A stretch of DNA of 46,162 nt, taken from NCBI GenBank assembly GCA_902825985.1, contig CADEDC010000033.1, forward strand, positions 1 to 46,162, in the 5' to 3' direction. This DNA is from an uncultured Acidobacteriota bacterium (GTDB taxonomy: Bacteria > Acidobacteriota > Vicinamibacteria > Vicinamibacterales > CAVVIG01). The translations under genes and the position numbers were made by a program. This document shows, piece after piece, positions 1-46,162 of the stretch; the first letter of the stretch is position 1; every line of letters starts with the position of its first letter. The notes under the pieces were generated by a model that worked only from the letters and a program-made list of their open reading frames with translations, searched no databases and was not told the origin of the DNA.

Positions 1-769
1 CGTCCATGAAGCGGTCGTAGCCCTTGCCGATCGCCCATTCCATGAGCTGCGGACGACGGTTGACGAGGTCTGCCGGGTCGGCAACCGCGCCGCCAGGGCC
101 GCCGCCGATACCGGTGTTGACCGCGGAGACGTTGTCCGGGTTCAGCACGTGGTAGGCGATCGAGTGGTGCACAATCTTGCGGGCCTTCAGGTTGGTCGGA
201 CGAATCTCGACCATACGCACCCAGCGGGGCTCGGTGATCGGGATGGTGCTCATCGGGCGGAACCAGACGTCCTGGTGCTGCGCCGGCATCGTGTACTCAT
301 CCGACCTGATGACGAGGTCGGGAGCTCCAAACCCGTCCATCACCCCCTGCCACTCGTTGTTGGTGACAATCGGTGTGGCCTTCGGCATGTCCTTCGGGTC
401 GCCCTGCGGCGCCCCGCCGTCCACCCAGCGGACGACCGTGTCGATCTGCTCCTGGGTGAGCGACATGTCGTTCTTGAACTTCTGGACGCCGACCGAGGGA
501 TTGATATGCCACGGCGGCATCTGGCGCGTCTGCACGCGCTCGCGGATGGAGCGGGCCCAGGGCCGCGACTCCTGATACGAGATGAGCGACATCGGCGCGA
601 TGGAACCCGGCTGATGGCACTTCTGGCACTTTTCCTGGAAGATCGGCGCCACGTCCTTCGAGAACGTCGGCGTCACTGTCTGCGACTGCGCCATCACTGG
701 CGCCGCGACGGCAAGCATGAACATGCTGGCCGAGACTCCCCGCCACCCCATTAACCCGCGACCCGTCAT
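1..769 (-). CDS. Secreted c-type cytochrome with PHM-like monooxygenase domain (partial, C-terminus off the window)
   Basis: The frame is open from an ATG at 769 to the left edge, giving 256 residues with the C-terminus missing. A very good ribosome site (GAGGAGG) lies 4 bases before the ATG. Residues 1-28 look like a signal peptide ending AAPVMAQ. A single c-type heme site, CQKCH, is at residues 48-52, and Met60 in SIAPM is a possible axial ligand. After the heme domain the sequence resembles the copper type II ascorbate-dependent monooxygenase (PHM) fold, with the typical His-His pair at 201-202 in KIVHHSIAYHVL. In this fold such histidines bind copper, so the protein may be a periplasmic redox enzyme, but its substrate is unknown. 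Many acidobacterial genomes carry proteins of this architecture. The heme site is certain from sequence; the PHM assignment is by motif and is moderately sure. Confidence 0.85.
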   Translation of the reverse strand, partial: MTGRGLMGWRGVSASMFMLAVAAPVMAQSQTVTPTFSKDVAPIFQEKCQKCHQPGSIAPMSLISYQESRPWARSIRERVQTRQMPPWHINPSVGVQKFKNDMSLTQEQIDTVVRWVDGGAPQGDPKDMPKATPIVTNNEWQGVMDGFGAPDLVIRSDEYTMPAQHQDVWFRPMSTIPITEPRWVRMVEIRPTNLKARKIVHHSIAYHVLNPDNVSAVNTGIGGGPGGAVADPADLVNRRPQLMEWAIGKGYDRFMD

Positions 770-848
770 GAGACCTCCTCGCACGGGAACCACTCCCACC
801 ATGCGTGTTCGACGATAAAACGGCGCCCTGCCTCGACCACGAGCGCCA

Positions 849-919
849 GGGCCAGTACCGTCTCGCTCCAGTACTGGGCCCTTAGCTGCAAGCATACAAC
901 AGCGACGACAATTCGTCGC
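849..919. promoter_or_regulatory. Structured upstream region of the cytochrome gene with an operator-like inverted repeat
   Basis: Between the cytochrome start (769) and the stop of the coiled-coil gene (967) lies a perfect 7-bp inverted repeat, GCGACGA-N4-TCGTCGC, at 902-919. A second imperfect hairpin is at 849-858/871-881 (GGGCCAGTAC pairing with GTACTGGGCCC, one bulge). Neither is followed by a T-run. They could be an operator for the cytochrome gene or the end structure of the small gene. No convincing -35/-10 pair was found. Confidence 0.3.
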
Positions 920-966
920 GCCTTTGTCGGCTTCATGACGACTAATCGGCAGTGAGCCGACCAGGG

Positions 967-1233
967 TCAGGCCAGCAGAGCGGTGACCTCGGCGATACGC
1001 CGTTCGAGCTCTTCCATGGCCTGCGTAATCTGGGCCTTACGCCGTTCGTTCGCCGTCGCCGCCAGCTGTCGGCCATAGTCGGTCCTGGCCAGCTTCAACG
1101 ACTCGAGGGCCCGCACCTGTTCGGGATTGCGGACCGCCTTGCCACGCGCGATTGTCCGCTCCCGCTCGAGCTCTTCCATCCGCTCCTGAATGCGCGCATC
1201 TGCGTCAATCAGTCCTTCGCCGGCGTCACCCAT
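967..1233 (-). CDS. Small coiled-coil hypothetical protein (88 aa)
   Basis: The chosen ATG at 1233 has the ribosome site AGGAAGGA about 8 bases upstream. The open frame continues further upstream, but that extension overlaps lhr and reads like noise. The product is highly charged and predicted helical, with heptad-like Glu/Arg/Leu patterns (RIQERMEELERERT, AQITQAMEELERRIAE), so a coiled coil is likely. It has no signal peptide, Cys pair or catalytic motif. I do not recognise a family. It is divergent from lhr with 91 bp between the starts. Confidence 0.65.
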   Translation of the reverse strand: MGDAGEGLIDADARIQERMEELERERTIARGKAVRNPEQVRALESLKLARTDYGRQLAATANERRKAQITQAMEELERRIAEVTALLA

Positions 1234-1312
1234 TGCGCTGTGTCCTTCCTGTCCGATCCATGTCGACCCCGCGGTCACGGCACCCACGCCAGATGAACCG
1301 GGGCCAGCATTA

Positions 1313-1324
1313 TAAGATCGCAAC

Positions 1325-1327
<3 letters not shown>
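1313..1327 (+). promoter_or_regulatory. Extended -10 element placing lhr on a probable leaderless transcript
   Basis: TAAGAT at 1313-1318, inside TATAAGAT, is followed by six bases and the GTG start at 1325. A transcript starting about 7 bases after a -10 would begin at the start codon itself. There is no Shine-Dalgarno sequence before the GTG. The same TAAGAT-N6-start arrangement precedes yajQ. No clear -35 is visible. Confidence 0.45.
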
Positions 1328-6172
<4,845 letters not shown>

Positions 6173-6173
6173 C

Positions 6174-7025
6174 ATGCCGGAAGGCGACACGATCTTCCGC
6201 GCCGCGCGCACCCTGCATCGCGCGCTGGCGACCCGCACCGTCACGGCATTCGAGTCGGTCTATCCGGCGTTGACCCGCGTCGACGTCGACACGCCGCTCG
6301 CCGGTCGACAGGTGGCTGCGGTGCAGGCGCGCGGCAAGCACCTGCTCATCGAGTTCACCGGCGATCTGATCCTGCGCACGCACATGCGCATGCACGGCAG
6401 CTGGCATCTCTATCGCCCCGGTGAACGCTGGCAGCGGCCGCGCCGTGACATGCGGATCGTCGTCTCGACCGCCGCGTTCGTGGCCGTCGGCTTCAACATT
6501 CCGGAGGCCGAGTTCGTCGACGCCGCCGGGCTGGCGCGCCACCGCCAGCTGGCGGCCCTCGGCCCCGATTTGCTCGCCGCGGCGTTCGACCGCGCCGAAG
6601 CCTCGCGGCGCCTGCGCGCCCGCCCCGATGACACGATTGCCGACGTCCTGCTCAACCAGCGTGTGCTCGCCGGCATCGGCAACGTCTTCAAGTCGGAGAT
6701 CCTGTTCATGGCGCGCGTGCATCCGCGGACCCGGGTTCGCGACATCACGGCGGACGCCGTCGAGCGCATCCTGGCGATCGCGGCGCAACAGCTGCGGGCG
6801 AACGTCGGCGCGCGGGATCGGACGCTGGCGCCGGCCGCCGGGCGCCGGACGACCGGCAGCCTGCATCCGTCGAAGGGCTTGTGGGTCTACGGCCGGGCCG
6901 GCGAGCCGTGCCGCATCTGCGGCACCGCCGTCCGGCTGGAGAAGGATGGCGCCGATGCGCGGCTCACCTACTGGTGCGACTGCTGCCAGCCGGGCGTGTC
7001 GCGGACGCGCCCGGCCGTCGGATAG
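6174..7025 (+). CDS. nei: Endonuclease VIII-type DNA glycosylase/AP lyase (Nei family)
   Basis: The product has 283 residues and starts MPEGDTI. Pro2 is the catalytic nucleophile after Met removal and Glu3 the general acid. The PEGD form is typical of Nei rather than MutM. The conserved Lys of the RGKHL motif is Lys55. The C-terminus carries a zinc finger with CxxC pairs (CRIC, CDCC) in the last 45 residues. The enzyme excises oxidised bases and nicks the abasic site. The ATG is one base after the lhr stop, so the two are translationally coupled. Confidence 0.92.
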   Translation: MPEGDTIFRAARTLHRALATRTVTAFESVYPALTRVDVDTPLAGRQVAAVQARGKHLLIEFTGDLILRTHMRMHGSWHLYRPGERWQRPRRDMRIVVSTAAFVAVGFNIPEAEFVDAAGLARHRQLAALGPDLLAAAFDRAEASRRLRARPDDTIADVLLNQRVLAGIGNVFKSEILFMARVHPRTRVRDITADAVERILAIAAQQLRANVGARDRTLAPAAGRRTTGSLHPSKGLWVYGRAGEPCRICGTAVRLEKDGADARLTYWCDCCQPGVSRTRPAVG

Positions 7026-7043
7026 CGGCGGGACGGACGCCGC
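7025..7043. terminator. Short hairpin between convergent nei and ABC-F genes
   Basis: GCGGCG-N7-CGCCGC forms a 6-bp perfect stem just after the nei stop and before the ABC-F stop (7063). There is no T-run, so at best it is a weak bidirectional terminator. Confidence 0.3.
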
Positions 7044-7062
7044 CCGCCCCTGGCGCGCCCGC

Positions 7063-8700
7063 TCAGTTGTGGATGCCCGGGGCTTCGTGACCGGTGCGGG
7101 CGACGTATTCGTCGTAGGTGCCGGGATACAGGTGCGGCTGCGTGTCCGTGCCGGTCTCGCCGCCCAGTTCGAGCACCCGGTTGCTCAGGCCGCGGAGGAA
7201 GGCGCGGTCGTGTGACACGAAAATCATCGTCCCCTCGAAGTCCTTCAGCGAGTCGAGCAGCATCTCCTTGGTTGCCAGGTCGAGATGGTTCGTCGGCTCG
7301 TCGAGCACGAGGAAGTTCGGCGGGTCGAGCAGCATGCGCGCCATCACCAGCCTGGTCTTCTCGCCGCCCGACAGCGCGCGGATCTTCTTGTCGACGTCGT
7401 CGCCCGAGAACTGGAACGCGCCGGCGAGGTTGCGCAGCACGCCGATCGACTCGTGCGGAAAGTCCTGCTTCAACTGCTCTTCGACGGTGAGGTCGGGGTC
7501 GAGCACGTCGAGCGCCTGCTGCGCGAAATAGCCCATCTTCAGGCTCGCGCCCATCTTCACTGCCCCGTGGTCGGGCGGCACGGCGCCGGCAATCATCTTG
7601 AGCAGCGTCGATTTGCCCGCCCCGTTCTTGCCCATGACGGCCCAGCGCTCGCCGCGGCGGACGAGCAGGTTCAGGCCGTCGTGGACGACGCGCCGGCCGT
7701 ACGCCTTGGTGACCGCCTCGAGCGTGACCACCTGCTCACCCGACCGGGCGGGCGGCCGGAACTCGAACTTCACCACCCGCCGCTTCTTCGGCAGCTCGAT
7801 CTTCTCGATCTTCTCCAGCGCCTTCACGCGGCTCTGCACCTGGGCCGCCTTCGCGGCGTGGGCGGCGAAGCGCTCGATGAAGCGCTGCTCCTTCGCCAGC
7901 ATCGCCTGCTGGCGCGCATACGCCGCTTCGCGATTGGCTTCGCGAATCGCCCGCTCGCGCTCGTAGAAGTCGTAGTTGCCCGAGTACATCGTGATCTCGC
8001 CGCCGTCGATCTCGGCGATCTTCGAGACGATGCGGTTCATGAAGTCGCGGTCGTGCGACGTCATCAACAGCGCGCCCTGGCGCTGCTTGAGAAACGACTC
8101 GAGCCAGATGATCGACTCGATGTCGAGGTGGTTGGTCGGCTCGTCCATGAGCAGGACGTCCGGATTGGCGAGCAGGACGCGGGCCATGGCGACGCGCATC
8201 TTCCAGCCGCCGGACAACGCACCGACGTCGCCGTCGATGCGGTCGTCTTCGAAGCCGAGGCCGTGCAGGATCTCACGCGTCCGACTCTCGAGCGCGTAGC
8301 CGCCGAGGTGATCGTACTCCTCCTGGACCTCGCCGAAGCGTGCCAGGATCGTCTCCATCTCGCCGGCCCGGTCGGGATCCGACATCGCCTGCTGCAGCGC
8401 CTCGAGCTCGTGGTGCAGCGCGCCGAGCCGGCCGCTGCCGGCGATCGCCTCGTCGAGGACCGAGCGGCCCGACATCTCCTCGACGTCCTGCCGAAAGTAG
8501 CCGATCGACATCCGGCGCGGCACCGACACGTCGCCTTCGTCCGGCTGTTCCTCGCCGGTGATCATTCGGAAGATGGTCGTCTTGCCGGCGCCGTTCGGAC
8601 CGACGAGCCCGACTTTCTCGCCGGGGTTGAGCTGGAAGGCGGCGTCGACGAACAGGATCTGACGCCCGTACTGCTTGCTGATGCCGGAAAACGCAATCAT
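7063..8700 (-). CDS. ABC-F family ATPase (ribosome-associated, Ybit/EttA-like)
   Basis: The protein has 545 residues, with two fused ABC ATPase domains and no membrane segments. Walker A sites are GPNGAGKTT (about 34-42) and GKNGAGKST (about 360). Each half has an LSGG signature and a DEPTNHLD Walker B. The charged linker between the halves is the P-site tRNA interaction motif region of ABC-F proteins. These act on ribosomes in translation control or antibiotic protection; which subtype this is cannot be decided here. The start ATG overlaps the stop of the upstream hydrolase gene by 4 bases (ATGA), so it is the last gene of a minus-strand operon. Confidence 0.9.
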   Translation of the reverse strand: MIAFSGISKQYGRQILFVDAAFQLNPGEKVGLVGPNGAGKTTIFRMITGEEQPDEGDVSVPRRMSIGYFRQDVEEMSGRSVLDEAIAGSGRLGALHHELEALQQAMSDPDRAGEMETILARFGEVQEEYDHLGGYALESRTREILHGLGFEDDRIDGDVGALSGGWKMRVAMARVLLANPDVLLMDEPTNHLDIESIIWLESFLKQRQGALLMTSHDRDFMNRIVSKIAEIDGGEITMYSGNYDFYERERAIREANREAAYARQQAMLAKEQRFIERFAAHAAKAAQVQSRVKALEKIEKIELPKKRRVVKFEFRPPARSGEQVVTLEAVTKAYGRRVVHDGLNLLVRRGERWAVMGKNGAGKSTLLKMIAGAVPPDHGAVKMGASLKMGYFAQQALDVLDPDLTVEEQLKQDFPHESIGVLRNLAGAFQFSGDDVDKKIRALSGGEKTRLVMARMLLDPPNFLVLDEPTNHLDLATKEMLLDSLKDFEGTMIFVSHDRAFLRGLSNRVLELGGETGTDTQPHLYPGTYDEYVARTGHEAPGIHN

Positions 8701-10244
8701 GGATTGAGGGTCACGTGCACTTCAGCGCCGTAGAGCATGGTGCGATCGTTGTCGCGGGCGGCCCATTTCAACAGCGTGTCGACGCGCTTCTCGACCCGCC
8801 CGTCGAACACCGTCCGGCCGTCGGCGATGACGGTCACCGGCCGGGAGAAATCGATGACGTCCGGCGACAGCAGCACCGTGAAGGCGGCGACGCCGCGGGT
8901 GACGGCGCGCACCGTGTTGCCGTCGCGCGTGATATCGACGCGGCCGGTCGGCGCCTCGGTGACGAACAACGGCGACACGCGCCGCATCATGGTCGGCTCA
9001 TACGTGCCGGCGAGCTCGACCGGCTTGTCGTCGCGGGCGACGACGAACGTCAGCTCGTCGCCGGGCTTGTAGAGCGACAGGAAGTCGACGAGTTCGACGC
9101 CGCGCGGCAGCGTCCGTTCGTTGATCGACACGACGACGTCGCCCGGCTGGAAGCCGAACGCGAGCGCATTGGAACCGGGCAGCACGGTGGCGACGCGCAT
9201 GCCGGTGGATCGCAGGCCGAAGTTCGGCTCGCGGCCGGCGTCGAAGTTGTTGATGTCGGGCAGCTCTTCGCTCGGCCGCGGATTCCCGAGCTTGTCGATG
9301 ACCAGCCAGTGCGCGCGGTGGCGCGTCGCCGTCTCATCGGTCTGCCAGGTCAGCTTCGCCGGATGCGGGTCGCGCGGATGCCGCGCGACGAACGCCTCGT
9401 ACTCGTCCTTCAACTCCGGCCACCATGCGGTGTTGTGGCCGGCGTTCTCCTGCGGTCGGTAGTCCACCGCCAGGCCACCCGCCTGGAATCCCTTGATGAA
9501 GCGGTCGACGCGGGTCGTCGGGTACAGCGGATCCTGACCGCCGTTCACGACGAACCACGGTTTGTTCATCATGTTGTGGGGGAAGAGCGCGCCGCGCAGC
9601 GGCAGGTCGCGGTTGCGCAGCACCAGAATGAAGCCGTTGAGCGGCAGGAAGCCGGCAAACGGCGTCGTGTGCCGCATCGCGAAGAAGAAGGTCGCGGTGC
9701 CGCCGTCGGAGACGCCGGACAGGACGACGCGGTTCTCGTCGACGTTGTAGGTCCGCTTGACCCGGTCGAGAATCGCCGGAACGTTCTCGAACTGGGCATT
9801 CCCCCACCACTGGGCTTCCGCCCACGACTGCGGCAGCACGTAGATCTGCTCGGCGCCCCTGAGCGCGCCAATCGACCCGTCGCCGCGCGAGCCGGGCTCC
9901 GGGCGTAGCACGCCACCGTGCAGCTGCACGCGGACCTGATACTTCTTGGTCGGCGTGTAGTCTGCCGGCACGTCGACGGTATACGGGAACTCGGCCGTGC
10001 CGCTCTTGCGCGACAGCGCGACGACGCCCCGTGGCACATCGGCCGCGTAGGTGCGCCCCGCCTTCAGCCGCGCGTATGCCGCGTCGAACCCGACGCCAGA
10101 CTGGATGACACCGTCCGTGGCCGCCGCCGCCTCCGCGATCGTGGTCGCAGCCCAGAACGCGGTGAACGCGTCGTCGACCGAGGGTGCCGCAGCGGTCGTC
10201 ACGACCAGGGCGACGGCGAAGATCAGGGTGGTGAGCTGTTTCAT
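8697..10244 (-). CDS. Secreted alpha/beta-hydrolase with C-terminal PDZ domain
   Basis: The product has 515 residues and an N-terminal signal peptide (LIFAVALVVTTAAA). The hydrolase core shows an oxyanion strand (QLHGG, near 108), a nucleophile elbow GVSDGG with Ser179, a probable catalytic Asp238 in NGGQDPLYP and His270 in AGHNTAWWP, as in esterase/PHB-depolymerase-like proteins. Residues about 310-400 are a PDZ domain (GFQPGDVVVSIN), an unusual partner for such a hydrolase. The role is likely periplasmic ester or peptide hydrolysis; the substrate is unknown. It overlaps the ABC-F gene by 4 bases and lies 37 bp after the molybdopterin oxidoreductase. Confidence 0.8.
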   Translation of the reverse strand: MKQLTTLIFAVALVVTTAAAPSVDDAFTAFWAATTIAEAAAATDGVIQSGVGFDAAYARLKAGRTYAADVPRGVVALSRKSGTAEFPYTVDVPADYTPTKKYQVRVQLHGGVLRPEPGSRGDGSIGALRGAEQIYVLPQSWAEAQWWGNAQFENVPAILDRVKRTYNVDENRVVLSGVSDGGTATFFFAMRHTTPFAGFLPLNGFILVLRNRDLPLRGALFPHNMMNKPWFVVNGGQDPLYPTTRVDRFIKGFQAGGLAVDYRPQENAGHNTAWWPELKDEYEAFVARHPRDPHPAKLTWQTDETATRHRAHWLVIDKLGNPRPSEELPDINNFDAGREPNFGLRSTGMRVATVLPGSNALAFGFQPGDVVVSINERTLPRGVELVDFLSLYKPGDELTFVVARDDKPVELAGTYEPTMMRRVSPLFVTEAPTGRVDITRDGNTVRAVTRGVAAFTVLLSPDVIDFSRPVTVIADGRTVFDGRVEKRVDTLLKWAARDNDRTMLYGAEVHVTLNP

Positions 10245-10281
10245 CGTGGCTGCCCTGCCCGCCCGGCCGGCGTGAGCCGGC

Positions 10282-12456
10282 CTAGCCGGCCGTGTCCGCG
10301 ACCGCGAGCGTCACGAGCGCGTTGTAATCGGGCTCACGTGATTCTGGATCGAGAGCGGCCGCCGACAACAGGACATTCCCTTCCGGCCAGTGGACCTCGA
10401 GATTGCCGTCGGCGATCGCGGCGGCCATGAGCCGTCCCGTGAAGCCGCCGTGCGGCGACTGCAGCCGGACCGTGGCGCCGTCGTGCAGCCCGAGGCGGGT
10501 GAGGTCGCCCGGGCTGATGAGGACGGCGTCGCGCGCCGCGCCGGTCAACGGGTCGACGGCCCGCTGCACCATCGAGTTGAACTGCTTGCCGCGCCGCGTC
10601 GACACGAGGAAGCGGCCGGCGGTCGCCTCGCCGCCACGGTCGGGCACCCGCACTGGCACGAAGTGCGCCTTGCCGTCCGGCGTCGCGAAGCGGCCGTCGG
10701 CGTAGAGCGTCGGGCCGCCCCACTGCACCTGGTCGCCTTTCGTCGCCAGCCGCTGGATGCCCTCGTAGAGCGGCACGGCGCGCGCAATCTCGGCGCGGAT
10801 CTCGGGCGCCGACGGGAAGCGGATCTGGTCGGCGCGATCCGGCCAGGCGCGCGCCATGGCGTCGCCGAAGACGGCCCACTCCGGCCGCGCCTCGCCGATC
10901 CGCCGGCCGGCGATCTCTGGCGAGAAGATGATGCGCCGTTCGGTCGACGTCTCGGTGCCGCCGCCCACCGACTCGTACCGGGTGGTGGCCGGCAGGATCA
11001 GGACGTCGCCGTCCGACGGCGCCAGCATCGCCGTCGTCAGCACGATGTCCTGGTGGATGCGCAGCCGCGGTCGCGCCAGCGCCCGCAGCGACAGGTCGGT
11101 GTCCCCCACCGTTTCGAGGAAGTTGCCGCCGACCATCCAGAAGAGATCGATGTCGCCGGCGGCCGCGTGATCGATCATCTCGGTCGCCGCCCATCCCGCG
11201 CCCGGCTGCACCGGGAATCCCCAGACGTCGGTCCAGCGTCCGGCGGTCCGCTCGTTCACGACCGGCGTGCAGCCGACCTCGGCGCCACCCTGGACGCCGG
11301 AGTGGCCGCGGATGGGGACCAGCCCGCGGTTGGGCCGGCCGACCAGTCCGCGGGCGAGCCCGAGGTCGATCAGTGCCCTGATGGTGTCGACGCCGTGCCG
11401 GTGCTGGGTGAGCCCCATCGACCAGATGAACACGGCGTTCGGCCGGGTCACCAGCTGACGCGCGAAGCCGGCCATCACCTCGCGGCCGAGTCCGCTTTCG
11501 CGCTCGAGCGTCGCCCAGTCGGTTGCCAGGACGGCGGCGCGCGCCGCCTCGAAGCCGACCGTCCGGGCCGCGACGAAGGCCTCGTCGATTCCATCCGCCT
11601 CGATCAGGCTGCGCAGGGTGCCGATGAGGAACGCGAGGTCGCCGCCCGTCCGCACGCCAATCCAGTCATCGGCGACCGCCGTGCCGAACAGGGCGCTCGC
11701 CGGACGCGAGGGAATCCAATAGCGCTTGAGCCCGGGCTCGAAGTATGGGTTGACGACGACGACGCGGGCGCCGCGCGCCTTGGCCTCGGCGATGTACTTC
11801 ACCGCCACCGGCTGGTTGTTCGCGACGTTGGACCCGAAGAGAACGATGAGGTCGGCGCCCAGCCAGTCGCTGTAGCTGCACGTCGACGCGCCGTAGCCCA
11901 GCATCCCGGTCATCGCCACCGTGGACGCGGCGTGGCACAGGCGGGCCGAATTGTCGACGTGGGGCGAACCGAGAAAGCGCGCCGCCTTCTGCGCCGCGTA
12001 GTAGGTCTCGTTGGTGATGCCGCGCGACGTCAGATAGAACGCCGCACGCGACGGTGCGACGGTCCGCAGCTCGGCCGCGATGCGGTCGAGCGCCTCGTCC
12101 CAGCTGGCGACCAGGAATCCGGGCTCGCCCGACCGGCGCAGCAGCGGCGCCGGCAGGCGGCCGAGCGCCCGCAGCGCCGCCGAGGACTGGCGCCCCAGCG
12201 ACGCCGCGTCGGACAGCACCCGCGGGTCGAGCGCCGGCGCCGTGTTGAGGCGCATCAGCTCCAGCCGCACCATGCAGAGATGGGTGCCGGGCACCGTCCA
12301 GTCCGACAGTCCGGACGTGCCGAGCGCACAGCCATCGCACACCCCCTGGGACAGGATGCGCCACGCAAACGGCAACTGGTCGCGGTTCTCCCACGCCACG
12401 CGCGCCATCTCGAGGTAGTGATGTGGTTTCTGCTGGCCGATGCCGAAGAGTGCCAT
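10282..12456 (-). CDS. FdhF/YdeP-family molybdopterin oxidoreductase
   Basis: The product has 724 residues from the ATG at 12456. A GTG four codons upstream, overlapping the fdhD stop as GTGA, is an alternative start. The N-terminal GVCDGCALGTSGL motif (Cys40, Cys43) is typical of the YdeP group and replaces the full Fe-S ligand set of classical formate dehydrogenases. The body is a molybdopterin/bis-MGD domain (FGSNVANNQP, GHSGVQGGAEVG), and the last 120 residues form the molybdopterin dinucleotide-binding domain. No twin-arginine signal is present, so it is cytoplasmic. YdeP homologues are linked to formate or acid-stress metabolism, but the substrate is unproven. FdhD, which sulfurates such cofactors, is encoded 8 bp upstream. 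Confidence 0.9.
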   Translation of the reverse strand: MALFGIGQQKPHHYLEMARVAWENRDQLPFAWRILSQGVCDGCALGTSGLSDWTVPGTHLCMVRLELMRLNTAPALDPRVLSDAASLGRQSSAALRALGRLPAPLLRRSGEPGFLVASWDEALDRIAAELRTVAPSRAAFYLTSRGITNETYYAAQKAARFLGSPHVDNSARLCHAASTVAMTGMLGYGASTCSYSDWLGADLIVLFGSNVANNQPVAVKYIAEAKARGARVVVVNPYFEPGLKRYWIPSRPASALFGTAVADDWIGVRTGGDLAFLIGTLRSLIEADGIDEAFVAARTVGFEAARAAVLATDWATLERESGLGREVMAGFARQLVTRPNAVFIWSMGLTQHRHGVDTIRALIDLGLARGLVGRPNRGLVPIRGHSGVQGGAEVGCTPVVNERTAGRWTDVWGFPVQPGAGWAATEMIDHAAAGDIDLFWMVGGNFLETVGDTDLSLRALARPRLRIHQDIVLTTAMLAPSDGDVLILPATTRYESVGGGTETSTERRIIFSPEIAGRRIGEARPEWAVFGDAMARAWPDRADQIRFPSAPEIRAEIARAVPLYEGIQRLATKGDQVQWGGPTLYADGRFATPDGKAHFVPVRVPDRGGEATAGRFLVSTRRGKQFNSMVQRAVDPLTGAARDAVLISPGDLTRLGLHDGATVRLQSPHGGFTGRLMAAAIADGNLEVHWPEGNVLLSAAALDPESREPDYNALVTLAVADTAG

Positions 12457-12464
12457 GGCTGCGC

Positions 12465-13310
12465 TCACCCGAGCCGATCCGCCGCCGCGGCTGCGGCGCC
12501 GGTGTAGACGTTGTAGCTGCCGTCGCGGACGAAGCCGATCAAGGTGATGCCGGCCGCCGCGGCCAGCTCGATCGCCAGGCTCGACGGCGCCGACACGGAG
12601 ACGACGCACGGCAGCGCGGCGACCCACGCCTTCTGCACGATCTCGAACGACGTCCGGCCGCTGACGCAGAGCACGGTGTCCCGCATCGGCCACTCGTCGC
12701 GCAGGATCAGGCGACCGATCACCTTGTCGACCGCATTGTGGCGTCCAACGTCCTCGGCGACGTCGACGGCGGTGCCGTCGAGACGGAACAGTCCGGCCGC
12801 GTGGAGGCCGCCCGTCCGCTCGAACGCCGCCTGCGCCTCGCGCAGGGTGCGCGGCAGCTGCAGGACGACGTCGGCGGCCAGCGGTTCCGACAGCGCCGGC
12901 ACCGGCCCGCAGCCGGCGGCCAGATCCTCGATCGATCGCCGGCCACAGACACCGCAGGCCGACGACGCCACCACCGGGCGGCGGTCGGCGAGCGCCGCAC
13001 GCGCGACCGCCGCCGACCCACCGGTCAGGCGGACGTCGACGATGTTCTCGGGATGCGGCGCATCGGCAGCGGTGCAGTGGGCGATGGCGCCGAGGTCGTC
13101 GCCATGGCACAGCACCCGTTCGGCGAACAGGAACCCGGCCGCCAGTTCGCAATCGCGGCCGGGCGTCCGCATGATGGTGGCGAATGCGGTGCCGCCGATG
13201 CGGACCTCGAGCGGCGCCTCCACGGCGACGCTGTCGACGACGCCGGTGCCGCGACCGTCCCGCACCCGCAGCATCTGGACCTGCGCGATCTCGCCCGCCA
13301 CGCGGAGCAT
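12465..13310 (-). CDS. fdhD: Formate dehydrogenase accessory sulfurtransferase FdhD
   Basis: The 281-residue protein has the FdhD signature CGVCG with Cys119 and Cys122. In E. coli the equivalent cysteines pass sulfur from IscS to the molybdenum cofactor. Other conserved stretches are FLFAERV, DVGRHNAVDK and SGRTSFE. It lies between the DUF523-DUF1722 gene (15 bp upstream) and the YdeP-type oxidoreductase (8 bp downstream), its obvious client. No other formate dehydrogenase subunits are nearby. Confidence 0.95.
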   Translation of the reverse strand: MLRVAGEIAQVQMLRVRDGRGTGVVDSVAVEAPLEVRIGGTAFATIMRTPGRDCELAAGFLFAERVLCHGDDLGAIAHCTAADAPHPENIVDVRLTGGSAAVARAALADRRPVVASSACGVCGRRSIEDLAAGCGPVPALSEPLAADVVLQLPRTLREAQAAFERTGGLHAAGLFRLDGTAVDVAEDVGRHNAVDKVIGRLILRDEWPMRDTVLCVSGRTSFEIVQKAWVAALPCVVSVSAPSSLAIELAAAAGITLIGFVRDGSYNVYTGAAAAAADRLG

Positions 13311-13325
13311 GATACCGCCTGTCGG

Positions 13326-14363
13326 CTAGACGTGATTCCGCAGGCTCAACTCGCGAGGGTGCGGGTCGAGATAAACCTGGCCGGCAAGGTAGGCGACGCC
13401 CAGCCGGCGGACGTGGTGCTTGAACAGCGTGATCGGGACGATGAGCGGGACCAGACCGACGCGGTGTTCCTCGATGAGGCGGAGCAGTTCGGCTCGCGCG
13501 TCCGCGTCGAGCGAGGTCTTGAAGTAGCCGAGCATGTGCTGCAGCACGTTGGCCTGACGTTTCGGCGTCGCGATCACGGCCAGAGCCCGCATGAACCCGG
13601 CCTCGTAGTCGGCCTGCACCTGGCGGCGGGCGCTCGGCCGGGCGCCGGCGACCAGCCGCCCGAGCTCGCGATAGGCCGACGGCGCGTGCGCCATCAGGGT
13701 CAGCTTGTGGGCGGTGTGAAAGGCGACGAGGTCGCCGACCGACCAGCGGCCGTCGAACAACCGCCGCAAGCGTTGATAGGCGAAGACGCGCTCGACGAAG
13801 TTGTCGCGCAGCCGCGGATCGCCCAGCCGTCCTTCTTCCTCGACCGGCAGCGTCGGAAAGCGCGTCAGCAGCGCCTCGGCGAAAAGGCCGCGGCCGGCCC
13901 GCTCGGCCGGTCCCGAGGGCCCGTACACCTTCACCCGCTCCATCCCGCAGCTCGGAGAATCCTTCTTCAGCACGAAGCCGCTGAGCCCCTCATCGGCCAG
14001 CGCCGCCACCCGGGCCGCCGCGTAGCGGCGTACGATCGACGTCACGTCGGTGCCGCTGCGGTGCAGAACCAGCGCCACCCGGTCGCTCGGGTAGGTTTCG
14101 CCCTTCCCACGATCCGCGGCGCCGAGCCGCACCAGCCGCATCGTGTCACGCGGCGTTCCCAGACCGGCTTCGACTTCCGGGCAGACACGCACCCAGTCCA
14201 CGTGCTGGCCGAAGGTCTCGACGAGGAACGGGTCGCGCTTGTGGCCGCCGTCGAAGCGCACCGGCTCGCCCATCAGGCAGGCAGACACACCGAGGCGCGG
14301 CCGGGCGTCGGCGTCGGGAACGCGGGAATGCGGGCTCACAGCGTCGCGGCGGTTCGAGGTCAC
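13326..14363 (-). CDS. DUF523-DUF1722 fusion protein (TudS-like desulfidase domain plus YbgA domain)
   Basis: This 345-residue protein has two domains. The N-terminal DUF523 part carries three conserved cysteines: Cys29 (VSACLMG), Cys61 (VCPEVE) and Cys139 (DSPSCGMERV). In the related TudS thiouracil desulfidase three cysteines hold a [4Fe-4S] cluster that takes sulfur from thiolated pyrimidines. The C-terminal half (about 200-320) is DUF1722 (FHTAHKLTLMAHAP), as in E. coli YbgA. The function of the fusion is not established. It heads the minus-strand operon, just ahead of fdhD, so a link to sulfur handling is an inference. The first ~20 residues lack conserved sequence, so the start is less certain. 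Confidence 0.88.
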   Translation of the reverse strand: MTSNRRDAVSPHSRVPDADARPRLGVSACLMGEPVRFDGGHKRDPFLVETFGQHVDWVRVCPEVEAGLGTPRDTMRLVRLGAADRGKGETYPSDRVALVLHRSGTDVTSIVRRYAAARVAALADEGLSGFVLKKDSPSCGMERVKVYGPSGPAERAGRGLFAEALLTRFPTLPVEEEGRLGDPRLRDNFVERVFAYQRLRRLFDGRWSVGDLVAFHTAHKLTLMAHAPSAYRELGRLVAGARPSARRQVQADYEAGFMRALAVIATPKRQANVLQHMLGYFKTSLDADARAELLRLIEEHRVGLVPLIVPITLFKHHVRRLGVAYLAGQVYLDPHPRELSLRNHV

Positions 14364-14464
14364 GGGTTCGCCGGGGTCGCAGGTTCAGCCGATCGCGGAT
14401 GCGCAGGTCACCACCGCCATTCTCGGCCCGCCACCGGAAATCCGCAATCGGCAATCTCCCATCG

Positions 14465-14479
14465 TAAGATGTGGGCATG
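14465..14479 (+). promoter_or_regulatory. -10 element of a probable leaderless yajQ transcript
   Basis: TAAGAT at 14465-14470, six bases, then ATG at 14477. The spacing matches the one before lhr. No Shine-Dalgarno sequence is present. No clear -35 is visible. Confidence 0.45.
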
Positions 14480-14977
14480 GCCGCGACTGCTTCGTTCGAC
14501 GTCACCTCGCCGGTGGATTTCCAGGAGGTGGACAACGCCCTCAACCAGGCCCGCAAGGAAGTGATCCAGCGCTATGACTTCAAGGGAGCCAAGGTGGACA
14601 TCACGCTGAATGCCGCCGAGAAGACGCTGACGCTGCTGGCCGACGACGAGATGAAGATGAACGCCCTGTGGGAAGTGGTGCAGACCCGCCTGGTCCGGCG
14701 CAGCGTCCCGGTGAAGAACTTCAAGGTGCCAGACTCCGAGCCGGCGGCGGGCGGCGCCATGCGCCGCGTCATCAGCATCCAGGAGGGCATTCCCATCGAA
14801 GCGGCGCGTGAGATCGTCAAGTACCTGAAGGACAAGAAGCTGAGGAAGGTGCAGGCGTCGATTCAGGGTGACCAGGTGCGGGTCACCTCACCGTCCAAGG
14901 ACGACCTGCAGGACGCCATCCGGGCGCTGCGCGACCACGATTTCGGCATCGCGCTGCAGTTCGGCAACTACCGCTGA
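14477..14977 (+). CDS. yajQ: YajQ family nucleotide-binding protein (DUF520)
   Basis: The 166-residue protein starts MAATASFDVTSPVDFQEV and keeps the whole YajQ pattern: DNALNQARKEV, RYDFKG near residue 37, KYLKDKKLRKVQ, and a C-terminus ending FGNYR. YajQ proteins have two RNP-like folds that bind nucleotides; a Xanthomonas homologue binds cyclic di-GMP. Cytoplasmic. A GTG two codons upstream (14471) is an alternative start. It is divergent from the DUF523 gene with 113 bp between starts. Confidence 0.93.
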   Translation: MAATASFDVTSPVDFQEVDNALNQARKEVIQRYDFKGAKVDITLNAAEKTLTLLADDEMKMNALWEVVQTRLVRRSVPVKNFKVPDSEPAAGGAMRRVISIQEGIPIEAAREIVKYLKDKKLRKVQASIQGDQVRVTSPSKDDLQDAIRALRDHDFGIALQFGNYR

Positions 14978-15075
14978 CCCGTCGACCGGCCCGGCGCCGC
15001 TGAGCCGCAGCCGCCGGCCGCCCCCGCCACGGACGGGCTGGCCCGGCGTGGAACCCGCATTGCACCCCGCCGTGC

Positions 15076-17976
15076 GTGAGCATCGATCCCACAGGCCCGC
15101 GCATCCCGGTGGCGACCTACCGGCTTCAGTTCAACGCCGCCTTCACGTTCGACCGGGCGCGTACCATCGCGCCCTACCTCGCATCACTCGGCATCAGCGA
15201 CTGCTACGCCTCGTCGTACCTGAAGGCGGTGCCCGGCAGCCTGCACGGCTACGACGTCTCCGACCCGACGCAGCTCAACCCCGAAATCGGCACGCCGGAG
15301 GATTACGATGGCTGGGTCGCGGCGCTGTCCGAACGGGGCATGGGGCACATCCTCGACCTGGTCCCCAACCACATGGGGATCGCACGCTCCGCCAACCCGT
15401 GGTGGATGGATGTGCTGGAGAACGGTCCCAGCTCGCGCTTCGCGCACTTCTTCGACATCGAATGGCATCCGGTGAAGCACGAGCTGGCCGAGAAGGTCCT
15501 GCTGCCGCAGCTCGGCGATCAATACGGCGCGGTGCTCGAACGCCGGGAACTCGCGCTCACCTTCCGCGACGGCGCATTCGTCGTCACCTATTTCGACGAC
15601 TGGTTTCCGATCGCGCCCGACACCTACGCCGGCATCCTCACGCACGGCCTCGACCGCTGGGTGCTCCAGACCGCGGACGTCGCCAGCGACGACGTGGACG
15701 AACTCCGCAGCATCGTCACGGCGGCGGAACACCTGCCGCCGCGCACCTCGCGTGAACCGCAGGACATCGCCGTCCGGGCGCGCGAGAAGGAGGTGATCAA
15801 GCGACGACTGGCCTCGCTGGCGGACCGCCAGCCCGCCATCCGCCGCTTCATCGAGGACGCGGTGACCTGCTTCAACGGCCGTCCCGGAGAACCGCGGTCG
15901 TTCGATCTGCTGGACGGGCTGCTCGACCAGCAATCGTACCGCCTCGCGCACTGGCGGGTCGCCTCCGAGGAGATCAACTACCGGCGGTTCTTCGACGTGA
16001 ACCAGCTGGCCGCCCTGCGCATGGAGGATCCAAGCGTCTTCGACACGGTGCACCGCTTCGCGTTCGACCTCGTCGGCCGCCGGGCCGCCACCGGATTACG
16101 CATCGATCACGTCGACGGCCTCTACGCGCCGGCCGATTACCTGCACCGGCTGCAGGCGCGGGCCGGCGAGGCGCTCGGCCGGGGTGACACCCCGGGTCCG
16201 GCCCTCTATCTCGTGGTCGAGAAGATACTCGGCCGCGACGAACCGCTGGCGAGCGGCTGGCCGGTCCACGGCACCACCGGCTATGAATTCGCGGCGACGG
16301 TGAACGGCCTGTTCGTCGATCAGCGCGCCGAGCGGCTGATGGACGACACCTACGCGCGATTCATCCGGCGGCGCGGCGGCCGCCTCGCGTTCAGCGATCT
16401 GGTCTACGCGACCAAGCGGCAGATCCTGCACGAAACGATGTCGGGTGACATCAACTCGATCGGCCATCAGCTCAACCGGCTGTCGGAGCGCAATCGCCAC
16501 TTCCGCGACTTCACGCTCTACAGCCTGATTTCGACGATCAAGGACGTCATCGCCAGTTTCCCGGTGTATCGCACCTACATCGTCGCCGGCCAGCCGGTGG
16601 GCGGCGAGGACCGCCGATATGTCCTCGAGGCGATTGCCTCGGCGCAGCGGCGAGCGCCCGGGGTCACGACGCTGGTCTTCGACTTCATCGAGCGGCTGCT
16701 GCTGCAGACGGTGCCGCCGCTGCGGGCCGAGGACGAAGGCGAGCGCGCCAGAATCATCGGCAAGCTGCAGCAGACCACCGGGCCGGTGGCGGCGAAGGGG
16801 ATCGAGGACACCGCGTTCTACGTCTACAACCGCCTGCTCTCGCTCAACGAGGTCGGCGCCGATCCGACGCGCTTCGGCACCAGTCCGGCGGCCGTGCACC
16901 ACTGGCTCGGCGAACGGCAGCGGCAGTGGCCGGCGGCGCTCTCGACGACCGCCACGCACGACACCAAGCGGGGCGAGGATGTCCGCGCCCGTCTCAACGT
17001 GCTGTCGGAGCTCGCCCGCGACTGGCGGGCGGCGACGACCCGCTGGCGGGCGGTGAACCGCCGGCTCAAGCGCGAGGTGCACGGACGCCAGGCGCCCGAC
17101 GCCAACGAGGAGTACTTCATCTACCAGACGCTCGTGGGCACGTGGCCGCTGCCGTCAGCGGGTGGCGACGGTGGACCGCCGTACCCGGAGCGGCTGCGAT
17201 CGTATCTGGTCAAGGCGCTGCGCGAGGCCAAGGTCAACACGAGCTGGCTGCGGCCTGACGAGGCGTATGAGCGCGCCGTGCTGCGATTCGTCGACGCCGT
17301 GCTCGACCCGGCGCAGCCGTTCCTCGAGGCGTTCCGGCCGTTCCAGCGCCGGGTGGCGGCGCTCGGGATCTACAATGGCCTCGCGCAGCTGCTCGTGAAG
17401 ATCACGGCGCCGGGGGTGCCTGACTTCTACCAGGGCAGCGAACTGTGGGACCTGTCGTTCGTCGATCCGGACAATCGACGGCCGGTGGACTACGACCGCC
17501 GCGCCGCCTTGCTGGCCGCCATCGGCCCGCCGACGGCCGAGCGGGCGCGGGCGCTGTTCGACGACCGCACCGACGGACGGATCAAACTCTTCATGATGAC
17601 GCACGGATTGCGAACCCGCCGGGCGGCCCGCCCGCTGTTCGACGAGGGGGACTACGTCCCGCTGCGGGTGACCGGCACGGCGGCGGCGCACGTCTTCGCC
17701 TTCGCGCGTCGTCACGGCGCCGGCGCGGCGATTACCTGCGTGCCGCGTCTGGTGGCCGGCCTCGCCGCCGGCCCGGGTCACGACGCCGACCTGGTGCCGA
17801 CCGGACCCGCCACGTGGCACGACACCGCGGTCGAGTTCCCGCACCTCGGCGCCGGCACGACGACCTGGACCGACGCCTTCACCGGACGCACCGTCGCCAC
17901 CAACGGCGGCACCGCCGGCGTCGCGGTCGCCGCGCTGTTCGCCGACGTGCCCTTCGCCCTGCTCGTCGCACGGTGA
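15076..17976 (+). CDS. treY: Maltooligosyl trehalose synthase
   Basis: A GH13 enzyme of 966 residues, somewhat longer than the usual 700-900. It turns the reducing end of maltooligosaccharides into a trehalose unit. TreY-type motifs are visible: ATYRLQFN at the start, [18 protein letters not shown] with the probable nucleophile Asp344, VVEKILG with the acid/base Glu382, and [14 protein letters not shown]. The TreY-specific region [12 protein letters not shown] is also present. The start is GTG. No treZ or treX is in the window, so the partner hydrolase must be encoded elsewhere. The phospholipase D-like gene follows 7 bp downstream. Confidence 0.93.
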
Positions 17977-17983
17977 GTCGGCG

Positions 17984-19237
17984 ATGCTGTATCTGACGAT
18001 CATCGGTGGCGCCTTCATCGTCTGGCTGATCTTCGTCCTGCTGTTCGCGCCGCACATCCCGTATCACATCGAGGCGGACGTCGACGCGCGCAGCCGCCAT
18101 TTCGTCCAGGTGCTCGAGTCGACGCTGCAGACCACGGTGACGCACGGCAACCGGGTGGAGGTGCTGACCGACGGCGACCAGTTCTATCCGGCCATGCTCG
18201 CCGACATCCGCAGCGCCCGCGAGTCGATCAATCTCGAGTGCTACATCTTCAAGGACGGCGGCATCGCCCGCCAGTTCATCGAGGCGCTGAGCGATCGGGC
18301 GCGTCACGGCGTCCGCGTGACGATCGTGCTGGATGCCATCGGCAGCTTCGGCACCTTCCGCCGCGTCAGCCGGCCGCTGCAGGATGCCGGCTGCCGGGTC
18401 GAACCCTATCAGCGGATCACGTGGTACCGACTCGGTCGTCTGAACAACCGGACGCATCGCGAGCTGCTGGTCGTCGACGGACGGGTCGGCTTCGTCGGCG
18501 GCGCCGGCGTCGCCGACTGGTGGGTCGCCGGACAGCGCGGCAAGCCGGCGTGGCGGGACATGATGGCGCGCGTCGAAGGCCCGCTCGTCTCGGACATCAT
18601 GGGCATCGTCGCCGAGAACTGGCTGGAGTGCTGCGGCGAGATTCTCACCGCTCCGGATACGTTCAAGCCGCGCGAGGCGCGCGGCGGCGTCAGCGGCTTC
18701 GCGCTCAAGAGCTCTCCCGCCGATCGGTCGACCGCGTCGCGCGTCCTCTTCCAGACGCTGGTGGAAGGGGCCAACGAGTCGGTGGCGATCTGCACGCCGT
18801 ACTTCCTGCCGGACAAGGCGTTTCGCGAGGCGTTCATCCGGACGGCGCAACGCGGCGTCGCCATCCGCGTCGTCGTGCCCGGCCCGCACACCGACCAGCG
18901 CTGGGTGCGGCTGGCCAGCCGCCGCATGTTCGGCCCGCTGCTCCGCGCCGGCGTCCGGATCTTCGAGTACGAGCCGGGCATGACGCACGTCAAGAGCCTC
19001 GTCGTCGACCGGCTGTGGAGCGCCATCGGCACCACCAACATCGACAACCGGTCGTTCGAGCACAACGACGAGGTCAATGTCGTCTTTCGCGATGCCGGGG
19101 TTGCCGCCCGGGTGCTCGCCGATGTCGAGCGCGACGTCGCCTGCAGCCGGGAGGTCACGCTCGACGCCTGGCAGCAGCGCCCCCTGTGGGAGAAGCTGAT
19201 CGGCGGCGTCGCGTGGATTCTCGAGCGCCAGCAGTAG
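17984..19237 (+). CDS. Membrane-anchored phospholipase D/cardiolipin synthase-like protein
   Basis: The 417-residue product has an N-terminal membrane helix (about 3-22) and two PLD domains. The second catalytic motif is intact: HVKSLVVD with His335, Lys337 and Asp342, followed by GTTNIDNRSF. The first reads HRELLVVDGRVGF: His158 and Asp165 are kept, but the usual Lys is Glu160. Cardiolipin synthases of this layout transfer a phosphatidyl group between phospholipids at the inner membrane. The altered first motif leaves the exact activity open. It sits 7 bp after treY, probably co-transcribed. Confidence 0.85.
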   Translation: MLYLTIIGGAFIVWLIFVLLFAPHIPYHIEADVDARSRHFVQVLESTLQTTVTHGNRVEVLTDGDQFYPAMLADIRSARESINLECYIFKDGGIARQFIEALSDRARHGVRVTIVLDAIGSFGTFRRVSRPLQDAGCRVEPYQRITWYRLGRLNNRTHRELLVVDGRVGFVGGAGVADWWVAGQRGKPAWRDMMARVEGPLVSDIMGIVAENWLECCGEILTAPDTFKPREARGGVSGFALKSSPADRSTASRVLFQTLVEGANESVAICTPYFLPDKAFREAFIRTAQRGVAIRVVVPGPHTDQRWVRLASRRMFGPLLRAGVRIFEYEPGMTHVKSLVVDRLWSAIGTTNIDNRSFEHNDEVNVVFRDAGVAARVLADVERDVACSREVTLDAWQQRPLWEKLIGGVAWILERQQ

Positions 19238-19252
19238 GCGGCGGCGCGATCG

Positions 19253-20062
19253 TCACTCCGCCGTCGTCGCGCGGTTCGGGATGGCGCGCGTCCACGCCTC
19301 GAGCTGCGCGTCGGTCATGCTGCCCGGCGGCTCGAGCCGCGCGTCGCGATACTTCAGGTGTTCGACGTCGTGCAGGTACTGTTCGCGCGACAGCAGGGTT
19401 CCGTAGCAGACGTCGTTCTGCAGGTTCGGCCGGCTCACGGTGAGGCGGCGAATCAGCTCCTCCATCACCCAGGCCGGCACGTTCTGCCGCTTGTCCGGAT
19501 AGGTGAAGCCGAACAGGATCAGGTGGCTGAGCAGCACGCGCCAATGGTCGCCGAAGCGCATCAGCAGACGCGGCCAGTCGAGCGACGGACCGGTCTCGCG
19601 CAGCAGATGGGCGACGTCGGCACCGTCGAAGCGCTCGCGTTCCTGGATGAAGGCCTTCGACCAGATCATCTCCTCCACCGGCGAGATGCGCACGATGATC
19701 CCGAGGACATTGGTCCGCGGCGCATGGTCGAACCACAGATCGTCGACCCGCGCGACACCGTTGCCTGAACTGTAGATGATGTCCATGAAGGAGCCACCGC
19801 TGTGGATCTTCGCCAGCCAGTGCGGAAACGGCCGCTCGGTGTCGTAGCCGCGTTCAGCGAAGTAGTCGAGGACGCGCGAGACGTCCTCGGGCTTGACGAA
19901 CACGTCGATGTCCTTGGTGTCGCGCCGCACGTGCGCGTGGTGTGAGAAGGCGAACGCGCCGCCGACGAGAAACGGCACGTTCGAGTCCTGCAGCTTGCGC
20001 AGGGCGTCGATGTAGAACTCGGCCGCCGGGTCGTGGATCGCCCGCGCGCTGGAGGTTTCCAT
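19253..20062 (-). CDS. Nucleotidyltransferase-fold protein
   Basis: The 269-residue protein has the N-terminal pattern of minimal nucleotidyltransferases: PFLVGGAFAFS (Gly34-Gly35) followed by TKDIDVFV with Asp51 and Asp53, the probable metal-binding pair. The rest is helical with no recognised domain. Such proteins occur as predicted nucleotidyl transferases and in toxin-antitoxin systems, but no partner antitoxin is visible. It starts 6 bp after the metallophosphoesterase stop, so the two form an operon. Confidence 0.75.
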   Translation of the reverse strand: METSSARAIHDPAAEFYIDALRKLQDSNVPFLVGGAFAFSHHAHVRRDTKDIDVFVKPEDVSRVLDYFAERGYDTERPFPHWLAKIHSGGSFMDIIYSSGNGVARVDDLWFDHAPRTNVLGIIVRISPVEEMIWSKAFIQERERFDGADVAHLLRETGPSLDWPRLLMRFGDHWRVLLSHLILFGFTYPDKRQNVPAWVMEELIRRLTVSRPNLQNDVCYGTLLSREQYLHDVEHLKYRDARLEPPGSMTDAQLEAWTRAIPNRATTAE

Positions 20063-20068
20063 AAGGCC

Positions 20069-20932
20069 TCAGGTGTCCTGGCCGTCGCCGGCTCGGCGAC
20101 GATGTGCTGACATGGCAGTGACGCGCGACGATGGACCGGCATCCGCGGCCGCCGAAGGCGGAGGCGGCGGCGAGCCTGGCGCGGCCGGGGGCGCGTCGGC
20201 GGCGTCGGTGATCGGTACGTCGATCAGTCGGAACGGCGAAGCGTCGGGAAATGCTCTTGCCAGCAGCGGCATCGAGACGTTGTAGACCGGCACCCCGGAC
20301 CGCGTCCGCCCTTCCAGCTGGCCGCGATGGGCGTGGCCGTGGACGACGAACGAGACCGGGAAACGGCTCAGCGGTTCTTCCAGGCGGCTCGACCCGACGA
20401 ACGGATAGATTTCGAGCGGCTCGCCTTCCACCGTCGCCTGCACCGGCGAGTAGTGCAGCAGCGCGATCTTCTGCGGCGTGCGGAGCCGGGCGAGCGCCGC
20501 TTCGAGCTTCAGCGCCTCGTTGACCGCCTCGTGGACGAACTGCTTGATGATCGCCTCGCCCCACGGTCCGAGCGCGCGCGATCCGAAACCGCCGCCAAAG
20601 CCCTTCACGCCGGCAATGCCGATACCACGCACTTCACAGGCGTCGCCATCGAGCATCGTGACGCCGGCGTCGGTCAGGATGCGGCACACCTCGTCCTGCT
20701 TGCCCGACTCGACATCGTGATTGCCGAGCACCGCGACCACCGGAATCCGGATCGCCGCGAGTTCGCGCGCCAGGACGCGCGCCTCATCGGGAAGACCGTA
20801 GTCGGTGACGTCGCCGGCGAGCAGCAACACATCGGCCGAGTCGGACACCCGCGCGAACAGCGGGTGCAGCGTCCCCTGCGCCGCCTTCGTGCAGTGCACA
20901 TCGCCGACGGCAGCCACCCGGACAACGGCCAT
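20069..20932 (-). CDS. Calcineurin-like metallophosphoesterase
   Basis: From the ATG at 20932 the product has 287 residues. All motifs of the calcineurin-like fold are present: GDVH (Asp11, His13), AGDVTDYG (Asp41), GNHD (Asn71, His72) and VHGHAH near residue 195. These bind two metals for phosphoester hydrolysis; the substrate is unknown. A GTG at 20962 is an in-frame alternative start. The last ~50 residues are a Pro/Ala-rich tail that looks disordered. No signal peptide, so cytoplasmic. Confidence 0.85.
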   Translation of the reverse strand: MAVVRVAAVGDVHCTKAAQGTLHPLFARVSDSADVLLLAGDVTDYGLPDEARVLARELAAIRIPVVAVLGNHDVESGKQDEVCRILTDAGVTMLDGDACEVRGIGIAGVKGFGGGFGSRALGPWGEAIIKQFVHEAVNEALKLEAALARLRTPQKIALLHYSPVQATVEGEPLEIYPFVGSSRLEEPLSRFPVSFVVHGHAHRGQLEGRTRSGVPVYNVSMPLLARAFPDASPFRLIDVPITDAADAPPAAPGSPPPPPSAAADAGPSSRVTAMSAHRRRAGDGQDT

Positions 20933-21019
20933 GGACGCCAGCCGTTTCAAGACTTGATCCACTCCGGTCGGGTCGCCGCCGCCAGCGGCGGCGATCTTGC
21001 ACCGACGATCGGCCCAGAC

Positions 21020-22420
21020 GTGGAGGAGCGCCTTTCAGAAAAGCTCAGTCGGTTGTTCGTCGTGTCCACCGTCGCCATCGGGGCGCTCTCAGCGGTATTC
21101 GTGTGGCAACTCGAGCACCTGCGCTCGCCGGCGCTGACGCTGGTCATCGCTGCCGCCGGCATCGGCGTCTGCCTGGTCGTGTTCGCGCAGACGCGCGCCG
21201 CTCTACAGCGCCTGTCCGACCATGTCGAGGCGTCGCTCCGCACGGCGGATGAGCAGTCGCGCCGCGCCGAAACGGCCAACCGGCTGAAGGATGAGTTCCT
21301 CGCCACCCTGTCCCACGAACTGCGGACGCCGCTGAATGCGGTGCTCGGCTGGGCCCGCTTGCTCGACAGCGGCAAGCTGTCCGCCGAGCAGAGCGTCAAG
21401 GCGATTCAAGCCATCGAGCGGGCCGGCTGGGCGCAGGCCCGCATCATCGAGGACCTGCTGGACGTCTCGCACATCGCCGGCGGCCGCATCCAGCTGGCGC
21501 CGCGCCTCACCGCGGTGCCACATCTGCTGGCCGGCGTGGTGCAGTCGCTGAGTGCCGGCTCCGACGCCAAGCAGGTGCAGATCGACGTCACCGTCGACCC
21601 GCACATGGCCGCCGTCAACGTCGACTCGGATCGGGTGCGGCAGATGCTCTGGCACCTGATTGCGAACGCGATCAAGTTCACGCCGGCGCAGGGCCGCATC
21701 GAGGTCGGCGCCCGCTTCGACGGCCAGCAGCTGCGTCTGTGGGTGGACGACACCGGCATCGGCTTCGAACCGACCGTCGCCACACATCTGTTCGAGCGCT
21801 TTCGGCAGGGGGACAGCAGCACGACGCGGCCGTACGGCGGGTTGGGGCTCGGTCTCGGGATGGTGCGGCACCTGGCGGAACTGCACGGCGGCGTGGTGAC
21901 GGCGTGTAGTGCCGGGCCCGGCCGGGGCGCGCGCTTCGACGTCGTCCTGCCGGTGCGGCCGGCGCATGACGCCGCCAGCCCCGACCCGGTGGCCGGTCCT
22001 TCCGTGTCGCTGCGCGGCATCCACGTCCTCGTGGTCGACGACGATCCGGGGGCGCTGTCGCTGATGCGTGCGACGCTCGAGCGGTTCGGCGCCGACGTCG
22101 TCACGGCGTCGTCCGCGGCGGAGGCACTCGATTGCCTCGACCGGCGCCAGCCCGACGTGCTGCTCAGCGATCTCCGGATGCCGGAGTCCGACGGTCTCGA
22201 TCTCATCCGTCGCGTCCGCACCGGTCCCCACACGAACTCGCAGATCCCGGCCGCCGCGGTGACCGCGCTGGCGCGCGTCGAGGATCGTCGTCGCGCGCTC
22301 GAGGCCGGCTATCAGGCTCACGTCTCGAAGCCGGTGGACCCGCTGGAACTCGCTGCGACGGTGGTATGGCTGACTCAGCGCACCTCCGCTGCACCGGCCG
22401 CCGCGGCTGAGGGTCATTGA
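21020..22420 (+). CDS. Hybrid sensor histidine kinase with receiver domain
   Basis: Read from a GTG at 21020, the product has 466 residues. Two membrane helices (about 11-30 and 38-56) have almost no loop between them, so it probably senses a membrane or cytoplasmic signal. The HisKA domain has His99 in LATLSHELRTPLN; the ATPase domain shows NAIKFTP (N box), DDTGIGF and GGLGLGLG. A C-terminal receiver domain starts IHVLVVDDDP with phospho-acceptor Asp384 and the conserved Lys in SKPVD. The upstream open frame back to 20327 is antisense to the metallophosphoesterase and was not used. The start is uncertain because no ribosome site is seen. Confidence 0.88.
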   Translation: MEERLSEKLSRLFVVSTVAIGALSAVFVWQLEHLRSPALTLVIAAAGIGVCLVVFAQTRAALQRLSDHVEASLRTADEQSRRAETANRLKDEFLATLSHELRTPLNAVLGWARLLDSGKLSAEQSVKAIQAIERAGWAQARIIEDLLDVSHIAGGRIQLAPRLTAVPHLLAGVVQSLSAGSDAKQVQIDVTVDPHMAAVNVDSDRVRQMLWHLIANAIKFTPAQGRIEVGARFDGQQLRLWVDDTGIGFEPTVATHLFERFRQGDSSTTRPYGGLGLGLGMVRHLAELHGGVVTACSAGPGRGARFDVVLPVRPAHDAASPDPVAGPSVSLRGIHVLVVDDDPGALSLMRATLERFGADVVTASSAAEALDCLDRRQPDVLLSDLRMPESDGLDLIRRVRTGPHTNSQIPAAAVTALARVEDRRRALEAGYQAHVSKPVDPLELAATVVWLTQRTSAAPAAAAEGH

Positions 22421-22443
22421 CGTCCGTGGCACCCGGATTGCCC

Positions 22444-22884
22444 ATGCCGCCGACCGCAGTGGAGTCCCTCTGCCCACCTCATACCTGCACCATTCTCGTC
22501 GTCGACGACGACGCGACGATGAACGAGGTCATCGGCGTGACCTTGCAGTCCGAGGGCTATCAGGTGCTGGCGTGCGGCAACGGCCGAGATGCACTGCAGC
22601 TGCTGCGCTCCCGGGACGAAACGTGCGCCATCCTGCTGGATCTCAACCTGCCGGTGATGAGCGGCCAGCAGTTCCGCGCCGCGCAGTTGCGGGATCGCTC
22701 GCTCGCCTGGATCCCGGTGGTGGTGATGTCCGGACTGCCGGAGGCGCGGTGGGACGCCGAGCGGCTCGGAGCCGCCGCCTTCATCTGGAAGCCGGTCAAC
22801 CTCGACGAACTGCGCGGCATCTTCGCGCGCCTGCGCTGCGCCCGTGCCACGCCGGCGATCGAGCACCGTGCGACGCGCAGCTGA
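22444..22884 (+). CDS. Single-domain response regulator
   Basis: A CheY-like receiver without an output domain (146 residues from the ATG at 22444). The acidic pocket is in ILVVDDDATM, the phosphorylation site is Asp66 in LLDLNLPVMSG, and Lys116 is in IWKPVN. A TTG at 22417, overlapping the kinase stop, and a GTG at 22426 are alternative starts. It probably receives phosphate from the hybrid kinase just upstream. It converges with qhpE. Confidence 0.87.
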   Translation: MPPTAVESLCPPHTCTILVVDDDATMNEVIGVTLQSEGYQVLACGNGRDALQLLRSRDETCAILLDLNLPVMSGQQFRAAQLRDRSLAWIPVVVMSGLPEARWDAERLGAAAFIWKPVNLDELRGIFARLRCARATPAIEHRATRS

Positions 22885-22904
22885 CGGGGCGGCGCGACGA
22901 CGGC

Positions 22905-22920
22905 GGCGGCGGACGCCGCC
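22905..22920. terminator. Hairpin between convergent response regulator and qhpE
   Basis: GGCGGC-N4-GCCGCC, a perfect 6-bp stem in the 35-bp gap between the two stop codons. It could end transcription from both sides but lacks a T-run. Confidence 0.3.
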
Positions 22921-23657
22921 TAACCGCGGGCGGCGGCCAGCGCCCGCACGGCGCCGCTCAGCGTACACCGGGCGTTCGGTTCGAGGGCGCGCGCCAGGAA
23001 CCCGGTCATGTTGGCGACGGCGAAGCTGATCCCGTTCAGGTTCCGCTCGGGTGGCACCCCGGGAATCGGCCGCGGGTAGGGCGAGGCGCGGAACACGAGG
23101 GCGTCGCGCTCGCCTTCGATCGTGAACGTGTCGCGCGCGATCGCCGCATCGGCCCGCACCGCCACCACGCCGGACAGGCTGCCCGGCAGCCAGCGCGTGC
23201 CGCCGTCGTCACGTGCGGCGACGATGAGCACACCGGCGGCGACGGCGGCGTCCACGGCGCCGCGGAGCGCCGCCTCGTGCGCCGCGGTCGCCGTCCCCAG
23301 GCTCAGGTTGACGACGTGCATCTGCGAGCGGACGGCCCACGCAATCGCGGCGACCAGCGCCTGGATGCTGGTGGTCAACGCCGTGTCGAAGATGCGTACG
23401 GCGTAGAGGTGCGCCTCCGGCGCCTTCTCGCGGATGGCGGCGGCCACTGCGGTGCCGTGGCCGAGTCGATCGACGAAGTCACGATCGAGCCGACCGGCGG
23501 CGTCGATGCCGACGCCGCCGGCGACGCCGCCGACGTGCGGGTGGCGGTGGTGCACGCCGCTGTCGACGATGGCCACGCGCACCCCGCGGCCCGTCCGGGC
23601 TGCCTCGCGTGCCGCGGACCCGACCGCCGCCGCGTCACCGGGCCAGACACTCGGCAT
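22920..23657 (-). CDS. qhpE: QhpE-like subtilisin-type leader protease
   Basis: A compact S8 serine protease of 245 residues with no signal peptide or propeptide, so it should act in the cytoplasm. The catalytic triad is Asp32 (VAIVDSGV), His67 (GHGTAVA) and Ser211 (NGISFAVA). The usual oxyanion-hole Asn motif (AAGN) reads AARDD here. In QHNDH biogenesis QhpE cuts the leader off cross-linked QhpC. This role is supported by position: the last gene of the qhp operon, with its ATG immediately after the qhpF stop (no gap). A general intracellular subtilase is the alternative, but the context makes QhpE much more likely. Confidence 0.85.
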   Translation of the reverse strand: MPSVWPGDAAAVGSAAREAARTGRGVRVAIVDSGVHHRHPHVGGVAGGVGIDAAGRLDRDFVDRLGHGTAVAAAIREKAPEAHLYAVRIFDTALTTSIQALVAAIAWAVRSQMHVVNLSLGTATAAHEAALRGAVDAAVAAGVLIVAARDDGGTRWLPGSLSGVVAVRADAAIARDTFTIEGERDALVFRASPYPRPIPGVPPERNLNGISFAVANMTGFLARALEPNARCTLSGAVRALAAARG

Positions 23658-25391
23658 TCACTGCACCCGGGCCGGCACCGACGCCGGAAACAGGGCCGAG
23701 AAGCGGCCGCCGGCGAGGCTCAGGTCGCGCGCCGGACCGTCCTCGACGATGCGCGCTCCCGACAGCACGATGACGCGGTCGGCCCGGCTCGCCAGGTCGA
23801 GGCGGTGGGTGATCACGATCGTCGTTCGTCCGTGCATCACCGACTCGTATCCCTCGATCACCAGCCGCTCGGACTGCGGATCGAGCGACGCGGTCGGTTC
23901 GTCCATCACCAGCACGGCGGGATTCCTCAGGAAGGCGCGCGCCGTGGCAATCCGCTGCCGCTCGCCGGCCGACAGGGCGGTGCCCCGTTCGCCGACGATG
24001 GTCGCGTAGCCGTCGGGCAGCCGCTCGATGAACCGGTCGATGGCCGCCAGCCTCGCCGCCTTCTTCACCTCGGCGTCGGTCGCGCCCGGCCGGCCGTAAC
24101 GGATGTTCTCGGCGATGCTGGCGTGCAGCAGCACCGGCTCCTGCTCGACGACGGCGACGTGCGTCCGGACGTCGCGCAGGCGCAGCGTCCGCAGGTCGTG
24201 GCCATCCAGCGTGACGCAGCCGCCGTCGGGGTCGAGGTTGCGGAGCAGGACGTCGGCGATGGTCGACTTGCCGCTGCCGCTGGGACCGACGATGGCGACC
24301 ACCTCGCCCGGACGGACGGTGAACGACACGTCCTCGAGCACCGGGCCGCCGCGATCGAACGTCAGGCTGACGTTGTGGAAGGCGACGCTGCCGTGCGCCA
24401 GCGGCAGCGCCAGCGCGTCGCCGGCCTCCTGCACCTCGACCGGCACGTCGAGGATGGCGGCCACCCGGCGGAACGAGACGCGAGCCGTGGCGAAGTTCGT
24501 GTACAGGCCCATGAGCGCCTGCAGCGGCGACAGGAACCGCATCTGATAGGCCATGAACGCGACGAACGTCCCCATCGACAGGGTGCCGTTGATCACGCTG
24601 ATGCCGCCGTAGAGAAACACGACCCCGGTGCCGGCCGACAGGATCAGCCCCGGCAGGCCGCCGGACAGATAGGTCAGCATCTGCATCTTCATCAGCGAGC
24701 CGATGAAGGCCTGGTTGCGGTCGCGGAAGCGCTCGACTTCGCGTTCCTGCGCGTTGACGTTGACGATCAGCCTGACTGCCTGGACGGTTTCGATGAGGAA
24801 GCTGCCGATGTCGGCGCTGCGCTGGCGGACATCGGCGACGTGGGTCTCGAGCCGGGTCCGGTAGCGCGTCAGCGCCCACAGGCTGACCGGCGTCGACACC
24901 GCGGTCAGCACGAACATCCCGAGGTCGAGCCACGCCAGCATGCCCACGGTGCCGGCGAGGAACAGCACGTTGCCCACCCAGGCGAGAGCGGTCTCCGCCG
25001 CGACGCGCTGGATCTCGCCGATGTCGTTGTTGATCCGCGACATGATGTCGCCGATCCGGGTCTTGGCGTAGAAGCGCGGCGACAGCCGCTGCAGGTGCCG
25101 GTACATCTCCAGCCGCATGTCGAACAGAATCTCGGCGGAGACGCGCGTGTAGCGCATGCCGCTGATGATGTTCAACGCGAAGCTCGCCAGCGTGATGGCG
25201 CCGAAGCGCAGCACGATGGTCTGCAGGCTCGCCAGGTCGCGGCCGAGCAGCGCACGGTCGACGAAGTCGCGCGACAGCAGCGGCAGGTAGAGCGATACCG
25301 CGGTGCTGACGAAGCTGATGGCGAACACCAGCGCGAGACGCCGCCAGTACGGCAGCATCAGCTGGACGGCGCGGTGCAGATCTCTGTCCAT
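23658..25391 (-). CDS. qhpF: QhpF-like ABC exporter (fused permease-ATPase)
   Basis: The 577-residue half-transporter has a six-helix membrane domain (about 1-310) followed by an ATPase domain. Walker A is GPSGSGKST, the signature reads LSAGERQ, and Walker B is VLVMDEPTASLD. It lacks the N-terminal C39 peptidase of bacteriocin exporters, consistent with a separate protease (qhpE). In the QHNDH pathway QhpF is the transporter needed to move the processed gamma subunit to the periplasm. It lies 194 bp after qhpB, the widest gap in the second half of the locus, and directly abuts qhpE. Confidence 0.88.
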   Translation of the reverse strand: MDRDLHRAVQLMLPYWRRLALVFAISFVSTAVSLYLPLLSRDFVDRALLGRDLASLQTIVLRFGAITLASFALNIISGMRYTRVSAEILFDMRLEMYRHLQRLSPRFYAKTRIGDIMSRINNDIGEIQRVAAETALAWVGNVLFLAGTVGMLAWLDLGMFVLTAVSTPVSLWALTRYRTRLETHVADVRQRSADIGSFLIETVQAVRLIVNVNAQEREVERFRDRNQAFIGSLMKMQMLTYLSGGLPGLILSAGTGVVFLYGGISVINGTLSMGTFVAFMAYQMRFLSPLQALMGLYTNFATARVSFRRVAAILDVPVEVQEAGDALALPLAHGSVAFHNVSLTFDRGGPVLEDVSFTVRPGEVVAIVGPSGSGKSTIADVLLRNLDPDGGCVTLDGHDLRTLRLRDVRTHVAVVEQEPVLLHASIAENIRYGRPGATDAEVKKAARLAAIDRFIERLPDGYATIVGERGTALSAGERQRIATARAFLRNPAVLVMDEPTASLDPQSERLVIEGYESVMHGRTTIVITHRLDLASRADRVIVLSGARIVEDGPARDLSLAGGRFSALFPASVPARVQ

Positions 25392-25465
25392 AGGTGGCTG
25401 CCGGGTCTGTGGTCGGCCGTGGTTTCCGGGTGGCCGCTCCGCGGCCGTCTGCGGCGGTGCGGCCG

Positions 25466-25548
25466 CCGGCCGGACCGAACGCCGCCGCGGCGTCCGGTCG
25501 TTCGGCCGGCCGGTGGCGTCGACGGCGACCGCCGGCCGGCGGCGGTCG
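25466..25548 (-). other. Two strong hairpins in the qhpB-qhpF gap
   Basis: The 194-bp gap holds a long imperfect stem (25466-25481 pairing with 25499-25513, one bulge) and a perfect 9-bp stem, CGACCGCCG-N5-CGGCGGTCG (25526-25548). There is no T-run after either. They may attenuate read-through from the subunit genes into the exporter and protease genes, or protect the upstream mRNA 3' end. The rest of the gap shows no gene. Confidence 0.4.
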
Positions 25549-25585
25549 TCCGTCCGGGTCTCCCGCCCGTGCAGCGATCCGCTTC

Positions 25586-26701
25586 CTACAGGGTTCCCTG
25601 CGGGAAGACGAACAGCTCGCTGGTCATGTCGCCCGTGAGCGAGATCGTGCTCAGATACTTGTACGACGTGGCGTCGTAGAGATCGATCGTCTCACCGGCG
25701 TTGTAGATGTAGAGCACCTGGCCGTTCGAACTGGTCTTGAGCGACATGCGCGGCCGGCCCTTGAACTCGACGCGGCTGCTCAGCCGGCGGGCCTCGAGGT
25801 CGAAATTCCAGAACTCGAAGCGGCCGATCTCCTGGACCAGGCCGAAGGCCCGCTTGCGGCCGGGCGCCATCGTGAACGACACGTTGCCGGTGATCGGTCC
25901 GAGCGTGAAGAAGTCGACGCTCTTGGCCGCCAGGTTGACGCGACCGATGCCGAGGACGCGCTTGTGTTGTACCGGATCTTCGACGGTGAACGCCGCCGTG
26001 TAGAAGCCCGGCTCGTCGTTGGCGACGTCCGTCGATCCGAAGTCGAGACGACCGAAACCGTTCTCGATCGGCTGCGACAGCTCCCAGGTGTCGACCTGCG
26101 TGAAGGTGTCGGTCTCGAAGATCAGGACGTCCTGCTCGCTGAACATGTACATCAGCTTGCCGTCCGGCGAGAACTGGATGTTCGCCGACTCGCGCTCTTC
26201 GCCGTTCGGCCACGGGATGGTGCGCACTACCTTGTGCGCCTTCAGGTCGTACTGGAGGATGGCCGACGGCTCGATGCTGTAGCGGTCGACCAGCTTCTCC
26301 GCCGTGCGCACCACCATGACGACGAAGCGGTGCAGCGGATCGACGTCGAGACTGCGGATGCGGACATGCTTGGCCGGCGTGCTCATCGTGAAGGTGTCGA
26401 CGGCCTTGCGTGCCTTGATGTCGATGATCTCGACCTTCTCCATTGTCGCGTCGACGGTGTAGAAACGGGTGCGATCGCGCGACAGGGTCGTGCGGCGCGG
26501 CAGCCCCGACGAAAACGGGATGAAGCCGGTGATCTTCTGGGTCGCTTCGTCAATCACCCAGAACTTGTCGGGGTACGTGCCGACGATCAGCGTGCCCTTG
26601 CCGGGGTTGATGGTCGGCTTGGCCGGTGCGGTCTCCACCGGCGCGCGGAACGCCCACACGGCGACGGCCAGCACGGCGAGGCGCAGGGTCCACCTCATCA
26701 T
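25586..26701 (-). CDS. qhpB: QHNDH beta subunit (seven-bladed beta-propeller)
   Basis: From the ATG at 26701 the product is 371 residues with a signal peptide (LRLAVLAVAVWAFRAP). The repeated strand patterns (GTLIVGTYPDKFWVID, RRTTLSRDRTRFYTVD, IQFSPDGKLMYMF, TSSNGQVLYIYNAG) are those of a YVTN/QHNDH-type beta-propeller, and the size fits the known beta subunit plus signal. It has no cofactor; in the enzyme it packs against the alpha and gamma subunits near the quinone. The start overlaps the qhpC stop by 4 bases (ATGA), giving tight coupling. A second ATG directly follows the first. Confidence 0.9.
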   Translation of the reverse strand: MMRWTLRLAVLAVAVWAFRAPVETAPAKPTINPGKGTLIVGTYPDKFWVIDEATQKITGFIPFSSGLPRRTTLSRDRTRFYTVDATMEKVEIIDIKARKAVDTFTMSTPAKHVRIRSLDVDPLHRFVVMVVRTAEKLVDRYSIEPSAILQYDLKAHKVVRTIPWPNGEERESANIQFSPDGKLMYMFSEQDVLIFETDTFTQVDTWELSQPIENGFGRLDFGSTDVANDEPGFYTAAFTVEDPVQHKRVLGIGRVNLAAKSVDFFTLGPITGNVSFTMAPGRKRAFGLVQEIGRFEFWNFDLEARRLSSRVEFKGRPRMSLKTSSNGQVLYIYNAGETIDLYDATSYKYLSTISLTGDMTSELFVFPQGTL

Positions 26702-27072
26702 GGGAACACCAGATCGATCTTGCGCCAGTCCTTCTGGGCGGCGGCGCACTTGTTGGTCCAGTCGGGTGCGTGATTGAGCTGGTCGGGCACCTGCGCCGGC
26801 CAGTAGCAGCCGATGTGGCAGTCGAACAGGTCGCGCTCCACCGGCTGGCACAGGCCGGCGGTGCCGCCGGTGCGATCGGCTTCCCAGCCGGGCGAGAACA
26901 CCAGCGAACATCCCAGCGGGATGTGCGGCGCGCTCGGCTGCTGGGGCGGGCCGCCACGCTGCAGTGCGACCACGTCGTGCTCCGCCGCGGTCGCCACGGC
27001 CGCCGGCGTGTTGTGCATCACGTGCCGCTCGACACGGGCGGCCTTCTGATTGATGGACTTGAGATGCTTCAT
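26698..27072 (-). CDS. qhpC: QHNDH gamma-subunit precursor (CTQ-forming, thioether-cross-linked peptide)
   Basis: A 124-residue precursor from the ATG at 27072. In the mature numbering of the Paracoccus enzyme, the cross-links are Cys7-Glu16, Cys27-Asp33, Cys37-Trp43 (the CTQ cofactor) and Cys41-Asp49. The core here keeps all eight at identical spacing: Cys55-Glu64, Cys75-Asp81, Cys85-Trp91, Cys89-Asp97. Asp81 corresponds to the catalytic base. The motifs are CSLVFSPGWE, CQPVERDLFDC and CYWPAQVPD. The leader before core residue 1 would be about 48 residues, longer than the 28 I recall for Paracoccus. A fifth cysteine, Cys109, lies in CAAAQKD. There is no ordinary signal peptide, as expected for a dedicated export route. 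The ribosome site is poor; a 7-bp degenerate repeat sits there instead. Confidence 0.95.
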   Translation of the reverse strand: MKHLKSINQKAARVERHVMHNTPAAVATAAEHDVVALQRGGPPQQPSAPHIPLGCSLVFSPGWEADRTGGTAGLCQPVERDLFDCHIGCYWPAQVPDQLNHAPDWTNKCAAAQKDWRKIDLVFP

Positions 27073-27074
27073 GG

Positions 27075-27102
27075 GGTTCTCGGTTCTCGGTTCTGCGTTC
27101 TC
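27075..27102. repeat. Four degenerate 7-bp tandem repeats at the qhpC translation start
   Basis: On the plus strand the units are GGTTCTC, GGTTCTC, GGTTCTG and CGTTCTC, ending 2 bases before the qhpC start codon. In the mRNA they read GAGAACC-like, replacing a normal Shine-Dalgarno sequence. Confidence 0.6.
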
Positions 27103-27120
27103 AGGTTCCCGGTGCGTGTG

Positions 27121-27140
27121 CGTCCCGGTCGTTCGGGACG
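27121..27140 (-). other. Hairpin in the qhpD-qhpC gap
   Basis: CGTCCCG-N6-CGGGACG is a perfect 7-bp stem with a 6-base loop, lying 12 bases after the qhpD stop and about 48 bases before the qhpC start. No T-run follows. It may set the level of the structural peptide relative to its modifying enzyme by mRNA processing or stability. Confidence 0.4.
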
Positions 27141-27152
27141 GTGCGTGGTGGC

Positions 27153-28604
27153 TCAGGCCACCCGTTCGGCCGGCTCGTCGTCGAACCGGCGCAGGTAGTC
27201 GGGGTTGCGGACCGACAGCTCGGCATAGACCTTCAGGCAGACCTCGGTCCAGCCGCGGATCCAGTCGCAGTAGTGCAACGTCGCCGACGTCGTGTCGCCG
27301 AAGCGCAGGTGCGCCTCGTGATAGCAGCCGCCCGAGCAGACCGGGCGCGCCCAGCAGGTGGCGCAGTCGGTCTTGTTGTCGATATGGTGGCGCCGCAGGA
27401 ACTCGGCCTGGATCGTCCGGTCGATGCCGTCGCGGACGTGCCCGAGCTTGTGTTCGTCCGACCCGGCGAAGCGGTGGCACAGGTTCACGTCGCCGTCGGT
27501 GGCCACGCCGACGAGGCCGACGCCGGCACCGCACGGATAGGCCTTGCTGACGCCTTTGTGCAGCTCACCGATGGTCTCGCGGACGTTCGAGAATCCATGG
27601 TGCTTGTTCTGGCACGCCGCCTCGAGGAACTCGTAGGCCAGTTCGGTGAACTGCCCGAGCATGTCGTCGAACCCCTGGCCGCTGATCGCGAAGTCACGCT
27701 CGCCGGAGTTGGTGACCGGCGCGAAGCCGACCTCGTGGAAGCCGATCTCCTCCGTCAGATGCGTGTAGATCGATTTCACGTCGAGCGTCTGCTTCGTCAG
27801 CGTGACGCGCGCCCCGATCGGCCGCGTCCGATGCCGGCCGATCAGCTCCTTGATTTTCGGCGCGACGATGTCGTAGCTGCCCTTGCCGTTGTGGAAGACG
27901 CGGAACTTGTCCTGCAGCTTCGGCGGGCCGTCGATCGACACAGTGACGGCGATGCGGTTCTCGACCAGGAAATCGATGACGTCCGGTTTCAGCAGCGTCG
28001 CGTTGGTGGTCAGGCTGAAGTCGAGGTGCTTGCCGAGCTCGGTGGCGCGACGACGGGCATACGCGACCGTCTTCTTGAGCACCGGGAAGTTCAGCAGCGT
28101 CTCGCCGCCGAAGAACGTGATGTGCGCCGTCGGGCTGTCGCCGGCCTCCGTGAACATGAAGTCGACGGCCTCGCGCGCCGTGACCTCGCTCATGAACTTC
28201 GGCTTCGTCCCGTTGCTGGTGTCGACGATCTTGTCGTCGCCGTACTCGTAGCAGTAGGTGCAGTTCAGATTGCACTGATTGGTGACGTTCAGCACCATGC
28301 TCTGCAGCGGGATCGGCTTCAGCGGGATGAACGCCGGCCGCGGCGCCGCCGGCTGCGTGGCGACGACGCCCAGCGCCTGCAGTTGCATGAGCTCGCCGAT
28401 GGTCTCCGACACGGCGGCATCGCCGAAGCGGGCGGCGAGCGCGCCGACGACCTCGTCGCGCGGCCGCGGACCGGCCGACAGCGCCTGGAGAATCGCGTCG
28501 GCCGTCTCGTCGACCTCGAACAGCGCGCCGCTCGGCACCAGGTAGACGAACGGATGTCCGGCGGCCTCGATGCGATGGTGCTCGCGTGCCGCGATCGTGC
28601 TCAC
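27153..28604 (-). CDS. qhpD: Radical SAM/SPASM peptide thioether-forming enzyme QhpD
   Basis: The 483-residue protein begins with a ~90-residue region resembling a peptide-recognition (PqqD-like) domain. The radical SAM cluster motif CNLNCTYC is at 111-118, followed by FFGGETLLN and SIDGPP. The SPASM region has Cys358, 376, 414, 417, 423, 427 and 446 (CATCWARPVCSGGC), enough for two auxiliary Fe-S clusters. QhpD forms the three Cys-to-Asp/Glu thioether bonds in QhpC. It overlaps qhpA by 4 bases and precedes qhpC, the same A-D-C-B order as in the known operon. Confidence 0.93.
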   Translation of the reverse strand: MSTIAAREHHRIEAAGHPFVYLVPSGALFEVDETADAILQALSAGPRPRDEVVGALAARFGDAAVSETIGELMQLQALGVVATQPAAPRPAFIPLKPIPLQSMVLNVTNQCNLNCTYCYEYGDDKIVDTSNGTKPKFMSEVTAREAVDFMFTEAGDSPTAHITFFGGETLLNFPVLKKTVAYARRRATELGKHLDFSLTTNATLLKPDVIDFLVENRIAVTVSIDGPPKLQDKFRVFHNGKGSYDIVAPKIKELIGRHRTRPIGARVTLTKQTLDVKSIYTHLTEEIGFHEVGFAPVTNSGERDFAISGQGFDDMLGQFTELAYEFLEAACQNKHHGFSNVRETIGELHKGVSKAYPCGAGVGLVGVATDGDVNLCHRFAGSDEHKLGHVRDGIDRTIQAEFLRRHHIDNKTDCATCWARPVCSGGCYHEAHLRFGDTTSATLHYCDWIRGWTEVCLKVYAELSVRNPDYLRRFDDEPAERVA

Positions 28605-30304
28605 TTCTCACCTCCGGCATCGACCATCGGCCCGTACCAGCGCATGTAGACCGGCACGGAGATCAGCAGGTAGCTGCGCGCCTTCAGGGGCGCTGTCGCT
28701 CCGGGCGGCGTGTGCTGCGCCACGACCCACAGGTCGCCGACGTTGTTGCGGTTGCCCGAACGCTCAGGGTTGGGGCCGTCGACCGCCGGCGTGAACATGC
28801 CGCTGGCGTCGATCGCACCGGCGAACTGTAGGTCGTCGTCCCCGAACGTGGCGGTATATTCCTCGACGCTCCACGTCGCGTCGACCGGACCGAGCATCAG
28901 GTCGTCAGCGGTGCCCGGCTTGCCGTCGGGCCCGTTGGTGAAGCCGACCGCTTCGAACTGCGCCAGCTGCTTCGGAAAGACGACGCCGCCGACCCGGGCC
29001 ATGCCGGACTGCGGCAGCACCCTGATGCCGTCGACCTTCGCGTAGACGACGAGCGCCTGCGGCCTGGCGGCGCCGGCGACCATCACGTCGCGCGGACCGA
29101 CCCTGGCATCCGCGGCGACCGTCACGTCGGCGTCGAGCCGACCGGGCGACAGGGCGGCCACCCGGGTGACCTGGATGCCGGAGCCGAACGTCACCACCGC
29201 CGGAGTCAGCGAGGCCGGCAGGTTGGCGCCGTAGATCGACACCGTCTGCGTCGTGCCCGCCTTGAGCGACAAGACGCTGGTGCCGACGACGATGGGATCG
29301 GCGCCGACCTTCGTGAGCGTCACGTCGATGCCGATTTCGTCGTGCGCGCCGGTGAACCAGCGACCCGACATCTCGCGGCCGCCGCGCTCGATCATCATGA
29401 CCTCGCGCCAGGTCCCCTTGTCACCGTCGGCAGCCGCCCGACCGCGCCACTGGAAGCCGGTATAGACCGTCGCCCGGCCGGCGCGCGTGACCTTCTTGCC
29501 GGCAATCGTCAGGTCGGTCCGGGTCGTGAAGGCGTCCGGTGCGCCGGCATCGGCGGTCACCGTGAACTCGCCGAACACCGGTCCGGTGCCGCGTTCGTAG
29601 CCGGCGACGATCCAGGTGCCGGCCATCGCCGGCAGCTGCATGGCGGCGGACCAGGCGCGCCATTCGGGCGTGACCAGCGGGAAGGCGGTGGACAGGTGGG
29701 CGACCGCCTTGACCGCCGGATCGCGGTTGTCGGCCCCCGGGGCGGGGTCGGCCTTGCGCGTGCGGCGGAACCCCTGGCCCTGGTACATCGGCTGATTGTC
29801 GACACCCGGGTAGTAGCCGCGGTGCATGGCGATCAGCAGATCCCACTCCGGTTTCGTGCGGCGCTCGGTCAGCACCCGGCCGAGTGAATGGCAGACGGTG
29901 CAGATCTGCGTGGTCGTCGCATCGGCGGTGTAGGTGAAGTCGTCCTGCCGCCGCTCGGCCTCCCAGCGGGCCGGCTTCACCTCGTCGGGCGCCAGGCCGT
30001 GGTGATCGGACAAATACTTGAGGATGGCGCGGGCATCGGCCGGTGCGAGGGCGACGTTGTGGATCCCGACCATCCGCTTGATCGTGAGCTCCCAGTTCTC
30101 GGGCGAGGCGCGGCGATACGAGATCCGCGTCATCATCCGGTCGGGCCCGGGCGTGTGACAACTGCCGCACTTCTGACGGACGAGATCGCTCTCGACCGGG
30201 ATGCCGGTATCGGCCGCCGCGGCGGCCTGACCAGCGGTTGCCGCACCGGCCCCGACGGGCACCAGTGCGGCAGCGAGCATCGACGAGAGCAACCAGTGTG
30301 ACAT
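28601..30304 (-). CDS. qhpA: QHNDH alpha subunit (diheme cytochrome c)
   Basis: The 567-residue product has a signal peptide (to about residue 25) and two c-type heme sites, CGSCH at 46-50 and CTVCH at 135-139, in the N-terminal cytochrome domain. The rest is made of beta-rich Ig-like domains (VGADPIVVGTSVLSL, TVSIYGANLPASL), matching the four-domain alpha subunit. It carries electrons from the CTQ quinone to a periplasmic acceptor, none of which is encoded nearby. Its ribosome site (GGTGAGGAG) overlaps the end of the small upstream gene. It starts 10 bp after that gene and overlaps qhpD (ATGA). Confidence 0.92.
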   Translation of the reverse strand: MSHWLLSSMLAAALVPVGAGAATAGQAAAAADTGIPVESDLVRQKCGSCHTPGPDRMMTRISYRRASPENWELTIKRMVGIHNVALAPADARAILKYLSDHHGLAPDEVKPARWEAERRQDDFTYTADATTTQICTVCHSLGRVLTERRTKPEWDLLIAMHRGYYPGVDNQPMYQGQGFRRTRKADPAPGADNRDPAVKAVAHLSTAFPLVTPEWRAWSAAMQLPAMAGTWIVAGYERGTGPVFGEFTVTADAGAPDAFTTRTDLTIAGKKVTRAGRATVYTGFQWRGRAAADGDKGTWREVMMIERGGREMSGRWFTGAHDEIGIDVTLTKVGADPIVVGTSVLSLKAGTTQTVSIYGANLPASLTPAVVTFGSGIQVTRVAALSPGRLDADVTVAADARVGPRDVMVAGAARPQALVVYAKVDGIRVLPQSGMARVGGVVFPKQLAQFEAVGFTNGPDGKPGTADDLMLGPVDATWSVEEYTATFGDDDLQFAGAIDASGMFTPAVDGPNPERSGNRNNVGDLWVVAQHTPPGATAPLKARSYLLISVPVYMRWYGPMVDAGGEK

Positions 30305-30314
30305 CAGCGGCTCC

Positions 30315-30725
30315 TCACCACGACAGACGCTTGGTCACGCGCAGCGACCCGGCACCAGCCGTGACGCTCGGCGCGTGCTTCATGCGCGAGCCCATGAACA
30401 TGAGCAGGCCGCCGGCGAACGCGGCGCCGAGGCCGGCCGAGCCGAGCTTGACGTTGCGGGCGGTCGCTTCGCCGAACTCGGTATAGGTGCCGTTCTTGTT
30501 GTTGATGAACGAATAGGCGCCGACCGAGAAGCCGGTGACGAAGATCGCGGCGCCAGCCAGGACGAGCGGCTTCGAGCCGCCGCCGAGGGCCGGCGGGGCC
30601 GGCGGGGCCGGCGCCACCTGGCTCTCCACCGCCTTCGCCGCACTCGACTGCAGGTCGCCGGCGAACGCCGGCGACGTGAGACTCGCGATCAGGAACGCCA
30701 CCAGTCCGGTTCTCATAGCCTTCAT
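30315..30725 (-). CDS. Small secreted or membrane protein between the receptor and qhpA
   Basis: This 136-residue protein is not recognised. It has a signal peptide ending AFAGDLQ (about 1-23), a Pro/Ala linker (APAPPAPPALGGG), and two hydrophobic stretches, about 52-70 (PLVLAGAAIFVTGFSVGAY) and 93-110 (GSAGLGAAFAGGLLMFMG). A two-helix membrane protein of the periplasm side is likely. It lacks Cys, so no heme or cross-link. It is 34 bp after the receptor and 10 bp before qhpA, so it belongs to the same transcript. A role in amine dehydrogenase assembly or in coupling the receptor is only a guess from position. Confidence 0.7.
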   Translation of the reverse strand: MKAMRTGLVAFLIASLTSPAFAGDLQSSAAKAVESQVAPAPPAPPALGGGSKPLVLAGAAIFVTGFSVGAYSFINNKNGTYTEFGEATARNVKLGSAGLGAAFAGGLLMFMGSRMKHAPSVTAGAGSLRVTKRLSW

Positions 30726-30759
30726 ATGTCTCTCCGCGTCTCAGGACGAATTCGAGCAG

Positions 30760-33504
30760 TTACCAGCGGACCTTGGCGCCCAGCTGCAGCCGGCGCGGCG
30801 CCACGTAGCGGGTCGGCACGCCGAACGCCGTGGACGAGCCGAGCGTCGAACCCACCCCCTCGTAGACGTCGTTGTTGGTCAGGTTCAGGGCGTCGATGAA
30901 CACCTCGAACTTCATCGGGATGGCCGCCGGCTCGAAGGTGCGCTGCACGCGCACGTCGAACAGGCGGGTCGGCGTGACGCGGCGGTCGCCGGTGTTCGGT
31001 TCCATGTTGATGGTCGGCGCCACCGGGAAGCCGAGGCCGGCGATGCGCAGCTGGCGCGTATAGAGCCGGCCGCTCTGGTGCTGCAGGTTGGCCGCCACCA
31101 GCACGTTCCACGGCATCCGATAGGTGAGCTGCAGCTTCATGACGACCGGCCGGTCGCCGATCAGACGGCCGTCGGTGTTGACGAAGTCGTTGGGACCGGC
31201 GGCATCACGTCCGAACGTCAACGCCTGACTGCTCTGCGCCGTGGTCGCGGTCGACCGGGCGCTCGACCCAATCCGGCCTTCCGACTTCGAGAGCACGGTC
31301 GAGAACACCGCCTGCCAATTGTTCGCCATCCGCTTCGTCAGCTGCATGGCGACGCCGTTGTAGCGCATGTACATGTCGTCCGGGTTGGTCTGCAGGAACA
31401 CCCGCGACGCGGCGCCGCTGGTCAGCCGGTAGAGCATCAGCGTGTCGCCGGTGGCGTCGACGCCGACGCTGTCGACGTACGGCACCTGCTGATAGGTGCC
31501 GGCGATGTCCTCCCAGCCGCCGTAGCCTTCCCCCCGCTTGTGGACGTAGTTCACCTGCAGGCCGAGGTTCTGCACCAGTTCCTGTTCGAGCTGGACGATG
31601 TACTGGTCGTTGAACGCCGGCTTGAAGTCCGGATCGATGCGCAGGTTGGCGTTGCTCGACACCTGCACGAAGTTCGACCGGTTGCCGTTCGCGTCCTGCG
31701 TGAAGCTGAACGACGGCGACACCGACGGCACCGCAGGACGGAACTCCGCCTGCTCCATCGCCCGGTAGTAGCGGCCGTAGTGCGCCTTCACCACCGTGCG
31801 GGCCGACTCGCTCACCTGGTAGTTGAAGCCGAGGCGCGGCGAGATGGTGTTCCAGCTGTAGAGACTGTCGTTCGCCGCCGACATCTGGCCGGTCGGATTG
31901 CCCAGCGCATCGAGGAACGGCAGCGACGGATACATCGCGCGGCTGTAGTCGTAGCGGACGCCGAGCGTCAGCGAGGCGCGGCCGAAGCGGACGTTGTCGT
32001 CGACGTAGGCGCCGGTCCACAGCACCTTCGCGCCCTGATGGAAGGGCACCTGGGTCGTCCCGGTCGTCTGACGGCCGGTGACGCTGTAGACCTGCAGCAC
32101 GTCGTTGTTGCCGGTCAGGCTGTCGCTGCCGTGGCCGCCGTACTGAAACCCGGTCTTCAGGTCGTGACTGGCGCCCATCGCCTTCTCGATGAAGTGGGTC
32201 AGCTTGGTCTGGTAGCCCCAGCGCCAGCTGCGGTTCTCGGCCCAGTTCTCGATGCCGCCGGTGATCTGCCCGGTGTCCTGGTCCTCGATGCGGGTCTGCA
32301 CGCGTGCGATGCCCGGCTGCAGCGGGTCGGTCGAGCTCTGGAGGTAGAAGCCGGACCACCGCGCCTCGAGGAACGTCTTGTCGGTCAGCACGCCGGTGTA
32401 GACGATGTTGGGCGTCGGGTTGTCGCCATGGCCGTAGCTGAGCGTGCTCGGCGCCGTGAACAGCGACGCGACCTGGGGCGTCGTGTAGTAGTCGTCGTGC
32501 CAGCCGTGCATGATCCGGTGCTTCGGGTTGATCGAGTAGTTGAACTTCCAGAACACCCGCTTGGTGTCGGTCTTCGTCGGGAACGCCGGGTTGACGCCGG
32601 GCTGCGAGTCGTAGTCCTGCTGGATCTGCACCGAACCGAAGAACCAGAACTTGTCGGTCAGGAACGGTCCGCCCGCCTGCATCGTCCAGTCGCGCCACCG
32701 CTCGCGGTTGTACGGCAGTCCGCGATCGACCGCGTCGGTCGTGTTGCGGCCGGTCAGTGCGTTGTTCTGATAGTAGAAGTTGCTGTCGCCGTGGAACTGG
32801 TTGCCGCCCTGGCGGGTGATGATGTTGAACACCGCCCCCTGGACGTTGCCGTACTCGGCCGACGCTCCGAGCTGGAGCACCTGGACCTCTTCGATGACGT
32901 CGGTGTTGGGCCACGGCGTGGAGCTGATGTCCGTGCCGTCGATCTGGTAGGAATTCTCGTTCGTGCTGCTGCCCAGCGCCTGCGCCGAGCTGCTGGTCCC
33001 GACGTTCGACGTCGAGCTCACGCCGGGCGCCGAGTTGATCAGATCGAAGTACGAGAAGCGGCGCACCGGCGCGTTCTCGACGAATTCCCGGTTGTAGCTG
33101 GTGCTGACTTCCGCGGTGACGACGTTGACGACCGGCGCGTCGCCGGTGACGGTCACCGATTCGTTGAGCGCACTCAACTTCATCTCGGTCGCGATGTTCG
33201 CGATGCTGCCGACGGCGATGGCGACCGCCTCCTGCTTGATCGTCGCGAACCCTTCGAGCACGTACTCCAGCTGGTAGCTGCCGGGCGGCAGCAACGGGAA
33301 GCGGAACACACCGGCTTCGGACGACACGTCGGTCTGATCACCCTGGATCGCGGCACCGCGAAGCGTCACGGTCACGCCGGGCAGCACGCCGCCGGACTCG
33401 TCGACGATCTTGCCGATGATCTCCCCAGTCGTCCGCTGCGCGGCAGCCGGCGTCGCCCAGCCCATCGCGATCACCAGTAACGCCAGGGCACACACCCGTC
33501 TCAT
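30760..33504 (-). CDS. TonB-dependent outer-membrane receptor (Oar-like, with carboxypeptidase-regulatory-like domain)
   Basis: From the ATG at 33504 (ribosome site GAGGAGG, spacing 4) the product has 914 residues. The signal peptide ends TPAAAQ near residue 23. Residues ~25-110 are a carboxypeptidase-regulatory-like domain (GEIIGKIVDESGGVLPGVTV), ~115-225 a plug domain (NSYQIDGTDISSTPWPNT, GAVFNIITRQGGNQFHG), and the rest a beta-barrel ending in a terminal aromatic (KVRW), as outer-membrane proteins do. It likely imports a large or scarce ligand in a TonB-dependent way. It sits between qhpG and qhpA, on the same strand, so a substrate for the amine dehydrogenase is a reasonable but unproven ligand. 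Confidence 0.9.
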   Translation of the reverse strand: MRRVCALALLVIAMGWATPAAAQRTTGEIIGKIVDESGGVLPGVTVTLRGAAIQGDQTDVSSEAGVFRFPLLPPGSYQLEYVLEGFATIKQEAVAIAVGSIANIATEMKLSALNESVTVTGDAPVVNVVTAEVSTSYNREFVENAPVRRFSYFDLINSAPGVSSTSNVGTSSSAQALGSSTNENSYQIDGTDISSTPWPNTDVIEEVQVLQLGASAEYGNVQGAVFNIITRQGGNQFHGDSNFYYQNNALTGRNTTDAVDRGLPYNRERWRDWTMQAGGPFLTDKFWFFGSVQIQQDYDSQPGVNPAFPTKTDTKRVFWKFNYSINPKHRIMHGWHDDYYTTPQVASLFTAPSTLSYGHGDNPTPNIVYTGVLTDKTFLEARWSGFYLQSSTDPLQPGIARVQTRIEDQDTGQITGGIENWAENRSWRWGYQTKLTHFIEKAMGASHDLKTGFQYGGHGSDSLTGNNDVLQVYSVTGRQTTGTTQVPFHQGAKVLWTGAYVDDNVRFGRASLTLGVRYDYSRAMYPSLPFLDALGNPTGQMSAANDSLYSWNTISPRLGFNYQVSESARTVVKAHYGRYYRAMEQAEFRPAVPSVSPSFSFTQDANGNRSNFVQVSSNANLRIDPDFKPAFNDQYIVQLEQELVQNLGLQVNYVHKRGEGYGGWEDIAGTYQQVPYVDSVGVDATGDTLMLYRLTSGAASRVFLQTNPDDMYMRYNGVAMQLTKRMANNWQAVFSTVLSKSEGRIGSSARSTATTAQSSQALTFGRDAAGPNDFVNTDGRLIGDRPVVMKLQLTYRMPWNVLVAANLQHQSGRLYTRQLRIAGLGFPVAPTINMEPNTGDRRVTPTRLFDVRVQRTFEPAAIPMKFEVFIDALNLTNNDVYEGVGSTLGSSTAFGVPTRYVAPRRLQLGAKVRW

Positions 33505-33837
33505 AAATCCTCCTCGGTCGCGTCGTGAGTTCGGTTGGCTGGAGATAGAGCGATAGATCGACCACTCCCCCCGACTCACGGAAGAGCAAGCGACATACCA
33601 CCACTGCGCACGGCGGAAAACGCGGCGCTTTCATCGCCACATGTCGGGCGACCGCGCTCGCGGCGGGCGGCAGCGGCTGAAAAGCCACAGCCGTGTCGGA
33701 AAACGCCGGAACCGATCGACATTTGTGTCGGGGCCGAGGGCAGGCATGGCGCGAATCGGAGAGATCGCCTTTGCAGGCGGGCCACCGGCACGTGGCACAA
33801 CACCGACAGGTTTGTCCGTTGCGATGCGCGGCGGCGC
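33505..33837. promoter_or_regulatory. 333-bp qhpG-receptor intergenic region with repeated TGTCGG motifs
   Basis: No gene is seen here. It carries an inverted repeat CGACA-TTTG-TGTCG (33717-33730), a similar one with one mismatch, CCGACA-GGTT-TGTCCG (33803-33818), and further TGTCGG half-sites at 33642 and 33694. CGGAAAACGC is directly repeated at 33614 and 33697. The region probably holds the main promoter of the receptor-qhpADCB transcript and operator sites; no convincing -35/-10 pair could be assigned. Confidence 0.4.
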
Positions 33838-35322
33838 TCAGACGTGCGGGGTCGCCGGCCGCGGCTGCATCGTCAACAGTCCACGCGCGACCAACAGCGA
33901 CACGCTGTGCAGGAAGGCCGGCAGCGGCACCGGCGCGACGGCGTGCGAGTAGGCCTCGTAGAGTCCCGGGACGTCGTGGCCGCCGCGGGCGATGTCGGCG
34001 GTGCGCAACAGGTCGACGCCGGCGAAGTAGCGCATCGGGGACGTCACGCCGGGAATCCGCAGCGCCGGTTCGAGCACGATCTCACGGCCGCGAATCAGCG
34101 GCATCGTGTCGTACGCCAGATTGCCGGCCGACAGCGGGCCAGGCGCGGCGCCGCGCAGACGGGCGAACGCCTGCTGCACGTCGGCGGCGCGCGCCAGGCC
34201 GGCTTCGTCCGGCGTGTCATGGCCGTCCGGAACGACGACGGCGGCCCGCTGGCCCCAGAACGGATGCGCGTGGCGGGCGAACGCCTCGCGGGCGTAGTCG
34301 CGCGATTGTCGCAGATGCGCCAGGAACATCTCGCGTTCGCGGGCGGCGAAGAAGTCGAGGGACGCGGCACGGCGCGCCGCGTCACTCATCGCGGTATGGA
34401 CCGCAATCGCCGCCACCCAGGCCGACGCCAGCGCCTTCTTGACGCCGAACGACGACAGCGGGTCGATACAGGCCCCGGCATCGCCGACCAGCAGATGCGA
34501 CGGTCCGGCGTAGGCCGACGACGAGTACACCGAGGCGTCGCACGCCCACGTGTGCAGGAGCGTCGCACCGGCGCGCAGCCCTTCGAGCTGCCGCGACCTG
34601 GCGAGCGCCGTCAAATAAGTGGCGTCGAGCGTCCGCCCGCGCGGCACCTGCGAGACGGTGCCGTCGACCATGACGACGAGGTGGCGGATGTCGGCGGCGA
34701 CCGGGATCGACCACGCCCAGCCATCCTCGCAGGTTTCGATGATCGTGTAGCTCTCGTCGGGCAGCCGCCAGCCGCCCGGCCGCTGCCAGACGCCGATGAG
34801 CGCCTGCATGCGAAAGGCGCTCTCGTAGCGGCGGACCGGACGGCCGACGACGCCGGCGCGGCCCGAGGCGTCGAGCACGAAACGGGCCCGCGCGGTGCGG
34901 GCGCCGGTCGCCGTCCCGTAGTGGAGGTGCGAACCGTCGCCGTCGGGCGCGACGCGTGTGACGGTGGCGCCACGCACCACCGTGGCGCCGGCGTCGACGG
35001 CCAGCTGCTGCAGCAGGGCGTCGAGCTCGGGACGGAACAGCTGAAACCCGCGCGCCCCGCCGCCGTAGGGTTCGAGTTGCGCCTCGCGGTCGCCCCACCA
35101 GACCGCGTTGCCGATCCCACGGCCGAAGCCGGCCTGCTCGACGGCGGCGAGGGCGCCGATGGCGGCCAGCAGCTTGCGGCTGCTCGGCGGCAGCGACTCG
35201 GCCAGGCCCCGTCGCCGGTCGACCTCGCGCGTCAACACGAGGACCGAGTGGCCCCAGGACGCCAGCAGGCGGGCGGCGGCCGCTCCCGCGGGACCGCCGC
35301 CAACCACCGCCACGTCCCACAT
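33838..35322 (-). CDS. qhpG: QhpG-like FAD-dependent monooxygenase (Trp hydroxylation for CTQ)
   Basis: From the ATG at 35322 the product has 494 residues. The N-terminal FAD-binding motif is VVGGGPAGAAAARLL (Gly8-Gly13), and the second nucleotide motif is LLVGDAGACIDPLSSFG near 225-240, as in tryptophan-halogenase/aromatic-hydroxylase flavoproteins. QhpG adds two oxygens to the Trp of cross-linked QhpC before leader removal. The assignment rests on family and on being next to qhpADCBFE on the same strand, but it is separated from them by the receptor and a 333-bp gap. A geranylgeranyl-reductase-like enzyme is the alternative. The frame continues 23 codons upstream, but the FAD motif supports this start. 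Confidence 0.82.
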   Translation of the reverse strand: MWDVAVVGGGPAGAAAARLLASWGHSVLVLTREVDRRRGLAESLPPSSRKLLAAIGALAAVEQAGFGRGIGNAVWWGDREAQLEPYGGGARGFQLFRPELDALLQQLAVDAGATVVRGATVTRVAPDGDGSHLHYGTATGARTARARFVLDASGRAGVVGRPVRRYESAFRMQALIGVWQRPGGWRLPDESYTIIETCEDGWAWSIPVAADIRHLVVMVDGTVSQVPRGRTLDATYLTALARSRQLEGLRAGATLLHTWACDASVYSSSAYAGPSHLLVGDAGACIDPLSSFGVKKALASAWVAAIAVHTAMSDAARRAASLDFFAAREREMFLAHLRQSRDYAREAFARHAHPFWGQRAAVVVPDGHDTPDEAGLARAADVQQAFARLRGAAPGPLSAGNLAYDTMPLIRGREIVLEPALRIPGVTSPMRYFAGVDLLRTADIARGGHDVPGLYEAYSHAVAPVPLPAFLHSVSLLVARGLLTMQPRPATPHV

Positions 35323-35488
35323 GCAGGTGGTGCCGGCGGGCCGCAGCCGATGACTGTGTACTGGATGACCGTGCGGTGGTGGAAGCGCCACGTCCCCCCG
35401 GCCTTAGCAAGGCCGATGCCCGGTCGACACCGAGCCGCTCCGAGGTGTCCGGCGCGCTTCGCCTGATCGCGGCAGTCGCGGGCCGGCG

Positions 35489-35520
35489 TATCATCGACTC
35501 ATGGAGAGTGCCTGGCCATG
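35489..35520 (+). promoter_or_regulatory. -10-like element and six-codon open frame in front of the S46 peptidase
   Basis: TATCAT (35489-35494), six bases, then ATG at 35501, opening MESAWP-stop. Its TGA overlaps the peptidase ATG (35518) as ATGA. The micro-ORF also contains GGAGAG, which can act as the ribosome site of the peptidase. Leaderless uORF or short 5' leader cannot be told apart by reading. Confidence 0.35.
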
Positions 35521-37611
35521 ATGGCGTGGAATCGCATGATCGTCGCCGCCGGCGTCGGCACCCTGCTCGGGCTCGCGGTCCTGCGGGCCGACGAAGGCAT
35601 GTGGACCTTCGACAATCCGCCGCGGCAGCAGTGGCGGGAACGCTACCAGTTCGAGCCGTCCGACGCCTGGCTCGATCATCTCCGCCTGTCGTCGATCCGG
35701 CTGATCGACGGCAGCAGCGGCGGCAGCGCCTCCTTCGTCTCGCCCGACGGCCTGATTCTGACCAACCAGCACGTCGCTGCCGGACAGTTGCAGAAGCTCT
35801 CCACCGCGACGCGCGACCTGGTGCGCGACGGCTACTACGCCGCCACCCGCGACGCCGAATTGAAGCTGCCGGATCTCGAAGCGAACGTCCTGGTCTCCTA
35901 CGAGGACGTGACCGGTCGCGTCCAGGGGGCGGTCAGACCTGGCGCCAGCGATGCCGAGGCGGCCGCGGCACGGCGCGCCACCATCGCGACGATAGAGAAG
36001 GACTCGCTCGACCGTACCGGCCTGCGCTCCGACGTCGTCACGCTGTACGCCGGTGGCGAGTACTGGCTGTATCGCTACAAGAAGTACACCGACCTGCGGC
36101 TGGTGTTCGCGCCGGAGGAACAGATCGCCTACTTCGGCGGCGACTACGACAACTTCACCTTTCCGCGCCACGATCTCGACATCACGTTCCTGCGCGCCTA
36201 CGACAACGGCCAGCCGGTGAAGACCGCCCATCACCTGCGGTGGTCGCCGACCGGCGCGGTTGACGGCGAATTCATCGTGCTGTCGGGACTCCCCGGTTCG
36301 ACCGATCGCCTGCTGACGATGACGCAGATCGCATATCAACGCGATGTCGGCAATCCCCTGCAGAAGCGGGTGTGGGAAGCGCGGCGGAACACGTTGCTCG
36401 CGTACGGCCGGAACAGTCCGGAGGCGGCACGGCGTGCCGCGAGCACGGTCCGGTCGCTCGAGAACTCGCTCAAACGGCTGGTCGGCCAGCAGCAGGGGCT
36501 GGCGAATCCGCGGATCATCAGCCGCAAGGCCGACGACGAAGCGTCGCTGCGGCGTGCGGTGGCGGCGAATCCGGCCTGGCAGTCGGCGTACGGCGGGGCG
36601 TGGACGCGCCTCGATACCCTCTACCGCGACGTGCCGGCGCTGGCGCCCCGTCTGGCGTTCTCGACGCTGGCGCCGTCGCGCCTGGGTGGCTATGCGACGA
36701 CGCTGGTGCGCTACGAGCGGGAGGCGCAGAAGCCGAGTGACGAGCGGCTCGACGAGTTCCGCGATTCGCGGCTCGAGGCGCTCCGCTTCTCGCTGTTGTC
36801 GACCGCGCCGGTCTATCCGGACATGGAAGAAGCGGTGCTGACCGGCTGGCTCGCCGAGGCGCGCGCCGTGCTCGGACCCGACGACCCGTTCGTCCGGGCG
36901 GCGCTGCAGGGCCGGGAGCCGCCGCTGGTCGCACGCGAGGTCGTCGCCGGGACGACGCTGGCCGACGTCGCCGCGCGCCGGCGGCTGCTCGACGAGGGCG
37001 TCTCGACGTCGGCCGACCCGCTGATCGAACTGGCGCGCCGCATCGACCCGATCGGCCGCGAACTGCGCGAGTGGCAGGACTCGACGCTGCGCAGTGTCGA
37101 AGCGTCCGCCGGCCAGCAGATCGCCGGCGCCCGCTTTGCCGTGTTGGGCAAGTCGGTGTATCCCGACGCGACGTTCACGCTCCGTCTCGGTTACGGCCGG
37201 GTGCTCGGCTACGAGGAGGACACGACGCTGGTGCCGTGGAAGACGACGTTCTACGGTCTCTACGATCGCGCCGAGGGCTTCGCCGAGAAGCCGCCATTCA
37301 CGTTGCCGGCACGGTGGAAGGCGCGCCGCGACAGGCTGGCGCTCGGCACGCCGCTGAACTTCGTCTATACGGCCGACACCATCGGCGGCAACTCCGGCAG
37401 CCCGATCGTCAACCGGGCCGGCGATCTGGTCGGCCTGAACTTCGACAGCAACCAGCAGAAGCTGGCGAATCGGTATCTCTACATCGACGAAGCGGAGGGC
37501 AGCCGGGCGATTGCCATCCACAGCGCCGCGGTTCTCGAGGCGCTCGCCAAGGTGTACGACGCGGCACCGTTGGTTCGCGAGCTGACACCGCCGGCCGCCG
37601 CGACGCGATAG
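35518..37611 (+). CDS. S46 family dipeptidyl-peptidase (DPP7/DPP11-like)
   Basis: This 697-residue periplasmic serine peptidase has a signal segment (about 5-24) and the S46 hallmarks: [19 protein letters not shown] with His85, [13 protein letters not shown] with the catalytic Asp at 219 or 221, and GGNSGSPIV with Ser626. The length is typical for DPP7. The family removes dipeptides from peptide N-termini. At the residue that separates DPP7 (Gly) from DPP11 (Arg), the FD-x-N motif appears to have Ser644, so the P1 preference is unclear. It is divergent from qhpG (195 bp between starts). Confidence 0.92.
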
Positions 37612-37651
37612 GCCGGCCCACCCCGCGACCCTGCCGACGGCCGTCGCGTCG

Positions 37652-37670
37652 CCGGCCGCGCCGCGGCCGG
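37652..37670. terminator. Palindromic hairpin between convergent S46 peptidase and DUF4920 genes
   Basis: CCGGCCGCG-C-CGCGGCCGG is a perfect 9-bp inverted repeat with one central base, placed between two stop codons. A possible bidirectional terminator, without a T-run. Confidence 0.35.
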
Positions 37671-37671
37671 A

Positions 37672-38196
37672 TCAGTTGTCGACGAGTGCGCCGGTCGCCA
37701 GAAGGTGCCACTGGCTGGCGTCGGCGGCCGACTTCCCTTCGGCCTTCGCGTGTTCCTCGGCCGCCTCGCGGCCATGGCCAGCCGCCGCGCCGTGGCCGCC
37801 CGCGGCCTCGTGCCCGCCATGTCCATGCCCACCGATCCGCTCCACCACGCCTTCGGCGACGGCACGCGAGCCGCGGGCACTCATCGGGAAGACGACGACG
37901 CCGTGCTCCACCTGGATCAGCAGGGTCTTGTCGGCCTTCGCCCGGGTCGGCGCGAGCGCCAGCCAGCACCCCATCTCCGCACAGACCGACGTCACGTAAC
38001 CTTCGACGCGCACCGTTCTGCCTTCGTACTTCGACGGCGACGCGAGCACGTCGGCCAGTGGCGTGGCTTCCTTGATCGAGACGCCCTTGCCGTAACTCTT
38101 CGGATCGGCGGCCGTGGCGATCGCCCCGGCCAGGATGCAGGCGACCGCCGACGCTGCAATCGCCGCGATGCCTCTCGATGGATTCAGGTTGTGCAC
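37672..38196 (-). CDS. Secreted DUF4920 (OB-fold) protein with a His-rich segment
   Basis: The GTG at 38196 has AGGAGGG about 10 bases upstream and gives 174 residues with a signal peptide (AAIAASAVACILAGAIATA). The DUF4920 core is recognised by YEGRTVRVEGYVTSVC and EMGCWLAL. It carries a His/Gly stretch near residues 118-145 (GGHGHGGHEAAGGHG and more), which looks like a metal-binding insert. It is divergent from the czcCBA genes across 77 bp that hold the putative CzcR boxes, so a periplasmic metal-binding role is likely but inferred. TTG at 38229 is another possible start. Confidence 0.78.
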   Translation of the reverse strand: MHNLNPSRGIAAIAASAVACILAGAIATAADPKSYGKGVSIKEATPLADVLASPSKYEGRTVRVEGYVTSVCAEMGCWLALAPTRAKADKTLLIQVEHGVVVFPMSARGSRAVAEGVVERIGGHGHGGHEAAGGHGAAAGHGREAAEEHAKAEGKSAADASQWHLLATGALVDN

Positions 38197-38229
38197 GGTT
38201 CCCAGCCCTCCTGCCAGAGCATAGCGCAA

Positions 38230-38258
38230 CTCTCATGTGGCTCTCATCCGGCTCTGCT
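38230..38258. promoter_or_regulatory. Three 7-bp direct repeats with 11-bp period (putative OmpR/PhoB-type box) upstream of czcC
   Basis: CTCTCAT (38230-38236), CTCTCAT (38241-38247) and CTCTGCT (38252-38258), each separated by 4 bases. Seven-bp repeats with an 11-bp period are what PhoB/OmpR-family regulators bind (compare the pho box, CTGTCAT repeats). The cognate candidate is the OmpR-type regulator at 43916. The box lies between the divergent czcC and DUF4920 starts and could control both. Confidence 0.6.
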
Positions 38259-38273
38259 AGAAGGAGGGTACCC

Positions 38274-39542
38274 ATGATGCGCCTTCTCCACCGCACCCGA
38301 CCCACCGGACGGGTGGCGGCTGTCGTCGCAGCCGTGCTGCTCGGGCCACCGCCGGCGGCGGCGCAGACCGCTGACCGGCCGGTGACGCTGCGCGAGGCCG
38401 TGCTGCTGGCGCGGGCGCAGTCGCCGGCCCGTCGTGCCTCGGTGGCACGCGTCGACGCCGCCGACCTGTCGCGCACCTACGCCGGCCGGCTGCTGAACCC
38501 ATCGACCGAACTGCGGTGGGAGAACCTGGCGCCCGGCCTGCCGGCGACGTTGCCGCTGGACATCTTCGCGACCGTCACGCAGCCGATCGAACTCGGCGGC
38601 GAGCGGGCGGCCCGCCGCGGCATCGCCGCCGCCACGCTGGACGGAGCCCGGGCCTCGCTGTGGGCGACCGAGCGGGCGCTCGATCACGAGATCGTCCGTC
38701 GCTACCTCGCCGTCGTCCGCGAACGCGACCGCGGCCGGACGCTCGCCGAGCAGGCGGAAGGGCTGGCGGAGCTGGTCCGCATCCTCCAACGGCGCGTCGC
38801 CGAGGGCGTGACCGCGGAAGCCGACCTCCGCAAGATGGAGACCGAACGGGCCCGCGTCGACACCGACGCCGCACTGGCCCGCATCGCCGCCGGCCGTGAA
38901 CTCGCGGTACTCGCCGCGGTGGTCGGCTGGCCGGCGTCACCGCCGCTCGACGCGCTCGAACGTCCGCTGGCGGTGCTGCCGGCGGCGGGCGACAGCGATG
39001 CCGTCGTGGCGGCGGCGCTCGAGCGGCGCCCGGACGTGCAGATCGCGGCGGCGCGTCTCGAGGCCCTGCGTCAGAACCTGCGCTTCGAGCAGGCGAGGCG
39101 AATCCCCGATCTCAACCTCACCGGCGGCTACAAGCGTACCGCCGGCTATGACACCGGCGTGGTTGCCCTGGTGATGCCGATCCCGCTGTTCGAGCACAAC
39201 CGGGCGTCCATCGTGTTGGCGAACGGCAACGTCATCGCGGCGGAGCTCGAGCTCGACCAGGCCCGGCGGCTGGCCGCGGGCGATGCCCGGGCGTCGCTGG
39301 CGGCCGCCGCCGAACTGCTGCGGCGCAGCGCCGATGCCGAGGCCCGGCTCGTCGATCCGGCCGGTCAGGTGCGCCAGGCGGCGCGTGCCGCCTTCGCGTC
39401 CGGGGCCGGCGATCTGCTGCGGCTGGTCGACGCCGAGCGGGTCTACGCCGACGCCCGCATCGCGGTCGCCGATCTGTCCATCGAGGCCGTCCTCGCCACC
39501 ATCGAGGCGCGGCTCGCTCTCGCGGAGGACGCGATTCCATGA
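38274..39542 (+). CDS. czcC: CzcC/TolC-type outer-membrane factor of RND efflux
   Basis: The ATG at 38274 follows a strong ribosome site (AAGGAGGG). The 422-residue product has a signal peptide ending AAAQTAD (about 30) and two outer-membrane-efflux repeats of long alpha-helices (REAVLLARAQSPARR, EQAEGLAELVRIL, DAERVYADARIAVADL). It forms the outer-membrane channel of a tripartite pump with the next two gene products. It overlaps czcB by 4 bases. Confidence 0.9.
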   Translation: MMRLLHRTRPTGRVAAVVAAVLLGPPPAAAQTADRPVTLREAVLLARAQSPARRASVARVDAADLSRTYAGRLLNPSTELRWENLAPGLPATLPLDIFATVTQPIELGGERAARRGIAAATLDGARASLWATERALDHEIVRRYLAVVRERDRGRTLAEQAEGLAELVRILQRRVAEGVTAEADLRKMETERARVDTDAALARIAAGRELAVLAAVVGWPASPPLDALERPLAVLPAAGDSDAVVAAALERRPDVQIAAARLEALRQNLRFEQARRIPDLNLTGGYKRTAGYDTGVVALVMPIPLFEHNRASIVLANGNVIAAELELDQARRLAAGDARASLAAAAELLRRSADAEARLVDPAGQVRQAARAAFASGAGDLLRLVDAERVYADARIAVADLSIEAVLATIEARLALAEDAIP

Positions 39543-40792
39543 GCGACACCTCTTCCGACACGTCCCGGCGGCTGACCGCGCCGGTGCACCGCGGCTCGCG
39601 GCTCTGGCTGGTCGGTCCCGGCCTGATCGCCGTCCTGCTGCTCGCCTGGTTCGCGTGGCACCGTGGGGCGGCGCCGGCGTCGGAGGCGGCGACCGACCTG
39701 CCGGCACTCGACGCCGTGACGCTGAGCAGCGCCGCCCAGAAAGACTCGGGCATCGATTCGCAGGTCCCGACGTGGATCGAACGTGTCGATCGCATCGAGG
39801 CATCCGGCGTCGTCGCCTTGAACGAACGGCGGACCGCCCGCCCGGGCGCCATCGCCGAGGGCGTCGTCTCTCACATCGACGTCCAGCCCGGCGACCGGGT
39901 GAAGGCCGGGACGCTGCTGGCGACGATCCACAGTCACGCCGTGCACGATGCCTGGGCCGGCTACTTCAAGGCCCTCTCGGAACGCCGCCGCTACGAGAAC
40001 GAGGTGCGCTACGCCAAGGTGGCGGAGGAGCGCGCGACGCGCCTGCTCGCCGACCGCGCGCTGTCGCCGCAGGAGGTCGATCGGGCGCGGTCGGATCGCA
40101 TCGCCGCCGAGCAGGGTCTGCTCGCGGCGCAGGCCGAGGAAGTGCGCGGGACCCAGGAACTGGCGCACTACGGCATCGTCGCGCGCCCGGAGGGCAACCC
40201 CCAGACCGAGGACGACGTGCCGGTGCGGGCGCCGATCGCCGGCGCGGTCATCGAGCGCCAGGTGTCGCAGGGCACCGCGGTCACGCCCGGGACGCCGTTG
40301 TTCGTGCTGTCCGATCTGACGTCGGTGTGGGTGATGGCCGAGGTCGACGAGGTCCACGTCGGCAGCCTGGCCGTCGGCCTGCCGGTCGAAGTCCAGGTCA
40401 ACGCCTATCCGGGCGACATCTTCCGCGGCACCATCACCTCGGTCGGCGACGTCATCAATCCGGCGACCCGCCGCATCACCATCCGCTGCGAACTGGCCAA
40501 TCCCGACGGCCGGCTCAAGCCGCAGATGTTCGCGCGGGTGATGCTGGCGTCCGAGAAGCCGCGCCGCATGCTGGTCATCCCCGAGCGCGCCGTCCAGGAG
40601 ATGGAGGGCCAGACGGTCGTCTTCGCGCGCGACGCACAGGGTCGCTTCCAGCGCCGGCCGGTCATCATCGGCGCGACGGTCAGCGGCCTCACCGAGGTCG
40701 TCAGCGGCGCCGACGACGACGACGTGATTGCGACGGCGGGGGCGTTCCTGATCAAGTCGGAGATGATGAAGCCGCAGTCCGAGGAGCAGTAG
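39539..40792 (+). CDS. czcB: CzcB-type periplasmic adaptor (membrane fusion protein)
   Basis: The 417-residue product has one N-terminal membrane anchor (about 22-40), a barrel-sandwich lipoyl-like domain (GDRVKAGTLLATI, VRAPIAGAVIERQVSQGTAV), a helical hairpin (YAKVAEERATRLLADR) and beta-barrel/MP domains (VWVMAEVDEVHVG). It bridges CzcA and CzcC. ATGA overlap with czcC; 1 bp to czcA. Confidence 0.92.
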   Translation: MSDTSSDTSRRLTAPVHRGSRLWLVGPGLIAVLLLAWFAWHRGAAPASEAATDLPALDAVTLSSAAQKDSGIDSQVPTWIERVDRIEASGVVALNERRTARPGAIAEGVVSHIDVQPGDRVKAGTLLATIHSHAVHDAWAGYFKALSERRRYENEVRYAKVAEERATRLLADRALSPQEVDRARSDRIAAEQGLLAAQAEEVRGTQELAHYGIVARPEGNPQTEDDVPVRAPIAGAVIERQVSQGTAVTPGTPLFVLSDLTSVWVMAEVDEVHVGSLAVGLPVEVQVNAYPGDIFRGTITSVGDVINPATRRITIRCELANPDGRLKPQMFARVMLASEKPRRMLVIPERAVQEMEGQTVVFARDAQGRFQRRPVIIGATVSGLTEVVSGADDDDVIATAGAFLIKSEMMKPQSEEQ

Positions 40793-40793
40793 C

Positions 40794-43700
40794 GTGGGCC
40801 TGGTCGAACGGTTCGTGCGTGCCGCGCTCGGGCAGCGGCTCTTCGTGCTGCTCTGTCTGGTGGCGCTCGTCGCCACCGGCATCGCGGCGCTGCAGGGGCT
40901 GCCGGTCGAGGCGTTTCCCGACCTGACCAACAACCAGGTCGTCGTCATCACCGAGGCGCCGGGCCTCGCGGTCACCGAAGTCGAGCAGCGCGTCTCGTAT
41001 CCGATCGAGACCGCCCTGATGGGCGTGCCGGGGGCCGAGCAGGTCCGCTCCATCTCGAAGTTCGGTCTGTCGATCGTCACCGTCGTCTTCACCGACGACG
41101 TGGCGGTCTATTTCGCACGCCAGCTGGTGAACGAACGGCTGGCCGACGTCCGCGGCCGCATTCCCGATGGCCTGTCGCCGATCCTCGGACCGGTCGCCAC
41201 CGCGTTCGGCGAGATCTACCAGTACGTCGTCGACGGCGGCGCGAACGCGGTCGACACCAAGACGCTGCACGACTGGGATCTGCGGACCCGGCTGCGGTCG
41301 ATCCCCGGCGTCAGCGAGATCAACTCGTGGGGCGGCCTGACCAAACAGTTCCACGTGATGGCCGATCCGCAGCTGCTGGAGAAGTACGGGCTGACGCTGC
41401 GGCAGGTCTACGCGGCGTTGTCGGAGAACAACGTCGCCTTCAGCGGCGGCTTCATCGAGCACCGGGCGGAGCGCTACACGGTGCGCGGACTCGGGCTCGC
41501 CCGCGGCATCGCCGACCTCGAGCGGACGGTCCTGAAAGCCGAGCACGGCGTGCCGGTGATGCTGCGCGACGTCGCCACCGTCCGCGTGGCGTCGATGCCG
41601 CGGTTCGGTGCGGTGACGCGCGACGGCACCGGCGAAGTGGTGGCCGGCATGGTCATCATGCTCAAGGGAGAGAACGCCCGCAACCTGGCCGTCCGGGTCA
41701 AGCAGCGGCTGGCCGACATCGCCGCGACGCTGCCGGCGGGCATGAGCATCCAGCCGTTCTACGATCAGAGCGAGGTCATCGACCGGACGACCGAGACCGT
41801 CCTGCGAAATCTGACGGAGGGCTGCATCCTCGTCATCCTGATCCTGGTGCTGTTCCTTCGCGATCTGCGGGCGTCGCTCATCGTGGCGGCCGTGATTCCG
41901 GTCTCGATGCTGGCCGGCTTCATCGGCATGCGGCTGTTCGGCATCTCGGCCAATCTGATGTCGCTCGGCGCCATCGACTTCGGCCTCATCGTCGACGGCG
42001 CCGTCGTGATGATGGAGAACTTCGTGCGCCGCCGGTCGCACGCGAGCGCGGCCGATACGCTGGCAATCGCCAGTCCCGAGGGGCGGCTCGCGCTCTTCAA
42101 GAGCGCCGCGGCGGAGGTCGCGCGACCGGTGCTGTTCGGCGTGCTGATCATCATCGCCGTCTACCTGCCGATCTTCACGCTCGAAGGGCTCGAGGGGAAG
42201 ATGTTCCGGCCGATGGCCATCACCGTCTGCTCGGCGCTGCTCGGCTCGCTGTTGCTGTCGCTGACCGCCGTCCCGGTCGTGTCGTCGTACCTGCTCAGGA
42301 TGGGCGGCCAGCACGAGGACCGCTGGTTCGACCGGCTGCGGGCGCTCTACGCGACGCACCTCGCCTACCAGATGCGTCATCGCTTCCGGACCATCGGCGT
42401 GGCGCTCGCGGTGGTCATCGCCGCGATCGGCTCGGTGCCGTTCCTCGGCACCGAGTTCATGCCGAAGCTCGATGAGGGGTCGATTCTGATCGAGACGCGG
42501 AAGCTGCCGTCGGTGTCGCTCGAGGAATCGGTGGCGATCTCGAGCCGCGTCGAGCGGATCGTCCTGCGGTTCCCCGAGGTGAGCCACATCGTCACCAAGC
42601 TGGGCCGCCCGGACCTGGCGACCGAGGCGATGGGCATCTACCAGGGTGACGTCTACGTCCAGCTGCACCCGGTCGAGTCGTGGACGACCGGGCGGGACAA
42701 GGACCAGCTGATCGAGGCGATGTCCGAGGCGCTGAGCGGACTGCCGGGGCTCAGCTACAACTTCACGCAGCCGATGGCGATGCGTCTCGACGAGGTGGTG
42801 TCCGGCATCAAGGCGGACGTCGCGGTCAAGATCTTCGGTCCCGACATGGCGGTGTTGGAGCGGCTCGGCGAACAGGTGCGGCGGGTGATGGAGCAGGTCG
42901 CCGGCGTCGCCGACCTGCAGGTGGAAGTGCTGTCGGGCGCCGCGCAGGTCGAGGTGGTGATCGACCGCGATGCGATCGCCCGCTACGGCCTGAACGTCAC
43001 CGACGTCCAGGAGACGGTCGAAGCGGCGGTCGGCGGCATCAAGACCACCGAACTGCTCGATGGCGCCAAGCGCTTCCCGGTGATGCTGTGGCTGGCCGGC
43101 GATCTGCGCCACGACACCGAGGGGCTGGCGGCGCTGACGATGGTGGCCCCCGGCGGCGAGCGGATTCCGCTGGACCGCGTCGCCGCCGTCCGCGAGGCGC
43201 GGACCCCCGAGGCGGTGACGCACGAGAGCGGCGAACGCCGCCTGGTCGTGCAGTCCAACGTCCGCGGCCGCGACGTCGGCAGCTTCGTCGCCGAGGCGCA
43301 GCAGCGGCTCGACCGGTCGCTGGCGCTGCCTGCCGGCTACTACCTCACGTGGGGAGGACAGTTCGAGAACCAGCAGCGGGCGATGACCCGGCTGGCCGTC
43401 GTGCTGCCGCTGTCGCTGGCTATCATCTTCCTGCTGCTGTTCACCACGTTCGGCAAGGTGCGCTGGGCGTTCCTGATCCTGGTCAACGTGCCGTTCGCGC
43501 TGGTCGGCGGTGTCGCGGCCCTCTGGCTGCGCGATCTGACGCTGAACCTGTCCGCGTCGGTCGGCTTCATCGCGCTCTTCGGGGTCGCGGTGCTGAACGG
43601 CGTCGTGATGATCGCGGCGATTCGGGCGCTGCGCGACGAGGACGGGCTGCCGCTGCACGACGCGACGCTGACCGGTGCCAGCTCGCGGCTGAAACCGGTG

Positions 43701-43901
43701 CTGATGACCGCCCTCGTCGCGTCGATCGGCTTCCTCCCGATGGCGCTGTCGCAGGGGGCGGGCGCCGAGGTGCAGCGACCGCTGGCGACCGTGGTCATCG
43801 GCGGGATCGTCACGTCGACGCTGCTGACGCTGATCGTCCTGCCGACGTTGTACGAGATGATGGAAGAGTGGGTCAACCGGCGCGCGGCGGCGCGCGCCTG
43901 A
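40794..43901 (+). CDS. czcA: CzcA-type heavy-metal RND efflux pump
   Basis: A 1035-residue inner-membrane proton/metal antiporter of the HME-RND family, starting with GTG. The fourth membrane helix carries DFGLIVDGAVVMMEN (Asp395, Asp401, Glu408), the signature of divalent-cation pumps (Zn, Co, Cd, Ni); copper/silver CusA pumps have a different sequence there. Other landmarks are the N-terminal VEAFPDLTNNQV, GTEFMPKLDEGS before the second periplasmic loop, and the final four helices. With czcC and czcB it makes the full pump. The exact metal cannot be read from the sequence. Confidence 0.94.
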   Translation: MGLVERFVRAALGQRLFVLLCLVALVATGIAALQGLPVEAFPDLTNNQVVVITEAPGLAVTEVEQRVSYPIETALMGVPGAEQVRSISKFGLSIVTVVFTDDVAVYFARQLVNERLADVRGRIPDGLSPILGPVATAFGEIYQYVVDGGANAVDTKTLHDWDLRTRLRSIPGVSEINSWGGLTKQFHVMADPQLLEKYGLTLRQVYAALSENNVAFSGGFIEHRAERYTVRGLGLARGIADLERTVLKAEHGVPVMLRDVATVRVASMPRFGAVTRDGTGEVVAGMVIMLKGENARNLAVRVKQRLADIAATLPAGMSIQPFYDQSEVIDRTTETVLRNLTEGCILVILILVLFLRDLRASLIVAAVIPVSMLAGFIGMRLFGISANLMSLGAIDFGLIVDGAVVMMENFVRRRSHASAADTLAIASPEGRLALFKSAAAEVARPVLFGVLIIIAVYLPIFTLEGLEGKMFRPMAITVCSALLGSLLLSLTAVPVVSSYLLRMGGQHEDRWFDRLRALYATHLAYQMRHRFRTIGVALAVVIAAIGSVPFLGTEFMPKLDEGSILIETRKLPSVSLEESVAISSRVERIVLRFPEVSHIVTKLGRPDLATEAMGIYQGDVYVQLHPVESWTTGRDKDQLIEAMSEALSGLPGLSYNFTQPMAMRLDEVVSGIKADVAVKIFGPDMAVLERLGEQVRRVMEQVAGVADLQVEVLSGAAQVEVVIDRDAIARYGLNVTDVQETVEAAVGGIKTTELLDGAKRFPVMLWLAGDLRHDTEGLAALTMVAPGGERIPLDRVAAVREARTPEAVTHESGERRLVVQSNVRGRDVGSFVAEAQQRLDRSLALPAGYYLTWGGQFENQQRAMTRLAVVLPLSLAIIFLLLFTTFGKVRWAFLILVNVPFALVGGVAALWLRDLTLNLSASVGFIALFGVAVLNGVVMIAAIRALRDEDGLPLHDATLTGASSRLKPVLMTALVASIGFLPMALSQGAGAEVQRPLATVVIGGIVTSTLLTLIVLPTLYEMMEEWVNRRAAARA

Positions 43902-43915
43902 GGCACGGAGGGAGC

Positions 43916-44596
43916 ATGCGCCTCCTGCTCGTCGAGGACGATCCGAAGATCAGCAGCTTCCTGATGCGGGGATTGCGCGAGGATCAGCACCTCGTCGATC
44001 TGCTCGTCAGCGGAGCCCAGGTGAGCGAGCTGGCGCGCGTCGAGGAGTACGACGCCATCCTGCTCGACATCATGCTGCCCGCCCTCGACGGCTTCCAGGT
44101 GTGCCGCCAGCTGCGCCAGCAGGGGGTCGATACGCCGGTACTGGTCATCAGCGCGCGCGACAGCGTCGCCGATCGGGTCGCCGCGCTCGATTGCGGCGCC
44201 GACGACTACCTGGTGAAGCCGTTCGCATTCGATGAGCTGCTCGCCCGCCTGCGGGCGATCGGCCGCCGCGGCCGGTCGCGCCACCAGTCCGGGCTGTTGC
44301 GCTACGGGCCGATCGCCATCGACCCGGCCGCCCACACGGCAACCGTCGCTGGCACCCGCCTCACCCTCTCGGCCACCGAGTACCGCCTCCTGGAATTCCT
44401 GGTCCGGCGCGCCGAGTCGATCGTCACGCGCGATCAGCTGGCGCAGCACGTCTGGGGCGGCGACACCGAGGGCGGGTCGAACGTCGCCGACGTCTACGTC
44501 GGCTATGTCCGGCGCAAGCTGCACGCGGCACACCCGCACGCGTTGATCCAGACGGTCCGCGGACTCGGCTACATGCTGAAGGAGGAATCGGCGTGA
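43916..44596 (+). CDS. czcR: OmpR-family response regulator (CzcR-like)
   Basis: The 226-residue protein has a receiver domain (LLLVEDDPKIS, phospho-acceptor Asp51 in LLDIMLP, Lys in YLVKPFAFDELL) and a winged-helix DNA-binding domain (LSATEYRLLEFLVRR, SNVADVYVGYVRRKL, TVRGLGYML). The ribosome site is ACGGAGGGA, 15 bp after czcA. It likely binds the CTCTCAT repeats upstream of czcC. It overlaps the kinase gene by 4 bases (GTGA). The symbol is by analogy. Confidence 0.92.
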   Translation: MRLLLVEDDPKISSFLMRGLREDQHLVDLLVSGAQVSELARVEEYDAILLDIMLPALDGFQVCRQLRQQGVDTPVLVISARDSVADRVAALDCGADDYLVKPFAFDELLARLRAIGRRGRSRHQSGLLRYGPIAIDPAAHTATVAGTRLTLSATEYRLLEFLVRRAESIVTRDQLAQHVWGGDTEGGSNVADVYVGYVRRKLHAAHPHALIQTVRGLGYMLKEESA

Positions 44597-46035
44597 CCGC
44601 CACGCCGCGCCGCGCCGCCCTGTCGTTCCGCGCCCGGCTCACCCTGCAGTGGACGCTCGCCTTCGGCTTGCTGCTCGCGGTCACCGGCCTCGCCATCGCG
44701 GCCGGTGCCCGGGCGTTCTTGCGCGTCGATCTCGACCGCAAGGTCCGCACGCTGGCCAGGACCGAGGCGGCCTCGGCCACCGACGGCGAGCATGGGGTGC
44801 ACCTGCACGACCCGCCACGCGGCACGCTGACCGACGACGAGCTCGCGCCGAAGTTCGCCCAGATTTTCGACGACAGCGGCCGGCTGGTGCTGCAGTCCTC
44901 GGAACTCCACTCGACCGGCGGCCTGATTCCGCCGCAGGCCATCGCCGCCGCATTCGACGGCGGCATGCCGCTCGTCACGGTGCTCGACGGTCTGCGGCCG
45001 GTTCGCGTCGCCGTGGTGCGCGCCAACGCGCTCGACCGCGCCTACGCGGTGGCCGTCGGCCTGTACACCGAAGAGAACGACCGCATCCTGCGGGCCCTCG
45101 AACGGCTGCTCGTCTTCGCCTGGGTGGCCGGTGTGCTGGCCACCGGTGCCCTCGGCTACGTGCTCTCGTCGCGTGCGCTGCGTCCAATTGCCGCGATCAC
45201 GACGCGGGCGGCGCGCATCGCGCACGGTGACTTCTCGGTCCGCCTGGATCCGCCGCAATCCGACGACGAGGTGGGGCTGATGACGCGGTCGTTGAACGAC
45301 GTGCTCGAGCGGCTGTATGCGTCGGTCGCCGCCAACCGCCGGTTTGCCGCCGACGCGAGCCACGAACTGCGCGGACCGGTCACCGCGATGGCCGGTGAGA
45401 TTGACGTCACGCTGAAGCATCCGCGCGACGCCGCGGTCTACCGGCAGGCGCTCGGCCTCGTCCGGGAACGGCTCGGCCTGATGGTCTCGATCATCGAGGA
45501 CCTCACGGTCCTGGTGCGCGCGCAGGAAGGCGGGCAGGAGCTGATCATCCAGGAAGTGCCGCTCGGGCCTCTGCTGCTCACGGCGGCCGGCCGGCTCCAG
45601 GCGCTGGCGGCGGCGCGTCGCGTCACGGTCGACGTCGGACACATACCGGAGTTCACCGCCTACGGCGAGCCCCGGCTGCTGGCGCGCGTGTTCGACAACG
45701 TGCTGACGAATGCGGTGCAGTACAACCGCGATGGCGGACGGGTGACGGTGTCGGCGCGGTTCGACGAGCGCGATGGCGATCAGCCGTCGCTCATCGTCAT
45801 CGCGGTGTGTGACACGGGGAGCGGCATTCCGGTGGAAGAGCAGGAACGGATCTTCGAGCGATTCTATCGGGTGGATCAGTCGCGGGCCCGCCATACGGGA
45901 GGCACCGGACTTGGGCTGGCCATCAGCCGTGAGGTGCTGGCCGCCATGCGCGGCAGCATCGCGGTGGCCTCGTCCGGTGCCGACGGCACCTGCATCGAAC
46001 TCAGCGTCCCGGGCAAGGCGCCCAGGCCGACGTAG
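44593..46035 (+). CDS. czcS: Membrane sensor histidine kinase (CzcS-like)
   Basis: The 480-residue kinase starts with GTG. Two membrane helices (about 20-40 and 172-192) flank a ~130-residue periplasmic domain with a His-containing segment (EHGVHLHDPP, 66-75) that could bind metal. A HAMP domain follows (SSRALRPIAAITTRAARIAHGDF). HisKA has His257 in ADASHELRGPVT, where RG replaces the common RT, and the ATPase domain has NVLTNAVQYN, DTGSGIP and GGTGLGLAI. It pairs with the preceding regulator and probably senses the metal exported by CzcCBA. Confidence 0.92.
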   Translation: MTATPRRAALSFRARLTLQWTLAFGLLLAVTGLAIAAGARAFLRVDLDRKVRTLARTEAASATDGEHGVHLHDPPRGTLTDDELAPKFAQIFDDSGRLVLQSSELHSTGGLIPPQAIAAAFDGGMPLVTVLDGLRPVRVAVVRANALDRAYAVAVGLYTEENDRILRALERLLVFAWVAGVLATGALGYVLSSRALRPIAAITTRAARIAHGDFSVRLDPPQSDDEVGLMTRSLNDVLERLYASVAANRRFAADASHELRGPVTAMAGEIDVTLKHPRDAAVYRQALGLVRERLGLMVSIIEDLTVLVRAQEGGQELIIQEVPLGPLLLTAAGRLQALAAARRVTVDVGHIPEFTAYGEPRLLARVFDNVLTNAVQYNRDGGRVTVSARFDERDGDQPSLIVIAVCDTGSGIPVEEQERIFERFYRVDQSRARHTGGTGLGLAISREVLAAMRGSIAVASSGADGTCIELSVPGKAPRPT

Positions 46036-46071
46036 AGCGGGCGCGCGGAACCGGGCGGGCCGGCCAGACCC

Positions 46072-46116
46072 CCTACCCGCCCTACCCGGCCTACCCGCCC
46101 TACCCGCCCTACCCGC
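46072..46116. repeat. Five copies of a 9-bp tandem repeat (CCTACCCGC)
   Basis: Units start at 46072, 46081, 46090, 46099 and 46108; the second ends in G instead of C. It lies between the czcS stop and a convergent gene end, outside coding sequence. A simple-sequence repeat of this size can vary in copy number. Confidence 0.85.
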
Positions 46117-46127
46117 CCTCCAAAGGC

Positions 46128-46162
46128 CTACCTCTTCGTGTACTTCTTCAGCGCCCGCGGAC
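46128..46162 (-). CDS. C-terminal end of a minus-strand gene (partial)
   Basis: Read on the minus strand, the edge gives PRALKKYTKR followed by TAG at 46130-46128. The basic, aromatic-containing tail is plausible as a protein C-terminus, but 10 codons do not allow a family to be named. Confidence 0.35.
   Translation of the reverse strand, partial: PRALKKYTKR

Follow-up and report, generated by a model that had tools for sequence, protein, structure and literature searches.

The qhp locus of an uncultured Acidobacteriota bacterium appears, on balance, to be an amine-catabolism operon that has gained a dedicated TonB-dependent importer for the substrate of its enzyme, the amine dehydrogenase QHNDH. 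The window (the whole stretch of DNA that was analyzed, 46,162 nucleotides) lies at the start of a 59.6-kb contig, of which it covers 46 kb, in a genome of 5.85 Mb. In it, a complete qhp set (A–G, assigned by profile searches and by position) flanks genes for an Oar-like receptor and a small protein, all on the minus strand, in the order qhpG, receptor gene, small protein gene, qhpA, qhpD, qhpC, qhpB, qhpF and qhpE (Table 1). The sequence-only reading had placed the two additional genes between qhpG and qhpA on the same strand, and its coordinates and gaps (34 bp between the receptor and small protein genes, 10 bp between the latter and qhpA) are exact; there are also 4-bp overlaps between qhpA and qhpD and between qhpC and qhpB. 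It is likely that the promoter of a unit comprising the receptor gene, the small protein gene and qhpADCBFE lies in the 333-bp gap that separates qhpG from the receptor gene. A simple scan found no sigma-70 site in this gap, scanning for promoters and terminators gave nothing exceeding chance, and no qhpR-like AraC regulator was seen adjoining the operon. A gene encoding an S46 peptidase lies near the locus.

Table 1. Features of the qhp locus in the window, with the evidence for each assignment
Feature	Coordinates	Strand	Evidence or remarks
qhpG, FAD monooxygenase for CTQ biogenesis	33838..35391	-	NF049967 223.7 bits (cut-off 240); adjoins qhpA in most relatives
qhpG–receptor gap, 333 bp	33505..33837	-	AGGAGG directly before receptor ATG
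Oar-like TonB-dependent receptor, 914 aa	30760..33504	-	PF13620, PF07715, PF25183
Receptor-partner protein (predicted), 136 aa	30315..30725	-	Signal peptide, two hydrophobic segments; alignments A1, A2
qhpA, QHNDH alpha subunit	28601..30304	-	TIGR03908 461 bits (cut-off 274); two CxxCH haem motifs
qhpD, radical SAM thioether-forming maturase	27153..28604	-	TIGR03906 567 bits (cut-off 453)
qhpC, QHNDH gamma subunit with CTQ residues	26698..27072	-	NF037958 120.9 bits (cut-off 50)
qhpB, QHNDH beta subunit, beta-propeller, 371 aa	25586..26701	-	Position; TIGR03907 71.5 bits (cut-off 223)
qhpF, ABC exporter of gamma subunit	23658..25391	-	PF00664 + PF00005; position
qhpE, subtilisin-like leader protease	22920..23657	-	NF049966 167.6 bits (cut-off 165)

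Four of the qhp genes (qhpA, qhpD, qhpC and qhpE) score over the curated cut-offs, qhpG falls just under and qhpB is sub-cut-off; qhpF shares about 58–71% identity with the same gene in relatives. QhpA has two CxxCH motifs, QhpD has the CxxxCxxC radical-SAM motif, and QhpC has a C-x3-C-x-W-x5-D motif that agrees with the CTQ residues reported for the gamma subunit (Cys37, Cys41, Trp43 and Asp49; PMC7876137). The QHNDH of the window is very probably functional, judging by its motifs, because the Cys/Trp/Asp set for CTQ, the haem motifs and the radical-SAM motif are all intact. No specialization is visible in the enzyme itself, because the QhpA proteins closest to that of the window are ones without a linked receptor (G026, 61%); a special QhpA type accompanying the receptor was rejected on the same grounds. 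This enzyme system (qhpABCDEFGR) is found in over 1300 species (PMC7876137). Compared with the Paracoccus denitrificans operon (qhpABCDEFGR, peaABCD in annotation), the window has all structural and maturation genes (A–G) and the CTQ and haem motifs, but its operon contains in addition a TonB-dependent receptor and a partner protein. That ordinary qhp operons need no receptor, as the sequence-only reading had stated, agrees with the Paracoccus and Cupriavidus loci examined, neither of which has one.

The arrangement recurs in relatives. Genomes with a public counterpart are Acidobacteria MAGs, two of which carry the label gp6; judging by its relatives, the bacterium of the window belongs to subdivision 6, in an order of Vicinamibacteria type. 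In a sample of 162 genomes from the order, qhpA is present in 65, and seven (G000, i.e. the window, G007, G010, G011, G015, G021 and G035) have the receptor–small protein pair within the qhp locus or next to it. Four of these (G000, G007, G015 and G021, the last with a locus joined from two contigs overlapping within the receptor gene) share an identical order of qhpG, receptor, small protein and qhpA. The order receptor, small protein and qhpA is retained in G010, where the contig with the receptor start shows no adjoining qhpG; the pair precedes qhpD-qhpC-qhpA in G011, and abuts qhpE on the opposite strand in G035. M16 peptidase genes are found near the qhp loci of G010 and G011. Conservation of the neighbourhood in relatives had been set as a test of the proposed association, and the arrangement is indeed found in several genera. 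Most other qhp operons have qhpG immediately next to qhpA and contain no receptor, so that the receptor is dispensable for the enzyme.

Receptor orthologues (at least 44% identity) were found in 26 of the 162 genomes, and 23 of these 26 are qhpA-positive, as compared to 65 out of 162 overall (Fisher P = 4e-8, with kinship only partly corrected). Within the family to which the window belongs, the orthologue is present in nine out of 14 genomes with qhp and in none of the 13 without it. Genus-level counts were used since rpoB is broken in too many metagenome-assembled genomes for a species tree: seven of the 10 qhp-positive genera have the receptor orthologue versus zero out of eight qhp-negative genera (P = 0.004, again with kinship only partly corrected). 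The sole congener of the window genome (G001) is without all three genes.

We rejected a single origin of the linkage followed by faithful inheritance: neither the qhp-linked receptors (AU test, P = 3e-6; free-standing receptors are nested among them) nor the receptor-linked QhpA proteins (P = 6e-5) form one clade. In G010, a decayed small protein gene (two 52-bp pieces with 86.5% and 78.8% DNA identity) lies directly before a second, receptor-less qhpA, and G011 has a receptor remnant and a second small protein gene. Because of the non-monophyly and these remains, the pair must either have entered and left qhp operons on more than one occasion or be ancestral, with frequent loss. Both the non-monophyly and the decayed gene are also what would be expected if such pieces simply come and go, that is, if numerous receptors sometimes land beside qhp genes and one such placement was inherited in the window family. 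This hitch-hiking, which we consider improbable, gains some appeal from receptor numbers: there are 22–53 such receptors per genome, or about 1–2% of genes (lower bounds for some genomes), and a single receptor adjacency is therefore weak evidence, as Acidobacteriota carry tens of them. However, three observations speak against hitch-hiking: the slot 5' of qhpA is repeatedly filled by receptors, the gaps between receptor and qhpA are short (7–23 bp), and every qhp-positive genome with one particular receptor type (G332 type, see below) has it in the qhp locus. As for the first of these, a co-oriented receptor lies directly 5' of qhpA in nine out of about 44 surveyed operons, representing four receptor lineages; the chance of four lineages in about 25 (the number of independent lineages being the analyst's estimate) at 1–2% per slot is about 1e-4 to 1e-3. 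The linkage, the spacing and the result for the G332-type clade are independent of this estimate. The window arrangement itself is more than chance, despite the approximately 51 receptors in its genome, as it recurs in other genera.

Unrelated receptors are found at qhpA in other Acidobacteriota. A survey of qhp operons from other classes of the phylum showed an Oar-like receptor gene immediately 5' of qhpA, in the same orientation, in G332 (7 bp), G499 (22 bp) and G422 (23 bp), and one adjoining qhpA divergently in G380. These four receptors match that of the window over the N-terminal third only, with 24–28% identity, and no small protein is encoded between receptor and qhpA in any of the four genomes. 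Yet another receptor is encoded directly 5' of qhpA in a member of the window family (G006), and on a Novosphingobium plasmid qhpE is adjoined by the gene for a classical TonB receptor; an S9 peptidase gene is near the qhp locus in Novosphingobium. We searched 396 genomes of the phylum for G332-type receptors (at least 40% identity over nearly full length) and found them in nine genomes, five with qhp genes and four without. All five qhp-positive genomes (G332, G422, G380, G478 and G366) have the receptor within the qhp locus (Fisher P = 1.5e-4), and in two of them, G478 and G366, a short qhpG comes immediately after it. Among the qhp-less genomes, G484 has the receptor gene beside a copper amine oxidase gene (PF01179, E = 7e-126; one genome), and G410 has it beside the gene for an APC permease of amino-acid/ethanolamine type (the nearest models include ethanolamine permease). 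At two of the loci an aldehyde dehydrogenase gene follows on the same strand: in G499 it comes after the genes for a sigma-54 activator and the receptor and after qhpADCB, and in G332 after the receptor gene and qhpADCBFEG.

The small protein is a new, unnamed family, with no match in Pfam, NCBIfam or PDB. Its members combine a signal peptide and an Ala/Pro-rich linker with two hydrophobic segments rich in glycine, a loop that bears asparagine and glutamate, and a C-terminal tryptophan that is invariant (alignments A1 and A2). The two 19-residue hydrophobic segments have Kyte–Doolittle means of 1.7 and 1.5, and an AF2 model of low confidence (mean pLDDT 59) has helices at 52–74 and 92–117. Its description as a membrane protein in the sequence-only reading thus holds as a prediction, from the signal peptide, the two segments and the low-confidence model. 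Strong homologues were found in 11 of the 162 genomes. In G024, G090, G063 and G037 the gene is directly behind a receptor of the core clade at loci without qhp genes; it starts 11–12 bp after the receptor stop in the first three (with the TAAAGGAG Shine-Dalgarno overlap) and 100 bp after the receptor in G037. Divergent copies (G015b and G024b) are encoded a few genes from a sister receptor. Because the small protein follows the core-clade receptor also in loci without qhp, this distribution marks it as a putative companion of the receptor clade, not a QHNDH assembly factor.

The sequence-only reading had proposed that the small protein might be a new assembly or coupling factor for QHNDH, and its gene does adjoin qhpA in five genomes (G000, G007, G010, G015 and G021). 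We regard a role in QHNDH assembly or electron coupling as extremely unlikely: the protein is missing from most complete qhp operons (about 44 surveyed), the different receptors joined to qhpA in other Acidobacteriota classes come without it, within the core clade its gene invariably follows that of the receptor (the qhp-less loci of G024, G037, G063 and G090 included), the copy that precedes an intact qhpA in G010 is a decayed gene, and no redox motif was found in the protein. A role as an assembly factor was therefore rejected on this distribution. SusCD pairs likewise consist of a TonB receptor and a dedicated co-encoded partner, but the 136-a.a. partner in the window has two hydrophobic segments and is no SusD lipoprotein: a SusD domain and a lipobox are absent (there is no Pfam match and no cysteine), and so is a C-terminal TonB domain (no Pfam match).

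The window receptor has a signal peptide, CarboxypepD_reg (PF13620), plug (PF07715) and barrel (PF25183) domains, all over their cut-offs, and a C-terminal barrel beta-signal (QLGAKVRW). It belongs to the same barrel family as the other receptors of its genome, among which its best full-length paralogue shares 30% identity with it, and its orthologues in relatives share 55–68%. A PDB sequence search gave no match, and an AF2 model from a nine-sequence alignment (mean pLDDT 46.5) has many strands and an unresolved plug. The CarboxypepD_reg, plug and OMP_b-brl_4 architecture is that of Oar-type transporters; Oar of Myxococcus is involved in protein export (PopC) (PMC6434023), whereas the window receptor is encoded together with an amine dehydrogenase. 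This shared architecture, and the S46, M16 or S9 peptidase genes noted above close to certain qhp loci, would fit a receptor that moves a protein outward, e.g. an amine-releasing enzyme. Such export is very improbable in our view: the nearby peptidases differ from locus to locus and are not conserved at qhp, and no gene in the locus resembles a dedicated exported substrate. PqqU, a TonB-dependent importer of PQQ (PMC12124388), is likewise tied functionally to periplasmic quinoprotein enzymes, but the quinone of QHNDH derives from its own polypeptide and no PQQ is required; the window receptor matches no PqqU-type model.

A functional link between receptor and enzyme, as the sequence-only reading had suspected, is probable in view of the conserved neighbourhood, the operon-like spacing and the unrelated receptors joined to qhpA elsewhere. 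In the mechanism that we consider most likely, the genes would be expressed as a single transcript, and the receptor would actively import a primary-amine compound into the periplasm, where QHNDH (QhpABC, with CTQ and two haems) would deaminate it to an aldehyde and ammonia; an aldehyde dehydrogenase would complete the pathway. The small protein would be a membrane partner of a single receptor clade, perhaps acting in assembly or energized uptake, with no role in the enzyme. The strongest argument for import comes from the G332-type clade, whose receptors are encoded with QHNDH in some genomes and with a copper amine oxidase in one; these unrelated enzymes have only their substrate class, a primary amine, in common. 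As this clade differs from the clade of the window receptor, the argument applies to the latter by analogy. The amine may be a larger one, as had been suggested earlier, but need not be; scarcity would be an equally good reason for TonB-dependent uptake. Alternatively, receptor and enzyme could merely be co-expressed, the receptor importing some other nutrient (a peptide, a glycan or an iron/haem complex) from the same source. Sister clades of the window receptor do sit with sulfatase-TPR genes, the window clade also adjoins non-qhp genes (G024, G037, G063 and G090), the window receptor has no ligand-specific Pfam domain, and QHNDH requires haem. We still think co-regulation alone rather unlikely, because QHNDH and the copper amine oxidase found with the same receptor clade share a primary-amine substrate but not a cofactor, and because the receptors of G499 and G332 are on one strand, tightly spaced, with the enzyme and the aldehyde dehydrogenase.

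The qhp enzyme system and the Oar-like receptor architecture are already known; QHNDH joined to a TonB receptor is not described in the literature searched. Small amines are thought to diffuse through porins to periplasmic amine dehydrogenases. We tentatively propose, as a possibility short of a probable one, that TonB-dependent uptake of primary amines feeding periplasmic amine-oxidizing enzymes (QHNDH and, once, copper amine oxidase) had several independent origins in Acidobacteriota, and that the small protein is the first of a new family of proteins dedicated to partnering such a transporter, which would offer a TonB-dependent transporter with a new small partner for study. The repeated recruitment of receptors to an enzyme operon would imply active capture, at the outer membrane, of a scarce or large amine. 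The linkage of receptor and enzyme in many Acidobacteriota, by way of unrelated importers, suggests that these abundant, poorly cultured soil bacteria may pump in the amine that they oxidize, and it gives a testable ligand class for a part of their numerous orphan receptors.

Around the qhp locus of the window, a hybrid histidine kinase with a response regulator just downstream of qhpE forms a candidate regulator pair, genes upstream encode an efflux set resembling CusCBA/CzcCBA, and an S46 dipeptidyl-peptidase gene is divergent from qhpG (no counterpart of the peptidase gene was noticed at the qhp locus of the compared genome G007).

Coordinates of qhp-flanking genes, receptors, small-gene copies and QhpA paralogue
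Feature	Sequence	Coordinates
Histidine kinase and response regulator	window	20327-22884
S46 dipeptidyl-peptidase gene	window	35518-37611
CusCBA/CzcCBA-like efflux set	window	38178-43901
QhpA paralogue, own genome	L051 (C22)	12846-14747 (72917-74416)
Copper amine oxidase with receptor	G484, L249	7105-12834
Different Oar-like receptor	G006, L075	7538-10606
Classical TonB-dependent receptor at qhpE	Novosphingobium sp. RL4 plasmid NZ_CP141945.1, L216	18124-20835
Double qhp region	G015, QHWB01000034.1, L063 and L064	about 184-211 kb
Decayed small gene	G010, QHWJ01000126.1, L060	9768-9888

An acidobacterial qhp locus (L088) is also found in a public record labelled Bifidobacterium breve, CALQBJ020000110.1, which is a mislabelled or contaminated MAG. 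QhpA paralogues without nearby qhpC or qhpD, and without a CTQ subunit, are encoded at L051, L224, L229 and L222; the one in the window's own genome (36% identical) lies at a contig end and adjoins a PepSY membrane protein.

A copper amine oxidase adjoins a G332-type receptor (the Oar-like clade found at qhp in other Acidobacteriota classes) in G484, a genome without qhp. The gene immediately 5' of qhpA in G006 encodes an Oar-like receptor of a different kind (about 31% over its N-terminal part), and the small protein is absent. In the Novosphingobium plasmid, whose QhpA is the closest plasmid-borne relative among the matches listed (41%), qhpE is adjoined by a convergent receptor gene.

In family f2, sister receptors (47-50%) belong to a conserved locus that encodes sulfatase-TPR proteins as well as a membrane protein with TPRs (L171, L172, L173, L174, L175, L176, L181 and L183), in some cases with an amino-acid permease; all genomes having these loci encode qhpA elsewhere.

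Second copies of the small gene, which encodes the 136-residue partner of the receptor, were observed as well. One region of G015 has two qhp operons, and the interval between them contains, besides sulfatase-TPR and TPR genes, both a second receptor and a second copy of the small gene. In G010, a decayed copy (two 52-bp pieces, 86.5% and 78.8% identity by blastn) is immediately 5' of a second, intact qhpA, which marks this qhpA, too, as a former site of the cassette of receptor and small gene.
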